Origin: Flavobacterium tegetincola DSM 22377
GTDB lineage: Bacteria > Bacteroidota > Bacteroidia > Flavobacteriales > Flavobacteriaceae
Reading direction: 5' to 3'
Assembly (NCBI RefSeq): GCF_000425485.1
Contig: NZ_KE384384.1
Location: forward strand, 248,001 to 312,000
DNA length: 64,000 nucleotides
Below are positions 1 through 64,000 of the stretch, piece by piece. How positions within the stretch are numbered: position 1 is the first letter of the stretch; the number at the start of each line of letters is the position of its first letter. The notes below the pieces were generated by a model that saw nothing but the letters and a program-made list of their open reading frames with translations, ran no database searches and was not told the DNA's origin. A program made the translations under genes and the position numbers.

Positions 1-1583
1 TATACTTCTCCCCCATTCCCCATTGCTCCTGCTTCTAACACCAACTGGCATGCTTCTGGAATGGTCATGAAGTACCGAATGATGTCGGGATGCGTTATCG
101 TAATAGGTCCTCCATTTGCGATCTGCTCTGTAAACAGCGGCACCACTGATCCATTGGAACCCAGTACATTTCCGAATCGCGTTGTAATGAATTTTGTTGC
201 CCCACAATCGGTTCCTTGTAGCCTGTATTTGTGGTGTAGTCCCTGCACGTATTTTTCAGCAATGCGCTTGCTCGCCCCCATTACATTGCTCGGATTCACT
301 GCTTTGTCGGTGGACACCATCACAAACGACTCGCATTTGTATTCGCACGCAAGGTCTGCTACATTTTTAGTTCCTTTGACGTTTACAAAAATTGCTTGTG
401 CAGGGTTGCGTTCCATTAACGGCACGTGCTTGTAGGCTGCTGCATGGAAAACTACTTGCGGTCGGTATTCTTTGAATACGTGGTCCATCGCTTCACGGTT
501 TCGCACATCCGAAATGATTGAGACTACCTTTACATTTTTGATTACTTTTTCAATTTCTAACGACAAGTGATGGAGCGGTGTTTCAGCTTGGTCTAGCATC
601 AAAACGGTGTGCGGTTCAAATGCGATGATCTGTCTTACAATTTCACTTCCGATCGATCCCGCAGCCCCCGTAACTAAAATAACCTTTCCATTGAGTTGGT
701 TGGAAATGGACTGATTGTCCAAAACAATTGGCTTTCGCTCCAACAGATCTTGAATTTCAAATGTTTTTACTTTTTTAGCAATGTTTTTTTGATCTTCCCA
801 ATCTGATATTAATGGCACGGTGAACACTTTGTAGTTGAATTCAAGGCATTCATCCACAATCGTCAACTTCTCTTCCTTTGTCAAATTTTTGTCTGCGATG
901 ATCAGCACTTCAGCCTCTACGGACCGCATTAATACGGGCACTCGTTTCCGCAAGTTGATGATGGGCAAATTTAAAATACGTTTGGCGGTGTTGTGTTTGT
1001 TTTTATCTACAAAACCGACGACTTTAAACCTTCTGGGGCGTTCTGCTATTAATGCGTTTGCTACTGCAATGGCATTTTCATCCGAACCGTAAATTAAACC
1101 GCGCATCAAATCTTCCTTATTGGATTCGGACAAATATTTTTCAAAGGTTTGTTTGACCAAAATACGGTATACAAATAAGGTTGCAAATGAAATCACGAAA
1201 TTAATGAGCAATCCCGTATTCATAAATATTTTCGCTCCGAGCACATACATTGCGCTGTAATTGATCAAGATCAATACTGCTAATGTCGAGAACGTAGCAA
1301 AACCCAATTTGATTGCATCGATAAACGACGAATGCCTGATGATTCCGGAGTAGGTCCTGTAGATCCAAAAAAATATCAGATTGAGCACTAGGTATCCCGG
1401 TACCACATACATAACGTATTCTACCGAGAACAAGTCTAATCCCATACTCCACAACATGACAAACACTAGTATTGCACTCCCTATTACCACTGCGGAGTCC
1501 ATAAAAAGCACAATCCATCGCGGCAAATAGCCTAGATTTTTTAAATTACCGGCGGACTTCAAGCGGTCGCTTAAATTTGACAT
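1..1583 (-). CDS. PglF/CapD-like membrane nucleotide-sugar 4,6-dehydratase (3' end outside window)
   Basis: The reading frame is open from the ATG at 1583 to the window edge, so about 527 residues are visible and the C-terminus is missing. Relatives are usually around 600-650 residues. About four hydrophobic membrane segments lie within residues 20-145. They are followed by a CoA/NAD-binding-like domain and a second Rossmann domain with TGAAGSIG near 305-312. The segment STDKAVNPSNVMGASKR near 424-440 has Met and Lys in the catalytic positions, as in PglF/WbpM-type UDP-GlcNAc 4,6-dehydratases. The likely reaction is UDP-GlcNAc to the 4-keto-6-deoxy sugar at the inner membrane. It lies directly downstream of the PglE-like aminotransferase, which would use that product. 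Family assignment is firm; the exact substrate is inferred. Confidence 0.88.
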   Translation of the reverse strand, partial: MSNLSDRLKSAGNLKNLGYLPRWIVLFMDSAVVIGSAILVFVMLWSMGLDLFSVEYVMYVVPGYLVLNLIFFWIYRTYSGIIRHSSFIDAIKLGFATFSTLAVLILINYSAMYVLGAKIFMNTGLLINFVISFATLFVYRILVKQTFEKYLSESNKEDLMRGLIYGSDENAIAVANALIAERPRRFKVVGFVDKNKHNTAKRILNLPIINLRKRVPVLMRSVEAEVLIIADKNLTKEEKLTIVDECLEFNYKVFTVPLISDWEDQKNIAKKVKTFEIQDLLERKPIVLDNQSISNQLNGKVILVTGAAGSIGSEIVRQIIAFEPHTVLMLDQAETPLHHLSLEIEKVIKNVKVVSIISDVRNREAMDHVFKEYRPQVVFHAAAYKHVPLMERNPAQAIFVNVKGTKNVADLACEYKCESFVMVSTDKAVNPSNVMGASKRIAEKYVQGLHHKYRLQGTDCGATKFITTRFGNVLGSNGSVVPLFTEQIANGGPITITHPDIIRYFMTIPEACQLVLEAGAMGNGGEV

Positions 1584-1643
1584 TCGGTAATTGAATTGAT
1601 TCTGGTTTAATTTTGGCACAGTTGCTTTGTTTTCCTATTCTTA

Positions 1644-1678
1644 CAAAAATACATTATATTTCATTTTTATTCGTTCAA
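1644..1678 (-). promoter_or_regulatory. Candidate Bacteroidota promoter for the PglF-like gene
   Basis: Read on the minus strand, TATTTTTG (1651-1644) matches the TAnnTTTG -7 element. A TTG lies about 24 bases upstream (1678-1676), slightly wider than the usual spacing. The start codon is about 60 bases downstream. This is motif evidence only. Confidence 0.45.
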
Positions 1679-1709
1679 ACGCCTCAAATTGGACGCTTTT
1701 CTCTTGAAA

Positions 1710-2846
1710 CTATTTAAAAAATTGATGAACGTGCTCCGCGATGTGCTTGCGGTCGCTGTCGTTTAAATTTGACCCTGAAGGCAGACACAATCCCGTTTCG
1801 AATAAGTCCTTTGCTACAGTCCTCCCGTAATACGGGAATTCCGCAAAAACCGGTTGCAAATGCATCGGCTTCCACAGAGGTCTGCTCTCAATGTTGACTT
1901 GCTCTAAATGCAATCGTAAACCTTCCGCCGTCTTGCCGTTTGCTTCTTCTGCGTTTATTGTAATTGCCGAAAGCCAATGGTTTGAGAAATAGTCGCCACT
2001 GGATTCTTTGAACACGGTCACGCCTGGAATTTCAGCAAATAAATTGATGTAAAAATCGTGCATGTTTCTGCGGTATCCGATGTGCTTGTCTAGCACTTCC
2101 ATTTGTCCACGGCCAATCCCTGCGCAAATGTTGCTCATTCTATAATTGTACCCTATTTCTGAATGTTGGTAATGTGGTGCAGCATCCCTAGCTTGCGTCG
2201 ACAGAAAAACTGCCCTGTCTTTCACTTCCTGCGTGTGTGCCACTAAAGCGCCTCCACCCGAGGTTGTAATTATTTTATTTCCATTGAATGACAAAGCCGC
2301 TATCGCTCCAAAAGTTCCGCATTTTTTTCCTTTATATGTACTTCCCAAAGCTTCCGCGCTGTCTTCTAAAATTGGAATATTGTATTTATTTGCAACTGCA
2401 TGCACTTCGTCTACTTGATACGGCATCCCATACAAATGCACTGCTATGATTGCTTTCGGTTTTATCCCTTTAGCAATGCGGTCCGTAATTGCTTCTTCCA
2501 ACGCGATTGGACATAAATTCCAGGTTGTTTCTTCACTGTCTACAAAAACGGGTATTGCTCCCAAATATCGGATTGGATTGGCAGACGCCGAGAACGTCAT
2601 GGTTTGGCATATCACCTCATCCCCTGCTTGCACTCCTAGAAGCACCAATCCTAAATGCAACGCAGCGGTTCCGGAACTCAAGGCTCCAACATGTACCTCT
2701 TCCCCAAGGTAGACTTTTAAATCCTCTTCAAATCCATTAACATTAGGTCCCAATGGCGCAACCCAATTGGCGTCAAACGCCTGTTGTACAAACTTTTGCT
2801 CTGCACCTCCCATGTGTGGGGAAGACAACCATATTTTATCTCGCAT
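1710..2846 (-). CDS. PglE-like PLP-dependent sugar aminotransferase (DegT/DnrJ/EryC1/StrS family)
   Basis: The protein is a full-length 378-residue DegT/AHBA_syn aminotransferase. The N-terminus reads LSSPHMGG and APLGPNVNGFE, as in Campylobacter PglE. The PLP-binding aspartate is near residue 162 (ILEDSAEALGS) and the Schiff-base lysine is K191 within FNGNKIITTSGGG. It should transfer an amino group from glutamate to a UDP-4-keto-6-deoxy-GlcNAc, giving UDP-4-amino-4,6-dideoxy-GlcNAc, the bacillosamine precursor. The PglF-like dehydratase follows it. A separate TAnnTTTG box sits just upstream. The PglD- and PglC-like partners lie about 13 kb away across inserted material. Confidence 0.9.
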   Translation of the reverse strand: MRDKIWLSSPHMGGAEQKFVQQAFDANWVAPLGPNVNGFEEDLKVYLGEEVHVGALSSGTAALHLGLVLLGVQAGDEVICQTMTFSASANPIRYLGAIPVFVDSEETTWNLCPIALEEAITDRIAKGIKPKAIIAVHLYGMPYQVDEVHAVANKYNIPILEDSAEALGSTYKGKKCGTFGAIAALSFNGNKIITTSGGGALVAHTQEVKDRAVFLSTQARDAAPHYQHSEIGYNYRMSNICAGIGRGQMEVLDKHIGYRRNMHDFYINLFAEIPGVTVFKESSGDYFSNHWLSAITINAEEANGKTAEGLRLHLEQVNIESRPLWKPMHLQPVFAEFPYYGRTVAKDLFETGLCLPSGSNLNDSDRKHIAEHVHQFFK

Positions 2847-2865
2847 GATGAATTTGAATTAGCTG

Positions 2866-2873
2866 CAAATGTA
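2866..2873 (-). promoter_or_regulatory. TAnnTTTG -7 element upstream of the PglE-like gene
   Basis: TACATTTG on the minus strand ends about 20 bases before the ATG at 2846, giving a very short 5' leader. No clear TTG -33 element is visible at the expected distance. It suggests that the PglE/PglF-like pair can be transcribed independently of the main locus. Confidence 0.45.
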
Positions 2874-3406
2874 CAATTTTTAGATTTATATTTTAAGTTT
2901 TTTTTATGAGAGTTGGGGGAGGTGGTTAGTGGGCAGTGGTCCGTATAGTGGGATGGATTTGGGAGGAAGTAATCCTTGGATTGTGTACACTCCTTTCCTT
3001 TAGTTTTACTTCTTAATTGGTGCCACTTATAATTTGATATAAAAGATCAATTATTTTTTAAAAGTGTATGAAATGTTGTTAAGTCTTAGACTTTCGCAGA
3101 GCGGAATTACTGTAAGTGATAGGCAATGCGGCGAAGTCGGAGACGTTCGCAGAGCGGGGTTGAGAAGTGGTCAGTGGTCCGTTTAGAGGGATGGATTTGG
3201 AAGGGAGTTTTAGGAAATGGGAAGTAGGGAAATGCATTATATAAATTGGGAGTGACAAGCGGGAAGAGGAAAAATGAAAGATGTAGCACGGAAACTGGAA
3301 GATGGAAGATGGAAGTAGGAATTTCGTTGTGCTTGCTGATTTTTGAACGGGTTTTTGGGTGGCGGGGTTGTGCTTTCGTACTTTTTACTACTATCCCAAT
3401 GGGGGT
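2874..3406 (+). other. Gene-free stretch with direct and inverted repeats
   Basis: No credible gene is seen here. The stretch holds two near-copies of a sequence of about 45 bases (2923-2968 and 3167-3210), sharing CAGTGGTCCG and GGGATGGATTTGG. It also holds one full and one half copy of the CTGCGAA-type hairpin repeat (3128-3157 and about 3089-3105), and a purine-rich run around 3250-3310 (repeated GGAAGATGGAAG). It forms the left flank of the small cassette that starts at 3407. Confidence 0.6.
3128..3157 (-). repeat. Single copy of the CTGCGAA/TTCGCAG hairpin repeat
   Basis: The segment has arms GCGGCGAAG and CGTTCGCAGAGCGG around a loop of about ten bases. It is the reverse orientation of the hairpins clustered at 11480-11717 and 14521-15025. 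It is REP-like: short, palindromic, intergenic and multicopy. Confidence 0.6.
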
Positions 3407-3610
3407 TTATCCGAGGATTAGGGGCTCGACTTCTTGCTTTGACAATCCGGTGTATGTGCAAAATTCTTCAATTGAAAGCAACTGACTGCTGCTTCGATTG
3501 AGGCTTTTTTTGATTTCCGAGAAAATCCTGACACTTTGTCTGTAGCTTTTGCCTGTAACCGTTTGAATGTCCTTCGGATAAATGCAGATCCTTTTGTGCT
3601 GGTTTTTCAT
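3407..3610 (-). CDS. Small helix-turn-helix-like protein, cassette regulator candidate
   Basis: This 67-residue basic protein has two helix-turn-helix-like halves: YPKDIQTVTGKSYRQSVRIF at the N-terminus and SIEEFCTYTGLSKQEV at the C-terminus. From memory it resembles a small uncharacterised family common in Bacteroidota with the pattern YPKDIQxITGKS...EFCxYxGL. It has no signal or membrane segment. Its ATG lies inside the last of four direct repeats of about 11 bases (3608-3653), so it may be autoregulated or leaderless. It is divergent from the four-gene plus-strand set beginning at 4160. DNA binding is inferred from the fold-like pattern, not shown. Confidence 0.65.
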   Translation of the reverse strand: MKNQHKRICIYPKDIQTVTGKSYRQSVRIFSEIKKSLNRSSSQLLSIEEFCTYTGLSKQEVEPLILG

Positions 3611-3653
3611 ACACTACTCATACACTATCTATACACTATCTATACACTATCCC
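3608..3653 (+). repeat. Four direct repeats of about 11 bp (ATACACTATCT), iteron-like
   Basis: Units at 3608-3618, 3619-3630, 3631-3641 and 3642-3653 share ATACACTAtct with 11-12 base spacing, about one helical turn. The first unit contains the start codon of the minus-strand small gene. The regular spacing suggests an operator or cooperative protein-binding site, though a recombination site is also possible. Confidence 0.7.
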
Positions 3654-3712
3654 TACTTGTGGCTTCTACCTGATTTCATTGTAAATGGTCATTTCAACTT
3701 TAATAACACAAA

Positions 3713-3759
3713 CAAATTCAAAACAAATTCAACGGCAAATTCAACGGCAAATTCAAGGG
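3713..3759 (+). repeat. Four tandem 12-bp repeats (CAAATTCAACGG)
   Basis: Units start at 3713, 3724, 3736 and 3748. Two are identical and the outer two differ at the 3' end. Together with the 11-bp array, this gives two different helical-turn-spaced repeat arrays between divergent transcription units. Confidence 0.7.
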
Positions 3760-4159
3760 TAAATCACGATCAACCTCAATTTCAATTGCACGGGCAATTA
3801 TTATCGTAATGCACTACTCATTTAAATCATTAGATCGTTTCGTTGCCTTGTACGATTGTATTGTTTGTTACCGATTTATGGTTTTGGCTTCGCCTACTGC
3901 CATGGAATGCATTTAGTGGATACTTTGCTCCCAACTTTAGGCTCAGGATAGGTGCAAGTTAATAAAAACGCACTTAAAAAGGCAGGACATTCGTGTCGAT
4001 TTTTGCCACTTATGTCGCTTTGTGCCATCTGGTACTGCCACTGTTAGGAACTGATCTTAAAACCTTTAATCTTTGTATCACTCAATCGGAGGAAAGTTGC
4101 AACGAACGTATGATTGAACGGATTTTAAATGAGTTTTTTAATTTTAAATTTTAGAAATT
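3760..4159 (+). other. Upstream region of the cassette, possible promoter near 4067
   Basis: No gene is supported. TTAATCTTTG at 4066-4075 is a near match to the -7 element (three bases instead of two between TA and TTTG). It would give a leader of about 75 bases before the ATG at 4160. A 15-codon reading frame at about 4110-4154 is too short to support. Confidence 0.4.
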
Positions 4160-4918
4160 ATGGCAAAGCAAAGAGGCATAATCAAGTTGAGAGGGACTAT
4201 CGGAGATATTACCTTCTACAAAACGAAAGACGGGCATTTGGCTCGTGAAAAGGGAGGCGTTGACGCGAAGCGCATGGCTACAGATCCTGCTTTTCAGCGC
4301 ACTCGGGAGAATGGTTCTGAATTTGGACGTGCGGGAATTTCTGGCAAGTTACTGCGAACTGCCTTTCGCAGTATTTTAATGAACGCGAGTGACGGCCGCA
4401 TGACGTCACGACTGACACAGCAGATGATGAAGGTTATTAAAGCAGACGCTACTAGTGTCCGTGGTCTTCGAAACGTCATCGATGGCGAGGCCGAACTGCT
4501 CGTTGGTTTCGAATTTAACATTCGCTCTTCCTTGAGCAGCACGTTCTTCGCACCAATCGACGCCTCAATTGATCGCGGAACCGGAGCATTGACGGTCGCT
4601 ATTCCGCCTTTTAGTCCGTTGAGTATGATTTCCGCTCCTAGTGGTTCTACTCATTACAAAATTATCTCTGCAGGGGCAGTGGTCGATTTCGTCGCTGGTA
4701 CTTTTACGCTGGCCACTTCTGAAACTGCACCTCTTCCTTGGAACATGGTTGAAACCGCTGTACTTACTCAAGTGAATGCGTTGCCTGTAGCTACCACTGC
4801 TCCTCTGTTTTTAATCCTGGGGATTGAATTCTATCAAGAAGTCAACAGCATCTTCTACCCTCTTAACAATGGTGCTTTTAACGCATTTACGATTTTGAAA
4901 GTTGATGGTGGTGTTTAA
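4160..4918 (+). CDS. Uncharacterised 252-residue cassette protein
   Basis: The function is not recognised. The protein starts MAKQRGIIKLRGTIGD and is basic over its first 120 residues (FYKTKDGHLAREKGGVD, TRENGSEFGRAG, KLLRTAFRSIL). The second half is rich in beta-forming and small residues. There is no signal peptide or membrane segment. From memory, close look-alikes with the GTIGxIxFYKxKDGxLAREKGG start occur as unannotated proteins in many Bacteroidota. It is the first gene of a tight plus-strand unit with a DUF5675 protein 18 bases downstream and two tiny membrane proteins. It could be structural or nucleic-acid binding; neither is shown. Confidence 0.75.
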   Translation: MAKQRGIIKLRGTIGDITFYKTKDGHLAREKGGVDAKRMATDPAFQRTRENGSEFGRAGISGKLLRTAFRSILMNASDGRMTSRLTQQMMKVIKADATSVRGLRNVIDGEAELLVGFEFNIRSSLSSTFFAPIDASIDRGTGALTVAIPPFSPLSMISAPSGSTHYKIISAGAVVDFVAGTFTLATSETAPLPWNMVETAVLTQVNALPVATTAPLFLILGIEFYQEVNSIFYPLNNGAFNAFTILKVDGGV

Positions 4919-4936
4919 TATTTCAGCTGTTTAACG

Positions 4937-5338
4937 ATGCTCTTATTTTTAAACAGAACTTATTTCCCCGACGGAACCAACGGTCAGCTTCATGCGGATG
5001 GCACATTTATTTGCTACACCATTGAGTTGCCCTGGAAGGAAAACGAAGCCCGCATTTCGTGCATACCCGAGGGGATTTATTTTATTCGCAAGCGTTACAG
5101 TTGTAAATTTCAATGGCATCTTGAAGTCGTTGCAGTTTATAACCGGCAGTTGATTTTATTTCACCCCGCCAATGACGCTTTAACTGAGTTGCAAGGATGT
5201 ATTGCACCGGTTTGCCAATTGTCCGGTCCTGGTTTAGGACTGATGTCGCGCTCTGCTTTCAGTAAACTGAAAACAGTTGTTTATGCCGCCTTAGAACGGA
5301 ATGAACAGGTTGAATTACGTATCACTTCTACATTATAA
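4937..5338 (+). CDS. DUF5675 family protein
   Basis: This 133-residue protein carries the DUF5675 pattern: CYTIELPWKENEARISCIPEG near residues 27-46, FHPAND around His76 and LQGCIAPV around Cys88. The spaced His and GCI resemble the active-site layout of L,D-transpeptidase-like enzymes, but that comparison is an inference. No secretion signal is visible. It sits between the 252-residue unknown and two small membrane proteins. Family assignment is good, the activity is unknown, and a peptidoglycan-linked role is the most tempting guess because of the neighbours. Confidence 0.78.
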   Translation: MLLFLNRTYFPDGTNGQLHADGTFICYTIELPWKENEARISCIPEGIYFIRKRYSCKFQWHLEVVAVYNRQLILFHPANDALTELQGCIAPVCQLSGPGLGLMSRSAFSKLKTVVYAALERNEQVELRITSTL

Positions 5339-5341
5339 ATT

Positions 5342-5557
5342 ATGAAAAAAATAGTAAAAAGAGCTGCTGCTCCTACTCCGAAATTTTTTAAAGTACTTCG
5401 TACTATTGGTTTAACGCTTGCAGCCGCAGGCGCTACTGTACTCACCTCCCCTATCTTACTGCCTGCCGCAGTATTGAGTTTAGGCGGTTACTTGGCTGTT
5501 GCCGGAGGCGTTATCACGGCGGTGAGCCAACTCAGTGTCCGCAATGACTCCGAATAA
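5342..5557 (+). CDS. Small hydrophobic membrane protein (holin-like in size)
   Basis: This 71-residue protein has a basic N-terminus (MKKIVKRAAAP). Two hydrophobic stretches follow, at about residues 24-40 (GLTLAAAGATVLTSP) and 45-63 (LSLGGYLAVAGGVITAV). It starts four bases after the DUF5675 gene and its end overlaps the next gene. Size and topology recall phage holins, but no holin family is recognised. Confidence 0.6.
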   Translation: MKKIVKRAAAPTPKFFKVLRTIGLTLAAAGATVLTSPILLPAAVLSLGGYLAVAGGVITAVSQLSVRNDSE

Positions 5558-5720
5558 TACCACCCTCAGCGGAACGGCAGGTGGCACTTTCTTGAGTATC
5601 GGTCCTAACCTCAACTCAGACGACTTCTTACGCACTGTTATTTTAGCTGTAATCGGAGCCCTCGTTAGCTTTGTGGTTTCGGTATTACTAAAATGGCTTT
5701 TGGCTCGTCGCAAAAATTAA
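5544..5720 (+). CDS. Small single-span membrane protein, last gene of the cassette
   Basis: About 58 residues from the ATG at 5544; a GTG three codons earlier is the alternative. A Gly/Ser/Thr/Asn-rich N-terminus is followed by one membrane segment (residues about 32-52, VILAVIGALVSFVVSVLL) and a basic tail KWLLARRKN. It overlaps the preceding gene by 14 bases, so translation is probably coupled. A strong hairpin terminator follows within 22 bases. Function unknown. Confidence 0.6.
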   Translation: MTPNNTTLSGTAGGTFLSIGPNLNSDDFLRTVILAVIGALVSFVVSVLLKWLLARRKN

Positions 5721-5741
5721 ATTTTTATCTTTAACTTTTTT

Positions 5742-5773
5742 AAGTCAGGTCCTCGGATCTGGCTTTTTTTTTT
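5742..5773 (+). terminator. Rho-independent terminator closing the cassette
   Basis: AAGTCAG pairs with CTGGCTT, with an inner TCC/GGA pairing. The stem is followed at once by a run of about ten T. It lies 22 bases after the last small membrane protein gene and defines the cassette's right transcriptional end. Confidence 0.85.
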
Positions 5774-6202
5774 GCTTCTGTACGCATTTGTACCTCATTT
5801 TTAAGGTCGAGTTGTCCATTGTTACTATATTGCAATACATGCGATGTGGTCTGCCTTGCTGTCGTAGTGTGGTTACCTCCTACTTCCAAATGCTACTAAA
5901 AAAGCTGTTTTTACTGTTTTTGTCTATCGAATTGTTTTAAAAGCTGCGAAATTGGAGCTGTTGCAGGGCGGTGCGTTATTTGATGGTGATTGAGGTGTTG
6001 CGAAGTTGGTGGTTCGCTACGAGGTCTGGGGAAGTGCTTTTTTAGTGTAGTGACAGCTAAATGACCTAAAAAAAGTCACAGCTGGAATAGTTAAAAATTT
6101 TTTCTGTATTTTTGAAACGGTTTTTAACTATAAGACCGGTTCCTGCTGTGTACTTTATATTTTGCATAGCGTAGGGCAACCTAACCAACATAAACAGTAC
6201 TA
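5774..6202 (+). other. Gene-free stretch with degenerate hairpin repeats and a promoter
   Basis: No gene is supported. Two decayed copies of the CTGCGAA-type repeat lie at about 5943-5972 and 5997-6024. A -7-like TATTTTTG at 6107-6114 precedes the response regulator gene. Confidence 0.5.
6107..6114 (+). promoter_or_regulatory. TAnnTTTG -7 element upstream of the response regulator
   Basis: TATTTTTG fits the element exactly. The predicted leader is about 80 bases to the ATG at 6203. A clear TTG -33 element is not seen. Confidence 0.4.
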
Positions 6203-6640
6203 ATGATGCACGACCTTTTACTAGCTGATGACGATTGTGACGACTGTCTTTTTTTTCAAGAGGCTTTAGATGAGTTACCTATGGATTGCATACTCACAAC
6301 TGTAAATGATGGTGTAGCACTAATGGCGTATCTGACTCAATCTACTTCGAGATTACCTAAAGCTCTTTTTCTGGATTTAAATATGCCTTTAAAATCAGGT
6401 TTTGAATGTTTATCCGAAATTAGATCAATCGAACATCTTAAGCAGTTGCCTGTAATTATTTTTTCAACGTCTTTTGATACTGAAGTCATTCACTCTTTGT
6501 ACGCAAATGGTGCTAGTTATTACATCCGGAAACCAGGGGAATTTGATTCTTTAAAGTATGTCATTGAGGAGGCGATTCGCCGTGTGGACGTTTCTAATTT
6601 TACTCAACCGGCTCGAAATCATTTTATCATTCAACCTTAA
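6203..6640 (+). CDS. Single-domain response regulator (CheY/Rcp1-like)
   Basis: The 145 residues consist only of a receiver domain. The acidic pocket is at residues 9-11 (LADDDCDD), the phospho-acceptor is D58 in LFLDLNMP, the signalling Ser/Thr is in IIFSTS near 88-90, and the conserved lysine is K110 in IRKP. There is no output domain, so it probably acts by protein contact or in a phosphorelay. The histidine kinase gene begins 16 bases downstream, which makes the two a likely pair. Confidence 0.9.
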   Translation: MMHDLLLADDDCDDCLFFQEALDELPMDCILTTVNDGVALMAYLTQSTSRLPKALFLDLNMPLKSGFECLSEIRSIEHLKQLPVIIFSTSFDTEVIHSLYANGASYYIRKPGEFDSLKYVIEEAIRRVDVSNFTQPARNHFIIQP

Positions 6641-6656
6641 CTCTTAACGGATACTT

Positions 6657-9600
6657 ATGCCGAATACCAATACTTATTTTTTGCAAGGTGGTGGCGAAAT
6701 GGGTGCATTGATCAGAGCAAAAGATTGGAGTACTACTCCATTGGGCGTTCCTGAAAACTGGCCTCGAACCTTACGCACCATGGTATCCGTGATGCTTAAC
6801 GCTCCCTTGGGAATGTACATTGCCTGGGGAAAAGAACACACACAAATCTATAATGATGGGTACCGCCCCCTTTTAGGCACCACCACACATTCTGAACATT
6901 TGGGTACAGGTGCTGCACCTTCATTATACGATATTGGGAATAGCATCGAGTCACTTTTTGATGGTATTATGAACGGTGGACCTGCTGGTTTTCAAAATTT
7001 AATTCTTCCAATCAACAGAAATGGCACTTTAGAAGCTAGTTATTTTGAAATTGCTTATAGTCCGATTCCATTGGAAAATGGCGCAGTGGGTGGCGTTTTA
7101 ATTACTGTAATTGAAACTACAAGTAAGAAGGAAGTCGCCGACCAACTCAAAGCCAGTGAAGAACGCTTTAAAACCTTGGCCGATAATATTCCAAATTTGG
7201 CATGGATGACCACAAAAGAGGGCGCTCTGTATTGGTACAACCAGAAATGGTATGATTATACCGGAACAACTCCCGACAAGGTTATGGGATGGGATTGGCA
7301 ACAAGTCATCCATCCTGATTATCTTCCTATCGTACTAAAAGAGTGGAAAGCGGCCTTATCATCAGGCACTTCTTTTGAACTCATCTATCCTTTATTAGGA
7401 GCCAATGGCCAATACAGATCCTTTCTTTCGCGTGCTTTACCTGTAAAAAATGAGGAAGGAGCCGTTATCGGATGGTTTGGTTCCAATACCGACATGACCC
7501 TCCAAAAAGAAACGGAGGAAGCACTGTCTGATAGCAAGATGGAATTAGAATTTGCCATTGAAGCGGCTCAATTGGGTACATTTGATTTTAACCCCTTTAC
7601 CAACGCCTTTTCGGCAAATAACAGGTTGAAAAAGTGGTTTGGACTGTCCGAGAATGAAGGTATTGATTTATCAAATGCCCTTGATATTATCGTAGAGAGT
7701 GACAAGTCAAAAGTGGCACACGCTATTACAACTGCACTTGATTTCTCCTCTGGCGGCCAGTATGATATTGAATATAGGATTATCAATCCGATCTCGAAAG
7801 AAGAAATTTCTTTGCACGCTAAGGGCAAAGCGTGGTTTACTTCCGATAAAGTGGCTTACCGTTTTAACGGAACTTTAGAGGATGTCACTGCCCAAACAAA
7901 CGCACGAAGACTTACTGCATTGAATGCGGAACTGACCAAAAATATGGTTTTGGAAGCCCCGATCGGCATTTGTGTGATCAATGCTTCAACACTACGCACC
8001 GAGAATGTAAACGACCGTTTTCTTGAAATTGTAGGCAAAACCTATGATGAAATTTATGGGAACTACTATTGGGATACTTTTGGACAAACTAAGATTATTT
8101 ATGAGAAAGAACTTCAAAAAGTCATTGAAACGGAACTCCCTTTTCACCTTAATGAAGTAGAAGTTTTATTGCACCGGCATGGAACACTAGAGCCTCTGTT
8201 CATCACTTTTGTCTATGCTCCTTTAAAAAATGAGGAAGGAACGGTGGTAAAAGTAGCCGTTTGGGTGATCGATCATACCCAACAGGTGCTTGCTCGAAAT
8301 AAAATTACAGAAAGCGAGGAGAATTTAAAACTTATGATTTTACAGGCTCCCATTTCTATTTCTATTTTGCGTGGTGCGGCTTATAGGGTTGAAATTGCCA
8401 ACAAAAATGTATTGGCCCTTTGGGGTCGAACAGAAGAAGAGGTACTTCATAAATCCATTTTTGAGTCCATGCCTGAGTTGCAGACGCAAGGGATAAAAGA
8501 ATTGTTAGATGAAGTGGTCGCTACTGGCACGCGTTTTTCTACCAATGAACTTGCGATAGCCTTTATTAAAAATGGCGTTTCGGAAACCGTTTATGTCAAC
8601 TTTTCTTATGAACCCTTGTATGATGCGAAGGACAAAATTACAGGGATCATGGTCATCGGATTTGACGTTAGTGCCCAAGTATATGCCCGACAAAAAGCCG
8701 AAGAAAGCGAAGAAAGCATTCGTGCCTTAGTGGAAAGCGCCCCTTTTCCAATTGGCGTGTATAAAGGCAAGGAGATGGAAATAACTTTGGCCAATCAATC
8801 CATTATGGATGCGTGGGGCAAGGGAAATGAAGTGGTGGGCAAACGCTATACGGACGTCTTACCGGAATTAAAAGAACAAAAGATTTTTAAGCAAATTCAG
8901 GACGTTTTTCGCACCGGCATACCCTTTCATGCGATCAACCAACGGGTGGATCTCGAACACAATTCGATTTTAAAATCCCATTATTTCAACTATAGTTTCA
9001 CCCCTTTGTTTGATGCAGCAGGCGCCATCTACGGCGTAATGAATACTGCAGCTGATATTACCGAATTGCATCAAGCGCAACAAAAAATAGAAGAAAGTGA
9101 GAAGCGATTTCGCAACTCAGTATATCAAGCCCCACTTGGCATCGCCATTTTCCGAGGAACGGATTTTATCACTGAAATTGCCAACAATAACTATCTTGCT
9201 TTAGTGGATAAAACGACCGAAACGCTAATTGGTATTCCCCTTTTTGAAGCCTTACCCGAGGTCAAAGATTTGGTGGAACCTCTTTTCAATGCTATCCTAA
9301 AAACAGGAGAACCCTTTCACTCAAATGAATTGCCTGCTAATTTAAAACGAAACGGAAAAGTCGAGCTTACCTATTTCAACCTCGTTTATCACCCGTTATT
9401 TGAAGAAAACGGTACAATTTCCGGAATTATGGTGGTGGCTACAGAAGTAACCAACACGGTAAAAGCAAAACATTTATTACAACAAAGTGAAGCCCATTTT
9501 CGCAATATGGTGATGCAATCGCCCATCCCGATGACTATTTTAAGGGGAACGGATTACATTATTGAATCTGCTAACAACGTAATGTTGCACGACATTTGGC

Positions 9601-11402
9601 GCAAAAAGCGAGAAGACGTCATTGGACGTCCTATTCTGGAGCTCTTTCCAGAATTAAAAGAACAAAAGTATGCTGCCTTGCTCCACTCTGTTTATAATTC
9701 GGGTACCACACATAGTGAGAAAGAATCGTTAGCCCTCATAGCAGCTGAAGACGGAACCAAAGAATTTTACTTGGATTTTGAGTATGCACCCTTGTTTGAA
9801 ACTGATGGGATTATTAGTGGCATCATGATCACGGTCAACGATGTTACCGACAAAGTTACCGCACGTAAAAAAGTTGAAAACACGGAAGAACGTCTGCGAC
9901 TGGCCACCGAAGCAACGGGAATTGCCACTTGGGATTTGGATTTAGTGCATCAAACCATCATCCACTCGCCAAGCCTTGCAGAGTTGTTTGGATACGATGC
10001 ATCAGCGGTATTGTGCCATAAAATAATCAGCGCTCAAGTGCATCCTGAAGATTTGCCCCTTGTACTCAATGCCAGAAAATCAGCCAAAGAAAAAGGAATT
10101 TACAGCTACGAAGCCCGAATCATAAAAACAGACGGAAGCATTATATGGATCAGAACGCAGGGGAAAGTATATTTTAATGCCGAAAATGAACCCTATAAAA
10201 TAATTGGAACGTCTAGAGACATCAATGACGAAAGGAATTTCCAGCACGTTTTAATGGAAAGCGAAGCCAAATTTAGGTTGTTGGCCGATTCCATACCGCA
10301 ACATATCTGGACCGCAGATCCTCAAGGAAATATTATCTATTTCAATCAATTTGTTTTTGCCTATTCTGGTTTGACTTTAGAAGCGCTGCTACAAGACGGA
10401 TGGATGCAAATTGTACACCCAGATGATCGTGTTGAAAATGAAACGCTTTGGCTTGCATCCATTGCAACCGGAAAAGACTTTTTATACGAACACCGTTTTA
10501 GAAGAAAAGACGGGACGTACCGTTGGCAGTTGAGTCGAGCAGTTCCACAACGGGATGAAAGTGGTACAATTACCCGATGGGTGGGAACCAGTACAGATGT
10601 TCAAGATCAAAAAATGTTTACCTATGAACTTGAAAAACAGGTCACAGAACGAACAAGCGAAATCAATCAGAAAAACAATGCTCTAGAAAAAATGAACAAG
10701 GAGCTGCAATCCTTTGCCTATATATCAAGCCACGATTTGCAAGAACCATTGCGTAAAATTCAGATTTTTGCCTCTCAAATTAAATCTAAGGAAGCTGCTA
10801 ACTTGTCTGTCAGCGGGTTTGAGAAATTTGAAAGAATACAAAATGCAGCACATCGCATGCAGACCTTGATCCAAGATTTATTGGTTTATTCGCGTTCTAG
10901 CTTTCAAGAACGAATTTTAGAACACACAACTCTTGACGCAATAATTTCAGAAGTACGTGAAGATTTAAGCGAAGAAATCATTCTAAAACAGGCCACCTTA
11001 CAAGTAGTTCATTCGTGTGAACTGCACGTAATTACCTTACAGTTTAGGCAAGTTATTTTCAATTTGATCAGCAACTCCTTGAAATTTACAAGAGAAAAAG
11101 TGCTTCCAATAATCATTGTGAACGCTGAAGTAGGCAACGGCTCCGATTTTGACCACCAAATTTTAGCGCCAGACCAACGGTATTGTCGAATTTCCATCAA
11201 GGACAACGGCATCGGTTTTTCCCAAGACTACAAGGAGAAAATATTTGAAGTATTTCAACGCCTGCATGCCAAAGAACAATTTGCCGGAACCGGAATCGGT
11301 CTTGCAATCGTCAAAAAAATCATCGACAATCACAAGGGCTTCATCACCGCATCCGGCGTACCTGATCAGGGTGCCCTTTTTGATATTTATATCCCAGCCT
11401 AA
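6657..11402 (+). CDS. Soluble multi-PAS sensor histidine kinase
   Basis: The 1581-residue protein has about ten PAS or PAS-like modules. One lies in the first 150 residues, and further modules begin near 165, 285, 420, 545, 680, 810, 940, 1075 and 1200, each introduced by a repeated EESEExF-type helix. A HisKA domain follows with the phospho-accepting H1359 in SSHDLQEPLRK. The HATPase domain has its N box around N1473 (ISNSLKF), DNGIGF, and GTGIGLA at 1544-1550. No membrane span or signal is visible, so it should sense cytoplasmic cues. There is no receiver domain of its own. Its likely partner is the receiver protein encoded immediately upstream. Confidence 0.92.
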   Translation: MPNTNTYFLQGGGEMGALIRAKDWSTTPLGVPENWPRTLRTMVSVMLNAPLGMYIAWGKEHTQIYNDGYRPLLGTTTHSEHLGTGAAPSLYDIGNSIESLFDGIMNGGPAGFQNLILPINRNGTLEASYFEIAYSPIPLENGAVGGVLITVIETTSKKEVADQLKASEERFKTLADNIPNLAWMTTKEGALYWYNQKWYDYTGTTPDKVMGWDWQQVIHPDYLPIVLKEWKAALSSGTSFELIYPLLGANGQYRSFLSRALPVKNEEGAVIGWFGSNTDMTLQKETEEALSDSKMELEFAIEAAQLGTFDFNPFTNAFSANNRLKKWFGLSENEGIDLSNALDIIVESDKSKVAHAITTALDFSSGGQYDIEYRIINPISKEEISLHAKGKAWFTSDKVAYRFNGTLEDVTAQTNARRLTALNAELTKNMVLEAPIGICVINASTLRTENVNDRFLEIVGKTYDEIYGNYYWDTFGQTKIIYEKELQKVIETELPFHLNEVEVLLHRHGTLEPLFITFVYAPLKNEEGTVVKVAVWVIDHTQQVLARNKITESEENLKLMILQAPISISILRGAAYRVEIANKNVLALWGRTEEEVLHKSIFESMPELQTQGIKELLDEVVATGTRFSTNELAIAFIKNGVSETVYVNFSYEPLYDAKDKITGIMVIGFDVSAQVYARQKAEESEESIRALVESAPFPIGVYKGKEMEITLANQSIMDAWGKGNEVVGKRYTDVLPELKEQKIFKQIQDVFRTGIPFHAINQRVDLEHNSILKSHYFNYSFTPLFDAAGAIYGVMNTAADITELHQAQQKIEESEKRFRNSVYQAPLGIAIFRGTDFITEIANNNYLALVDKTTETLIGIPLFEALPEVKDLVEPLFNAILKTGEPFHSNELPANLKRNGKVELTYFNLVYHPLFEENGTISGIMVVATEVTNTVKAKHLLQQSEAHFRNMVMQSPIPMTILRGTDYIIESANNVMLHDIWRKKREDVIGRPILELFPELKEQKYAALLHSVYNSGTTHSEKESLALIAAEDGTKEFYLDFEYAPLFETDGIISGIMITVNDVTDKVTARKKVENTEERLRLATEATGIATWDLDLVHQTIIHSPSLAELFGYDASAVLCHKIISAQVHPEDLPLVLNARKSAKEKGIYSYEARIIKTDGSIIWIRTQGKVYFNAENEPYKIIGTSRDINDERNFQHVLMESEAKFRLLADSIPQHIWTADPQGNIIYFNQFVFAYSGLTLEALLQDGWMQIVHPDDRVENETLWLASIATGKDFLYEHRFRRKDGTYRWQLSRAVPQRDESGTITRWVGTSTDVQDQKMFTYELEKQVTERTSEINQKNNALEKMNKELQSFAYISSHDLQEPLRKIQIFASQIKSKEAANLSVSGFEKFERIQNAAHRMQTLIQDLLVYSRSSFQERILEHTTLDAIISEVREDLSEEIILKQATLQVVHSCELHVITLQFRQVIFNLISNSLKFTREKVLPIIIVNAEVGNGSDFDHQILAPDQRYCRISIKDNGIGFSQDYKEKIFEVFQRLHAKEQFAGTGIGLAIVKKIIDNHKGFITASGVPDQGALFDIYIPA

Positions 11403-11966
11403 ATGGATTGCACCTACTCATTGGCAGCCCCTTCATCGCACTTTTGAAAAAAAGTTGACGTGGCTTGAAAAAGTGATTCGCTCTGCGAATGTCTGTGACT
11501 TCGCAGCATTTGTTCTTACATAAAAAATAATTTTCATTATTTACAATCATCGCGTTACTGCTCTGCGAATGTCTGTGACTTCGCAGCACTTGATACACTT
11601 TTGAAAATAATTTGTCTTTTATTCTAAATTATATGTTGAGGTAAATCGTAATAGACTCCTGCGGAGTGACAAAGAAGTAGTACATCTCCGCTCTGCGAAT
11701 GTCTGTGACTTCGCAGCGTTGTATTTGACTTACGGTATTGTCTGTTTTATCGAGCACTGTAAAAATAGCTTTCTTTTTTTAATGTTTTGTTAGCAATCCA
11801 GCTCTTTTGAGATGAATGCTGCGAAGTTGGAGACCTTCGCAGAGTGGGGGAGCGGGGGTAATTTAATCAACACGACAAGTTTTTTTTAATGTTAAAGGTT
11901 TGTGTTGGTAGGCACGGATTGCAAATCCGCGTTATCGGGTTGCAACCACGCTATCGGGAAAATTTT
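11403..11966 (+). repeat. Intergenic cluster of CTGCGAA hairpin repeats
   Basis: No gene is supported. Three near-identical copies of GCTCTGCGAA-N10-TTCGCAGC lie at 11480-11507, 11560-11587 and 11690-11717. One inverted copy lies at 11818-11846. Each copy forms a 7-bp stem (CTGCGAA/TTCGCAG) with a ten-base loop. Between the second and third copies is a different hairpin, ACTCCTGCGGAGT (11655-11667). The same two hairpins with the same linker recur at 14521-15025. A short stretch near 11905-11950 (GGATTGCAAATCCGCG...) looks like another dispersed repeat fragment. Confidence 0.75.
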
Positions 11967-12650
11967 CTATGAAATTCTGGTAGTCGCTATAGCTTTGACC
12001 CATTTTTTATTTGTGCATTTTGAACATTTTATCATGTCGAATGCCTCTAAATGTTCAACATATCCACAGTTGCTGCATGCATAAGTTCCTGGCTCCACTG
12101 TCTGCTCTACTTTTCTATTGTAAAGTTCGGGCCATATTGGCAGCCCCTCTTTTACAGCACTGTCTGGATAGAAAAGTACACTTATTTCACCATTGGTTTC
12201 CAAAACTGCTTCTTTCACCTGCCCTAAATGTTCAATGCCTTGAGCTCTCAGTTCCGCAAAAAATTCGTCTGAGGCAAATTCATGATAGTCTTTCGATGTA
12301 GAGGTATTTACTCCTTCCTTGACTATATAGGTGGTCTTGCCTTCAAATACTTCCTCAAACCGCTCTGAGCGTGTGATTACAAAGACTATCCCTCTATATA
12401 TGCCTAAAATAATGGTAAAGATTAAAATTGGCGGCAGTAGCCCAACTTCCTTATACAACATTGGATCACCTGCCGAAGATCCCAGCGCTATTACCATTAC
12501 CATCTCAAAAATTGACAACTGTTTTACCCCTCTTTTTCCAGTTAATCGTAGCATAACTATTAAAAAAAGAAAAACAATACACGTTCGCAGTAACACTTCC
12601 CATAAGAAACTGAAGTCTTCTTCACCCATTATTAATTGTTTCCAATCCAT
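11967..12650 (-). CDS. DUF421 (YetF-like) membrane protein with C-terminal zinc ribbon
   Basis: The 227 residues include three membrane segments within about 15-105 (LLRTCIVFLFLIVMLRL, FEMVMVIALGSSAG, LPPILIFTIILGIYRGIVFV). A soluble DUF421 domain with the usual FFAELRAQGIEHLGQVKEAV and NGEISVLFY follows. The final 35 residues add a CSNCGY...CSKC motif, a probable zinc ribbon. DUF421 proteins are inner-membrane proteins without a settled role. The zinc-binding tail is additional to the minimal family architecture. The gene is monocistronic on the minus strand. Confidence 0.85.
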   Translation of the reverse strand: MDWKQLIMGEEDFSFLWEVLLRTCIVFLFLIVMLRLTGKRGVKQLSIFEMVMVIALGSSAGDPMLYKEVGLLPPILIFTIILGIYRGIVFVITRSERFEEVFEGKTTYIVKEGVNTSTSKDYHEFASDEFFAELRAQGIEHLGQVKEAVLETNGEISVLFYPDSAVKEGLPIWPELYNRKVEQTVEPGTYACSNCGYVEHLEAFDMIKCSKCTNKKWVKAIATTRIS

Positions 12651-12774
12651 TCTATTTACATTTTAATTATTGATATCTAGCGTATAACTGGTAACAGTTA
12701 ATGCGTCCTATTCCAAGTTGGTTCCATTCTCTAAATAAAATGTACGCACAACTTACTTGTATTCCTGTATAGGA

Positions 12775-12852
12775 TTAATTCTTTTTAAGATCGTCAACTA
12801 CTCCTTCTAAAAATCCTGCTGCTCCTGCTGCTGAACCATAAGATGTGTACAC
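12775..12852 (-). pseudogene. Possible remnant: 25-codon Gly/Ala-rich C-terminal fragment
   Basis: From GTG at 12852 the minus strand reads 25 codons ending TAA, including GSAAGAAGFLEGVVDDLKKN. This looks like the C-terminus of a protein. A stop codon lies directly upstream in frame, and another frame is open upstream, so it may be a frameshifted or truncated leftover of a small stress-type protein. It is short enough to be chance. Confidence 0.3.
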
Positions 12853-12931
12853 TTAGCTTTAGTCGCTTTGGTATAATTTAAAATCAGTTGGGTATTAATT
12901 TCTCTTATTTGCAAAATTGCACCTATATATA

Positions 12932-12989
12932 AGCCACAGCCAAAAAGATGATGAAGCTACTTGCGTCTCCCTCTTTTTTAACTGTGGCT
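12932..12989. terminator. Long two-part hairpin, possible terminator of the stress gene
   Basis: AGCCACAG (12932-12939) pairs with CTGTGGCT (12982-12989). Inside it, AAAAAGA (12942-12948) pairs with TCTTTTT (12972-12978). It lies about 95 bases after the minus-strand stress gene. It lacks a clear U-run on that strand, so a structured RNA or decayed element is equally possible. Confidence 0.35.
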
Positions 12990-13085
12990 ATTTAAATTAC
13001 TATTAAGTTCAGTACTTTACGTTTGTTGACAAGTCAAGTGGCGCCTGTACTCCAATTACCTATATTTAAAGACAGTACGCGATAA

Positions 13086-13628
13086 TTAACGATAAATATC
13101 TCGGCCCTCGTTGGCTCTCCAATTGTCTTCAAAATAAGCAGCATCTTCCTCATTTCTAGGGTGAACCCCTAAAACTACATGCCCGTCTTTGATGCCCTTT
13201 TCGTAAATTTTGGCTCGGTCTTCGGGAATACCTGAACCTACAAGTGCACCAATGATTCCACCTGCAATTCCACCCGCACCCGCACCGGCTAGTCCCGCGG
13301 CTAATGGACCTGCTACAATAATACCCAGACCCGGAATTACGATACTAGTTCCGATCGCAGCGATGACACCGACAATTGCACCAAGTGTTCCTCCGATAGC
13401 GGAGCCAGTACCTGCCGTTTCAGCCGCTTTTGTCCCTAAGTCCGAATGGTCGTTTTTATCCGAATAGTATTTTTCTCTTGTATCATCGGACATTAGCAAA
13501 TTGATATCATCATTCGTGTAGCCACGTTCCGATAAAGTACTGTATGCTCTTTCTGTACGATCTCGATCAGCAAACATCCCTGTTAACATGGGTCTACTTT
13601 TACTTTCTGTGTTGTGTGCATTTTCCAT
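13086..13628 (-). CDS. General stress protein (YflT/GSM17M-like) with glycine zipper
   Basis: In this 180-residue protein, residues 14-60 (MLTGMFADRDRTERAYSTL...GYTNDDINLLM) match the heat-induced/general stress domain that begins many YflT-type proteins. Residues about 72-132 form a Gly/Ala-rich, membrane-active glycine-zipper stretch (GGTLGAIVGVIAA, AGAGAGGIAGGIIGALVG). The C-terminus repeats the theme GHVVLGVHPRNEEDAAY. It is probably a membrane-associated stress protein. A TAnnTTTG box sits just upstream. The family is recognisable; the molecular role is unknown. Confidence 0.8.
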   Translation of the reverse strand: MENAHNTESKSRPMLTGMFADRDRTERAYSTLSERGYTNDDINLLMSDDTREKYYSDKNDHSDLGTKAAETAGTGSAIGGTLGAIVGVIAAIGTSIVIPGLGIIVAGPLAAGLAGAGAGGIAGGIIGALVGSGIPEDRAKIYEKGIKDGHVVLGVHPRNEEDAAYFEDNWRANEGRDIYR

Positions 13629-13657
13629 AGTTGTTTTTTTTAAAATTGATAGTATGT

Positions 13658-13665
13658 CAAATTTA
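13658..13665 (-). promoter_or_regulatory. TAnnTTTG -7 element upstream of the stress gene
   Basis: TAAATTTG on the minus strand gives a predicted leader of about 22 bases. A TTG lies 27 bases further upstream, which is wider than usual. Confidence 0.45.
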
Positions 13666-13927
13666 TTACTCCTTTATGTAAAAACTTTTATACAATTATA
13701 AACGCTTTTTATATTATTTAAGATCATTTACTTTATACCGACTTCAATCGTTTTAAATTGTCAGAAAATTTATATAATTTTAAACTATCTAAGAATATCA
13801 AAATATCATCGGGGATACTCTGCAAATTACGAATGGTGATGCTATAAAGTAATACGCTTGTACATTCCCTTTTTCTTTTTGTATTAATTTTACTAAACAT
13901 AAATATAAAATTTTAAAAGTTCTTGTT

Positions 13928-14365
13928 ATGCATTTATTCTATCGTCTTTTAATTTGTGCTTTTTTTGCCATGGTCACGATGACTGCTTTTAGTTACATCA
14001 TTTCAGCTACTTTTAGAGCTCTATATAAGGAACCTGTTTTGCTGACCTATTTTCTAGATGAACTCCAGTTAAAAGTTTCAGAACGCTTGAAAAGCATTCT
14101 CGCATGGATTCTTCATTATTGTATCGGTTTGGGTTTTGTGGTTTGCTATCACTTGCTTTGGACGTATCAACTGCCTTTTATTCGTTGGGAATCTGGTTTA
14201 CTACTAGGAGCGATAAGCGGTATAATTGGAATCTTAGGATGGGTCTTCATTTTCAGATATACACATCATAAACCTAAAATAGATTTTATCGGTTATTATT
14301 TGCAACTCCTAGCAGCACACATCATTTTTGGTTTAACCGCCTATGCGTGTTATGTCTATTTATGA
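13928..14365 (+). CDS. Uncharacterised four-span membrane protein
   Basis: The 145-residue protein is hydrophobic throughout. It has four predicted membrane segments, at about residues 5-27, 57-80, 89-111 and 124-144. No family is recognised with confidence. It stands alone between the stress gene (opposite strand) and a repeat-filled intergenic region. The upstream 300 bases are very AT-rich. Function unknown. Confidence 0.7.
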   Translation: MHLFYRLLICAFFAMVTMTAFSYIISATFRALYKEPVLLTYFLDELQLKVSERLKSILAWILHYCIGLGFVVCYHLLWTYQLPFIRWESGLLLGAISGIIGILGWVFIFRYTHHKPKIDFIGYYLQLLAAHIIFGLTAYACYVYL

Positions 14366-15154
14366 TGGTACCGGTTTTCAGCTGAAGGTTTATAGTGGTA
14401 GATTCGGGAGGTTGATTTCGGTGCTGAGAAATTGGAAGTTAGGCATTGGAAGTTAGGCATTGGAAGAAGGATGTTGAAGTTGGACGCGGTAGTGTGGAAA
14501 AGCATTTCTTTAGTGCAGCCCCGCTATGCGAAGGTATGTGACTTCGCAGCACTTTACATACTTTCAAAAAAGAATTTGCCTTTATTCCAGATTATAAGTT
14601 GAGCCACATTGTAATAGACTCCTACGGAGTGACAAAGAAGTAGTACAACTCCGCTGTTCGAATGTCTGCGACTTCGCAGCATTTGCTCTTACATAAAAAA
14701 TAATTTTCATTATGCACAACCATCGCGCTACTGCTCTGCAAATGTATTCGACTTCGCAGCACTTTATACACTTTTGAAAATAATTTGTCTTTTATTCTAG
14801 ATGATTTGTTGAGCCACATCGTGATAGACTCCTACGGAGTGACAAAGAAGTGGCACATTGCGCTACTGCTCTGCGAATGTCTGTGACTTCGCAGCACAAG
14901 ATATACTTTTGAAAATAATTTGTCTTTTATTCTAAATTAAATGTTGAGCCACATCGTAATAGACTCCTACGGAGTGACAAAGAAGTAGTACATCTCCGCT
15001 CTGTGAATGTCTGTGAGTTCGCAGCATTTTTTCTTACGTAAAAACTAATTTTCATTATTAACGATCCCTGCACTATATTAGATGTAGAATGGTGGTACAG
15101 TGACAGACTCCGCCTTTACTTGGCCAGTTCGCTACCGATTTAAAAGAAGGTAAT
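14366..15154 (+). repeat. Large intergenic cluster of two interleaved hairpin repeats
   Basis: No gene is supported. CTGCGAA-type hairpins lie at 14521-14550, 14651-14680, 14731-14760, 14868-14895 and 14998-15025. A second hairpin, ACTCCTACGGAGT, lies at 14618-14630, 14828-14840 and 14963-14975. They are joined by conserved linkers: TTTGAAAATAATTTGTCTTT, then TTGAGCCACATC before the second hairpin and GACAAAGAAGTAGTAC after it. The block reads as a partly tandem composite repeat of roughly 125-210 bases. A 14-base tandem (ATTGGAAGTTAGGC, 14431-14458) lies upstream. Confidence 0.78.
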
Positions 15155-15748
15155 TTAAGTAGGCCACTGGTCTTTTATAAAATTATCCACATCAAATTTG
15201 ATTGGAATAAAAGTATGCATCATGATTACAAGGTCCATTCGAATGTTGCGGTTTTCTGCATACCATTTATTGATTCTGACTTTGTCCGGCCAGATGATGG
15301 TATCGTTGTACTGAAGTGGATTTTGCTGGAGTGCTAAGGTCTGCTCTTCGTTGCGGTATTTTAGAGAGGCGAGTCCGGTTACGCCGGGGCGAACCGTTAC
15401 TATGATTCTGTCGGTACCTTCTAATTTATCTGCATATCCTGAAATGTCGGGTCTTGGGCCAACGAATGACATTGTGCCGTTTAGAATGTTGAAAAGTTGT
15501 GGGAGCTCGTCTAGTTTTGATTTGCGTAAAAAGGCGCCCCATAGCGAAATCGTTTTGGTACGATCGTTTAGTGTTTTAATTTTAAAGATGGTAAACGGCT
15601 TTCCAAACTTGCCGATTCTTTTTTGCGTAAAAAGTCCTACGGATTTGGTATCTATAGAAGCCCCGACAATCAAGATTACAATTATCGTTCCAACTAATAG
15701 CAATGCGTAGAGTGCTAAAAAAAAATCAAATAAGCGTTTTATTATCAA
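15155..15748 (-). CDS. Sugar phosphate transferase, PglC-type (second copy)
   Basis: This 197-residue bacterial sugar transferase has a single N-terminal re-entrant membrane helix (residues about 8-30). The amphipathic core contains FTIFKIKTL, KLDELPQLFNIL with the catalytic Asp-Glu, and FVGPRPD. It is a monotopic phosphoglycosyl transferase that would link the first sugar phosphate to undecaprenyl phosphate. The C-terminal part (WPDKVRINKWYAENRNIRMDL) differs from that of the other PglC-like protein at 16912, so its donor may differ. It is the last gene of the main minus-strand run before the insert. Confidence 0.88.
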   Translation of the reverse strand: MIIKRLFDFFLALYALLLVGTIIVILIVGASIDTKSVGLFTQKRIGKFGKPFTIFKIKTLNDRTKTISLWGAFLRKSKLDELPQLFNILNGTMSFVGPRPDISGYADKLEGTDRIIVTVRPGVTGLASLKYRNEEQTLALQQNPLQYNDTIIWPDKVRINKWYAENRNIRMDLVIMMHTFIPIKFDVDNFIKDQWPT

Positions 15749-16060
15749 TTTTAAATTAGATGTTTAGTATGTTTTAGTGACATAATTATTACTATGGAAG
15801 AGCGTAGCACAAATAGTATTACGCTGAACATGCAAAGACAGCATTATTAGGTTCGATACAAATTTAAAATACAACAATTTTTCTTCCAGCTCATTTGAAA
15901 AGATATAACAAGAGCAGCATTTATTTGAGCATTATCCACTAAGAATTATAAAATTTTTAAATTAAGATATTATTAATTATATAATAATATAATAATTTTT
16001 CTTACATTATTATATATCCCCTTGTTCTCTTAATTGGAAATCTAATCTTGCTTAAATTAA
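15749..16060 (-). other. AT-rich spacer
   Basis: About 310 bases, with a very AT-rich core around 15950-16020 (runs of ATAATATAATAATT). No gene, promoter motif or clear terminator could be supported. Confidence 0.5.
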
Positions 16061-16729
16061 TTAAAGATATTTATCACCCTGATTACGATTCCTAATCTCT
16101 TTAGCAGGAACCCCGTAAGAAACAAAATTATCACCAATATTCTTAACTATTAAACTTCCCGCACCAACAACTGAATGCTGTCCGATGGACTTTCCATGAA
16201 GTATATTTGCTCCAAGCCCGATAGCAGTACACAGTCCAATCCTTACATTTCCACCAGTTGTGACACCAGGACTTAGACTTGAATATTCAGCCATTGAACA
16301 GTCATGATCTATCGAGGATTTAGTTGCTAAAAAGCAATGTTGCCCTATTACTGTATCATTATTAACTATTACACCCGCCATTAGCAAACTACCTTCTCCT
16401 ATTTTGGAATTTTTCCCTATAATAACAGATGGATGAATCGCTGAAATAAATACAAATTTTTCTACCAACCTTTTGATTTTTTCGCTGATTTTAAATCTCG
16501 TGAAATTATCTCCAATTGCAATAATTCCTCGATTGACAGAATGGGTTGTAACAATATCTGGCAAATCAAATACTTTTCCTAATATTTTATACCCTCCGTA
16601 ATCTGCACCACATTCGAGGTTATCGTCCAAAATTCCAATTATTTTGAACACACCCTGTTTTTCTATAATATCGATTGCATAACGGCAATGGTCTGATGCG
16701 CCAAAAATCAGTATCGTATCTTTATCCAT
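16061..16729 (-). CDS. PglD/NeuD-like sugar O/N-acetyltransferase
   Basis: The 222-residue protein has an N-terminal PglD-type Rossmann domain (ILIFGASDHCRYAID). A left-handed beta-helix with hexapeptide repeats starts near residue 100 (IGKNSKIGEGSLL...). H142 in IDHDCSMAEYSS aligns with the catalytic histidine of PglD, and the ending GVPAKEI is typical. The likely role is acetyl-CoA-dependent N-acetylation of UDP-4-amino-4,6-dideoxy-GlcNAc. It lies between the two PglC-like genes, and the PglE/PglF-like genes are on the far side of the insert. Confidence 0.87.
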   Translation of the reverse strand: MDKDTILIFGASDHCRYAIDIIEKQGVFKIIGILDDNLECGADYGGYKILGKVFDLPDIVTTHSVNRGIIAIGDNFTRFKISEKIKRLVEKFVFISAIHPSVIIGKNSKIGEGSLLMAGVIVNNDTVIGQHCFLATKSSIDHDCSMAEYSSLSPGVTTGGNVRIGLCTAIGLGANILHGKSIGQHSVVGAGSLIVKNIGDNFVSYGVPAKEIRNRNQGDKYL

Positions 16730-16911
16730 TTTTATATTTTTTAAAATATTTTACAATTATTAATTACCTGGCCGAGTACGCGTTAATGATTCCCAACATA
16801 TGAATTTTCGATATAATATTTACGAAAAACTTCATTCTAGTCAAGCTAGAAATCAATAAATAGCTCTCTATAAATCAATTAGCTCTGCTATTTACTTTTT
16901 TATTTATGACT

Positions 16912-17520
16912 TTATTTTAATTCACCTCTAAACGGTTGCATTGTCACTTCTCCTTCAGCTGAAATACCTTCTCTAATAAACACTTTCCTTACTGTTTTTA
17001 TTAGAATCTTCACATCTAAAAGAAAGGAGATGTTGTTAACGTACCAAACGTCGTATTCAAATTTCTGTTCCCAACTGATTGCATTTCTGCCGTTGATTTG
17101 AGCCCAGCCTGTAATTCCTGGACGTACTTCGTGTCGGCGTTTTTGGGTTTCCGAATATAATGGAAGGTACTGCACCAGTAGTGGTCTAGGCCCTATTAAA
17201 CTCATGTCGCCTTTTAGCACATTTAGAAGTTGTGGAATTTCGTCTAATGATGTTTTACGCACAAAGCTACCAATAGTGGTTAGTCTTTCGTGGTCTGGCA
17301 ACAAATTCCCTTCTTCATCTTTTCTGTCGTTCATGGTTTTGAACTTGATGATCTTAAAGATTTTCGCATTTTTCCCGGGGCGCGCTTGAAGAAAGAATGG
17401 TTTGCCGTCGTTGGCAAAAAACAAACCGATCAGTGCCACTATAAAGATGGGACTTAGAAGCAGAAGTCCGAAGACCGCAATTAGAAAATCTATTTTACTT
17501 TTAAAAAAATTTCTATACAT
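16912..17520 (-). CDS. Initiating sugar phosphate transferase, PglC-like
   Basis: Of the possible starts, the ATG at 17520 (MYRNFFKSKIDFLIA) is preferred, because it gives the usual length of 202 residues and begins at the membrane helix. Conserved blocks are FKIIKFKTMNDR, TSLDEIPQLLNVLKGDMS with the Asp-Glu dyad, IGPRPLL and RPGITGWAQINGRN. It should transfer a phospho-sugar, probably diNAcBac-1-P given the PglD/PglA neighbours, to undecaprenyl phosphate at the inner membrane. Confidence 0.92.
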   Translation of the reverse strand: MYRNFFKSKIDFLIAVFGLLLLSPIFIVALIGLFFANDGKPFFLQARPGKNAKIFKIIKFKTMNDRKDEEGNLLPDHERLTTIGSFVRKTSLDEIPQLLNVLKGDMSLIGPRPLLVQYLPLYSETQKRRHEVRPGITGWAQINGRNAISWEQKFEYDVWYVNNISFLLDVKILIKTVRKVFIREGISAEGEVTMQPFRGELK

Positions 17521-17661
17521 TTTAATTATTCGGTTTTTAAAAACTTGCCGCAAAAGATGTGACAACTTGGGAGTCCTCAAATTTAGTTTACTTTTGAACC
17601 TCGTGTTTCTATTTGCAATACTAAGACGTTTTATCTACTAGTCTTGAATAAGATTAAACTT

Positions 17662-18798
17662 TTATTGTATTCCCGACTGATAAATTTTATACAATTCCTC
17701 ATGAATGTAATCTGCACTAAAATAAAGTAGCACTCTATTTCTTCCATTTTTTCCGTGCTCTTCTCTTAGTGCTTTATCGCTTCGGTACACATCCATCTTT
17801 AGACTTAAAGCTGTACTGTTTTTAGTTTCAATGGCAAATCCTGTTATTCCATTTTCAACAGTATCTTTCAGTCCTATAATATCTGATACTAAAATGGGTT
17901 TCTGCATGCACGATGCTTCTAAAGCAACATTGCCGAAGCCTTCACGATACGAAAATAGAACCAATACATCAAAGGCGCTCATTGCCAACGGAACTGCATT
18001 AGTGAACGGGATAAAACGTACTTGTAGGTCCTCACTCATCTCCTTAAATATCAATTCTGAAATAGCATCATCCGTCTCGCGATCACCTACTAAAACTAAA
18101 AAAGTATCGTTATTTCTAATTTCTTTGAAAGCTTGGTACATTTCTTCAATCCCTTTCTCCTTAACAATTCTACCAACAAATCCAAAAACAAAACCCTTTT
18201 CTGGAATATTCCATTGCCTTTTCTGTTCTTGAGTTGCAAAAGAGTCGATTGATGATGGATTAAATCGTTCTGTATTAATTCCATTGCTACTCCCTTTCCC
18301 AATGACAATTGCTTTTTGTCTACTTAAGACACCTTGATCTACAGCATACTCACGCAGTGAAGGCGCTATCACTACCACTTTTTTTGCAAGGTTACACGAT
18401 ATACGTTCGGTCAAGCGGACTATACTTCCTTTAAAACCAATGAGTGTTGCAGATCGAAGTCCTCTTAAGGTAAATATTGGAAACTTGACTCTTGTAAAAA
18501 AGCATGCAATCATAAATATTAGACCTGCTTTTGGCGTACTTGCGTTTACCACATCTGGTTTTACTTCTTTGATGATTTTTATTGCTGCGAAAACTGCCTT
18601 TGCATCTTTAAAAAGTGCTATTTCGCGTTCAATTTTTAGCTCTTTGAATTCAAATCCTTCCTCTTGGATAATGGGGAGGTACTTTTCATCATAAGAAGTG
18701 GCTAAAAATAACTTTGCTCCTTTGGAGGTATTAAATTTACCTTGGCCTTTCAGTAAAACAATACTGATTGGAGCAGAAATTGCAAATAATATTCTCAT
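17662..18798 (-). CDS. Glycosyltransferase family 4 (PglA-like)
   Basis: The 378-residue GT-B glycosyltransferase has an N-terminal acceptor domain with the deoxysugar-type STPKAGLIFMIACFF and TLRGLRSATLIG. The donor domain has FGFVGRIVKEKGIEEM, and FSYREGFGNVALEASCMQKP carries the E-x7-E-like motif. The layout matches PglA/WbpX-like enzymes that add the second sugar to undecaprenyl-linked bacillosamine-type sugars. The PglC-like gene follows it, supporting that order. The donor sugar is not predictable. Confidence 0.88.
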   Translation of the reverse strand: MRILFAISAPISIVLLKGQGKFNTSKGAKLFLATSYDEKYLPIIQEEGFEFKELKIEREIALFKDAKAVFAAIKIIKEVKPDVVNASTPKAGLIFMIACFFTRVKFPIFTLRGLRSATLIGFKGSIVRLTERISCNLAKKVVVIAPSLREYAVDQGVLSRQKAIVIGKGSSNGINTERFNPSSIDSFATQEQKRQWNIPEKGFVFGFVGRIVKEKGIEEMYQAFKEIRNNDTFLVLVGDRETDDAISELIFKEMSEDLQVRFIPFTNAVPLAMSAFDVLVLFSYREGFGNVALEASCMQKPILVSDIIGLKDTVENGITGFAIETKNSTALSLKMDVYRSDKALREEHGKNGRNRVLLYFSADYIHEELYKIYQSGIQ

Positions 18799-18804
18799 AA
18801 TTAA

Positions 18805-19704
18805 TTATGCATTCAATTTTTTATTTACACTTCCCCCTTTTTTATATTTCAGATAAAAAGAGAGTAATAGTCCCAACGGTGCAGCAGGAATCGTAAGGTA
18901 ATAAAATTTATTGCTTACAATTTTGCTGCTTTTTTTTGCGATGATGCAACTGGAAACGTAATGAATTGCATTTCTAAATTTATCCTTAATTCCTTCACTG
19001 GTTTCCATCATAAGAATTCTATGAATCATAAAACCTTGCGGATTTTTCAGATATGAACTGATCTTGTTAAATGAATTTCCATCGGGTAAATATTCTACTA
19101 TACATAAAATATCGTTAATGGCTATTAAATTGTATTTACTATCAATTTTTCGGTAGAGATAGCCTTGCGCTGGAAATTTTTCTCCTTCAACCACAGGATA
19201 TGGACCGAATTCTTTTAAAACTTTAGACCTAAATACGTATTTCTTATCGCCTTTAATTTTTGTAACAGATGCATATTTAATTTGTGCTTCATTTATTGGA
19301 AATGCATCGCCAATTACTTTTCCATCCTTATAACTGTCTAATCCCACAATTCCACCAATTGATTCATCATTGCGAAATTTTTTCCAAACACTACTGATTC
19401 TCTCAATTCCATCATTAGGTAAAAAATCATCTGAATCTATACATACGGCTAGTTCCGTTTTGAGTACTGCATGTGCAGTGTTATGTGCTCCCAACATTCC
19501 TTTGTTCACTTGCTTAATGTACGTGATTGGCAAAGTTGCTGCATTCATCCATGATGCTACTAGATTTTCAGTCTCATCTGTAGATCCGTCGTCAATAATT
19601 AACCACTCAAAGTTCTGTTCTGTTTGCGCTAACAAACTGTCATATACTTGGTGGATGCAAAAAGCTCTATTGTAAGTTGGGGTATAAACTGTTATTAATT
19701 TCAT
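18805..19704 (-). CDS. Glycosyltransferase family 2
   Basis: Start chosen at the ATG at 19704 (MKLITVYTPTYNRAF), which begins exactly at the GT-A fold; an earlier ATG would add 19 unrelated residues. The 299-residue protein has IIDDGSTDETENL and the metal-binding CIDSDDF. A C-terminal hydrophobic segment (YLTIPAAPLGLLLSFYLKY) may touch the membrane. It belongs to the polysaccharide operon, seven bases upstream of the PglA-like gene. Linkage unknown. Confidence 0.88.
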   Translation of the reverse strand: MKLITVYTPTYNRAFCIHQVYDSLLAQTEQNFEWLIIDDGSTDETENLVASWMNAATLPITYIKQVNKGMLGAHNTAHAVLKTELAVCIDSDDFLPNDGIERISSVWKKFRNDESIGGIVGLDSYKDGKVIGDAFPINEAQIKYASVTKIKGDKKYVFRSKVLKEFGPYPVVEGEKFPAQGYLYRKIDSKYNLIAINDILCIVEYLPDGNSFNKISSYLKNPQGFMIHRILMMETSEGIKDKFRNAIHYVSSCIIAKKSSKIVSNKFYYLTIPAAPLGLLLSFYLKYKKGGSVNKKLNA

Positions 19705-19761
19705 TATTATAATTTTATTTTTTGGACAAAGGGCACCTGTTCCAGAATTACACCCTGTCAA

Positions 19762-20817
19762 TTACCCCACAAATAACTCAAGATTAAATAGATAAGGAAT
19801 CATACTCGACATTTTAGCAAGATATACTCCATAGAAACCCAAATGAAGCATATAAAACAAGTACTTAAACAATGCATCAGTTTTAATGTCCGTATATTTA
19901 AAAATGAGCGGCCAAATCAGGACGTAACCCGCTAAAAAATATTGCGAGAAACGCAAGAAATTTACGTCAACCCCCATAATGATTACAACCAAATAAATTA
20001 GGGAATTGAAAACACATAAATTCAGATAAACGTCGTAGGTTTTTTGGACCTGAATTGGTATTCTCCGTCTAAAATAAATTAAAGTTATCGAGAGCACAAA
20101 GAAAAACAATCCCAATAAGAAACCACCCGAAGCCCCACGATCAATGTATGCTCCATATCTCTCAGACACGCCCTCATCAAAGAAGGATACAAAAAAACTT
20201 AAAAAGGAAAGACCTATAAACGAGAGGAACGAAAACAAAATCATTCGTCCCGTACTGTATTTGAAATGCAATAAAAAGTAAAAGGGAAGCATTATCAGCA
20301 CTGTCCTGTGGAACAAAGATGCAATTAAAACCCAAATTACGTACCACATCAATTTTCTTTTCAGAAGAAATACCAATGCAACAGCAAAAACTCCAGCGGC
20401 CAATCCTTGACGCGCCCCATTAAAAAAGAACAAATAGGCTCCTAAAGTAATGTACACAAAGAAGGAAATCGGCACATTGACCGAAACCTTTCTAATTAAG
20501 TAAGCGTACCCACTTACTGCCGTTAATGCAATTAAGGTTAGTAAACTCCAATAACTTAATGAAATCATTTGAGCAATGGTTTGTAACAAAAGAAATCCTT
20601 TTTCGATATTGGATCCTGAGAACATCCCACCTGGGCGATTTATAAAATAGTACACATAGTTTCCTGTATCCGTGCCGACGGTTATATTTCGGAATCCAGC
20701 AAACAGCACCAAAAGAGCAATAGAGATGTAAAAACCTGTATTCCCTGACTTTGAGGAAGTAGTAGTAGTACTTAAAAGCATCATGATGAATGCTAAGAGA
20801 AGAAAGTAAATTACCAT
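19762..20817 (-). CDS. EpsG/Wzy-family polysaccharide polymerase
   Basis: The 351-residue integral membrane protein has about ten membrane segments. It carries the EpsG-family signatures AGFRNITVGTDTGNY near residues 40-54 and FFNGARQGLAAG near 130-141. In Wzx/Wzy-dependent assembly this type of protein joins repeat units on the periplasmic face. It is the only polymerase candidate in the window and lies among the glycosyltransferases, as expected. Confidence 0.88.
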   Translation of the reverse strand: MVIYFLLLAFIMMLLSTTTTSSKSGNTGFYISIALLVLFAGFRNITVGTDTGNYVYYFINRPGGMFSGSNIEKGFLLLQTIAQMISLSYWSLLTLIALTAVSGYAYLIRKVSVNVPISFFVYITLGAYLFFFNGARQGLAAGVFAVALVFLLKRKLMWYVIWVLIASLFHRTVLIMLPFYFLLHFKYSTGRMILFSFLSFIGLSFLSFFVSFFDEGVSERYGAYIDRGASGGFLLGLFFFVLSITLIYFRRRIPIQVQKTYDVYLNLCVFNSLIYLVVIIMGVDVNFLRFSQYFLAGYVLIWPLIFKYTDIKTDALFKYLFYMLHLGFYGVYLAKMSSMIPYLFNLELFVG

Positions 20818-20898
20818 AAACTATGTTCTGTGTTTTAATTTTGCGTTTTATTCAACGTATTTTACTGCTCAAAATAGCTCATAGAAGCTTTAGTTCAA

Positions 20899-22041
20899 TT
20901 AGTCGGCAGTCTGCTTGTATAAAATGGTTTGCATCACTTCGTTGTGCGCTTCACAGCGCATTATATTGTGACTTGAACGCAGGTACTTCTTGGGAAATAA
21001 CACTTTAACCAACTTGTTTTTTGTCAAGCGATTGAGGTGAATAAAATAACGGTTCAGTCCTAAATACTGTGGCAAATATAGACTTTCTTTCTTGATACAA
21101 AATGCAGCCCATGACGCTTTTATAAATTTTGGATCATAAATGCGTTTAGAACGTTCGCTCAGCTCATGTACAAGATTTTGGTTTTCTTCGGTCGTCATTA
21201 GTCGTATGCCTCCCTCTTTAATAGCTGTAATTCCTTGATAACTCATCATGTGCCTTTCTGCGGATAATTCAATTTTCAACATCAAGCCTTGGTTCCATGA
21301 CGTATTGCCTTCTCTATATCCAAATAGGGAATTGCCTTGACCGTACACGATGTCCTTATCTTTATAGTTTTCTATTGTTCCTATGCAATGGCTGTGTTGA
21401 CACGTCACTAAATCGGCACCTTTGTCTACGAACTTTCTGCATTTTTTTTGCAGCATTGGGCTTGGGTATTCGTAGTATTCAATGCCACCGTGGTAAATTA
21501 TAATCAGATAATCTACTTGCTTTTTGACTGCTTCTATCAAATCTAAATCTTCATACGGGTCAAAAAAGGTAGCACCATACTCATTTTCACCCGCACAATT
21601 AAATTCTTGTTCTGCAAATGCGATAAAGCCAATTTTAAAGCCATTAACAATTTTAATATAGGGTTGCTTCGCCTTATTTAAATTTTCTGCTGCTCCAAAC
21701 GTAGCAATGCTTGCTTTTGCACAAACTTCCAGTGTGGACTTGACACCTTCTTCTCCGCAATCTTTGATATGGTTGTTTGCTAAACTCACCACATCAAAAC
21801 CTGCATCTTTAAAAATACTGACGTATGCCGTAGGTCCATGTAAAATTGGTCCACTTTTTTTAATGGATTTTGCATTGTCGGTTAGTACAAATTCGATATT
21901 TCCGAATAGCAAATCGGCTTTTTCGAATACAGGTAGACAATCGTTGAATATTTTATTTTGATCTCCCGCTTTAAAATGCGCTTCTGTATCCACAGTTGGA
22001 CATAAATCGCCACAGATAATTACTTCGGTAGTAGTATTCAT
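20899..22041 (-). CDS. CapA-family (PGA_cap) metallophosphatase-like protein
   Basis: The 380 residues carry the CapA motifs ICGDLCPT, FGNIEF, VSLANNHIKDCGEEG, YHGGIEYYEYPS, CQHSHCIG and YGQGNSLFG. These place metal ligands as in calcineurin-like phosphoesterases. CapA proteins belong to poly-gamma-glutamate or capsule systems, but none of the other pgs/cap polyglutamate genes is here. In this setting it probably modifies or helps handle the polysaccharide. No signal peptide is visible. Confidence 0.85.
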   Translation of the reverse strand: MNTTTEVIICGDLCPTVDTEAHFKAGDQNKIFNDCLPVFEKADLLFGNIEFVLTDNAKSIKKSGPILHGPTAYVSIFKDAGFDVVSLANNHIKDCGEEGVKSTLEVCAKASIATFGAAENLNKAKQPYIKIVNGFKIGFIAFAEQEFNCAGENEYGATFFDPYEDLDLIEAVKKQVDYLIIIYHGGIEYYEYPSPMLQKKCRKFVDKGADLVTCQHSHCIGTIENYKDKDIVYGQGNSLFGYREGNTSWNQGLMLKIELSAERHMMSYQGITAIKEGGIRLMTTEENQNLVHELSERSKRIYDPKFIKASWAAFCIKKESLYLPQYLGLNRYFIHLNRLTKNKLVKVLFPKKYLRSSHNIMRCEAHNEVMQTILYKQTAD

Positions 22042-22110
22042 TATTTAAAGAAAATTTACATTGCAACAAGCTCAAACTGGTAGTTGAACACTGTTGATTT
22101 TGACTATTAT

Positions 22111-23274
22111 TTAGCGATTGGTATGCATTAAAGTTTTGTACCGTTCTTCGATCTGCTTGGTATTGGTGTCACTATCAAAACCTAATGTAACAATTTTATT
22201 TTTAATTGCTTCTTTGTTTTCCATTTTATGCGACTTCATCTTTAAAATGGTTTCCACCCAAGCTTCAACGGAAAAATTATTTAAAAAGGCCACCAGGTTT
22301 AAATCCATATTGACGCTTTGGGGAAAGCCTGTATACAAAATGCATGGTACACCGGCTGCTTGCGCTTCAACGGCTACTAATCCAAAGCCTTCCTTTAATG
22401 CGGGTCCGACAAATACATCAAAAGTACTCATCACTACAGGAATATCGCTCCTTAAACCCAAATAAATTACTTTATCTTGAAGTTGGTGCAGTGCAATACG
22501 CTCTTCTATTTCTTTAAAATAAGTGGGTTGGTCTTCCCTACCTGCAAATACAAATTTACAATCGACACCTTGCTGTACCAATTGATGCACCACATCTATT
22601 ATAAATACAACGTTTTTATGACTCACAATCCGACCTACATTTCCAATAACAAATGTATGTTCTCCTAAGTGGTACGATTCTCGCAGCAGCTTGACCGCTT
22701 CCAAGTTCACTTCCTGATAGGCTTTAACATCTACTGCATTATTAATTACTGCAGAATTTTTTTTATTTAATTTGGCCGCATAGTAAAGACTGTTGTTGGC
22801 TTCTATTGAACAACCCCAATATTGATCTGAAAATTTATTAATTGCCATTTTCTGAAATAGCATTTCTGCATTAGATACCAATTTATACAAGGGATTTCCT
22901 CTAAATTTAATATCAGCATGCACGTGCGTAATGACATGTTTTACACCTGCTTTTTTAGCAGCCCACGCTATAATACCCGATTTGCTGTTCATGTGGATGT
23001 GCACAATATCCGGTTTGGCCGTGTCCACAATTTTTTTAAACTCTTTAAAAAATTTAAAAGGTCCATTGCTCCATTGTGTAGGGATGTGATACAATTGCCC
23101 GCCTTTATTTTTAATTTCTTGGTCAAAGTCACCTGTAACAATACCTGATTTCGGATTGTAATTAATTAAAAAATCAAAATGGATCTCTTTAGAAACGTTT
23201 CTAAAAACATCCATAATCATGACTTCTGCTCCACCTCTATTCATGGCGCCCGTAACTTGTAGTACTTTTATCAT
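22111..23274 (-). CDS. Glycosyltransferase family 4 (EpsF-like)
   Basis: Start taken at the ATG at 23274 (MIKVLQVTGAMNRGGAEV), which is the canonical N-terminus; an earlier ATG adds 13 residues. The 387-residue GT-B enzyme has the donor-domain stretch IGNVGRIVSHKN, and the EGFGLVAVEAQAAGVP loop supplies the E-x7-E motif. It resembles EpsF/GT4 enzymes of exopolysaccharide clusters. Donor and linkage cannot be told. Confidence 0.88.
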   Translation of the reverse strand: MIKVLQVTGAMNRGGAEVMIMDVFRNVSKEIHFDFLINYNPKSGIVTGDFDQEIKNKGGQLYHIPTQWSNGPFKFFKEFKKIVDTAKPDIVHIHMNSKSGIIAWAAKKAGVKHVITHVHADIKFRGNPLYKLVSNAEMLFQKMAINKFSDQYWGCSIEANNSLYYAAKLNKKNSAVINNAVDVKAYQEVNLEAVKLLRESYHLGEHTFVIGNVGRIVSHKNVVFIIDVVHQLVQQGVDCKFVFAGREDQPTYFKEIEERIALHQLQDKVIYLGLRSDIPVVMSTFDVFVGPALKEGFGLVAVEAQAAGVPCILYTGFPQSVNMDLNLVAFLNNFSVEAWVETILKMKSHKMENKEAIKNKIVTLGFDSDTNTKQIEERYKTLMHTNR

Positions 23275-23352
23275 CTGACTTAAAAACTTTGATTTTATTA
23301 CTTGGATCTGCATTTTAAATTATAAAAAAGCACCGCTAATTTTGCACTGTTC

Positions 23353-24450
23353 CTATGCCCTACTTTTAATTTTTGCAAATCGATCTTTATACACCAGAAA
23401 TTTCTTTTCGTAGAATTCATAGGATAAAACAATAGTTGCTACAATAATCAATGCATACACGATTAGATAATTTATAAACGATGATTCTTGAAACTTACCA
23501 ATGTATTGGAGTGCCAGAAAAATCAATAAAGGATGTATAACATAGATACCGTAAGAGATTTTCCCAAGAAAGTTGAACCACTTTTTATCTAAATCTATCA
23601 TCATGTTCGTTCTTGAAATTTGACCCAAAATAATTGTAATGGTTACCATAGCAATAATTTCATGATCTATTAGAATCGAAGAGATATGAAATACATTTAC
23701 GGTTGCTAAAAGCAAAATGAACCAAGCTACAATTTGTGCTAGTTTTGTTTTAAGAAAGGTAACAATTTTGCTCCGCTCATAATAAAGAATTGCTCCTATA
23801 CCACCCATCACCATAATATGAAATCTAGTCACGCTTAGAATCAGTAGACCTATATTCAGGAAATGAAATCTACTTTGAAGAAAGTAAAAAAGCACTTTGA
23901 TAGTATAAAAAATCAATACATATTTAATACAAAACTTAAGCAACTTCTTATTTTCCAATTTGGCAATCCAAGGCCAAAAAATATAAAATTGCTCTTCAAC
24001 TCCTATTGACCAAAAATGAACCATTAATGGCAAAGTGGCACCTGCTAACATTGCAAAATTAACCGAAAAGAAAATATAGAATGGAAACCCTAAAGAGCTA
24101 AAATCGATATCGTAAATATGGTAGATCACAATGCAAATTGCCATAAACAAATAATACAAGGGCCATATCCGCAAGATTCTGCGTATGTAAAAATGCTTTA
24201 CTTGTATGGGTTGCTTTTCCTTTTCCAGAAGCAGTAGATACGTTATTAGAAATCCACTCAGTGCAAAGAACACAGTAACTCCAAACGATGCTAAAGCCAA
24301 TCCAGCAGCTTCATTATTACTGCCTATAAAAATTGGATTTAAACCGAAATCAGGCAATTGAAGGCTGATGTGAGATACTAAGACCGCGATTGCCGCAATT
24401 GCTCTAATTCCATTTAACCCTGTTAAATGCAGCACTTGCGTTTTATTCAT
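23353..24450 (-). CDS. Acyltransferase family 3 (OafA/YrhL-like) membrane protein
   Basis: The 365-residue protein has about ten membrane segments. Characteristic motifs are GLNGIRAIAAIAVLVSHIS with the conserved His near residue 27, and MVHFWSIGVEEQFYIFWPW. This family O-acetylates surface sugars, taking acyl groups from the cytoplasm. No SGNH periplasmic domain is attached. It likely decorates the locus's polysaccharide. Confidence 0.88.
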   Translation of the reverse strand: MNKTQVLHLTGLNGIRAIAAIAVLVSHISLQLPDFGLNPIFIGSNNEAAGLALASFGVTVFFALSGFLITYLLLLEKEKQPIQVKHFYIRRILRIWPLYYLFMAICIVIYHIYDIDFSSLGFPFYIFFSVNFAMLAGATLPLMVHFWSIGVEEQFYIFWPWIAKLENKKLLKFCIKYVLIFYTIKVLFYFLQSRFHFLNIGLLILSVTRFHIMVMGGIGAILYYERSKIVTFLKTKLAQIVAWFILLLATVNVFHISSILIDHEIIAMVTITIILGQISRTNMMIDLDKKWFNFLGKISYGIYVIHPLLIFLALQYIGKFQESSFINYLIVYALIIVATIVLSYEFYEKKFLVYKDRFAKIKSRA

Positions 24451-24483
24451 ACTATTGTTATCTTATTTAGGTACAGATTTAAA

Positions 24484-25416
24484 CTATACAGTAGCTTTTG
24501 GCAAAATCAATAAATCTCCCAAAATTTGATCGTACTCCGGTGGTGTAAAGTCGGGCAAACCGCTTTTTGGATAGAACGTCATTTCTCCAAAAATAATTTT
24601 ATCGTCCACTTCATAAAAATCTACACGAACAAAAGGTAAATCGCCCACTAAATCTACTGCAATACGCGCCATTTCTTTTAAATTGACTGGTGCGGGAATG
24701 TCAATATCGGGACGCGGCTTTAAATTTTTGCCAAAGGGCAAAATGTTCCAATCCAAATCATAAAAATTTTGAGCATGATTGTCTGTTCCTCTTCCCTTAT
24801 TGGCTTGGATAAAGTGTACTTTACCGCTGAAACAAAACAATTTAAAATCCATCAATTGGCCGCTGTTGTCTTTCAGAAACGGTTCGGCTATTAATCTTGG
24901 TTTCATGTTTTTATAAGGCCATTCTCTACCGGGCCAAAATATATTATTGTGCAACCAAACGTTCATGATCTTCTTCCAGATCCACCAATTTATTTTAGAT
25001 TTATCCGTACAGACCAAATTCCATCCGCTTCCGTGTGTTGCCTTGAGAACAAATTGAGCTGGCAACTGGGCTACATCAAGTTGTTCAATTTTATCGTATA
25101 CGCCTAAAACACCGTTGAGCAGATGCGCGTATCCTTTCTGAGTTACATATTGACGTACCTCATATTTATCCGCACAAGTGGTCATTAACGGATTGTGGTA
25201 ATTCAATTTCATCCATTGCTGTTTTTCACTAAACGTTTTTGGGTTATCTAAATTCGGAACTCGACCCGAATATGTTTTATACAAGGAAATTACCGCTTCT
25301 TGGTCCGACAATTCGCGTAATGCTTTATCCCCTTTTTTCTTTTGCTGGACATTCCACAAATAATAGGCAAAGGGATTTGAATTTTTAAGATGGACTAATT
25401 TTGATTTTAAACTCAT
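24484..25416 (-). CDS. TupA-like ATP-grasp protein
   Basis: The 310-residue protein fits the TupA-like ATPgrasp family. Motifs include NPKTFSEKQQWMKL, CADKYEVRQYV, FVLKATHGSGWN, and the ATP/metal-binding FVRVDFYEVDDKIIFGEMTF near residues 270-289. Such proteins occur in polysaccharide loci and probably ligate amino-acid or similar groups onto uronic acids. This fits a locus that makes UDP-GlcA/GalA/GalNAcA. The substrate is inferred. Confidence 0.82.
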   Translation of the reverse strand: MSLKSKLVHLKNSNPFAYYLWNVQQKKKGDKALRELSDQEAVISLYKTYSGRVPNLDNPKTFSEKQQWMKLNYHNPLMTTCADKYEVRQYVTQKGYAHLLNGVLGVYDKIEQLDVAQLPAQFVLKATHGSGWNLVCTDKSKINWWIWKKIMNVWLHNNIFWPGREWPYKNMKPRLIAEPFLKDNSGQLMDFKLFCFSGKVHFIQANKGRGTDNHAQNFYDLDWNILPFGKNLKPRPDIDIPAPVNLKEMARIAVDLVGDLPFVRVDFYEVDDKIIFGEMTFYPKSGLPDFTPPEYDQILGDLLILPKATV

Positions 25417-25495
25417 TTTTTTAATTATTTTCTACAAGTCGCTCAATTTAATTATAAAGTTGATGTTCTTTATTAAAATTTCACGATTATTTACC

Positions 25496-26212
25496 CTATG
25501 CTCTTTTGGAAAGGATGTTGTTCAATGCTTCTTTGGAATGACACAGCAGAAAAACGTAATCGTAAGTACCTGTTACTGGATCGGTAACTGTAATTTCTTT
25601 CCACTTTCCAACCCCAACTAATCGATCTAGTTGAAGGCCTAAATCTACTCGTCCATAATTTCTATAATGATCGTGGTCTTTTGCATTTGGTGTTCCCCAA
25701 TCCACTGTTGTATCTCTCTCGGAAGGATAAGGTACACCGAGTTCCACAAAACCGTCTTTTTTGGTAATCCGAAGCAATTCTTTAATAGCAGCTTCATCAT
25801 TAGGTACATGCTCAATCACTTGATTGCACAACACAATATCGTACGTACCATCTGGCTTATTAATATTTTGCACATCGAGACTTGTGTGATCGCTGTAGAT
25901 AGTAACCGAAAAGTTCTTGAACCACTATGGAATTACCGCCGGATCATGGGAAAATTGAAGCACTGATTGTTCTTTTAAATACGATTTATCAAAGCCCTCC
26001 CAAAATACCCTTAAGCCTCTATGGCGTTCCAATGACCAACACGACAAACACCAAGGCAGTTTTCCAGTTTGAAAACTGAGTCGTTGATTGGGACCTTTTA
26101 CAAATTTGTTTCCCCCACAAATTGAACATGGAGTTTCTGAGCTTTTTGCAGACAACTTCATATTCAAAATTCGAACCCTCCATCGGATGGATCTTACAAT
26201 TCTATTTACCAT
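25496..26212 (-). pseudogene. SAM-dependent methyltransferase gene interrupted by one in-frame TAG
   Basis: One continuous frame of 238 sense positions is broken only by TAG at 25927-25925 (codon 96). The first part holds a CSICGG...WCLSCW zinc-ribbon-like segment and SVLQFSHDPAVIP. The second continues directly with WFKNFSVTIYSDHTS, then a class I methyltransferase core (YDIVLCNQVIEHV, ELLRITKKDGFVELGVPYP). No indel is needed to join them, so a single C-to-T change at a Gln codon (CAG) explains it. It may be a recent nonsense mutation, a sequencing error or a polymorphism. An ATG at 25873 could restart only the truncated second part. Confidence 0.82.
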
Positions 26213-26364
26213 AACTTATATCATTTAATTGTTTATAATTCTTTTATATAAAATTCATCAAATTGCAATTTAAATAAATTAATTGCAACATTTACACTGT
26301 AATTTTAAAATGGCGTCGATTCGTGATACGTTTTTGGAAGCTGAATATAGCTTATTAAATATGC

Positions 26365-27348
26365 CTATTTTATTAACGTTCTGTAAATGTAACGTGTAGT
26401 TTTCCAAACACCTAATTTTAGTTTGGAAAAAACATCACCCTTAAGGCTTCGATAAAAGAGTTTTGCTGTTTTTCTGACATCACTACTTTCTTCCAGGTAA
26501 TTGTAATGTTCATCTGTAATTCTTTCTTTGATTAATACTAAGGCTTCCTCTTTAAATTCATCCTTAATATTATCGTACATTCCATGCAAGAGATTGAGTT
26601 GCTGTCTTAAAAATTCATTTTTATAGATAGCATATAATTGTGCTTGGTGTAAATACGCTTGCACCACATCCATTACAAAAGCCAAGTGAAATAATTTTTT
26701 ATCTTTTTTAGCGGTTGTAGCGTCAGGTTGTTGGCGGTAAAATGCTAATTTTTCTGGCAGCAATGCTATTTTATCCACTTGTGTAATTAAATGCCAATGT
26801 ACGGGTATGTCTTGCCTTGTAAAGCCAACGGGAAAGTGAATTCCAAGTTCCTTTGCTTTACTTGTTCGAATCATTTTAACCCAAGTGAAAGCGGGACGTT
26901 GGAGCAATGCCAGCTTATTATTGTGTTCAATTGCAGCAAGTAGGGACGGTTCTTGCTGTTTTTTACTAATTTCACTCTTGTCCCAAAAGGAGAGATAGTC
27001 CCAGATAACGATATCATCCTGCTCTTTTTCAATGCATTTAATTGCTTTTTCAAAAAGGGTGAGGTCGTAAATGTCATCACCATCAAAAAATACAACGTAC
27101 GTACCATTGGCCAAAGCTAATGATTCATTTCGAGCCACAGCCAAACCTTGATTTTGATCTTTCGCAATCACTTTTATTCTGCTGTCTTTTAATGCGTATT
27201 CCTTTAGAATTTGTACCGTTTTATCTGTTGAACCATCGTCAATACAAATGACTTCAAATTCATTGAAAGTCTGATTGAGGATGCTCTCTAAACTTTCTTT
27301 TATAAAATCTTGAACGTTAAAAGTAGCTATCGTTACAGTAAGTATCAT
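26365..27348 (-). CDS. Glycosyltransferase family 2
   Basis: The 327-residue GT-A enzyme has VTIATFNVQDFIKESL, ICIDDGSTDKTV and the metal-binding VFFDGDDIYD near residues 87-96. A basic C-terminal region may associate with the membrane. Its start overlaps the stop of the upstream galactofuranosyltransferase-like gene by four bases (ATGA), so the two are translationally coupled. Acceptor and donor unknown. Confidence 0.88.
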   Translation of the reverse strand: MILTVTIATFNVQDFIKESLESILNQTFNEFEVICIDDGSTDKTVQILKEYALKDSRIKVIAKDQNQGLAVARNESLALANGTYVVFFDGDDIYDLTLFEKAIKCIEKEQDDIVIWDYLSFWDKSEISKKQQEPSLLAAIEHNNKLALLQRPAFTWVKMIRTSKAKELGIHFPVGFTRQDIPVHWHLITQVDKIALLPEKLAFYRQQPDATTAKKDKKLFHLAFVMDVVQAYLHQAQLYAIYKNEFLRQQLNLLHGMYDNIKDEFKEEALVLIKERITDEHYNYLEESSDVRKTAKLFYRSLKGDVFSKLKLGVWKTTRYIYRTLIK

Positions 27349-28301
27349 TTTCTAGAAAAGTTATTTTGCGTCCCGTCTCTGAAGTAGGTTCTAAATTTAG
27401 TTAATTCTTTAAATTTAAATCTCGTAATAAAGTAAACATGGTACAATGTATACAGCACTTTGGTTGCTTTTGCTGAATTATAGTTTGCCTGATTAAAGCC
27501 TAAGTTTCTGTAATAAATGTGAGCAAATTTAGCCGGTTTAATTATAATATTGGTCTGTGGAAAAAAAGGCACTGCTTGTTCAAACGTACCTCTCATGAAT
27601 GGGTGCTTGTGAATTGCCGAGGTTATGGTACCTGTTTCAAAACCATTTTTTTTAACCCTATTGGTATACTCATTTTCATCACCCCAAATGAACATTTCTC
27701 TTTTTATAAATCCTATCTTATCTATTACTTTTCTGGAAATTAGCGTTCCATTAAATGGATTCATTAAATTTGGAATAATGGCTTGTTTTCTAGCTTCAGC
27801 AATTGACTCAAACTGTCCGAGCGAAAATGCTAATTTTGAACCATCATCAATCGCGCTGACTAATGCATTAGAATATAACAGATTCCCATTTTCAGCACCT
27901 TTTAATAATTCTTCCAATTGATTTTCCTCTGGAACACCGTCATCATCCATCATCCATAACCATTCGGCACCGGCATCGTACGCTTGCTTCATCCCTTCAT
28001 AAAAGCCACCTGCACCACCATCATTTTCAAACTTTCGTACATAAACCACGTCAATGGTTTTGGTACTGTTTGCTGTTGCAAAAACTTGACTTTTAAAAAC
28101 TTGATTTTCATTTGCTTCCTTTTTTGGAACTTCCTTGATGAAACCAAATTTGATCAGCTGATTGTAAGTAGCTTCTGTTGAATGGTTGTCAATTATAAAC
28201 AAAGTCGTGGGCACGACCGTTTGATTTTTAATTGCTTTTAAACAATCAATGAGCTGGATGTCACGGTTGAAGGTTACAACGATTGCTGCTGTATTTAACA
28301 T
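27345..28301 (-). CDS. Family 2 glycosyltransferase, galactofuranosyltransferase (GlfT2)-like
   Basis: The 318 residues include AIVVTFNRDIQLIDCL, a FENDGGAGGFYEGM segment, the triple-Asp WLWMMDDDG and FIWGDENEYTNRVKKNG. This order is typical of GlfT2/rhamnosyl-type GT2 enzymes that use UDP-galactofuranose. The UDP-galactopyranose mutase gene lies ten bases upstream, which strongly supports a Galf donor. The exact linkage is unknown. Confidence 0.82.
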   Translation of the reverse strand: MLNTAAIVVTFNRDIQLIDCLKAIKNQTVVPTTLFIIDNHSTEATYNQLIKFGFIKEVPKKEANENQVFKSQVFATANSTKTIDVVYVRKFENDGGAGGFYEGMKQAYDAGAEWLWMMDDDGVPEENQLEELLKGAENGNLLYSNALVSAIDDGSKLAFSLGQFESIAEARKQAIIPNLMNPFNGTLISRKVIDKIGFIKREMFIWGDENEYTNRVKKNGFETGTITSAIHKHPFMRGTFEQAVPFFPQTNIIIKPAKFAHIYYRNLGFNQANYNSAKATKVLYTLYHVYFITRFKFKELTKFRTYFRDGTQNNFSRK

Positions 28302-28311
28302 GTATATTATT

Positions 28312-29415
28312 TTATAGTTCTTTTGCTACCGTTTCAAGGGCTTTTTCAATTACTTGGTGCATGTCGTAATATTTGTATTCTGCTAGACGTCCTCCAAATA
28401 TGACATTATTATACTGTGCTGATTTCGCTTGGTATTTTTCAAAAATCTCTTGATTTTTATCGTCGTTTATTGGGTAATACGACTCATTGTCTTTTGAAAA
28501 TTCATGCGGATATTCTTTAGTAACGTATGTTTTTTCTTGCGTTCCAAACTCAAAATGTTTGTGTTCAATGATTCGCGTATACGGCACATCTTTATCTGTA
28601 TAATTTATTACCGCATTACCTTGGTAATTTGGTGTGTCTATGATTTCATTTTCAAAATGCAGACTTCTGTAATCCAGTTCACCAAATTCAAAATTAAAGA
28701 ATTCGTCAATTTTACCGGTATAGACCACTTTTTCTGCAAGTGCATCCAACTCTTCTTTATTTTCAAAATAATTGATGTTCAATCGAATCTCAACACCTTC
28801 TACTAACTTTTCCACTAATTTAGTGTAGCCGCCAATTGGAATTCCCTGGTAAATATCTTTAAAATAATTGTTGTCGTATGTAAAGCGAAACGGAAGTCTT
28901 CTAATGATGAAAGAAGGAATTTCTGTAGCAGGTCTTCCCCATTGTTTTTCTGTGTACCCTTTGATCAGTTTCTCATAAATATCTTTACCTCCTAGAACTA
29001 AGGCTTGCTCCTCTAAATTTTTAGGCTCTGTAATGTGGGCGTACTCGCTTCGTTGCTCTTCGATTTTTGCCATGGCTTCCTCTGGTGTTATCACACCCCA
29101 TAGTTGGTGAAAGGTATTCATGTTAAAAGGCAAATTATATAATTTTCCTTTATAGTTTGCAATGGGAGAATTGGTAAATCTATTGAATTCCACAAAGGAA
29201 TTTACGTAATCCCAAATTTCTTTATTGCTGGTATGAAAAATATGTGCTCCGTACTTATGTACATTTATTCCTTCAATGGTCTCGGTGTACACATTACCTG
29301 CAATATGATTTCTTTTGTCAATGATTAAACATTTTTTTCCTTTCTTTTTTGCCTCATGTGCAAACACAGAACCAAAAAGTCCTGCTCCAACAATTAGATA
29401 ATCGTATTCTTTCAT
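28312..29415 (-). CDS. glf: UDP-galactopyranose mutase
   Basis: The 367-residue flavoenzyme has the FAD-binding YLIVGAGLFGSVFAHEA at the N-terminus, NHIAGNVYTE, and YTEKQWGRPATEIP near 155-168. NFEFGELDYRSLHFE, IEHKHFE and YYPINDD follow later, all standard for Glf. It interconverts UDP-Galp and UDP-Galf, implying furanosidic galactose in the polymer. It overlaps its upstream glycosyltransferase neighbour by four bases. Confidence 0.95.
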   Translation of the reverse strand: MKEYDYLIVGAGLFGSVFAHEAKKKGKKCLIIDKRNHIAGNVYTETIEGINVHKYGAHIFHTSNKEIWDYVNSFVEFNRFTNSPIANYKGKLYNLPFNMNTFHQLWGVITPEEAMAKIEEQRSEYAHITEPKNLEEQALVLGGKDIYEKLIKGYTEKQWGRPATEIPSFIIRRLPFRFTYDNNYFKDIYQGIPIGGYTKLVEKLVEGVEIRLNINYFENKEELDALAEKVVYTGKIDEFFNFEFGELDYRSLHFENEIIDTPNYQGNAVINYTDKDVPYTRIIEHKHFEFGTQEKTYVTKEYPHEFSKDNESYYPINDDKNQEIFEKYQAKSAQYNNVIFGGRLAEYKYYDMHQVIEKALETVAKEL

Positions 29416-30320
29416 TTTACTATTTTTTTAAATCCTTTAAAAATTAAATCAGGTCGGTAATAAATGGCCAAAATTAAATAGAATATCGCTTGCGGATTCC
29501 ATTTTTTAAAATAATATTTTGCCACAATCATGCAGTAATCTACTATTTTGGCATTGATGGCTTTTTTAGGTAAGCTTTGGAACGATTTTTTAAAAAAAAC
29601 GTACTGCCTTATAAACCTTTTTTGATGTAAGATTCCTTTTGTTCGTGCTTCCGAGTTGGAAATCCCTGCTTGATGTATTCTATATACCGCCATATTATCG
29701 CTTATGCCATACATCTTACCTTTTTCTGCCATCAGTAACACTAGAAATCCATCCAATCCAAAAACTGCCTTGCTCAGTAATTTTTTAGACATCAAGTATT
29801 CTCTTCTAAACAGAAATGAAGTGGTATGCAGTATTTTTGAAAGTAGCAGTTCATCAATATCATAATTCCGGTCTTGCGCTGCGACTTCAGGTTGTGTAGA
29901 TTTTGTCATTTCATTGACCAACTGTACGGAGTGAAAGCATAGCGCATTTTCAGGATGCAGCTCCATAAAGGTTGCTTGCTTTTGCAATTTTAATGGGTCT
30001 GTCCAATAATCATCACCTTCACAAATTGCCATGTATTTCCCTTTGGCTTGTGTTAATGCCCAAATTGAATTCCCTATTACGCCTTTATTTACTTTATGTT
30101 TGGTATACTGTATCCAACTGCCATTTGGATGATTTACAATACAGTCTTTAACGATCTGCTCCGTTTCATCGGTAGAGTGATCGTCTGCGATAATCAATTC
30201 TACTTGAAAATCCTTGATTTGCTGCATTAAGACACCTTCAACTGCCTGTTTAATGTATTGCTGCTGATTGTAAGTAATCATTACTACACTTACTACAACC
30301 GACTCCTTTTTATTGATCAT
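29412..30320 (-). CDS. Glycosyltransferase family 2 (paralogue 1 of 3)
   Basis: The 302-residue GT-A enzyme has VVSVVMITYNQQQYIKQAVE, LIIADDHSTDETEQIV and ICEGDDYWTDPLKLQKQATF. It has a conserved VYRIHQAGIS and ends YYRPDLIFKGFKKIVK. The same blocks occur in the products at 30413 and 32370, so all three come from duplication. It overlaps glf by four bases. Confidence 0.88.
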   Translation of the reverse strand: MINKKESVVVSVVMITYNQQQYIKQAVEGVLMQQIKDFQVELIIADDHSTDETEQIVKDCIVNHPNGSWIQYTKHKVNKGVIGNSIWALTQAKGKYMAICEGDDYWTDPLKLQKQATFMELHPENALCFHSVQLVNEMTKSTQPEVAAQDRNYDIDELLLSKILHTTSFLFRREYLMSKKLLSKAVFGLDGFLVLLMAEKGKMYGISDNMAVYRIHQAGISNSEARTKGILHQKRFIRQYVFFKKSFQSLPKKAINAKIVDYCMIVAKYYFKKWNPQAIFYLILAIYYRPDLIFKGFKKIVK

Positions 30321-30412
30321 ACTTCTATTTAAAACGAGATGCTATAGTTTTTTCTCATTACTAGTTCCTGCAAATAGTGCTTTCTTAATTACCTGTAGCA
30401 CTACCTTACATC

Positions 30413-31327
30413 TTATGCTTTAAAAATTTTTTTAAATCCTCTCAATACCAACTCAGGTCGGTAGCGGAAACACTTGACGGAATACAATAAAAATAGAATA
30501 TTTTTTTTCTTAAAGTAGCACTGTGCAATGGATGAATAGGTATCTACGATTTTAATATTAATATTCTTCTTTGATACCTTCGGAAAATTAGCGCCAATAT
30601 ACTTGTAGTGATTGATGTAGTTTTTAAGATGATTGATTCTATTTTGTTTAAAACGCACTTGCGATATTCCTTGCTGATGGATCCTGTATACCGACATTGC
30701 TTCAGAAATACCTCTAGCTTTTCCTAACTCTAAACAAGAGAGCGCCAGTATTAAATCTGGGTTTAGCACTTTTAATGCATACAAGTTTTTATTTGCATAT
30801 TCCATACAGCTTGATAAAAAAACAAAAGAGGCTGTTGGGGCTATCCACTTCATGAACAGTTCATTGGAAGAATAGTCTTTATCTTCACTTAAAAAGTTAT
30901 ACGCAAATTTATTCTCTACCGTACTGTTTAAGTCTGCACTATGAAAACTGAAAACATATTCTGGATTGTTTTCTAAGAATTGTACTTGCTTTTGCAATTT
31001 CAGTGGATCCGTCCAATAATCATCTCCTTCACAGATGGCAGTATACTTTCCAGTACCCTGATTTAGAGCCCAATTAAAATTGGTCTTCATACCTAGATTA
31101 CTCGGATGATTGGTATACTTTATCCAACTTCCATTTTTATGATTATGGATGATTTCGAGTATTATTTTTTCAGTATTGTCTGTTGATTGGTCATTTGCAA
31201 TAATCAATTCTATCTTTCCTTCGTATTCTTGGCTTAAAACACTTTCAATAGCTTCTCTAATGTAGTGCTCATGATTATAGGTAACCATCGCTACACTTAC
31301 TACAATTTTCTCTGGTGCTATTGTCAT
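30413..31327 (-). CDS. Glycosyltransferase family 2 (paralogue 2 of 3)
   Basis: This 304-residue relative of the genes on either side has VSVAMVTYNHEHYIREAI, IIANDQSTDNTEKI, AICEGDDYWTDPLKLQKQV and VYRIHQQGIS, and ends with a FRYRPELVLRGFKKIF tail. The middle (acceptor-side) region is the most different among the three, which fits separate acceptor specificities. Confidence 0.88.
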   Translation of the reverse strand: MTIAPEKIVVSVAMVTYNHEHYIREAIESVLSQEYEGKIELIIANDQSTDNTEKIILEIIHNHKNGSWIKYTNHPSNLGMKTNFNWALNQGTGKYTAICEGDDYWTDPLKLQKQVQFLENNPEYVFSFHSADLNSTVENKFAYNFLSEDKDYSSNELFMKWIAPTASFVFLSSCMEYANKNLYALKVLNPDLILALSCLELGKARGISEAMSVYRIHQQGISQVRFKQNRINHLKNYINHYKYIGANFPKVSKKNINIKIVDTYSSIAQCYFKKKNILFLLYSVKCFRYRPELVLRGFKKIFKA

Positions 31328-31431
31328 TACTCTCGTTTACTGATTTCTTTAAAACTTCAGCTTTTATTCAATCTTCAAAGTTGATTACTCCCATGAAAAT
31401 TTAATTGCCCTATTACTCTCTAATTTTTTAA

Positions 31432-32193
31432 CTATAAGTCTTCGTTTTCTTCTTCAACATTGATAGAAAGAAATACTTTCTTTCCATTCTCTGGATTTAC
31501 AAAATAGGCATTCTTATAGGTTCCGTGTGTCAAAGCCCTTAATTTATTAATAAATTCCAAAGCAGATAATCTTTCATCCAATTGAATTTCAGTTAACTTA
31601 TTAAAATCTTTTTTCAAATATAAGTTCCCTTCACTTTCTGGAGCACTTGTCTTGTAAGTATTAGTAATGATTGAAAGTAAATGCTCGTCTATAAGTTCTA
31701 TTTCCTTTTCAATAATTCTATTATATAAGCTTAGTGACGTATCCGAGTATTTTTTTTCTACAAACGCCCTTGCAATGATAGCACCATGATCCATAAATTC
31801 ATCAATTTCATGTATTGTTGCTCCAATATTAGTGTCGTTAATAATCGCGAACACTTGTGGATACCAACCTCTATTCAATGGATTGTAACCTGGATGTACA
31901 TTTATGCACTTGACATTGTCCACCAATTCTTTTGGAAATAATTGTTTGCAATGGATGGAAAAGATCAAATCATACTCTTTTATAACTTGCTTTACAGTAT
32001 CCTGATTTTTTAAATCTAAAACATTAATAATCTCACTTCTATTTTCTGTTAAAATATTAAAATCTAAATAATTAGAGTATGGACTAATAGCATAGCTAAC
32101 GTTTATGGAATCAATTTGCTTTTTAGAAATAATTTCAGCAAAACTCTGCATCATAAATTGATTGTCAGAAATAACTATTATATTTTTATACAT
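31432..32193 (-). CDS. dTDP-4-amino-4,6-dideoxyglucose N-formyltransferase-like protein
   Basis: The 253-residue protein has a formyltransferase core. CINVHPGYNPLNRGWYPQVF (residues 96-115) supplies the catalytic Asn98 and His100, and EFMDHGAII supplies Asp135. The RGWYPQVF extension is characteristic of the sugar N-formyltransferases VioF/WbtJ rather than of Fmt or PurN. It would use N10-formyl-THF to make an N-formylated 4-amino sugar. The VioA-like aminotransferase, RmlA and RmlB supply the substrate. A small C-terminal domain follows the core. Confidence 0.85.
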   Translation of the reverse strand: MYKNIIVISDNQFMMQSFAEIISKKQIDSINVSYAISPYSNYLDFNILTENRSEIINVLDLKNQDTVKQVIKEYDLIFSIHCKQLFPKELVDNVKCINVHPGYNPLNRGWYPQVFAIINDTNIGATIHEIDEFMDHGAIIARAFVEKKYSDTSLSLYNRIIEKEIELIDEHLLSIITNTYKTSAPESEGNLYLKKDFNKLTEIQLDERLSALEFINKLRALTHGTYKNAYFVNPENGKKVFLSINVEEENEDL

Positions 32194-32369
32194 CTTTAAC
32201 TATAATTACTTTATATCGTTTTAAAACCCTTTATAGGTGGAATGGAAATCTGCCTCTTGATTTACTTAAACTATAATATTCTACTTTTATAAATAAACCC
32301 TAACCAAGTTGCTGATTTCTAAAGATAAGATTATTCACTCTTGCTGACAGTATAATATTTTAGTAATAG

Positions 32370-33272
32370 TCATTTTACTAATTTTTTGAAACCCTTTAAT
32401 ATCAAATCAGGACGGTAGTAGATGGCTAGACCTAAATAATATATTGCGATTGGGCTTTTCTTTTTGGTATAGTACTTGACAATTGTTAGGCAATGGTCTA
32501 CAATCTTTAAGTTAATAGCTTTATCTGATAACGTCTTAAATGTATTTTTAATTAGAATAAATTGTTTTACAAAACGTTCCTGATGTATTATTCCTAACCT
32601 TTTAGCATCGAAATTGGAGATTCCCATTTCATGAATTCTATACACAGCCATATCGTCCGCCATTCCATAAACTTTTCCACTATCCGCCATCATTAAAGCG
32701 AGAAACACATCACCTGCAAAAATATCTTTGTTCAAAAATTGCTCAATATTTAAAAATTGCTTCCTAAATACAAATGACGCTGTATGTGCCGTTTTCGTTA
32801 GAAGTAATTCATCAATAGAATAATCTCTTCCCTCTGCGACTTTCTCTGGATAAATACTGTTTAACATTTTGTTATCAATAGTTACTGAATGAAAGCACAT
32901 AGTATGCTCCGCATTTTTTTCTAGATAATCTAATTGCTTTTGTAATTTTAGCGGATCCGTCCAATAGTCATCGCCTTCGCAAAGAGCTATGTATTTACCT
33001 CTTGCTAAAGGATAAACAAAATTTGGTAATACTCTTACTCCTTGTGAATGTTGATTTTCTTTTTGTATAATTGTTTTAATTAAATTTGGGAATTTTTCAG
33101 CATAACTTTGAATAATTTTTATCGTATTATCCGTAGACGCATCATCATGTATAATTATTTCAAAAGGAAAATCAGTCTTCTGAAATAAAAATCCTCGAAT
33201 TGTATCTTCAACATACTTTTCTTGATTAAAAGTTATACAGCAAATACTTAAAATAGGGGTTTTTTCTACCAT
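32370..33272 (-). CDS. Glycosyltransferase family 2 (paralogue 3 of 3)
   Basis: The 300-residue protein has ILSICCITFNQEKYVEDTI, IIHDDASTDNTIKII and ALCEGDDYWTDPLKLQKQLD. It shares the VYRIHEMGIS block and the YYRPDLILKGFKKLVK tail with the genes at 29412 and 30413. It starts five bases after the acetyltransferase gene. Confidence 0.88.
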   Translation of the reverse strand: MVEKTPILSICCITFNQEKYVEDTIRGFLFQKTDFPFEIIIHDDASTDNTIKIIQSYAEKFPNLIKTIIQKENQHSQGVRVLPNFVYPLARGKYIALCEGDDYWTDPLKLQKQLDYLEKNAEHTMCFHSVTIDNKMLNSIYPEKVAEGRDYSIDELLLTKTAHTASFVFRKQFLNIEQFLNKDIFAGDVFLALMMADSGKVYGMADDMAVYRIHEMGISNFDAKRLGIIHQERFVKQFILIKNTFKTLSDKAINLKIVDHCLTIVKYYTKKKSPIAIYYLGLAIYYRPDLILKGFKKLVK

Positions 33273-33277
33273 TTATT

Positions 33278-33919
33278 TTACTTATCTAATGTCTTTGCAG
33301 GATTACCAATAACTATTGTATCTGCTTCCACATTATTTATTACAACAGCTCCAGCTCCTATAACTGCATTTTTTCCAACATATTCTAATTTACCTGAAAC
33401 AAGAGATGCAGATTGACCCATTAACACAAAATCATGCACTTTAATATAGGCTCCAATTGTTGCATTAAATGCAATATAGCATGATTCTCCAACTGAACTC
33501 GTATGAGATAATGAAGTATTATAGGACAATACTGTGTCCTTTCCTATTGAAGCATCAGCCTGTACTACGGAATTTGCGTGAATTACTACTCCTTCAGAAA
33601 TCTTTGAATATTTGGAAACGATTGCTGAAGGGTGGATTACTGTTGGTATATTACCTCCCATTTCTCGGATTTTATTAGATAAATTTGTTCTAATTGCATT
33701 CTCTCCAACACTGACTATAAAATTCATTCCACCTAAGGATTCTCTTTGAAAAAGATTGGTGTTCGAATCTATAATAGGTATACCATGAACATATTCGCCT
33801 GTACGCTCTTCGTTGTAGTGGTACAGCCCAGCGATCTTATATCCACAAGATTCTGCTAGATCGATATATACAATCGTATTATGTCCTACTCCTAAAATAT
33901 AAATTTCTTGTTCTTCCAT
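33278..33919 (-). CDS. NeuD/VioB-like sugar acetyltransferase
   Basis: The 213-residue protein has an N-terminal PglD-type domain (IYILGVGHNTIVYIDLAE) and a left-handed beta-helix from about residue 95 to the end. H139 in LSHTSSVGE is the likely catalytic base, and the end IVIGNPAKTL is typical. It lies immediately downstream of the VioA-like aminotransferase, so it probably N-acetylates the dTDP-4-amino sugar. The locus also has a formyltransferase acting on the same kind of substrate. Confidence 0.82.
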   Translation of the reverse strand: MEEQEIYILGVGHNTIVYIDLAESCGYKIAGLYHYNEERTGEYVHGIPIIDSNTNLFQRESLGGMNFIVSVGENAIRTNLSNKIREMGGNIPTVIHPSAIVSKYSKISEGVVIHANSVVQADASIGKDTVLSYNTSLSHTSSVGESCYIAFNATIGAYIKVHDFVLMGQSASLVSGKLEYVGKNAVIGAGAVVINNVEADTIVIGNPAKTLDK

Positions 33920-33963
33920 TTTTGTAGTTAGATAGTAATAATGATTTATTAAATGTCTAAATT

Positions 33964-35040
33964 CTATATTTTTATTATTGTATTAACAATCAATTCAATA
34001 TTTCCCTCTTCTAAACCAAAATATAATGGCAAACATAAAATTCTACTGGAAACACTTTCGGAAATTTTCATTTCGTTGTAATCCACGAAATTTACTGTAT
34101 TTAAAGAGGGATAGAAATAACGGCGGGGAAAAATTTCTAAATCATTCAATTTTTTCTGAACTTTTAACAATGCTTCTTCACTATTAAAAATTACAGGATA
34201 ATAGCTGTAATTCCAATCCGTTCCTTCCCTTAATCTCATTTTAGTTACTTTTTCAAAATCGAGGTGATTGTTGTAATAGTCAACAATCTTTTCACGTCCA
34301 GCTAAAATTTCATTCATATAAGGAAACACAGCGAGCCCCATTGCCGCTTGCAGTTCTGATATTTTTCCATTAATACCTAATCCAAAGAAATCTGTTGGCC
34401 CGTTATGTCCAAAATTATGACTGTAATAAATTTGGTGCCACAATTCTGGATCTTTGCAAAAAACGGCACCACCCTCTCCTGTATGAAATAATTTAGTAGC
34501 GTGAAAACTACAAGTACTTACATCACCGTATTCAAAGACGCTTTTTCCTTTATACTGGACTGCGAAACTGTGTGCGGCATCGTAGATTACTTTTAGATTG
34601 TGCTTTTTTGCAATGCGCTCAATTTCTTCAATATTACACGGATTTCCAAAAACATGTGTAGCTAATATGCACGTCGTTTTACTTGTTATAGCTGCTTCAA
34701 TTTTTGTTTCGTCGATGGTTAAAAATTCTGGATGAATGTCTACAAATACAGGCGTACAATTTTCCCAAACAACTGCAGCAGTGGTTGCCACATAACTAAA
34801 AGGTGTCGTGATAACTTCACCACCATTACCTAATAATTTTAGAGCAATTTGGATGGGAATTGTTCCATTATTGGTAATCAAAATTTTACTTTCCTCTAAC
34901 TGCAAGTATTTTGTAAGCTTGTCCTCTAATTCACGGACTAACTCTCCCCTATTGGTTAGCCATTCATTATCGTACGCTCGCTGTACTTGTGCTGTGTATT
35001 CTGCTATCGGCGGAAAAAAGGTTTTGGTAACGTTTATCAT
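33964..35040 (-). CDS. VioA-like dTDP-4-amino-4,6-dideoxyglucose aminotransferase
   Basis: The 358-residue DegT/DnrJ/EryC1/StrS enzyme has GEVITTPFSYVATTAAVVWE, IYDAAHSFAV (cofactor Asp near 154) and SFHATKLFHTGEGG with Schiff-base K183. These blocks match the VioA/WbtI type that aminates dTDP-4-keto-6-deoxyglucose at C4. No 3,4-ketoisomerase gene is present, which argues against a 3-amino product. It overlaps the flippase gene by four bases. Confidence 0.86.
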   Translation of the reverse strand: MINVTKTFFPPIAEYTAQVQRAYDNEWLTNRGELVRELEDKLTKYLQLEESKILITNNGTIPIQIALKLLGNGGEVITTPFSYVATTAAVVWENCTPVFVDIHPEFLTIDETKIEAAITSKTTCILATHVFGNPCNIEEIERIAKKHNLKVIYDAAHSFAVQYKGKSVFEYGDVSTCSFHATKLFHTGEGGAVFCKDPELWHQIYYSHNFGHNGPTDFFGLGINGKISELQAAMGLAVFPYMNEILAGREKIVDYYNNHLDFEKVTKMRLREGTDWNYSYYPVIFNSEEALLKVQKKLNDLEIFPRRYFYPSLNTVNFVDYNEMKISESVSSRILCLPLYFGLEEGNIELIVNTIIKI

Positions 35041-36476
35041 TTTCTAAGAATAATGGTTTTTAATTCTTTATAAGATTCTAATTTAAAAAAATAGGCAAAA
35101 GCACCAAATAGGACGATCCCGAATATACTGCCAATCAGGAGTCGGAAAAAGTCGTAAAAATGTAAGGAAGCTAATCCATAATCTAGTATGTACACTGCAG
35201 CTCCTGCTACTAAAGCCCAGAACATAATTGGTAACAAATCTTTAGTTTGTTGCCATGCAGAATAGTCAATCAATTTTCCACTGTAATGGGTATTGATGAA
35301 AAAACAAATTATTGACGCCAATACACTTCCGTATAACAATCCATAGATTCCAAAAGGGAATGACGCGCCAATGACTGCAACAATTACAATTTTCTTTACC
35401 ACTTCTAATTTTAAGAAGAGGTGACTGAGTCCTTTTACCTTTAAGATTGTTAAATTATAATTGTGGATTGGAAACAAGATTCCATTGATGCATATAATTT
35501 GGAAATAAGGAACGGCAGGTAACCATTTTTCCGTAAACAGAAATCGAAAAAGAGGTTCAGCTAAGAAAGCCATGAAGATAAGTGTAGGTGCAATTAAAAA
35601 GATCACCATTTGCATAATTCGTTTGTAGACGCTTTTCAATTTAACATCATCATTTTGAATCGTTGCAAACAATGGAAAGGTTACTTTATCTAACATCGCT
35701 GATATGTTTGATACAGGAAGCTGCTGTAGCGTATTTGCACGACCAAAGTATCCTACTTGTGCGGGTGCAAAAAACTTACCTATTATAATATAGTATCCAT
35801 TAGAAAATAGAATGTCTAAAATAGATGAAAGCATCATTTTAAAACCGTAATTAAAATGCTGTTTGAATTTCTCCACACTGAAAGCCCAAATCGGCGTCCA
35901 TTTTGCCCAAAACCACAATTGAATTGTACCTGCTGAAGCTTTGACAATTGCGCTGGCAACTAAACTCCAAACTCCGTAACCATTGTACGCCATAGTAATA
36001 CCTACAATACTAGAAATGATTAACGAAGGCACTGATATCTTCATTTGGGTTTTAAAATCTAGCATTTTGGTTAAGCGTGTTGTTTGCACAGCACCAAACG
36101 CATTGATGATAAAAATAATGGAATACACCCTTATGATAGCCATTAATGTTGGCTGATTATAGAAATCTGCTATATAAGGAGCACCAGCGTATACCATTAG
36201 GTACACTAGTATACTGCCTGCTAAATTGAAATAAAAAACCGTTGAAAAGTCAATTTCAGAAGCATCCGGCGTCCGAATCAGCGATTGGGTTAATCCACTA
36301 TTTATCAAAGCATTACCGACCCCCATAAAAATAGCAATCATTGCGATAAGTCCAAACTCAGCTGGTAAAAGCAGCCGTGCTAACACAATAGAAACGCCAA
36401 ATGCAATTAATTGTGTACTAAACTGTTGCGCAAACGTCCAGATCATTCCAGAAATTGCAGTTTTTTTTAATGACAT
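35037..36476 (-). CDS. Wzx-type polysaccharide flippase (MOP superfamily)
   Basis: The 479-residue integral membrane protein has 12 or more membrane segments. The N-terminal MSLKKTAISGMIWTFAQQF and FGLIAMIAIFMGVGNALINSG are typical of the polysaccharide-synthesis/teichuronic-acid (WzxC-like) branch. It should move undecaprenyl-linked repeat units across the inner membrane. With the EpsG-type polymerase and the Wza/Wzc pair it completes a Wzy-dependent pathway. Confidence 0.9.
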   Translation of the reverse strand: MSLKKTAISGMIWTFAQQFSTQLIAFGVSIVLARLLLPAEFGLIAMIAIFMGVGNALINSGLTQSLIRTPDASEIDFSTVFYFNLAGSILVYLMVYAGAPYIADFYNQPTLMAIIRVYSIIFIINAFGAVQTTRLTKMLDFKTQMKISVPSLIISSIVGITMAYNGYGVWSLVASAIVKASAGTIQLWFWAKWTPIWAFSVEKFKQHFNYGFKMMLSSILDILFSNGYYIIIGKFFAPAQVGYFGRANTLQQLPVSNISAMLDKVTFPLFATIQNDDVKLKSVYKRIMQMVIFLIAPTLIFMAFLAEPLFRFLFTEKWLPAVPYFQIICINGILFPIHNYNLTILKVKGLSHLFLKLEVVKKIVIVAVIGASFPFGIYGLLYGSVLASIICFFINTHYSGKLIDYSAWQQTKDLLPIMFWALVAGAAVYILDYGLASLHFYDFFRLLIGSIFGIVLFGAFAYFFKLESYKELKTIILRK

Positions 36477-36481
36477 AAAGT

Positions 36482-37348
36482 TTAAAACCTTTTATTTAAA
36501 TAGTTATAATAGTCGCCTTTTAGACCTTTAACGTCATCTAATAATTTTTCCTTAGAAATATACCCCATTAGAACCGCTATTTCTTCTAGGCAAGCTATCT
36601 TTAAACCTGTTCTTTTTTCCACTGCTTTTACAAATTCGGTGGCCTCCGTCAGTGCTTCGTGTGTTCCTGTATCCAACCACGCAAATCCTCTGGACATTAC
36701 TTGTAAGTTTAAGTCTTCTTGAGCTAGATAGTGTTGATTCACCGATGTAATTTCTAATTCTCCACGGTGTGATGGCTGTACTTGTTCTGCCACATCAATC
36801 ACTGAATTTGGATAAAAATACAAACCAACTACTGCGTAACTGGATTTGGGTTCAGTTGGCTTTTCAATGATACTCAACACTTTTCCATCAGCGTCAAATT
36901 CAGCCACACCGTAGCGTTCTGGATCGTCCACGTAGTAGCCAAATACAATTGCCTTTTGCTCGTCTTTTACTTTCTGAACTGCATCTTTTAATAATTTCTG
37001 CAATCCAGCCCCATAGAAAATATTATCTCCAAGAACCAAGCAAACGTCATCTGAGCCAATGAATTCCTTACCAATTATAAATGCTTGCGCTAAACCGTCT
37101 GGACTAGGTTGCTCTGCATAACTCAACTCAATTCCAAACTGGGATCCGTCTCCTAATAATTTTTTAAAATTCGGTAAGTCGTGAGGGGTAGAAATAATTA
37201 ATATCTCTCGAATTCCCGCTAAAAGTAGAACAGATAACGGATAATAAATCATCGGCTTATCATATATCGGTAACAACTGTTTCGAAACCGCTAAAGTGAG
37301 CGGATGTAACCGGGTCCCTGAACCGCCTGCCAAAATTATTCCCTTCAT
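36482..37348 (-). CDS. rmlA: Glucose-1-phosphate thymidylyltransferase
   Basis: The 288 residues carry the standard RmlA sequence: [45 protein letters not shown], and [14 protein letters not shown] near the C-terminus. It makes dTDP-glucose from Glc-1-P and dTTP, feeding RmlB. Neither rmlC nor rmlD is found, so L-rhamnose is not the expected product in this window. Confidence 0.95.
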
Positions 37349-37411
37349 TTCTTACTTTGTTGAAAATTAATTATAAACTCTTTAGAAAATTATTTTCTAT
37401 TTTCTTCTTAC

Positions 37412-38425
37412 TTAATCTAGTTTGTAGTATTTCCTGTACCATTCGATAAAAGCTGCTACTCCTTTTTCGATCGACGTATTGGGCTTGTATTGATAATGTG
37501 CCTCTAGCTTTTCTACATTTGCCCATGTTTGATACACATCTCCTGCTTGCATTGGAAGCATTTGCTTCTGAGCAGTTGTATTTAACTGTGACTCAATTGC
37601 TTCAATAAAATCTAATAACTTGACGGGTTGACCGTTTCCGATATTAAAAATCTCATAGTTACTTTTAGTTTTACTTTCTTTTAATAAAGTAGCTGTTACC
37701 CCTTCGATAATGTCGTCAATAAACGTAAAATCTCTGGACAGCAACCCTTCATTGAATATTTTAATGGGTTGGTTATTAATAATGGCATCTGTAAATAGAA
37801 ACATTGCCATATCTGGTCTACCCCAAGGTCCGTAAACTGTAAAAAAGCGTAAACCTATGGTTTCCATTCCGTACAGATGACTGTAGGTGTTGGCCATTAA
37901 TTCATTTGATTTTTTGCTTGCAGCATATAAACTAACTGGCGCGTCTACATTATCGAGTTCCGAAAAAGGCACTTCATTACTATTTCCATATACACTTGAA
38001 CTACTGGCGTACACTAATTTTTTTACCTTGTTGTGACGCATGCATTCAAGTAAGTTCATAAATCCAACAATATTACTTTCAACATAAACCATTGGATTTT
38101 CAATACTGTAACGAACACCCGCTTGCGCAGCTAAATTGCATACAGCGTCAAAACTATATTTTTTAAACAGCAGTGGTAATTGCGTTTGGTCTTCTAAATT
38201 CATTTTATAAAAATGAAACTGGTCACCGTGCTTCTCACTTACTGCACTACTACTCTCGTAAACAGTCTGAATTCCCAATTCATTGAGTCGTGCCATTTTT
38301 AGATTTACATCATAATAGTCGTTTATATTATCCAGGCCCACTACATTGTAACCTTCCTTGATTAATTTTTCACATAAATGATAGCCTATAAAACCTGCTG
38401 CTCCTGTAACTAAAATAGTTGTCAT
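37412..38425 (-). CDS. UDP-glucuronate 4-epimerase-like SDR
   Basis: The 337-residue extended SDR has TGAAGFIGYHL, LDNINDYYDVNLKMARL, and AAQAGVRYSIENP, with catalytic Tyr/Lys in SLYAASKKSNELM and RFFTVYGPWGRPDMA. This pattern is typical of UDP-GlcA 4-epimerases (CapI/LpsL-like), which give UDP-GalA. The Ugd enzyme of the same locus provides UDP-GlcA. Confidence 0.87.
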   Translation of the reverse strand: MTTILVTGAAGFIGYHLCEKLIKEGYNVVGLDNINDYYDVNLKMARLNELGIQTVYESSSAVSEKHGDQFHFYKMNLEDQTQLPLLFKKYSFDAVCNLAAQAGVRYSIENPMVYVESNIVGFMNLLECMRHNKVKKLVYASSSSVYGNSNEVPFSELDNVDAPVSLYAASKKSNELMANTYSHLYGMETIGLRFFTVYGPWGRPDMAMFLFTDAIINNQPIKIFNEGLLSRDFTFIDDIIEGVTATLLKESKTKSNYEIFNIGNGQPVKLLDFIEAIESQLNTTAQKQMLPMQAGDVYQTWANVEKLEAHYQYKPNTSIEKGVAAFIEWYRKYYKLD

Positions 38426-38428
38426 ACT

Positions 38429-39721
38429 CTATAATTTTCCGTCAACATTAGATCCTAAAATTCCTTTCACATCGTATATTATAGCTTGCTCTTTCTTTAA
38501 AGATTGCAAATCTAGATCTATAAATGCCTTGTGTGCAACTCCCAAAACAATAGCATCGTACTTTTTAACGAGTTGTGATGATGCACCAAGTTCTGCTTGG
38601 CATGAAAGACCGTATTCATGCATTACTTCAGCGGGATTGGCCCATGGGTCGTATATTGTTATTTTTACATTGTAGTCTTCTAAAGCTTTGATCACGTCTA
38701 CCATTTTGGTATTCCTGACGTCGGGACAATTTTCTTTAAAAGTAATACCTAAGATCAAAATTTCAGCTCCATTCACCTTAATATCTTTTCGTATCATGGT
38801 TTTGATGACTTGTGTTGCCACATATTCACCCATGCTATCATTTAAGCGTCTTCCTGCTAAGATAATTTCGGGATGGTATCCTGCTTCTTGTGCCTTTTGT
38901 GCCAAATAGTACGGATCGACTCCAATACAATGGCCACCAACCAAACCTGGTTTAAATGGTAGAAAATTCCACTTTGTACCTGCTGCTTCTAATACTGCAT
39001 GCGTATCAATATCTAAAAGATTAAAGATCTTGGCCAACTCGTTTACAAAAGCGATATTTATGTCACGTTGTGAATTTTCAATTACTTTGGCAGCTTCCGC
39101 TACTTTTATTGTTGGTGCTAAGTGCGTACCCGCTGTTATGACTGATTTATATAAGTCATTGACCTTAACACCAATTTCTGGAGTAGATCCTGAAGTCACT
39201 TTTAAAATTTTCTCAACGGTATGCTCTTTATCTCCTGGATTAATGCGTTCTGGTGAATATCCTGCAAAGAAATCTTGATTGAATTTCAGACCTGATATGC
39301 GCTCTAATACTGGAATACACTCTTCTTCCGTAGCTCCCGGATATACAGTGGATTCATAAATTACAATATCTCCTTTTTTAAGTACGTTACCCACTGTTTC
39401 ACTTGCCTTATATAGAGGAGTAAGATCAGGACGGTTGTTTTTATCTACGGGTGTTGGCACCGTAATAATATAGTAGTTACAGTCTGCAATATCATTTAGA
39501 GCAGAAGAACAGCGTAAGCCTTTTTGATGGTTACCAAAGTCGTCAACAAGGACGGCTGAAAGTACTTCATCACTTACTTCTAACGTTTTATCTGTACCTG
39601 CATTCAATTCCGCGATACGCGCTTGGTTGATATCAAATCCTACTACTTTAAATTGCGTTGCAAAAAGTCGTGCCAGAGGCAATCCAACATATCCTAAACC
39701 GATTACTGCTATTTTTTCCAT
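38429..39721 (-). CDS. wbpO: UDP-N-acetylhexosamine 6-dehydrogenase (WbpO/TviB-like)
   Basis: The 430-residue UDP-sugar dehydrogenase has the N-terminal NAD-binding IGLGYVGLPLARLFA, DLTPLYKASETVG and YESTVYPGATEEECIPVLE. GYSPERINPGD and the catalytic cysteine in LVGGHCIGVDPYYLAQKA follow. These match WbpO/TviB, which oxidise UDP-GalNAc or UDP-GlcNAc to the uronic acid. With the WbpP-type 4-epimerase upstream, the product is most likely UDP-GalNAcA. Confidence 0.88.
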   Translation of the reverse strand: MEKIAVIGLGYVGLPLARLFATQFKVVGFDINQARIAELNAGTDKTLEVSDEVLSAVLVDDFGNHQKGLRCSSALNDIADCNYYIITVPTPVDKNNRPDLTPLYKASETVGNVLKKGDIVIYESTVYPGATEEECIPVLERISGLKFNQDFFAGYSPERINPGDKEHTVEKILKVTSGSTPEIGVKVNDLYKSVITAGTHLAPTIKVAEAAKVIENSQRDINIAFVNELAKIFNLLDIDTHAVLEAAGTKWNFLPFKPGLVGGHCIGVDPYYLAQKAQEAGYHPEIILAGRRLNDSMGEYVATQVIKTMIRKDIKVNGAEILILGITFKENCPDVRNTKMVDVIKALEDYNVKITIYDPWANPAEVMHEYGLSCQAELGASSQLVKKYDAIVLGVAHKAFIDLDLQSLKKEQAIIYDVKGILGSNVDGKL

Positions 39722-40052
39722 ATTCTTTATTCTAGTCGTAAATTATTATGTATAAAAGCTAAGTTGATGTCCGTATTCCCTTGCTTCATTGTATTGTACT
39801 CCACGGCTTCGCGCCGTGAGTCCCATCAGGGGATCACAATATGTTATTATATATCTGTAACTCTCAAAAGGTCTGCGTTATAAAATTCTACTTGTACAAC
39901 AGACCACGGGGTGCTGCTATCCTATAATGATAGCCTTTCAAATGCAAAAATAAACCAAACGAAGGACGAATGCCAAGAGAAAGCGGTATTTTTTTTAACT
40001 TGTTTTTAACGTATAGAGTTTTAAAACAAACCCAACAGAACAAGAAAAATCC
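39722..40052 (-). other. Spacer between the antiterminator gene and the downstream operon, with two hairpins
   Basis: No gene is supported. CACGGC (39802-39807) pairs with GCCGTG (39813-39818) over a five-base loop. GCTATC (39916-39921) pairs with GATAGC (39929-39934) over a seven-base loop. Neither is followed by a U-run on the minus strand, so they are not textbook terminators. Their place between the UpxY-type gene and about 24 kb of downstream genes makes them candidates for pausing or recruitment elements. Confidence 0.45.
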
Positions 40053-40523
40053 CTAAACCTCTCTGCTGCTTATTATTAGCTTAATACCTAAACTTAGCAG
40101 GTACAAGTGCGTTTTTTGGTTTGAAACATATTCCACTGTAGCTTCTTGCCCTTTAAATATTCCTTCCTTTAAATATAATTGTTCTCCTGGTTGTAAGGTC
40201 GTTACAACTAGTGCTGTATTGGGTTTACCAATTTGATTTTGCATCATTTGCATCTCTCCATTCCTTATCACTGCAGGCTTGCCAAGCCAAAATACATAAT
40301 TCAAAACTCCATCAATTATAAAAACCTCTGTCCTTTTTGCTTCTTCAATTTGAATAAAAACATACGATGTAAACAATGGCGTTACTATAGTTTTTTTTCT
40401 ATCACTCCATTGGCGCACTTCGGTCTTCAACGGTAAATAGACCGTAAAGCCCAACTGTTCCAATTGCTGTGCTACTTTTTGTTCTTTTCTGGGTTTGGTA
40501 TAAAGCGCGTACCAGTTTAACAT
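40053..40523 (-). CDS. UpxY-type NusG-family transcription antiterminator
   Basis: The 156-residue protein has an N-terminal NGN domain (WYALYTKPRKEQKVAQQLEQ, LPLKTEVRQWSDRKK, PLFTSYVFIQI). A C-terminal KOW-like segment around EGIFKGQEATVEYV follows. Specialised NusG paralogues of this type (UpxY, LoaP, RfaH) let RNA polymerase read through long polysaccharide operons. Here it sits within the locus rather than at its head. The genes transcribed after it include wbpO, the uronate epimerase, rmlA, wzx and all the glycosyltransferases. Confidence 0.9.
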   Translation of the reverse strand: MLNWYALYTKPRKEQKVAQQLEQLGFTVYLPLKTEVRQWSDRKKTIVTPLFTSYVFIQIEEAKRTEVFIIDGVLNYVFWLGKPAVIRNGEMQMMQNQIGKPNTALVVTTLQPGEQLYLKEGIFKGQEATVEYVSNQKTHLYLLSLGIKLIISSREV

Positions 40524-40850
40524 TTTGATTTAGAATTTATGAATTTTCTTCCGATGTTATTATTTTTGTTTCAGGTTTCAAGATTAGCTTCATTCAGTTC
40601 GGGTCCGCCTCGGGTCAGGTTAAAATATTGTCTTCCTTTGATTATTTCAATGTTTATAGTTTAAAATAAAAAATAGTAAATACGACCGTAATCGTTAGCA
40701 ACTTGTTTAATGCCCCGGCCCTTGCAGGGTGATAAATCTGAACTTATGATTAATGGATTCTATCTTTTTAAAAATTACCACCTATCTTTTTTAATTTTTA
40801 TGATTAGAACTAAATCAAGCATTAATTACTACTCACTATAAAACTGACCA
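40524..40850 (-). other. Spacer upstream of the antiterminator gene
   Basis: No gene is supported. A GC-rich patch at about 40712-40730 (CCCCGGCCC...GGG) stands out of AT-rich sequence, and GGGTCCGCCTCGGGTC at about 40600-40615 contains a short internal repeat. It may hold the leader or promoter of the UpxY-type gene, but no clean TAnnTTTG box was found. Confidence 0.4.
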
Positions 40851-41834
40851 CTATCTTAGATTTTCCCAATACCAAGCTACAGCTTCCTTTAACCCTTGCT
40901 GCATTGAAAACTCTGGATTATATCCCAATAGGCTTTTTGCCTTTTCGATGCTTGCTAAAGAATGTGGAATGTCTCCTACTCTGTTGGGCCCGTACACGGT
41001 TTCGATGGCTCCAATTTTTGGATCGTATTCTGCTAAATACATTTTTAACGATGCCATTAGGTCGTTTAAAGTTGTACGATCGCCGAAGGCAGTATTGTAT
41101 ACTGTATTCATCGCTTCTTCGTTTTCTGCAAGTAGCGCACGGACATTCATTTGAATTACATTGTCTATGTATGTAAAATCACGTGAGTAATTTCCATCTC
41201 CATTAATTACTGGACTTTCGTGCTTCATTAATTGCATTACAAACTTTGGAATTACTGCTGCATACGCTCCATCGGGGTCTTGCTTGCGTCCGAAGACATT
41301 AAAATAGCGTAGACCAATGGTGTTCAATCCGTAGGTATGCTGAAAAATATCTGCGTATAATTCGTTTACGTATTTTGTAATGGCATAAGGCGATAAAGGC
41401 TTTCCAATGATTTCTTCTACTTTTGGTAGGTTCTCTGAATCACCGTACGTAGAAGACGATGCCGCATACACCATTTTCTTTACTTTGGCATCTCTCGCGG
41501 CCACTAACATGTTTAAAAAACCAGAAATATTAACCTCATTACTTGTAATTGGGTCCACGATGGAACGTGGCACAGAGCCTAGCGCTGCTTGGTGTAGGAT
41601 GTAATCGACTCCTTGCGCTGCTTTGTGGCAATCGCTGAGGTTCCTAATGTCTCCTACTATTAGCGTGAAATTTGGGTTTGCTAATAAATGCTGGATGTTG
41701 CTTGTTTTACCTGTCGCAAAATTATCCAAGCACACGACTTTATTGTTGTACTGCAATAAATGTTCGCATAAATTAGAACCTATAAATCCTGCTCCGCCAG
41801 TTACTAAAATAATTTTGTTTTCTATTTGTTGCAT
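40851..41834 (-). CDS. wbpP: UDP-N-acetylglucosamine 4-epimerase (WbpP-like)
   Basis: The 327-residue extended SDR has TGGAGFIGSNLCEHLL, LDNFATGK, HQAALGSVPRSIVDPITSN and AASSSTYGD, with catalytic Tyr150/Lys154 in SPYAITKYVNELY and FNVFGRKQDPDGAYAAVIPKF. These are close to the published WbpP sequence as remembered. It interconverts UDP-GlcNAc and UDP-GalNAc for the WbpO-like dehydrogenase encoded downstream, past the UpxY-type gene. Confidence 0.92.
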   Translation of the reverse strand: MQQIENKIILVTGGAGFIGSNLCEHLLQYNNKVVCLDNFATGKTSNIQHLLANPNFTLIVGDIRNLSDCHKAAQGVDYILHQAALGSVPRSIVDPITSNEVNISGFLNMLVAARDAKVKKMVYAASSSTYGDSENLPKVEEIIGKPLSPYAITKYVNELYADIFQHTYGLNTIGLRYFNVFGRKQDPDGAYAAVIPKFVMQLMKHESPVINGDGNYSRDFTYIDNVIQMNVRALLAENEEAMNTVYNTAFGDRTTLNDLMASLKMYLAEYDPKIGAIETVYGPNRVGDIPHSLASIEKAKSLLGYNPEFSMQQGLKEAVAWYWENLR

Positions 41835-41842
41835 TTTTTGTT

Positions 41843-41981
41843 TGTTGTGTTTTGGGATGGGAAATGGGAGGTAGGAAATTGAGAGATGGGAGGTTGAAGT
41901 TGGGAGATTTTTGGTCTTTTTATATTATCCTTCTCTACTCTTTTCTCTATTTTCTTTTCTCTTTCTACTATTTCCTAACTT
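41843..41981. repeat. Purine-rich tract followed by pyrimidine-rich tract
   Basis: About 41850-41905 is almost all purine plus T (GGGATGGGAAATGGGAGGTAGG...). About 41925-41985 is almost all pyrimidine (CCTTCTCTACTCTTTTCTC...). TAGGAAAT (41872-41879) and ATTTCCTA (41970-41977) are complementary. The pair could form a long weak stem between two minus-strand genes. Confidence 0.5.
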
Positions 41982-42407
41982 CTATCCTATCTTTTTCATT
42001 TCTTTATCTGCTACTTCTTTACGAAGACTAGAGCTTGAAAAACGGTGATCGCGTGTATTAAAATAAAATTCGATCCCTTTTGATTCACAGTACTCACGGC
42101 CTGTAAATTGTTTTTCGCTGTACTCATCACCAATGATACGTACATCAATTTTAAACGATCTTAAAATATCTTCTAGATCCTGCTCAGTGGCATAAGGAAC
42201 AATTTCATCTACAAATCGGCAACCTTTTAGTTGTATGTAACGCTCTACTACTGTTTGAGTAGGTCTATTTTTATCAGGACGGTCTAGTGTGGGATCCGTT
42301 TGCAAGCCGACAATTAAAAAGTCGCATTGTCTTTTTGCTTCTTCTAACATTTTAATATGGCCTGCATGCAGCAGATCGAAAGCGCTAAATGTGATTCCTA
42401 TTTTCAT
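41982..42407 (-). CDS. Cytidylyltransferase-like nucleotidyltransferase (TagD type)
   Basis: The 141-residue small alpha/beta nucleotidyltransferase has the N-terminal KIGITFSAFDLLHAGHIKML (HxGH nucleotide-binding motif). It also has TQTVVERYIQLKGCRFVDEI, IIGDEYSEKQFTG and SSSSLRKEV near the end. It is similar to glycerol-3-phosphate cytidylyltransferases; the acceptor cannot be fixed from sequence. A CDP-activated glycerol-like decoration of the polysaccharide is possible. Confidence 0.82.
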   Translation of the reverse strand: MKIGITFSAFDLLHAGHIKMLEEAKRQCDFLIVGLQTDPTLDRPDKNRPTQTVVERYIQLKGCRFVDEIVPYATEQDLEDILRSFKIDVRIIGDEYSEKQFTGREYCESKGIEFYFNTRDHRFSSSSLRKEVADKEMKKIG

Positions 42408-42538
42408 TATAATATTGTATTAAGTATAAAATTTTGTGACTGGCTCTAAATAAGTGTCAGTAGCAAATGACATTGTACACCACTAAATTACATCAATTTA
42501 AACTTTTATATATGCCTAAAAGTATAGCGCTTTTAATA

Positions 42539-43576
42539 TTATTCTTTACGAGTAACTCTATATGCTCCACTACTTATACGTTCTAACCATTCTTCATTAT
42601 TTAAATACCAATCGATTGTTAGATCTAATCCTTGTTCAAAAGTAACCGAAGGTGTCCATCCAAGTTCTTTTTCTATTTTAGTTGCATCAATGGCATATCT
42701 TAAATCGTGACCAGGACGATCTGTAACATAAGTAATTAATTCTGCAGACGCACCTGCTATGCGACCCAGCTTCTTATCCATTATATCACAAAGTAACCGG
42801 ATTAAATCAATGTTTTGCCACTCATTGAATCCTCCAATATTGAACGTCTCATTCGTTTTCCCTTCGTGAAATATTAAATCAATCGCTCTCGCATGATCTT
42901 CTACAAAAAGCCAGTCTCTAGTATATTTACCATCACCATAAACAGGCAAAGGTTTATTTTCGATACAGTTTTGAATAAAAAGAGGTATTAATTTCTCCGG
43001 AAATTGATTGGGACCGTAATTATTTGAACAATTACTAACGATATACGGCATGCCATACGTTTCTCCAAAGGCACGTACAAAATGGTCCGAACTTGCCTTT
43101 GAAGCAGAATAGGGAGAATTTGGATCATAAGGCGTAGTCTCTGTAAACAATCCTTCAGCACCTAAAGTACCATATACCTCATCCGTACTTATGTGATAGA
43201 ACATTTTATTATTCCAGTTTCCTTGCCATAATGCCTTAAAGGAATTTAGTAGATTTAAAGTACCAATTACATTGGTTTTTACAAATGCAATAGGATCTTT
43301 AATGGATCGATCTACATGCGATTCAGCCGCTAGATGAATCACACTGTCAAACTTGTGTTTTATAAAAAGTGCATTGATAACAACATCATCAACAATGTCC
43401 GCTTCAATGAACGTATAATTAGGAGCGTCAATTATATCTTGAATATTATCCAAATTACCAGCGTATGTTAAGGAATCTAAATTATATATGTGGTATGATG
43501 GATAATTTTTAACAAACCTACGCACTACATGCGATCCTATAAATCCCGCTCCTCCAGTTACTAATATCTTTCTCAT
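42539..43576 (-). CDS. rmlB: dTDP-glucose 4,6-dehydratase
   Basis: The 345-residue extended SDR has VTGGAGFIGSHVVRRFV, HLAAESHVDRSI, HISTDEVYGTLG (with the Asp-Glu pair diagnostic of RmlB), YSASKASSDHFVRAF and NCSNNYGPNQFPEKLIP. It makes dTDP-4-keto-6-deoxyglucose, the substrate of the VioA-like aminotransferase. The matching rmlA lies 5 kb downstream in the same orientation. Confidence 0.95.
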   Translation of the reverse strand: MRKILVTGGAGFIGSHVVRRFVKNYPSYHIYNLDSLTYAGNLDNIQDIIDAPNYTFIEADIVDDVVINALFIKHKFDSVIHLAAESHVDRSIKDPIAFVKTNVIGTLNLLNSFKALWQGNWNNKMFYHISTDEVYGTLGAEGLFTETTPYDPNSPYSASKASSDHFVRAFGETYGMPYIVSNCSNNYGPNQFPEKLIPLFIQNCIENKPLPVYGDGKYTRDWLFVEDHARAIDLIFHEGKTNETFNIGGFNEWQNIDLIRLLCDIMDKKLGRIAGASAELITYVTDRPGHDLRYAIDATKIEKELGWTPSVTFEQGLDLTIDWYLNNEEWLERISSGAYRVTRKE

Positions 43577-43745
43577 CTTTTATACTTTCAATCTTTTTTC
43601 GGTCGGCGGTGATCCATTTTAGAGAGGTTTCCCACTTTTCCTACTTAACAATAAATTAATTTAAAATTGATCACTATTTTCTTTATACGTTTTTGCTCGT
43701 AATTTACAACTTAGAAATAAACTACTCTTTTATAGCGTATTGCAT

Positions 43746-45143
43746 TTATTTTCCAGTTCCAACCGCTTGAAAAATAAATCCGATTTTACGCATTTTTTCT
43801 GCATTTAAAACATTTCTTCCATCAAATACGAAAGCTGGTTTTTGCATACTATCGTATATTTTTTGCCAATCGTACTCTTTAAATTCATCCCATTCTGTTA
43901 AAACTGCAATTGCATGTGCTCCTTGACATGCTTGATACGCATCTTCCGCACAACTAATTCCTGACCGATTTTCACTTTCTGACCGGCTTCCTAAATAGTT
44001 CAGATCATTCTGAATCTGGGCGTCTTTAACTTGCGGATCAAAAACCTGTATATTTGCTTGTTCATTTAATAAATAATCAGCTACATATATTGCTGCGGAT
44101 TCCCTTGTATCATTTGTATCTTTTTTGAATGCCCATCCCAAAAATGCAATTTTCTTAGCTGAAACCGTATTGTACAATGTACTCACAATTGTTGTAGCAA
44201 AACGCCTTTTTTGATGGTCGTTCATAATAATCACTTGTTCCCAATAATCTGCTACTTCATGCAAGCCATAGGATTTAGCAATATATACTAAATTTAAAAT
44301 GTCTTTCTGAAAACAAGAACCACCAAAACCTACCGATGCCTTGAGGAATTTTGACCCAATACGACTGTCCATCCCAATAGCACGTGCCACTTCGCTGATG
44401 TCTGCTCCCGTTTTTTCACACAACTCCGACATCGCATTGATCGATGAAACTCGTTGTGCTAAGAATGCATTTGCGGTTAATTTGGACAACTCTGAACTCC
44501 ATAAATTAGTGGTAAGGATTTGATTATTCGGCACCCAATTTGCATAGATTTCAACTAAAGCATTTACAGCCTCTTGCCCTTCTGCACTACTATCACCTCC
44601 TATTAAGACGCGATCAGGATTTAATAAATCGCTAACAGCTGTACCTTCGGCCAAAAATTCAGGATTCGATAGTATCTGAAATTGCACTCCGTTTCCGGTA
44701 TTGTGTAAAATATTTTTAATTGCCTCTGCTGTTCGTACTGGTAGTGTTGATTTTTCAACAACAATTTTATCAGTCTTGGCAACTGCTGCAATCTGACGGG
44801 CACACAATTCAATATATTTCAAGTCTGCAGCCATTCCTTTACCTAAACCATAGGTTTTGGTTGGTGTATTCACTGAAATAAAAATCATATCCGCTTCCTC
44901 GATGGCCTGGTCTACGTTTGTGGAAAAAAATAAATTTCGTCCACGTGCTTCTGCAACGACGGCACTTAATCCTGGTTCAAATATGGGAATTTTACTTACA
45001 TCTACATCGTTCCAACCTGCAATACGAGATTCATTTGTATCAACTACCGTTACCTTAATATGTGGGCATTTCGCCGCAATAATTGCCATAGTAGGACCAC
45101 CAACGTAACCTGCACCGATACAACAAATTGATTTTATTCTCAT
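43746..45143 (-). CDS. ugd: UDP-glucose 6-dehydrogenase (long, eukaryote-like type)
   Basis: The 465 residues carry [52 protein letters not shown], and [19 protein letters not shown]. The catalytic Cys lies in [18 protein letters not shown]. The sequence style is that of the longer animal/plant UGDH group also found in Bacteroidota. It makes UDP-GlcA, feeding the 4-epimerase at 37412. It has its own TAnnTTTG box upstream. Confidence 0.92.
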
Positions 45144-45191
45144 TCTTCTTTATTACTATTATTATAAAAAATTTAATACTGCCTTATCTTG

Positions 45192-45199
45192 CAAAGATA
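45192..45199 (-). promoter_or_regulatory. TAnnTTTG -7 element upstream of ugd
   Basis: TATCTTTG on the minus strand lies about 49 bases before the ugd start. It suggests a start site separate from the wza/wzc promoter, at the head of the nucleotide-sugar genes. Confidence 0.5.
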
Positions 45200-45329
45200 T
45201 TATTATTCATCTTTAAAGGCTCTGTTTTTCTTAAAACTTACACAATGTTGCTCGAATTACTATTATTTTTTCTCAAACGAAGCCATCATTTTTTAACCGA
45301 CATCACTATAACAGATTAACTAGTAGCGA

Positions 45330-47759
45330 TTATTTTTTCCTGAACCGTTTTTGCCACAGGCTCTTTTTCTCGATTTCTTCGTCGTGGTAACCGTTCCCAT
45401 ACGCGCCGTATCCGTAATGGTACCCGTATTTTTGGTTGTTGTCAAACGCATTTAGCACTACGCTTACGTTTTTCAGTTCGCCTCTCTTTTGTCGTATGTT
45501 TAATTGCCCGATCATCCCTTTTGTGGTGTAATTCTGCCGTACAATATATAGGACTACGTCTGCAAAATTTGACAATTCCATCGCGTCCGAAACCAATCCG
45601 ATCGGAGGTGTATCGAGAATGATGTAATCGTACTTTTCTTTTAGTCGTTCCATCAATTCGTGAAGACGGTCGCTCATTAATAATTCGCCAGGGTTGGGTG
45701 GCAGCGGTCCCGCAGTAATTAAATCCAGGTGAGGGATAAATGTTGCCTGCGTCACTTCCTCAAGTGTGTGGGTTCCAATTAAATAATTTACCACTCCAAC
45801 TGCATTGGTTCCTTTAAAATCCTCAAATAATTTGGGCTTTCTCAAATCCAAGCCTACGATAACCGTCTTTTTTTCGCTTAGCGCAAAAACGGTTGCAATG
45901 TTGATGGAACAAAATGTTTTTCCTTCGCCAGAAACGGATGAGGTAATCATTAAAATTTTGGCACCCGTTACATTTTGCTTCTTGTATAAAAATTGCAACG
46001 AAGACCGGATTGCCCTGAACGATTCGGCCAATGCGGATTTTGAACGTTCAAAAACGGCGAGATTACTTTCGCCTTGGTTTTTACCGATGACACCCAGTAT
46101 AGGGATTTGAGTGATTTTCTCCAGATCTTCGCGGTACTGGATGGTATTGTTCAGCAGAAATACGATAAGGATGTATAAAAACGGGACAAGCACTCCTACA
46201 AAAAATGCTAAAATATAGTTGACTCCCGTTTTTGGACCTATAATTCCACCTCCGGTATCTTTTGCCGTATCAATGAATTTGATGTCCGATACATTGGCTG
46301 CCTTTACAATTTCTGCTTCGTTGCGTTTTGATAAAAACGAGCTGTAGATGTTGTCGCTCAAATTGTATTTTCGCTGGATTTTAAAAAGCTCTTGCTGGTT
46401 TTCAGGCAACACCTGCAATGCATTTTGCGCTTGCTTCATTTTGGCCGTCACCATGTTCAAGTCGTACTGTAGCGTTACTTTCGCAGCAGCTATATTGACC
46501 AGCAACACTTCCTTAATGGCCTGCATCTGGCTGTCAAAATCCTGAAACATTTTATCACTCTTAACTGCATACCGCCGTTCTGCTCTTTGCACTGAAAGAC
46601 TGATTAATTTTGACACATTGACCGTAATATTAGGGTCTTCAATACCTGCAACGGATGGCGCTGGTAATGTTGAAAAATCCTTACTATTTATCAGATATGC
46701 TTTTAACGTATTGTAATACGCTATTTTCCTTTGAATGGCGTCTTGCTGTAGTTCAAACGCACTTAACTTAGTGGACACATCCGCTCCACCATTTTCCAAT
46801 TGTATTACATCTTTTCCTTGACGGAACGCTTTTAATTCATCTCCAGAATCTTTGAGTTGTTGCTCCATTTGCAACATCGTATCGTCAATGAACTTGATGG
46901 TATTGGTCGCAAATTGATTTTTGGCAGCCAACTGGTTGTCGCTCAAAACCTCCACAGTCGTATTCAGGTAATCCACTATTTTGGCTTTATTGGTCCCTTG
47001 CATCGATAGTGTCAAAATGGAGCTTCCTGCAGAAATAGGTTGCGCTTCAACATTTTGGTACCGCGCCACCGTTTGGTCAAAGCCATCCAATCTTATAAAA
47101 TACTGCTTTTCAATGTAGCTTTCCGAAGTCTCTTTTAACTGAATACTGCAGTTTAGAAACGGCAATTTTATCTCTTCGCCTACTTTATATTTTTGTTGAA
47201 AAAGCGCTGGCTTCACTTTTAAGTGGCTGTCTTTTTTTTCTTTGTAATTGAAAAGGTTTACCCGTTCGTCTTCGAAAGGAATCGACAATTGGAATGTATT
47301 GGCAGTCAAAAATTGAATTTCCATCAATTGTCCGGTCAGCTGATCGTATTCTTCATTCAGATTTAGCTGAAAAGGAACTGATCCGTACGCGTCTACCAAA
47401 TTATACTCTCCTTGCTCGAGGTAATTGATGTAAAATTGCAGTCGGCTGATGACTTCCTCATTGTGTGAGCGCGAACGTAACATTGTGGAAACGGTTTGAA
47501 CTTTGTCCGAAGTGCCGCCCCAATTGAACACTAAACTGGTATTGGCCGTAAAAAAGGGATTGGTTTCCTCCTTGACGGAAATGGTATTGGAAAGCTGGTA
47601 TATTTTTTCTTTTCGGATATTGATTTGGTACGCTATTGTAAAAGCAAGCAGCCAACTCACCAAAAAAAGTTTCCAATAGCTTCCTGTTTTGACTAAAAAA
47701 CCTTTAAAATCAAAAGTGCTTGAATGTTCTGAAAGTGTAAAATCTTTGGTGTCAAACAT
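45330..47759 (-). CDS. Wzc-like polysaccharide co-polymerase with BY-kinase domain
   Basis: In this 809-residue protein, membrane segments near residues 35-50 and about 510-535 flank a large periplasmic Wzz/coiled-coil region. A cytoplasmic bacterial tyrosine kinase domain follows. Walker A is SSVSGEGKTF with K614, A' is VIVGLDLRKP and Walker B is YDYIILDTPPIGL. The C-terminus has six tyrosines in about 16 residues (KYGYHYGYGAYGNGY), the usual autophosphorylation tail. It controls polymer length and export with the Wza-like protein encoded just upstream. No cognate Wzb phosphatase is in the window. Confidence 0.93.
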   Translation of the reverse strand: MFDTKDFTLSEHSSTFDFKGFLVKTGSYWKLFLVSWLLAFTIAYQINIRKEKIYQLSNTISVKEETNPFFTANTSLVFNWGGTSDKVQTVSTMLRSRSHNEEVISRLQFYINYLEQGEYNLVDAYGSVPFQLNLNEEYDQLTGQLMEIQFLTANTFQLSIPFEDERVNLFNYKEKKDSHLKVKPALFQQKYKVGEEIKLPFLNCSIQLKETSESYIEKQYFIRLDGFDQTVARYQNVEAQPISAGSSILTLSMQGTNKAKIVDYLNTTVEVLSDNQLAAKNQFATNTIKFIDDTMLQMEQQLKDSGDELKAFRQGKDVIQLENGGADVSTKLSAFELQQDAIQRKIAYYNTLKAYLINSKDFSTLPAPSVAGIEDPNITVNVSKLISLSVQRAERRYAVKSDKMFQDFDSQMQAIKEVLLVNIAAAKVTLQYDLNMVTAKMKQAQNALQVLPENQQELFKIQRKYNLSDNIYSSFLSKRNEAEIVKAANVSDIKFIDTAKDTGGGIIGPKTGVNYILAFFVGVLVPFLYILIVFLLNNTIQYREDLEKITQIPILGVIGKNQGESNLAVFERSKSALAESFRAIRSSLQFLYKKQNVTGAKILMITSSVSGEGKTFCSINIATVFALSEKKTVIVGLDLRKPKLFEDFKGTNAVGVVNYLIGTHTLEEVTQATFIPHLDLITAGPLPPNPGELLMSDRLHELMERLKEKYDYIILDTPPIGLVSDAMELSNFADVVLYIVRQNYTTKGMIGQLNIRQKRGELKNVSVVLNAFDNNQKYGYHYGYGAYGNGYHDEEIEKKSLWQKRFRKK

Positions 47760-47768
47760 AAGGATGTA

Positions 47769-48569
47769 TTAACGGGTTAACAACAAATAAGTGGTGGTTG
47801 CCAAACTTAAAAGTGTGACAATCGTTCCCAAAGATTGGATTCCTGTAGTTCCCGTTCCCCACGATTTCTGCGCAAGTGGCTTGACGTATATGTAATCGTT
47901 GGGTTGCAAATAATAGAACGGCGACTCCATTGCTTTTCTGTCTGTCAAATCAATGTCATGCATTTCCGTTCCGTACGGATATTGCCTGATGATGGTTACA
48001 TTTTTTCGATCGCCAATAATGGTTATGTCTCCCGCGTTTGCAATTGCTTCCAATACTGTTACGCGTTCTTGGTACATCGTTTTGGTTCCTGGCGCACCAA
48101 TTTCGCCGTTAATGGTAAATCGCAATCCTGCCATTTTTACCGTCACAAATATATTTGCTTCCTTATTAAAATAATTTTCCAGCAATTCTTTTTCAATTTT
48201 CAATCGCACCTCGTCCAGCGTAAAACCCATAATGTTGATTTCTCCAATTATAGGAATACGGATGTTCCCGTGGCTGTCTACCGTAAAGCCGTCGTAATAG
48301 GTGTCTTGTTCTCTTCGCAATTGATTTCCGTTCGAAGCGCCTAGCGTGTTGCTTGGATTAAAAATAGCCACTAACGCTGGGTCGATGGCTTTTATATTTA
48401 AGGAAATGATGTCGTTGGTTTGCAAACGGTATTCTGGAGTCAGTACCGGTTTTAGCATTTTTTCAGCCCCTTGACTGGTGTCTTGCAGATAAATCAATTG
48501 TTTTCGAGATACACACGAAGTAAGCATTACAGCAATTATGCAAAGTATTCCGATCCTTTCCAATCTCAT
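47769..48569 (-). CDS. Wza-like outer-membrane polysaccharide export lipoprotein
   Basis: The 266 residues begin with a lipoprotein signal (IIAVMLTSC, lipidated C19). A poly-export (BexD/CtrA/VexA) domain follows (YRLQTNDIISLNIKAID, IPIIGEINIMGFTLDEV). One SLBB-type domain (FTINGEIGAPGTKTMYQE, ANAGDITIIGDRKN) comes next, and a C-terminal hydrophobic helix ends LATTTYLLLTR. It is shorter than E. coli Wza but normal for Bacteroidota. It is the first gene of the minus-strand polysaccharide locus. Confidence 0.92.
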   Translation of the reverse strand: MRLERIGILCIIAVMLTSCVSRKQLIYLQDTSQGAEKMLKPVLTPEYRLQTNDIISLNIKAIDPALVAIFNPSNTLGASNGNQLRREQDTYYDGFTVDSHGNIRIPIIGEINIMGFTLDEVRLKIEKELLENYFNKEANIFVTVKMAGLRFTINGEIGAPGTKTMYQERVTVLEAIANAGDITIIGDRKNVTIIRQYPYGTEMHDIDLTDRKAMESPFYYLQPNDYIYVKPLAQKSWGTGTTGIQSLGTIVTLLSLATTTYLLLTR

Positions 48570-48587
48570 TTGAAACTATTTATAGAA

Positions 48588-48595
48588 CAAATATA
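48588..48595 (-). promoter_or_regulatory. TAnnTTTG -7 element upstream of the export genes
   Basis: TATATTTG on the minus strand, 18 bases before the wza-like ATG, gives a leader of about ten bases. It is the likely entry promoter of the polysaccharide locus. Confidence 0.55.
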
Positions 48596-48632
48596 ACTTT
48601 TCATTTAGAACTATGAAATTTGACGGCATTAA

Positions 48633-49253
48633 TTAATTGTTTTTAAATGCATTTTCAAACGGAACGCGATGTACAATACTTCTACCTAAGGTTACTTCAT
48701 CTGCATATTCAAGTTCATCTCCCACGGCAATTCCTCGTGCAATAGTGGAAATGGTCAAACCCGGATTTTTAATTTGCTTGAAAATATAAAAATTGGTTGT
48801 ATCGCCTTCCATTGTAGAGCTTAGCGCTAAAATCATTTCGTTTACCGCGCCTGAATTTACTTTTTCTATCAGCGACGTAATTTTCAATTGACTTGGTCCC
48901 ACTCCATCGATGGGCGAGATTTTGCCCCCTAAAACGTGGTAAATTCCTTTGAACTGTCCGGTGTTTTCAATTGCCATTACATCACGAACGTCTTCTACGA
49001 CACATATCAATTGATGGTTGCGGCTTGGATTGGCACAAATTTCACAAATGATTTCATCTGAAATATTGTGGCAATTGTCGCATAATTTGATATCCGTACG
49101 CATCTGACTCAAGGCTTGCGTTAAAAAACCAGTGCGTTCTTCGGGTTGTTTTAATAAATGTAACACTAAACGCAACGCCGTTCGCTTGCCAATTCCAGGC
49201 AATTGAGCCATTTCATTGACTGCTTTTTCTAAAAGTTTTGATGAAAATTCCAT
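48633..49253 (-). CDS. recR: Recombination protein RecR
   Basis: The 206-residue protein starts at the ATG at 49253 ([20 protein letters not shown]); a TTG three codons earlier lies inside the promoter motif and is less likely. The helix-hairpin-helix [17 protein letters not shown] is followed by a four-Cys zinc finger (C58, C61, C70, C73) and a Toprim domain ([32 protein letters not shown]). It acts with RecO/RecF to load RecA at gaps. It is unrelated to the polysaccharide genes and marks the locus's right boundary. Confidence 0.95.
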
Positions 49254-49259
49254 AGAGGA

Positions 49260-49267
49260 CAAAGGTA
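49260..49267 (-). promoter_or_regulatory. TAnnTTTG -7 element directly before the recR start
   Basis: TACCTTTG on the minus strand ends six bases before the ATG at 49253. Transcription would begin at or next to the start codon, so the mRNA may be leaderless. Confidence 0.5.
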
Positions 49268-49690
49268 AGGAAAAAGTGTTTAGTTTTTGGATGGAAGTTG
49301 GGAGGTGGAAGTTGGGAGGTTGGAGGTTATCGGTTATCGGTTATCGGTTGTGGGTTGTAAGTTGGAGGTTATAGGTTATTAGGTGGGAGGTTAAAAGTTG
49401 AGAGTTGGAGGTAGGGGTTGTGGGTTGTAAGTTGTAAGTTGTAGGTTATAGGTTATCGGTTGTGGGTTGTAAGTTGGAGGTTGTAGGTTATAGGTTATTA
49501 GGTTATTAGGTTGGAGGTTAAAAGTTGAGAGTTGTAGGTTATAGGTTGTAAGTTATTAGGTGGGAGGTTAAAAGTTGGGAGTTGTAGGTTATAGGTGGGA
49601 GGTGGGAGGTTATTAGGTTGGAGGTTGTGGGTTTTGGTATTTGCACTTTGAAAATTTTTAGCTACTTTGGCGGTTAAATTCAACTGCTGC
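49268..49690 (+). repeat. Array of seven-base G/T repeats (GGTTRTN)
   Basis: From about 49295 to 49640 the sequence is a run of variants of GGTTATA, GGTTATC, GGTTGTG, GGTTGTA, AGTTGGA and GGTTAAA. They are spaced mostly seven bases apart, with occasional eight-base units (AGGTTATT, AGGTGGGA). G is always on the plus strand. No gene lies here; an apparent minus-strand reading frame is a product of the repeat. The tail to 49690 is the upstream region of the symporter. Confidence 0.85.
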
Positions 49691-51193
49691 ATGACTCCGA
49701 CTTTTATTCTTACTTTGATTGCTGTTTATTTTGGTGTATTATTTTTGATATCGCACTTTGTGAGCAAGAAAGATGGCGGTAATGCGGCGTTCTTTAGTGC
49801 TAATAAAAATGCCAAATGGTATCTTGTGGCTTTTGGGATGATTGGGACGGCCTTATCCGGCGTTACTTTTATTTCTGTTCCGGGGCAAGTGGGGTCGCCT
49901 GATGTTCAGTTTAAATATTTCCAATTTGTATTGGGAAATGCCATCGGCTTTTTATTGATTGCAAGCGTATTGCTGCCTTTGTATTACCGGATGAATTTGA
50001 CTTCCATTTACGGGTATATCGAAAAGCGTTTGGGTACTGTTTCTTATAAAACCGCTGCTACGATTTTCTTAATTAGTCGCACCATTGGTTCTGCAGCCCG
50101 ATTGTATCTCGTGGTTTTGGTTTTGCAACGTTATGTATTTGATGCTTTTGGCGTGCCATTTTGGTTTACCGTATTGGGTTCTTTGGCACTTATATTTTCT
50201 TATACTTACAGAGGCGGACTTAAAACAATTATCATCACGGATACGTTGCAAACGTTATTCTTAGTTTCTTCGGTTATTTTTACGATTTATTTCATTTGCT
50301 CTAGTTTAGATTATTCGTTTTTCGAAGCTTTTGACGCAGTGAAAAGTAGTAGCTATTCTAAAATCTTTTTCTATGAAGACGCATTGAAAAGTAACTTTTT
50401 TGTCAAGCAAATTCTAGGTGGTATTTTTGTAACTCTTGCCATGGTCGGCCTCGATCAAGATTTGATGCAGAAAAATTTGAGCTGTGCGACCATTGGCGAA
50501 GCACAGAAAAACATGTACGTTTTTACAGGAATTTTCGTTTTGATCAACTTGTTTTTCTTGAGTGTGGGTGCATTGCTTTACATTTATGCAGAGAAAAACG
50601 GGATTTCCATACCGCTGGATGCCGTGACTGGACAACCTAGAACCGACTTGTTGTTTCCCGAAATTGCATTCAATCATCTCACTTTAATTCCAGCGATTGT
50701 GTTTTTATTGGGTCTTACCGCAGCTACTTTTGCTACAACAGATTCGGCATTAACCGCTTTGACTACTTCCTTTTGTGTAGATTTCTTGCACATGGACAAA
50801 CAAACCGAACCTGACAATGGAAAAGCTGTTCGCACCAGACATTTGGTACACATTGGATTTTCACTGTTGATGTTTGGTGTTATCATGGTTATTTTTTGGA
50901 TGAACAGCGACTCGGTGGTGAGTTTAATATTTAAAATCGCGGCATTTACTTACGGTCCACTTCTCGGACTTTATGCTTTTGGACTTTTTGTAAAAACCAA
51001 AACCGTAAAAAACAATTGGGTGCCATTGGTCTGCATTTTGGCTCCAGCCATTACTTTTTTAATGAGCACGTATTCTGCTGAATTGTTTGGCAACTATCAA
51101 TTTGCCGAAGAATTGATTATCATCAATGGTGGATTGACCTTCTTGGGGTTGTTGTTGATTTCAAAGCCTGCAGTGGAGGGTACGAGGTTTTAA
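49691..51193 (+). CDS. Sodium:solute symporter family protein
   Basis: The 500 residues start at the ATG at 49691 (MTPTFILTLIAVYFGVLF); an earlier ATG adds eight non-hydrophobic residues. About 13 membrane segments are present. SSS features include KWYLVAFGMIGTALSGVTFISVPG near residues 42-65, YIEKRLGTVSYKTAATIFLI and LGLTAATFATTDSALTALTT, which lines the sodium site. The substrate is not predictable. The gene is flanked on both sides by G/T-rich repeat arrays. Confidence 0.92.
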   Translation: MTPTFILTLIAVYFGVLFLISHFVSKKDGGNAAFFSANKNAKWYLVAFGMIGTALSGVTFISVPGQVGSPDVQFKYFQFVLGNAIGFLLIASVLLPLYYRMNLTSIYGYIEKRLGTVSYKTAATIFLISRTIGSAARLYLVVLVLQRYVFDAFGVPFWFTVLGSLALIFSYTYRGGLKTIIITDTLQTLFLVSSVIFTIYFICSSLDYSFFEAFDAVKSSSYSKIFFYEDALKSNFFVKQILGGIFVTLAMVGLDQDLMQKNLSCATIGEAQKNMYVFTGIFVLINLFFLSVGALLYIYAEKNGISIPLDAVTGQPRTDLLFPEIAFNHLTLIPAIVFLLGLTAATFATTDSALTALTTSFCVDFLHMDKQTEPDNGKAVRTRHLVHIGFSLLMFGVIMVIFWMNSDSVVSLIFKIAAFTYGPLLGLYAFGLFVKTKTVKNNWVPLVCILAPAITFLMSTYSAELFGNYQFAEELIIINGGLTFLGLLLISKPAVEGTRF

Positions 51194-51745
51194 GGGTTTT
51201 TTTTCGGTTGTGGGTTTTATGTTGTCGGTTGTCGGTTGTCGGTTTTGAGCATTGGAGTGGAATGTGATTCTTTTTTGAACTAGATGATTTATATTTTTGG
51301 GATTGTTGTTGGTTTTAGAGTTGTCGGTTTTATGTTGTCGGTTGTAAGTTGTCGGTTGTCGGTTGTCGGTTTTGAGCATTGGAGTGGAATGTGAATCTTT
51401 TTTGAACTAGACGAGTGATGTTTTTGGGATTGTTGTTGTTTTTAGAGTTGTAGGTTTTATGTTGTCGGTTGTAAGTTGTCGGTTGTCGGTTGTCGGTTGT
51501 CGGTTTTGAGCATTGGAGTGGAATGTGTTTGAATTACATGATTGTATTTCAGATGAATGCGCTTGGGGAAACGTCGTTTCTAACTATTTACCTCTTTTGA
51601 GTTACCATTTGCACCTTGAATGAATTCTAAGCATTCTCTAATTACTATAACTCATATATTAAGCAACTCTTAAGCATATAATTACACCACAAATCAGTTA
51701 TATTGCGTTCTTTGTACTAGAAATTAATTACAAAATCTACTGCAT
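51194..51745 (+). repeat. Three tandem copies of a unit of about 130 bases with GGTTGTC heptads
   Basis: TTTGAGCATTGGAGTGGAATG recurs near 51244, 51371 and 51505, giving periods of about 127 and 134 bases. Each copy is preceded by runs of GGTTGTC/GGTTGTA/GGTTTTAT, and the first two are followed by TTTTTTGAACTAGA. The length differences come from the number of GGTTGTC heptads. Beyond 51540 the sequence is AT-rich and leads into the thioredoxin gene. No gene is present. Confidence 0.8.
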
Positions 51746-52177
51746 ATGAAAGCGTTAGTCCTTCTCCTCTTTTTTATAATCCCAATTCAATGGGAACCTA
51801 GTTTTGAGCATGCAAAAGTGTTAGCGAAAGAAAAGAATGAATTGATTCTACTTAATTTTTCGGGTTCGGATTGGTGCGTGCCTTGCATCGGTCTTCGTAA
51901 AGAATTCTTGGAATCCGAAGCGTTTACTGCCTTTGCCAATGAAAATTTAATTCTGGTCAATGCTGATTTTCCGCGAAGAAAGAAAAATAGTCCCGCTACG
52001 GAACAACTCAAACGTAATGAAGCGCTGGCGGAACTTTACAACCCAAATGGCGTTTTTCCGCTTACGTTGTTGCTCACTTCGGATGGAAAAGTTGTAACGT
52101 CTTGGGATGGAAAACCAAAAGTTTCGGTTGAACAGTGGATTGCAGAAATTCAAACGTTCTGTCAGGCAAACAAGTAA
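51746..52177 (+). CDS. Exported thioredoxin-family protein
   Basis: The 143-residue protein has a short N-terminal hydrophobic signal (MKALVLLLFFIIPIQW). A thioredoxin-7-like fold follows, with FSGSDWCVPC (C44, C47) and GVFPLTLLLTSDGKVV, whose Phe-Pro is the cis-Pro region. It is probably a periplasmic disulfide reductase. It starts a four-gene unit with ApbE, DUF4266 and DUF3570 proteins. Such a reductase could keep the Cys-Gly-Cys tail of the DUF4266 protein reduced. Confidence 0.85.
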   Translation: MKALVLLLFFIIPIQWEPSFEHAKVLAKEKNELILLNFSGSDWCVPCIGLRKEFLESEAFTAFANENLILVNADFPRRKKNSPATEQLKRNEALAELYNPNGVFPLTLLLTSDGKVVTSWDGKPKVSVEQWIAEIQTFCQANK

Positions 52178-52183
52178 AGCGGT

Positions 52184-53107
52184 ATGCAAAAGTTTTCAAC
52201 TTCACTTCAATTAATGGGTAACAGGTTCACCATCACAGTGGTGAGTAGCGATCCTGATTTTGCGGAAACGCAGATTCAAATTGCCATAACAGAAATCCAA
52301 CGCATTGAAGCGCTTTTTACCACTTATAATTCTAATAGTCAGACTGCATTGATCAATGAAAATGCTGGAATTCAGCCTGTAAAAGTAGACCGAGAAGTTT
52401 TTGATTTGATACATAGGAGTTTGCACATTTCTAAGATTACGCAAGGTGCATTTGATATTTCTTACGGGAGTATTGATAAAAGTCTTTGGAATTTTGACAA
52501 AACCATGACGACACTTCCGAGTACAGAAGAAGCCTTAAAAATGGTTCATTTGATCGATTACACGAACATCATTTTGAACTCTGAAAACCAAACTGTTTTT
52601 CTAAAAGAAAAAGGAATGCGCATCGGATTTGGTGGTATTGGAAAAGGATATGCTGCTGAAATGGCAAAAAAACTGTTACTAAATAACGGCGTCCAAAATG
52701 GTATTATCAATGCGAGTGGCGACTTGACCGCCTGGGGATTTCAACCCAACGGAAAACCGTGGACTATAGGAATTGCCAATCCCAACCTTCCTGAAAATGC
52801 TTTTTCTTATTTGGAAATTTCCAATAAAGCCATTGCTACTTCTGGGAATTATGAAAAATTTGTCACCATCAAAGGTAAAAAATATTCGCACACTATTGAC
52901 CCAAAAACGGGGTTACCGATTACAGGAATTAAAAGCGTAACGGTCATTAGCAACAATGCTGAATTTGCCGATGCAATGGCCACACCAATTGCTGTTATGG
53001 GAATTGAAAACGGCTTGTATTTAGTGGACCAACTGCCCGACTTATACTGCATCATCATTGACGATTTTAATACCATTTACACTTCAAAAAACATTCACCT
53101 CTCATGA
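52184..53107 (+). CDS. apbE: FAD:protein FMN transferase
   Basis: The 307-residue protein has ApbE motifs FGGIGKGYAAEMAKKLL, NASGDLTAWG, ATSGNYEKF, HTIDPKTGLPI and the metal-binding DAMATPIAVMG. It transfers FMN from FAD onto Ser/Thr of target proteins. It begins directly in the catalytic domain (MQKFSTSLQLMGNRFTITVV) with no evident signal peptide, which is unusual for a protein that is normally periplasmic. The gene starts seven bases after the thioredoxin gene and overlaps the DUF4266 gene by four bases, so translation is coupled to it. Confidence 0.92.
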   Translation: MQKFSTSLQLMGNRFTITVVSSDPDFAETQIQIAITEIQRIEALFTTYNSNSQTALINENAGIQPVKVDREVFDLIHRSLHISKITQGAFDISYGSIDKSLWNFDKTMTTLPSTEEALKMVHLIDYTNIILNSENQTVFLKEKGMRIGFGGIGKGYAAEMAKKLLLNNGVQNGIINASGDLTAWGFQPNGKPWTIGIANPNLPENAFSYLEISNKAIATSGNYEKFVTIKGKKYSHTIDPKTGLPITGIKSVTVISNNAEFADAMATPIAVMGIENGLYLVDQLPDLYCIIIDDFNTIYTSKNIHLS

Positions 53108-53334
53108 AAAACATTTTAAAAAATAGCGTCATCGGAGTATCCTTATTTCTTTTAGGACTCACCTTTACCTCTTGCGAAGCGGTCAAACCGTATCAAAAAA
53201 GTAAAATTAACGATTCGGAAATGATCTTGTCCAACCGAAAAATACAGAAAACAGAGAATAGTTTTCAAACCTACCGCGAAGGTGCTTCTGGAGCAAATGG
53301 CGGAAAAACAGGTGGTGGATGTGGTTGCAATTAA
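53104..53334 (+). CDS. DUF4266 small lipoprotein with C-terminal Cys-Gly-Cys
   Basis: This 76-residue protein has a lipoprotein signal ending LTFTSC (lipidated C24). A short linker with VKPYQKSKINDSEMIL follows, then a Gly-rich tail ending GGGCGCN. The segment REGASGANGG (58-67) resembles the DGxSGAT motif at which ApbE attaches FMN, but with Glu and Asn at the ends. It is encoded in a four-base overlap with apbE and followed by the DUF3570 protein. It is a candidate flavin or metal carrier; none of this is shown experimentally here. Confidence 0.85.
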   Translation: MKNILKNSVIGVSLFLLGLTFTSCEAVKPYQKSKINDSEMILSNRKIQKTENSFQTYREGASGANGGKTGGGCGCN

Positions 53335-53349
53335 TTTGAAACAGAAAAG

Positions 53350-54531
53350 ATGAAACGAATACTTATTACTGGATTGGCGCTCCTTGGATTACTCCAACTT
53401 TCCGCTCAAGTTACCCCTAAAGATTCCTCTGCTTACAAAAGTACGAAGTTGAAAGTAGATGAAATCAATTTGGTTTCGAGTTATTATCGACAAGACGGAA
53501 ATAATTCTTCTGTGACTGGCGGAATTGGAACTGAAAAATTAACGGATATTTCCAACACGCTTGACGTTCGGTTGATTAAATACGATAAAGCGGGAATTAA
53601 GCACAATTGGGATTTGGAAGTCGGCATTGATCATTACAGTTCCGCTTCTTCTGACATGATTGATTTGCAAGCCAATTCGTCCGCATCGTCCGCTGATAAT
53701 CGCTTTTATCCGTCTGTGACTTATGCGCGTGAAAATGAAGCAAAAGGTCAAACCTTATCTTTTGGATTGTCCTCCTCTTTGGAGTACGACTACCAGTCTT
53801 TTGGCGGCACGATTGGGTTTGCCAAACAAACTAAAAATAGAAACGGAGAATTTACTGCAAAATTCCAGACGTATCTAGATCAAGTGAAACTGATTTTGCC
53901 CACTGAATTGCGCTCCAGTTCGGACTCAAATGGCACGGAAGGTCGAAACACATTTGCAGGTTCTTTAGGTTATTCACAAATCATCAATAAGAATTTCCAA
54001 GTTCAATTCATGGTTGATTTGGTGCAACAAAATGGCTATTTAAGTTTGCCCTTCCACCGCGTATATTTTACAGACGGAACGGTGCATCAAGAAAATTTGC
54101 CTGACAGCCGTTTTAAGATTCCGGTTTCCGTACGAGGGAGTTATTTCTTGGGAGATAACGTGATTGTAAGAGGTTATTACCGCTACTATTCGGACAATTG
54201 GGATTTGACCGCACATACTTTTGATCTAGAAGTACCCGTTAAAATCTCTCCTTTTATGTCGATCAGTCCGTTCTATCGTTACTACAGTCAGCAAGGTACC
54301 ACCTATTTTAAAGGTTACGAAGAGCACACTGCCGCTTCTGAATTTTATACCAGCAATTATGACTTGTCTACATTCAACAGTCACTTTTTCGGTGCGGGAA
54401 TTAAATTCACACCCTTAAACGGCGTTTTCGGAGTCAAACACCTCAACACGTTAGAAGTACGCTACGGTCATTATGATCGAAGTACGAATTTAAATTCTAA
54501 TATTATTAGTGTGAATTTGAAGTATAGGTAG
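53350..54531 (+). CDS. DUF3570 outer-membrane beta-barrel protein
   Basis: The 393 residues begin with a signal peptide (ITGLALLGLLQLSAQ). Alternating beta-strands fill the remainder (VSSYYRQDGNNSSVTGGIGTE, FGLSSSLEYDYQSFGGTIGF) and end with VSLKYR-like ISVNLKYR, a typical barrel terminus. It matches DUF3570, which commonly follows DUF4266 and ApbE. It probably forms a pore or anchor for the DUF4266 partner in the outer membrane. It starts 15 bases after that gene. Confidence 0.87.
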   Translation: MKRILITGLALLGLLQLSAQVTPKDSSAYKSTKLKVDEINLVSSYYRQDGNNSSVTGGIGTEKLTDISNTLDVRLIKYDKAGIKHNWDLEVGIDHYSSASSDMIDLQANSSASSADNRFYPSVTYARENEAKGQTLSFGLSSSLEYDYQSFGGTIGFAKQTKNRNGEFTAKFQTYLDQVKLILPTELRSSSDSNGTEGRNTFAGSLGYSQIINKNFQVQFMVDLVQQNGYLSLPFHRVYFTDGTVHQENLPDSRFKIPVSVRGSYFLGDNVIVRGYYRYYSDNWDLTAHTFDLEVPVKISPFMSISPFYRYYSQQGTTYFKGYEEHTAASEFYTSNYDLSTFNSHFFGAGIKFTPLNGVFGVKHLNTLEVRYGHYDRSTNLNSNIISVNLKYR

Positions 54532-55056
54532 GTTGGAGGTTATAGGTTATGGGTTATAGGTTATAGGTTATGGGTTGTGGGTTGTAGGTTATGGATTATG
54601 GGTTGTGGGTTATGGGTTATAGGTTATGGGTTATGGGTTGTAAGTTTTAGGTTGTGGGTTGTGGGTTGTGGGTTATGGGTTATAGGTTATAGGTTATAGG
54701 TTATAGGTTATGGGTTATGGGTTATGGGTTGTAGGTTTATGGTAATGTCTGCCGATGGGGAGGAAGTTGGGAGATTGGAGGTTATAGGTTGTAGATTATG
54801 CGTTTATGTTTATAGGTTGTTGGTTGTGGTTCATGGGTTGTAGGTTATGTGTTTATGGTAATGTCTGCCGATGAAAAAAAGTTTAAAGTTTAAAGTTTAA
54901 AGTTTTAGATTGTTCGTGAAAGTTTAAACGAGTCAAAGATCTTTTCCGCTTTACTTTCTATCTCTTTACCCTTCTGTCTTTCTATCTCTCTGTCTCTCCA
55001 ACTGCTGCTCAGTCATAAAAAAGGTTAAAGCGCAGGCTTTTATAAAATGAATTATA
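54532..55056 (+). repeat. Third array of seven-base G/T repeats
   Basis: From 54531 to about 54740 the sequence is almost wholly GGTTATA/GGTTATG/GGTTGTG/GGTTGTA heptads, again with G on the plus strand. A 16-base segment, GTAATGTCTGCCGATG, occurs twice (about 54744 and 54857). AGTTTAA repeats in sevens at about 54882-54904. A pyrimidine-rich run follows (about 54945-55010). No gene is present. Confidence 0.83.
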
Positions 55057-55064
55057 TATCTTTG
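55057..55064 (+). promoter_or_regulatory. TAnnTTTG -7 element of the copper island
   Basis: TATCTTTG lies 14 bases before the ATG at 55078 and overlaps the upstream edge of an alternative ATG at 55069. Transcription from it would start near 55071, which favours the second ATG and gives a nearly leaderless message. Confidence 0.5.
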
Positions 55065-55077
55065 CTTTATGCAAAAA

Positions 55078-55440
55078 ATGTTTCGCACATATCTTATTAT
55101 GTTGACATTAGGCCTGTTTTTACTGCCTAATGCGATGTTTGCGCGTGGAACTCAAACAGAAATGAAATGTTGTTCGAAATCGGTTTCGTCTGAAACCACT
55201 CCTAAAAAGTGTTGCAAAGACAAATCTTCTCAAAAAGAACACAAAGGAGGTTGCGAAGGAAAATGTGGCAATTCCACGTGCACTACAGCATCTGTGATTT
55301 CTGTTATTGCTTTTTTAGACGCTAGTACGTCTAACACTAATTCTTTTGATTTTTCAACTGAAAAACAATTATTTTACGATTCTAAAACCTTTATTTCTGC
55401 TGGTTTTTCATCATTATGGCTTATTCCTAAAATAGGCTAA
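55078..55440 (+). CDS. Small exported Cys-rich protein heading the copper island
   Basis: The 120 residues start at the ATG at 55078; the ATG at 55069 would lie at the predicted transcription start. A signal peptide (YLIMLTLGLFLLPNAMFA) is followed by clustered cysteines: EMKCCSK, KKCCKDK and KGGCEGKCGNSTC. The C-terminal 50 residues lack Cys and are mildly hydrophobic. No named family is recognised. The Cys clusters, Lys/His content and neighbours suggest periplasmic copper or other soft-metal binding. Confidence 0.75.
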   Translation: MFRTYLIMLTLGLFLLPNAMFARGTQTEMKCCSKSVSSETTPKKCCKDKSSQKEHKGGCEGKCGNSTCTTASVISVIAFLDASTSNTNSFDFSTEKQLFYDSKTFISAGFSSLWLIPKIG

Positions 55441-55626
55441 TTCAATTCTTGACAGCATAAATTGCGTCCATTTTTCAGCGATTGCTGTTTCTTTTAATCA
55501 ACGTACCATCAATTATTTGCCCGTTTTCACTTGCACAATAATTCCATTTCGTTGTTTTTTACTCAACATTTATTATCAAAAATCGCATTCAGAAAATCTC
55601 TTATCTGTTTGCAAAAAATACCTATT

Positions 55627-56493
55627 ATGAAAAATTCAATTTCAAATATAGCTGTGGCAGTCGTACTGTTGCTGTCTATCACACCTAGCTTTGCACAAAT
55701 TAAAAATGCCAAAACCGAAACGGTGAAAATTTACGGCAATTGTGGCATGTGCGAAACCAACATCGAAAAAGCTGGAAATCTAAAAAAAGTGGCTTCAGTA
55801 GATTGGAACAAAGACACTAAAATGGCAACGCTTACTTACGATGCCACCAAAACAAATCAAGATGAAATCCTGAAACGCATTGCACTTGCCGGATACGACA
55901 GCACTGCATTTCTAGCTCCTGACGACGTGTATGCCAATTTACACGGCTGCTGCCAATACGATCGCGATGCGAATATTCCTGTGGAGGAAGATGCAAATCA
56001 TCCCGTAAACACTTCCGCATCTGACGTTACTGTAGAAGTCACTGCCGAAAATTGGGTTGTATTAGGACCAATGGAAGCCGTTTTTGAAACTTATTTTGAG
56101 TTAAAAAACACATTAGTAGCTTCGGATTCCAAATTAGCTTCGGCGAAAGCCAAACAATTATTGAATGTCATTAATGTGGTTAAAATGGAAACATTGGAAA
56201 GTAATGTTCACATCGTTTGGATGAAAGTCATGAGCAATCTAAAATCAGATACTGATGCAATTGCTAAAGCAAATGACATTGCAAAACAGCGCAATTACTT
56301 CATCACACTTTCTGAAAATATGTACCAATTGATGGCCATTTCAAAAATGGAAACTCCTATTTATGTTCAGCATTGTCCAATGGCAAATGACGGAAAAGGC
56401 GCCAACTGGTTGAGTAAAGAAAGTGCGGTAAAAAATCCATACTACGGTTCGATGATGTTGAGTTGCGGTAAAACGGTAGAAACGATTGAATAA
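55627..56493 (+). CDS. Exported HMA-domain plus DUF3347 protein
   Basis: Start placed at the ATG at 55627, because it begins the signal peptide (MKNSISNIAVAVVLLLSITPSFAQ); an earlier ATG adds 32 unrelated residues. In the 288-residue protein, an HMA-like fold has metal-binding C39/C42 in YGNCGMCETNIE, and a linker contains HGCCQYD. A DUF3347 domain (VFETYFELKNTLVASDS to YVQHCPMANDGKGANWLS and YYGSMMLSCG) completes it. DUF3347 is associated with copper efflux proteins such as CusB-type adaptors. It is a likely periplasmic copper-binding protein. Confidence 0.87.
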   Translation: MKNSISNIAVAVVLLLSITPSFAQIKNAKTETVKIYGNCGMCETNIEKAGNLKKVASVDWNKDTKMATLTYDATKTNQDEILKRIALAGYDSTAFLAPDDVYANLHGCCQYDRDANIPVEEDANHPVNTSASDVTVEVTAENWVVLGPMEAVFETYFELKNTLVASDSKLASAKAKQLLNVINVVKMETLESNVHIVWMKVMSNLKSDTDAIAKANDIAKQRNYFITLSENMYQLMAISKMETPIYVQHCPMANDGKGANWLSKESAVKNPYYGSMMLSCGKTVETIE

Positions 56494-56562
56494 TTAAATC
56501 GATTATTCAGAATTAAAATTAGCAGGTAAAAATAACCTCATCACATATAAAAAGAAATAAAA

Positions 56563-57060
56563 ATGAAAACATTCAATCCTAAATACAGTGTATTAGTACT
56601 CTTAATGGCTTTAATTTCAATATCAAGTCAAGCACAAATTGCTAAAGCAGAAATTCAAGCAACGGGATTAACGTGTTCCATGTGTTCCAATGCGATCAAC
56701 AAACAGTTGAAATCACTAGCTGAAGTTGAAAATGTTGAAATTGATTTGAACAGCAACACTTTTACAGTTACTTTAAAAGCAAACAACAATGTGAATCCCG
56801 ACTTTTTTAAAGAAAATGTTGAAAAAGCAGGATTCTTTATTGGTTCACTGGTCTTAACTGTAGAGCCAAAAACGATTGCTCAAAAACCATACGTGGTGCT
56901 TGATGGTAAAACAAAATCAGCGAGACCTATTGAAGTGCAGGTTTTAGACAAAGGTTATGTGACCGACAAAACGTTCAAAAAATTGTCGAAGTCGTATAAA
57001 AATAGTACGACATACAACACCAGTAATGAAGCTGATTTCCATGTAAAAATCACTGACTGA
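56563..57060 (+). CDS. Exported HMA-domain protein
   Basis: The 165-residue protein has a signal peptide (YSVLVLLMALISISSQAQ) followed by a single heavy-metal-associated domain. C38/C41 lie in TGLTCSMCSNAINKQL and the usual ferredoxin-like strand pattern follows. A basic, beta-rich tail comes after it (KPYVVLDGKTKSARPIEVQV). It is probably a periplasmic copper carrier. Its stop shares one base with the start of the next gene (TGATG), so the two are coupled. Confidence 0.85.
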   Translation: MKTFNPKYSVLVLLMALISISSQAQIAKAEIQATGLTCSMCSNAINKQLKSLAEVENVEIDLNSNTFTVTLKANNNVNPDFFKENVEKAGFFIGSLVLTVEPKTIAQKPYVVLDGKTKSARPIEVQVLDKGYVTDKTFKKLSKSYKNSTTYNTSNEADFHVKITD

Positions 57061-57869
57061 TGAAGCACTTTTTAATAGCAATCAGTTTCTTGTTTTTCCA
57101 AAAAAGCATCGGTCAGGAATTGTTTCTGATGACCGATCCCGCAAGTAATGTTCCTGCCAATTCTGTTGGCGTGAATGTGCTACAGTCGGCTTTCGAAAGA
57201 ACTATAAATTCAGAATATATCTACAGTATGATGCCCGAAGTCACTTATGGCCTTAATAGGAATTTGATGTTTCGCGCTACTGCCTTCTTAAGTAATCGGG
57301 ACAAAGGTTTACAGGCAGAAGGCGGTAGTTTTATGGCTAAATATCGCTTTTACTCGGAAGACGATTTGAACAGTCACTTTCGGATGGCAGCTTTTGGTCG
57401 GTATAGTTTTAATAATGGGTCCATTCGTCAAGAACAACTTGAGATTATGGGACGCAATTCTGGTTTTGAAACGGGCCTTGTGGCTACAAAATTGATTAAA
57501 AAATTGGCGGTTAGTTCGACGGTTAGTTTTGAAAAAGTCTTTGATAACGAACCGAATCATACTTTTCCGCATCAACTCGGAGACCATGCTACAAATTACA
57601 CGCTGTCATTTGGTCAACTGATTTACCCTAAAAAGTACACCAGTTTAAAACAAACTAACATCAATTTGATGCTCGAATTTGTAGGTCAAACCATTAATGA
57701 AAATGGAAAATCCTATATCGATGTTGTTCCTGTGGTTCAATTTATTTTCAACAGTCAAGCGCGTTTGGATGTGGCTTACCGAAAAGAATTGTTGAGCTCC
57801 ATGGTTCGTTCTGCACCTGACGGCGTTTATCTGAATTTATATTACACTTTTTTTAATGTGAAAAAATAG
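57060..57869 (+). CDS. Putative outer-membrane beta-barrel protein of the copper island
   Basis: The 269-residue protein has a signal peptide (FLIAISFLFFQKSIGQ). Repeated amphipathic beta-strands follow (YGLNRNLMFRATAFLSN, AKYRFYSEDDLNSHFRMAAFG), and it ends GVYLNLYYTFFNVKK. Conserved-looking elements are MTDPASNVPANS and MMPEVTYGLN. No named family is certain. Its place between an HMA protein and the copper ATPase suggests an outer-membrane role in metal handling. Confidence 0.75.
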   Translation: MKHFLIAISFLFFQKSIGQELFLMTDPASNVPANSVGVNVLQSAFERTINSEYIYSMMPEVTYGLNRNLMFRATAFLSNRDKGLQAEGGSFMAKYRFYSEDDLNSHFRMAAFGRYSFNNGSIRQEQLEIMGRNSGFETGLVATKLIKKLAVSSTVSFEKVFDNEPNHTFPHQLGDHATNYTLSFGQLIYPKKYTSLKQTNINLMLEFVGQTINENGKSYIDVVPVVQFIFNSQARLDVAYRKELLSSMVRSAPDGVYLNLYYTFFNVKK

Positions 57870-57958
57870 AGCGTCTATCGTTTTACACAGTGAGAAGTTA
57901 GGATGCAAAAAAGCAAATACTAAATAGCACTTTTGACGTGCTAATAAATTACGAAAAA

Positions 57959-60475
57959 ATGACACATACATATACAGTTAAGGGAATGACCTGTTCCGGT
58001 TGTGAAGCCAAAGTTCAAAAAGATTTATCTAAAGTTGAATTCGTCACTCATGTAGTCGTTTCCAAAGAAAAGCACGAGGCACTTATTACAATGGCTCAAC
58101 ATGTGGAACTAGAAACCTTGCAAAAAGCTTTAGGTGGAAAAGCGAGTACCTATCAAATTTCTTTACCAAATGCTGCGGAAACAAAGACAAAAATTTGTTG
58201 TTCCACAGAAAATAAAGACAATACATCTAGTAATTCAAAAAACAATATAGGGAGGGGAACTTACTACTGTCCAATGCATTGCGAAGGCGATAAAACCTAT
58301 GATAAAGCAGGCGATTGCCCGGTTTGCGGAATGGACTTGGTCAAAGCGCCCACTTCGAATCAAGTGAGGCAATATACGTGTCCGATGCATCCCGAAATCG
58401 TCGAGAACGAACCTGGAAGTTGTCCGATTTGTGGAATGGATTTACTGCCGATGGAACCGGTGGATTCGGAAGAAAACAAAACCTATGCGACGCTTTGGCA
58501 CAGAATGAAAGTTGCGATGTTGTTTAGTATACCAATCTTCATTATTTCGATGTCGGATATGATTCCCAATAATCCTTTGTATCAATTAATGGAATTGAAG
58601 TATTGGAATTGGGTTCAGTTCGCGTTTACGCTGCCTGTAGTATTTTATGCTTGTTGGATGTTTTTTGAAAGAGCCTATAAATCCATTGTGAATTGGAATT
58701 TGAATATGTTTACCTTAATTGGTATTGGAACGGGAGTTGCCTTTCTTTTTAGTATTGTAGGTATGTTGTTTCCCGACGTATTTCCACCTCAATTTCGAAC
58801 TGAAAATGGAACAGTTCACTTGTATTTTGAAGCTACAGCTGTAGTGCTGACTTTGGTTTTATTAGGGCAATTGTTAGAAGCAAAAGCGCATAGTAGAACC
58901 AGTGGCGCTATTAAAGAGTTATTGAAATTGGCACCAAAAGAAGCTACTTTAGTTGTTGATGGTGTAGAAAAAATCATCTCAATTCACAGCATCAAAAAAG
59001 ATGATATTTTACGAGTAAAACCGGGAGAGAAGATTCCTGTTGATGGAAAGATTACCGAAGGGACCAGTACGATTGATGAATCTATGATTACGGGAGAGCC
59101 GATACCCGTGGATAAGAACTCAAAAGATACAGTAAGTGCTGGAACAATTAACGGTACAAAATCATTTTTAATGGTTGCCGAAAAAGTAGGTTCTGATACT
59201 TTACTATCGCAAATTGTGCAGATGGTTAGCGATGCCAGTCGTTCTCGAGCACCTATTCAGAATCTGGTTGATAAAGTGGCCAAATTTTTTGTTCCTGTCG
59301 TGGTTTTAATTTCGGTTGTCACTTTTATAGTGTGGTGGCAGTTTGGTCCTGAACCGAAATTGGTTTACGGATTTGTCAATGCAATCGCGGTGTTGATTAT
59401 CGCTTGCCCGTGTGCTTTAGGTTTGGCAACACCAATGTCCGTTATGGTTGGCGTTGGAAAAGGAGCAAAATTAGGCGTCTTGATTAAAAACGCTGAAGCC
59501 ATCGAAAAAATGGACCGGATTGACGTTTTGATTACAGATAAGACAGGAACGATTACGGAAGGAAAACCATCTGTAGAAAAAATTGTGGTGAAAGATGGCG
59601 ACGAAAACAACGTTTTGGGAAAAATAGCCTCGCTCAATCAAAGTAGCGAACATCCTTTGGCAACTGCCGTAGTTCGTTTTGCTAAAGCTAAAGATGTTGC
59701 ATTTTCTAAAGTCGCCGACTTCAATTCCGTTACAGGAAAAGGTGTCCAAGGAAAAATTGATAACGAGCTCATTCTGCTTGGAAACAAAAGCTTAATGGAA
59801 CAAGGAGGCGTTGCTGATTTTTCGGCGATTGAAAAGGAAGTTATTGCTGAACAGCAGTTGGGAAAAACGGTTTCTTACATTGCAATTGAAACGAAGGTTG
59901 TTGGATTTATAACCATTACCGATGCGATTAAGAAAACAAGTATTGACGCCATATCGGAATTAAAAAGACAGGGTATTGAAGTCATTATGATCACGGGTGA
60001 CAATGAAAATACAGCTAAAGCAGTTGCCGCTGAATTAAACTTAACCGATTTCAAAGCGGGTTTTTTACCGCAAGACAAATTAGCTTATATTAAAAACTTA
60101 CAATCGCAAGGGAAAATAGTTGCAATGGCTGGCGACGGCATAAACGATGCTCCTGCTTTGGCGCAAGCCGACATTGGAATTGCCATGGGAACGGGAACCG
60201 ATGTAGCTATTGAAAGTGCCAAAATCACTTTGGTAAAAGGCGATTTACAAGGTATTGTAAAAGCAAAAAATTTAAGTCATGCTGTGATGAAAAATATCAA
60301 GCAAAACTTATTTTTCGCGTTTATCTACAATACCGTTGGAATACCAATTGCTGCTGGAATTTTATTTCCCTATTTTGGAATTTTGTTATCGCCTATGATT
60401 GCCGCTTTGGCAATGAGTTTCAGCTCCGTTTCCGTTATTGCAAATGCGTTGCGGTTAAGAACTATTAAAATTTAA
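57959..60475 (+). CDS. copA: Copper-translocating P1B-type ATPase
   Basis: The 838 residues start at the ATG at 57959 (MTHTYTVKGMTCSGC). One HMA domain (C12/C15) comes first. Two heavy-metal-binding domains of the CPMH...CP(V/I)CGMDL type follow near residues 103-128 and 140-166. Eight membrane segments include the CPC ion-binding motif (483-485) in ACPCALGLATP. The catalytic Asp is D527 in ITDKTGTITEGKP, with SSEHPLA and GDGINDAPALAQAD further on. It exports Cu(I) from the cytoplasm. The CPMH domains recall those on CusB/CopA-like proteins of Bacteroidota. Confidence 0.94.
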   Translation: MTHTYTVKGMTCSGCEAKVQKDLSKVEFVTHVVVSKEKHEALITMAQHVELETLQKALGGKASTYQISLPNAAETKTKICCSTENKDNTSSNSKNNIGRGTYYCPMHCEGDKTYDKAGDCPVCGMDLVKAPTSNQVRQYTCPMHPEIVENEPGSCPICGMDLLPMEPVDSEENKTYATLWHRMKVAMLFSIPIFIISMSDMIPNNPLYQLMELKYWNWVQFAFTLPVVFYACWMFFERAYKSIVNWNLNMFTLIGIGTGVAFLFSIVGMLFPDVFPPQFRTENGTVHLYFEATAVVLTLVLLGQLLEAKAHSRTSGAIKELLKLAPKEATLVVDGVEKIISIHSIKKDDILRVKPGEKIPVDGKITEGTSTIDESMITGEPIPVDKNSKDTVSAGTINGTKSFLMVAEKVGSDTLLSQIVQMVSDASRSRAPIQNLVDKVAKFFVPVVVLISVVTFIVWWQFGPEPKLVYGFVNAIAVLIIACPCALGLATPMSVMVGVGKGAKLGVLIKNAEAIEKMDRIDVLITDKTGTITEGKPSVEKIVVKDGDENNVLGKIASLNQSSEHPLATAVVRFAKAKDVAFSKVADFNSVTGKGVQGKIDNELILLGNKSLMEQGGVADFSAIEKEVIAEQQLGKTVSYIAIETKVVGFITITDAIKKTSIDAISELKRQGIEVIMITGDNENTAKAVAAELNLTDFKAGFLPQDKLAYIKNLQSQGKIVAMAGDGINDAPALAQADIGIAMGTGTDVAIESAKITLVKGDLQGIVKAKNLSHAVMKNIKQNLFFAFIYNTVGIPIAAGILFPYFGILLSPMIAALAMSFSSVSVIANALRLRTIKI

Positions 60476-60493
60476 CCTAAAAAAACATATAAT

Positions 60494-60976
60494 ATGGAAC
60501 ATTCAGATTCACATAAAAAAAACAATCCTTACAGTACTTTCTTCTTGATGCTGGGATTATCATTTGTTGCAATGTACGTCACGATGTATTTTAATACCTA
60601 TTCCATTGACCACGTTTATTTCAGCATGACCCGCTTTTATATGGTCTCATTGGGAATTTCAACAATGGCGGTAATTATGCTTTTGTTTATGTTGGGAATG
60701 TATAAAAACAAGAAGAAAAACACAGCGATTTTACTCGGAAGTCTTGTGTTATTTAGTTCCGCATTATTTCTTGTCCGCGCACAAAAACCAATTATTGGTG
60801 ATGTTTTGTGGTTAAAAGGAATGATACCGCACCACTCGATTGCAATTTTAACAAGCGAAAGAGCTGACATCAGCGACGTTGCAGTTCGGAAATTAGCAGA
60901 CGAAATAATTAAAGCTCAAAGAAAAGAAATAGAACAAATGAAAGCAATGATTAAAAGATTAGAAAATGAAAAATAA
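60494..60976 (+). CDS. DUF305-type membrane protein
   Basis: The 160-residue protein has three membrane segments, at about residues 14-33, 46-70 and 77-95. A short DUF305-like C-terminal region with GMIPHHSIAIL (110-120) and the helix EIIKAQRKEIEQMKAMI follows. DUF305 proteins are frequent in copper-resistance clusters. The His-His and later Met residues could bind copper. It overlaps the multicopper oxidase gene by 11 bases. Confidence 0.85.
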   Translation: MEHSDSHKKNNPYSTFFLMLGLSFVAMYVTMYFNTYSIDHVYFSMTRFYMVSLGISTMAVIMLLFMLGMYKNKKKNTAILLGSLVLFSSALFLVRAQKPIIGDVLWLKGMIPHHSIAILTSERADISDVAVRKLADEIIKAQRKEIEQMKAMIKRLENEK

Positions 60977-63278
60977 ATTACTGATAGCATTTATAATCTT
61001 AATGGGATTTACTTCCGTAAATTATGCTCAAAAGGTGGTTCATTACGATTTGTACGTTCGTGATACTCTTGTCAATTATGCTGGAACAGAAAAAAGAGCG
61101 ATTGCCGTCAACGGTCAAATTCCGATGCCGACTTTGACTTTTACAGAAGGTGACATTGCAGAAATTGTGGTTCATAATGAATTGAAAGAAGGTACGTCGA
61201 TGCATTGGCACGGGCTTTATTTACCAAATGAATTTGATGGAGTGCCCTTCCTTACGCAGAATCCGATTGCACCAGGAGAAACATTTACGTATCGGTTTCC
61301 GATAATTCAAAGTGGAACACATTGGTACCATTCGCACTCTGGAATGCAAGAGCAAATTGGGATGTACGGATCCTTAATTTTGAAAAAGAAAGCAGACGAT
61401 GCTACTTTTCGAATCGGAATTGATGACCTTCCACAAGTTCCGATTATTTTGAGTGAATGGACGAATTACAATCCTAAGAACGTCCACAGAATGTTGCATA
61501 ATGCTTCCGATTGGTTTGCAATCAAAAAAGGAACCACGCAAAGTTATACGGAAGCGATTGGCAAAGGACATTTTAAAACTAAATTAACCAATGAGTGGAA
61601 ACGAATGTTGGCAATGGATGTCAGCGATATTTATTATGATAAATTCTTAATCAACGGTAAAAACGAAAGTCAACTTTCTCAATTTAAAGCGGGCGATAAA
61701 GTGCGATTACGTATTGCCAATGCTGGCGCTTCCTCCTATTTCTGGTTGAACTTTGCCGGCGGAAAAATTACTGTTGTTGCGAATGATGGAAATGACGTGG
61801 AACCTGTTGAGGTGGATCGGTTGATCATTGGCGTTTCTGAAACGTATGATGTGGTGGTTACGATTCCCGCGGAACGTACTTCGTATGAATTTTTAGTCAC
61901 TCCTGAAGACCGAACCAAATCGGCTTCGATTTATATTGGCGAAGGCATTAAACAACTTGTGAGCCCTATGCCAAAGTTGAATTACTTTGAAGGTATGAAA
62001 ATGATGAATGGCATGATGAACATGGACGGAACGATGAACGGTATGGGAATGGATATGTCGTTTCAAAAAATGGATATGAATACGGTGATGTATCCAGAAA
62101 TTTCAAATTCTTCAATGCATATGAAAGATGGAAAAATGCCACAAATGAATCATTCAAGTCATGCCATGAATTCTGCTCCTAAATCCGTTACAACAGTGAA
62201 AGAAGATAAGAAAAAAGAGGCTACAGATCATTCAAACCACACGATGAGTCCTATGCAATCTGATTTAATAACATTAAATTATTCAATGCTGAAATCGCCA
62301 ACTGTAACAACGCTTCCAAAAAACGCTCCGGTCAAGGAATTGCGTTTTGAACTTACCGGAAACATGAACCGTTATGTTTGGAGTATGGACAATAAAGTGC
62401 TTTCTGAAGTGGATAAAATCTTGATTAAGAAAGGTGAAATCGTGCGGATTACTTTGTATAATAATTCGATGATGCGTCATCCGATGCATTTGCACGGTCA
62501 TGATTTTCGAATTTTAAATGGACAAGGGGATTTTGCTCCACTGAAAAATGTGTTGGATATTATGCCTATGGAAACCGATGTGATCGAATTTGCAGCCAAT
62601 GCAGATGGCGATTGGTTTTTTCATTGTCACATTTTATACCACATGATGGCGGGCATGAATCGCGTATTTAGTTATGAAGATTCAAAGCCCAATCCTTTTT
62701 TACCCAACAAAGAAAAAGCGTATCAAAAGCTACAAGCAGAAAGTAATCCGTTTCATTTTATGGTCGAAAATGATTTTGCTACCAACGGAAATGACGGTCA
62801 AGCAATGCTTCAAAACGCACGTTGGAGTTTTGGAACCGAATGGCGTTTGGGGTATCATGATGCTCATGGTTATGAATCTGAAACGCATATTGGACGATAC
62901 ATTGGCAGGAATCAGTGGTTTATGCCTTTTGTTGGATTTGACGTAAGGTACAGAAAGTTAGAAAATGGAGCTGTAGAAGAAAATGTATTTGGTCAAAAAA
63001 GCACGAAAGACAAACGGATTCAGGCCAGTTTGGGATTTGCTTACACGTTGCCGATGTTGGTTATTTTTCAAGCCGAAGCTTACCACGATGGAAATGTCAG
63101 ATTGCAACTGATGCGGGAAGATATTCCTGTTTCTCCTCGTTTACGCATGTCTTTTATGGTGAATACCGATAAAGAATACATGGGTGGTTTTAAATATATT
63201 GTAGGAAAAAATATGGGTATTACGACACATTACGATAGCGATATGGGTATTGGATTTGGCGTGAATTTAAATTACTAA
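60966..63278 (+). CDS. Multicopper oxidase with appended CopB-like C-terminal domain
   Basis: The 770-residue protein has a signal peptide (LLIAFIILMGFTSVNYAQ) and three cupredoxin domains. All four copper-ligand motifs are present: HWHG (80-83), HWYHSH (119-124), HPMHLHGHD (from 505) and HCHILYHMMAGM (553-564). A Met/His-rich insertion lies at about 345-425, as in CopA/PcoA. Residues about 600-770 are an extra beta-rich region (FGTEWRLGYHDAHG, FMPFVGFDVRYRK, FGVNLNY end) resembling CopB/PcoB, a separate outer-membrane protein in Proteobacteria. It is likely a Cu(I) oxidase fused to a membrane-anchoring or barrel part. Confidence 0.9.
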   Translation: MKNKLLIAFIILMGFTSVNYAQKVVHYDLYVRDTLVNYAGTEKRAIAVNGQIPMPTLTFTEGDIAEIVVHNELKEGTSMHWHGLYLPNEFDGVPFLTQNPIAPGETFTYRFPIIQSGTHWYHSHSGMQEQIGMYGSLILKKKADDATFRIGIDDLPQVPIILSEWTNYNPKNVHRMLHNASDWFAIKKGTTQSYTEAIGKGHFKTKLTNEWKRMLAMDVSDIYYDKFLINGKNESQLSQFKAGDKVRLRIANAGASSYFWLNFAGGKITVVANDGNDVEPVEVDRLIIGVSETYDVVVTIPAERTSYEFLVTPEDRTKSASIYIGEGIKQLVSPMPKLNYFEGMKMMNGMMNMDGTMNGMGMDMSFQKMDMNTVMYPEISNSSMHMKDGKMPQMNHSSHAMNSAPKSVTTVKEDKKKEATDHSNHTMSPMQSDLITLNYSMLKSPTVTTLPKNAPVKELRFELTGNMNRYVWSMDNKVLSEVDKILIKKGEIVRITLYNNSMMRHPMHLHGHDFRILNGQGDFAPLKNVLDIMPMETDVIEFAANADGDWFFHCHILYHMMAGMNRVFSYEDSKPNPFLPNKEKAYQKLQAESNPFHFMVENDFATNGNDGQAMLQNARWSFGTEWRLGYHDAHGYESETHIGRYIGRNQWFMPFVGFDVRYRKLENGAVEENVFGQKSTKDKRIQASLGFAYTLPMLVIFQAEAYHDGNVRLQLMREDIPVSPRLRMSFMVNTDKEYMGGFKYIVGKNMGITTHYDSDMGIGFGVNLNY

Positions 63279-63301
63279 AACTCAAATAAATGGAAATGAT
63301 G

Positions 63302-63337
63302 AAGGACTAGCTTTTAAAAGTTAGTCCTTTATTTTTT
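63302..63337 (+). terminator. Rho-independent terminator of the copper island
   Basis: AAGGACTA (63302-63309) pairs with TAGTCCTT (63322-63329) and the pairing extends inward (CTTTT/AAAAG). A run of six T follows. It lies 24 bases after the oxidase stop. Confidence 0.88.
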
Positions 63338-63451
63338 GATCTGTTGCCAGCTTTGGTCATTCTATTTCCAAGTCGGTCAGCAGTTTTTCTTAAAGTTCAA
63401 AAAGCGGTTACTACGAAGGTTTAATCATCAGCACTGCGACAGGAGTTCCTT

Positions 63452-63955
63452 TTAAAATCGGGTCCATTTATTACCGTTATAAACCATCACGCCTTTTAAG
63501 ACCGTATCATAATACATTAAACCCGCCACTGGATTGTTAAAACGGAGGTTTCCATTGGCCAATTTGGGTAAGACTACCGCTCTGGTTTCTCCATGATCAG
63601 TTCCAAAGACAATAACGCCTTTTGCACTGGAACTTGTAGTACCGATAAATATTCGGTTGAGGTCTGTTCCTGATTGCACTCCACCGGTAGCTCCACCTGG
63701 AATTACAGCACTCCAATCTTCGGAGTTACCAAAATACCTAAAACTACCCGTAGATCCATCAAAAGCAATCGTGCCCGGACTTGCCTTCATTGTAGCTGCA
63801 TTGAGTATTGGTGTAATTACAATTCCCCGAACTTCGGTTCCGAAATCTAGTATGGCGCTGCCGTCTACGGTGGTTTTACCTATTGCTATTCCGCCTTGTG
63901 CCAAAGCATTTAAGCAGCACATTATTAGAAAAGAAGTTGTAATTGTATTTTTCAT
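63452..63955 (-). CDS. Exported protein of unknown function
   Basis: The 167-residue protein has a signal peptide (TTSFLIMCCLNALAQ). A Gly/Thr/Val-rich beta-type sequence follows (GIAIGKTTVDGSAILDFGTE, GTIAFDGSTGSFRYFGN) and it ends MVYNGNKWTRF. It resembles short Flavobacteriaceae exported proteins that repeat phrases such as GLMYYDTxxxxxxVYNGNKW, a pattern also seen in head or tail-fibre-like surface proteins. No function is assigned. It is transcribed toward the copper-island terminator. Confidence 0.7.
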   Translation of the reverse strand: MKNTITTSFLIMCCLNALAQGGIAIGKTTVDGSAILDFGTEVRGIVITPILNAATMKASPGTIAFDGSTGSFRYFGNSEDWSAVIPGGATGGVQSGTDLNRIFIGTTSSSAKGVIVFGTDHGETRAVVLPKLANGNLRFNNPVAGLMYYDTVLKGVMVYNGNKWTRF

Positions 63956-64000
63956 GATTTCATCTTTAATCCTTTTGACTTATCGCACTTTAATTTTCAA

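Follow-up and report, generated by a model that had tools for sequence, protein, structure and literature searches.

The five-gene cluster at 3407–5773 of the window, i.e. of the whole 64-kb stretch of DNA analysed here, is a module found in many Flavobacterium relatives, and in the three genomes read closely (G060, G061 and G013) it forms one end of mobile islands with swappable cargo. On balance, the cassette is probably an element-borne release module, in which a holin and a cell-wall enzyme act under a small HTH regulator with a 252-residue protein (p252) as partner. No published description of it was found in the literature searched, which agrees with its designation as the best candidate for an undescribed system in the first-pass annotation.

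Organization and genomic setting of the cassette

Analysis of the open reading frames (ORFs) revealed all five genes of the proposed cassette, with a divergent HTH-like gene and a tight plus-strand unit. The cassette and the genes that frame it are as follows:

1710–2846, minus strand: aminotransferase gene, one border of the insertion (LegC family aminotransferase as top NCBIfam match, under the cut-off)
2847–15154: 12.3-kb insertion relative to the polysaccharide operons of relatives (tblastn comparison)
3407–3610, minus strand: HTH-like regulator gene, 67 aa, divergent (ORF; weak excisionase/regulator-type matches only)
about 3609–3652, minus strand: 11-bp tandem array, 3.9 copies, over the HTH start codon, proposed operator (repeat scan; relatives)
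3713–3764, strand not assigned: 12-bp tandem array, 4.4 copies (repeat scan)
4160–4918, plus strand: p252 gene, 252 aa, unnamed family (ORF; structure model; dN/dS)
4937–5338, plus strand: DUF5675 protein gene, 133 aa (DUF5675 match, E 8e-30; YkuD fold of the model)
5342–5557, plus strand: TM71 gene, 71 aa, two-span membrane protein, holin-like (hydropathy; viral homologues)
5544–5720, plus strand: TM58 gene, 58 aa, single-span membrane protein with basic C-terminus (hydropathy)
5742–5773, plus strand: intrinsic terminator at the end of the unit (10-pair stem at 5742–5765 and T run)
15155–15748, minus strand: sugar transferase gene, other border of the insertion (family matches; comparison with relatives)
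16061–16729: NeuD/PglD-like gene (family match)

The previously reported spacing of 18 bases and the 14-base overlap were recovered, while the middle gap measures 3 bases instead of 4. Hydropathy confirmed the two membrane proteins, and the expected closing terminator lies directly 3′ of the TM58 gene in a region holding 8 terminator-like sites against 3.0 ± 2.0 expected. Nucleotide similarity to relatives spans window positions ~3406–5693 around the cassette (first 16.5 kb of the window compared), and one relative (L116) has an extra short match at 3257–3321, outside this main block.

Both repeat arrays described for the divergent region are present, but the 12-bp array lacks support from relatives: of 98 intergenic regions scanned, the other 95 held no counterpart apart from AT-rich 12-mers in L004/L023 (a single locus), and it may thus be a product of chance. 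Degenerate forms of the 11-bp array, ending GATAGTGTATG or similar, precede many HTH starts in relatives. When 89 HTH upstream regions, that of the window among them, were scored for self-match at 19 lags, the mean peaked at lag 11 (12.66 versus 10.44 for shuffled sequence), and lag 10 came second (11.96), but only five of the 89 have a strong repeat. A second array, without an HTH gene, lies at G000:C2:352226-352279. The 11-bp array is a putative operator for the HTH protein, whose gene has a dN/dS of 0.08 in relatives.

The cassette indeed sits between the PglE- and PglD-like genes that it was said to separate, but it does not do so alone, as 13 kb lie between them. Besides the cassette, the 12.3-kb insertion holds a response regulator gene, a YetF-like gene, an ORF that looks PAS/kinase-like on inspection and two further ORFs, and the sugar transferase gene also lies before the NeuD/PglD-like gene. 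In six of 19 relatives the equivalent of this sugar transferase gene lies only 20–119 bp (tblastn bounds) from the aminotransferase gene; four have NeuD there instead, and in nine neither occurs within 1.5 kb. The proposed comparison with empty sites delimits the 12.3-kb insert as a whole rather than the cassette itself.

No tRNA was detected in the 64-kb window, no tRNA-end pattern left of the HTH gene (crude pattern), and neither a carrier-type integrase nor DUF6943 among the window ORFs. The nearest integrase match on the contig lies ~57 kb before the window, and the island core genes of this genome are on other contigs. The identified neighbours are polysaccharide, regulator and YetF-like genes, in line with the reported absence of phage structural and integrase genes. 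Because no tRNA or carrier integrase is nearby, the window cassette looks like a displaced copy of the module.

Recurrence in relatives and carrier islands

Layouts were counted in loci L023–L122, of which 84 are cassette-type; after dropping L067 (p252 DNA identical to L065) and loci with short flanks, 66 non-identical relatives remained, scored for presence, strand and distance windows but not for gene order as such. The prediction that the five genes recur together in unrelated loci held for 46 of the 66, which share the same layout, and for 49 if the HTH gene may lie on either side; it is upstream and divergent in 63 and downstream in the remaining three. In nine loci, however, p252 is accompanied by HTH but by no lysis gene, and seven have membrane genes but lack DUF5675, which shows that retention of p252 does not require the whole lysis set. 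Of the 66 loci, 42 also have a sixth gene, DUF6943. The cassette genes are under purifying selection, with median dN/dS values of 0.05–0.22 among relatives (window copy not among the pairs).

The suspected mobility was borne out by G060 and G061, two genomes of different genera, whose islands in tRNA-Ser include the cassette in their backbone. Their integrase ends, 6,374 bp that start at tRNA-Ser and take in the integrase, RteC, HTH, Rep-like and AAA genes, are 94.5% identical, and their cassette ends are 98.2% identical over 3,577 bp, demonstrating horizontal transfer. Between the stretches paired, blastn gave no match beyond these two ends, the enclosed cargo being unrelated. From intact tRNA-Ser to its fragment (split tRNA att site), the islands measure 38.6 kb in G060 and 30.7 kb in G061; ARAGORN called tRNA-Ser at these islands and none at the displaced fragments. 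Pfam matches define the G060 core as a tyrosine integrase with Arm-DNA-bind_5, RteC and HTH_17. Elsewhere, then, the cassette does belong to larger elements with an integrase, RteC and Rep-like core, as the first-pass annotation had considered, but no name for them was found. A Rep-like gene occurs within 70 kb of 13 of 29 cassette-type p252 genes, 11 of which have one on the 3′ side and opposite strand, versus 3 of 34 other p252 rows (a few contig-end fragments included); the remaining 16 have none, contig ends not being allowed for. Rows of the own genome were left out of this tally, as were Rep-like genes that are fragments or come from genomes lacking p252.

A covarying hairpin of about 135–220 nt lies upstream of DUF6943 in carrier elements and of SSB-DUF932 operons, and also upstream of DUF6266. 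Twelve weaker matches (57–84 bits) were inspected: nine precede SSB/DUF932-like genes, one (L280) DUF6943, and two (L273 and L281) neither. As only 40 candidates per genome were scored, the hairpin numbers are lower bounds. The best candidate in the window (29502–29611; 16.4 bits, E 0.09) was not accepted. Rfam gave no match to the conserved non-coding block, its sole match in 12 loci being Flavo-1 elsewhere in L036.

Proteins of the operon

The DUF5675 protein models as a YkuD (L,D-transpeptidase-like) fold, in agreement with the geometry anticipated by the first-pass annotation. Foldseek returned no PDB match at E ≤ 0.001 for the model (pLDDT 92.2), and the assignment is based on a second look by VIA-align, in which rows 1–17 were all L,D-transpeptidase/carboxypeptidase-fold chains (Z 8.9 to 6.1), followed by a row at 2.8. 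At the sequence level, no YkuD profile matched, and Pfam at E ≤ 1 returned only DUF5675. The canonical catalytic motif of the YkuD family is SHGC, of which the DUF5675 protein carries GCI only; among 25 sequences, H76 is invariant and C88 at least 90% conserved. No signal peptide was apparent by eye. Relatives of DUF5675 occur in at least 596 viral stretches (596 of 600 among the matches listed), and in 55 of the 80 viral stretches kept (raw count) a small membrane protein lies within three genes.

TM71, recognizable by the motif APTPKFF...LR, may act as a holin, as judged from its size, spans and homologues. The latter occur in six viral contigs and lie beside an endolysin or holin gene in three, i.e. 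directly before a Peptidase_M15_3 gene (Pfam) in L127, before a look-alike of that gene in L128, and adjoining Phage_holin_4_1 in L130; the surroundings in L125, L126 and L129 are not clearly lytic. In relatives, 31 of 33 TM71 matches lie within 2.5 kb of a p252 gene (the own genome's two left out). TM58 gave one weak PHROG match of unknown function (E 0.0053). In one locus, L110, the DUF5675 protein is another one (Pfam) and an 87-aa protein is similar to that preceding TM71 in phages, while p252, TM71 and DUF6943 are retained. The cassette places small membrane proteins of one and two spans next to a protein with a cell-wall-enzyme fold, and the likeness to a lysis or cell-wall module that was noted at first is strengthened by the YkuD-fold model and by the lysis position of TM71 in some phage contigs.

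The family of p252 had no Pfam or PADLOC match and no significant PHROG match. Homologues were confirmed in 264 stretches of bacterial genomes, a single genome having as many as seven, compared with none in 50,697 phage records and a single viral-contig match in a pattern-based search. It is the most constrained cassette gene (median dN/dS 0.05, 15 pairs). The model (pLDDT 89.7) predicts a helical N-terminal part and a C-terminal Ig/FnIII/C2-like beta-sandwich, inside which a simple hydropathy scale flags one stretch at residue 168. The structure did not yield an identity: residues 127–252 matched only common beta-sandwich chains (VIA-align, Z up to 6.9), and neither Foldseek against the PDB nor the viral fold library gave anything at E ≤ 0.001. 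Kinship with DUF6266, suggested by a similar-looking N-terminus, was rejected as profile support was absent: neither p252 nor five distant relatives matched DUF6266 in Pfam at E ≤ 1, and hhalign against four DUF6266 proteins gave a probability of 0.2% (thin profile). An NCBIfam match to NAD-kinase (E 0.00088; 18.7 bits versus a cut-off of 219) was taken as chance.

Proposed function and alternatives

We propose that the cassette originates as a release module of integrative mobile islands in Flavobacteriia and Chitinophagaceae, from which the window copy would have been displaced. The HTH protein would bind the 11-bp-phased repeats over its own start and so control the divergent operon, which would yield p252 together with a phage-derived cell-wall-opening set. 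The YkuD-fold DUF5675 protein, with no apparent signal peptide, would need the holin-like TM71 to reach peptidoglycan, and TM58 may help or time TM71. Once the operon is on, the envelope would be opened, and p252, alone or with something coated, would exit, or the cell would lyse; both the role of p252 as released or structural partner and the direction of release are putative.

Alternatively, p252 could sense phage and the lysis set kill the cell early, protecting kin, which would make the cassette one more island defence system. Such abortive infection would fit the defence-like cargo in two of the three genomes read, namely DruE-, DpdE/DrmD-, DrmMI- and TmtA-like genes in G060 and TIR (ThsB)-like and MTase_II genes in G013, as well as the position of some p252 genes, by inspection, near Cas9-like ORFs (L105, L117) or in polysaccharide loci. 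We nevertheless consider it rather unlikely, as the five proteins had no PADLOC match at E ≤ 0.01, no defence gene was recognised by eye in the G061 island with the same backbone, and p252, being under strong constraint, does not change as fast as a sensor might be expected to.

The order of a protein gene followed by lysis genes also resembles a late operon, and p252 could serve as coat or virion protein in a satellite or virus-like element whose particles are freed by lysis. A neighbouring island in G013, which lacks p252 and in which a comparable early core leads into endolysin and holin genes among ORFs that otherwise had no match, would agree with this, as would the absence of cysteine from 28 of 31 cassette-type p252 proteins. 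However, inspection of the listed islands by eye revealed no capsid or portal gene, the viral fold library was negative, and p252 is practically absent from viral collections, which makes a satellite unlikely. Very unlikely, in our view, is that the peptidoglycan enzyme and its membrane partners remodel the cell wall so that the island can be transferred by conjugation or mobilisation: the elements carry a hairpin related to that of SSB-DUF932, suggesting single-stranded DNA transfer, but no relaxase or type IV secretion gene stood out next to the cassette when the listed islands were read, and homologues of TM71 and DUF5675 are found in phages, some in lysis position. That the cassette is a decayed remnant without function, as the solitary window copy without tRNA or integrase might suggest, is hardly credible given that all five window ORFs are open and that the genes in relatives are under purifying selection.

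Returning to the release module, a bolder extension, which we regard as speculative and improbable as a whole, would combine it with the hairpin-DUF6943 unit as the exit and entry modules of an undescribed class of Bacteroidota islands. Here p252, as coat or released protein, and the phage-derived lysis set would open the donor; upon single-stranded entry, DUF6943 (and DUF6266) would be expressed early, for anti-defence or establishment, from a hairpin promoter that is specific to Bacteroidota and also used by conjugative helper elements, and exchangeable cargo, defence systems included, would lie between fixed ends.

The p252 family is conserved, very strongly selected in its cassette form and tied to phage-type lysis genes, yet no name or function has been put forward for it. 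Should p252 prove to be released by the module, the islands of Bacteroidota would have an exit route based on a holin; should the module instead lyse infected cells, it would represent a new defence design. In addition, the hairpin common to DUF6943 and SSB-DUF932 units is a candidate single-stranded promoter of Bacteroidota that lends itself to direct testing.

Comparison with known systems

As in phage holin/endolysin cassettes, a protein of cell-wall-enzyme fold without apparent signal peptide and small membrane proteins are encoded in one tight operon, and homologues of TM71 and DUF5675 occur in phage contigs, partly in lysis regions; the operon described here differs in being led by p252, which was not found in phages, with a divergent HTH gene, and in lying on integrative islands in which no virion genes were recognised. 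Compared with the YkuD/L,D-transpeptidase fold (Pgp2, YkuD, DpaA, Tlde1a, Csd6), the DUF5675 model is alike over 93–111 residues (Z 6.1–8.9) and has conserved His and Cys, but it differs by the missing profile match and the reduced motif. RteC integrative islands follow CTnDOT-type regulation; the carrier islands share their tyrosine integrase, RteC, HTH_17 and tRNA-Ser att site, whereas the window copy has none of these genes nearby, and no account of the cassette was found in the literature searched.

Frpo single-stranded promoters of conjugative leading regions are described as long hairpins upstream of SSB and other early genes (PMC11541004). The Bacteroidota hairpin resembles them as a candidate promoter in being stable, conserved and upstream of early-entry genes such as SSB, but it has another sequence and also precedes DUF6943 and DUF6266; no report of a single-stranded promoter in Bacteroidota was found in the literature searched, which is a weak test. 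Finally, type 10 secretion denotes holin/endolysin-based release, as exemplified by Serratia ChiX and its holin (PMC9527704); a further report concerns Yersinia entomophaga (PMC10847048). The cassette would likewise have a bacterium use phage-derived lysis genes for cargo without a signal peptide, and would extend such putative secretion to an unrelated cargo, an unrelated enzyme of YkuD fold and mobile islands.

Recurrence of the cassette

Analysis of the window confirmed the cassette at 3407-5773 as the first-pass annotation had described it: five genes with the stated spacings, among them a small, divergently oriented HTH gene, together with a terminator and a pair of short arrays. Relatives of the lead protein p252 were detected in 21 of the 60 genomes searched, all of its own genus and including its own genome, with at most 7 matches per genome. 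The named genome collection yielded 264 stretches with a confirmed p252 relative, mainly from Flavobacterium; the best 80 of these showed 62-68% identity and came from Flavobacterium, Oceanihabitans, Xanthomarina, Algibacter, Limnovirga, Chitinophagaceae and unclassified Bacteroidetes MAGs.

Counting was based on loci L023-L122, which after removal of one duplicate gave 99 loci, 84 of them cassette-type (p252 identity of at least 49%) and 66 of these with sufficient flank. The HTH gene was divergent and upstream of p252 in 63 of the 66 loci and downstream in three, while DUF5675 was present in 50, TM71 in 54 and TM58 in 56, and the complete five-gene set in unchanged layout in 46. A convergent DUF6943 gene (PF22105; Pfam checked on two examples) accompanied 42/66, and seven loci retained membrane genes without DUF5675. 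TM71 was present at just 2 of the 14 distant p252 loci that had sufficient flank. A protein that looks secreted by inspection lies in or adjoining the DUF5675 slot at five loci (L066, L073, L080, L081, L097), and PcfJ- and PcfK-like genes come after the cassette at L080, L081 and L097. Distant solitary p252 genes of other genomes (L111, L116, L119, L120, L122) have surroundings resembling polysaccharide loci, with PHP-type phosphatase-like and ABC-permease-like ORFs close to p252 at L111, L119 and L122 (all by inspection).

Protein features

No Pfam family (E 1), PADLOC family (E 0.01) or significant PHROG was obtained for p252. Its predicted structure (pLDDT 89.7) comprises N-terminal hairpins, helices at 36-94 and a C-terminal beta-sandwich with only general likeness to Ig/FnIII/C2 domains (best Z 6.9). 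Conservation was higher in residues 1-126 than in residues 127-252, with a mean majority fraction across 31 sequences of 0.88 versus 0.77. Median dN/dS, for which some sequence pairs were near saturation, was 0.05 for p252 (15 pairs), 0.08 for HTH, 0.10 for DUF6943, 0.15 for both TM71 and TM58, and 0.22 for DUF5675.

For the DUF5675 model (pLDDT 92.2), the 17 top chains all had the L,D-transpeptidase or carboxypeptidase fold (Z 8.9-6.1; next Z 2.8); Foldseek alone returned no match below E 0.001. The family is frequent in phages (192 phage records), and relatives occur in at least 596 viral stretches (596 of the 600 listed). TM71 was not found in 50,697 phage records; homologues occurred in six viral contigs, three of which had a lysis-type neighbour: a Peptidase_M15_3 gene directly 3' of TM71 in L127, a look-alike of that gene preceded by TM71 in L128, and a Phage_holin_4_1 gene followed by TM71 in L130. 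The remaining three contigs showed no clear lysis setting.

A conserved non-coding hairpin

A conserved non-coding block predicted to form a hairpin lies upstream of DUF6943 in 33 of 47 unique hairpin loci and upstream of DUF6266 in four, with no tagged gene following in the other ten. At L035, L041, L057 and L068, a DUF6266 gene lies about 0.9-1.6 kb upstream of p252, beyond the HTH gene, with the hairpin 5' of it; that of L041 is weak. The arms pair in 98.3% of cells, and double-change cells numbered 46 compared with 11.8 in shuffles (none of 500 reached this value) and at most 5 in slid versions. Neither the count of doubly changed pairs taken alone (7 versus 5.4, attained by 47/500 shuffles) nor that of further pair types (10 versus 12.3) supported the pairing. 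Folded as DNA, four examples gave z values of -4.9 to -8.2.

The covariance model matched in at least 21 of 60 genomes. Nine of 12 weaker matches examined precede DUF932-like genes (134-136 nt; four genomes), and in eight of these an SSB-like gene is visible first; at L278, Pfam confirmed SSB, DUF932 and PRTRC_E (one locus).

Hairpin loci by associated gene
With DUF932-like genes: L274, L275, L276, L277, L278, L279, L285, L286, L287
With DUF6943: L112:3891-4160; L272:5450-5599

We propose this covarying family, upstream of DUF6943/DUF6266 in the cassette islands and of SSB-DUF932 operons, as a candidate single-stranded (Frpo-like) promoter of Bacteroidota. A precedent is offered by Frpo promoters, in which single-stranded DNA folds ahead of early genes such as SSB (PMC11541004).

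Carrier islands and the setting in the window

Nucleotide similarity between several of the closest locus pairs extends from about -770 to +3,100 or +3,600 relative to the p252 start. Oceanihabitans locus L039 and Xanthomarina locus L041 share 98.0% identity across 3,837 bp with dissimilar flanks, the left border being a tRNA 3'-end fragment. ARAGORN called no tRNA gene at the fragments checked and placed an intact tRNA-Ser(TGA) on the same strand 38.6 kb away in genome G060 and 30.7 kb away in G061. There, the tRNA ends of the two islands have 6,374 bp in common (94.5% identity), encoding integrase, RteC, HTH_17, Rep-like and AAA proteins (scanned against Pfam and PHROG in G060) as well as HipA-like ORFs (by inspection); the Rep-like protein gave weak replication PHROG matches only and no Pfam match. 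Because both island ends are common to G060 and G061, core and cassette form a backbone enclosing differing cargo, consisting of defence-like genes in G060 and mostly other enzymes in G061 (by inspection).

In the relatives, a Rep-like gene lies within 70 kb of 13/29 cassette-type p252 genes versus 3/34 other p252 relatives, in 11 of the 13 on the 3' side and opposite strand. Genome G013 contains a cluster of such islands that starts at an intact tRNA-Ser. Its middle island lacks p252 and has endolysin and holin genes behind a similar core. A prophage-like region on contig C6 of this genome (L236:4462-15254), located behind a core resembling that of the cassette islands, with endolysin and holin genes and remaining ORFs without match, is possibly an undescribed temperate phage. 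The left ends of two Chitinophagaceae loci adjoin intact tRNAs (L064, tRNA-Asn; L096, tRNA-Val). At L026, L084, L093 and L109, an mnmE-like ORF (by inspection) lies upstream of p252 and ends about 0.6-1.2 kb from it; islands are known to integrate at mnmE 3' ends.

In the window (G000:C2:248001-312000; genome size 3.77 Mb), similarity to relatives in the cassette region spans about 3406-5693, the 64 kb contain no tRNA, and the cassette copy has neither DUF6943 nor hairpin. Equivalents of the sugar transferase (15155-15748) and aminotransferase (1710-2846) genes adjoin each other in 6 of 19 relatives and are 12.3 kb apart here. Carrier-type Rep-like and integrase genes are present in this genome, but on other contigs, and a second cassette piece at a contig end contains the hairpin, the DUF6943 and TM58 genes and a partial TM71. 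An 11-bp array with the cassette's unit, upstream of rplC and 100 kb off (L002 1500-1560; G000:C2:352226-352279), has no HTH gene beside it and is possibly a remnant of another copy.

Proposed function and comparison with known systems

The cassette is best read as a release module borne on a mobile element, a reading that we favour slightly. It would combine a regulator (HTH), p252, a YkuD-fold enzyme (DUF5675), a holin-like protein (TM71) and a small partner (TM58), and we infer the role of p252 from its position, its conservation and the genes linked to it. What speaks most strongly against a simple view of cargo plus lysis is the set of p252 loci without any lysis gene (9/66).

Among the titles and abstracts listed for DUF5675, DUF6266, DUF6943, satellites, RteC islands, defence islands and lysis modules, there was no description of the unit; PMC12324425 concerns a different marine element. 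The proposed release module may act in the manner of a phage lysis set or a type 10 secretion set (PMC9527704), but we do not class the cassette as a member of type 10 secretion.
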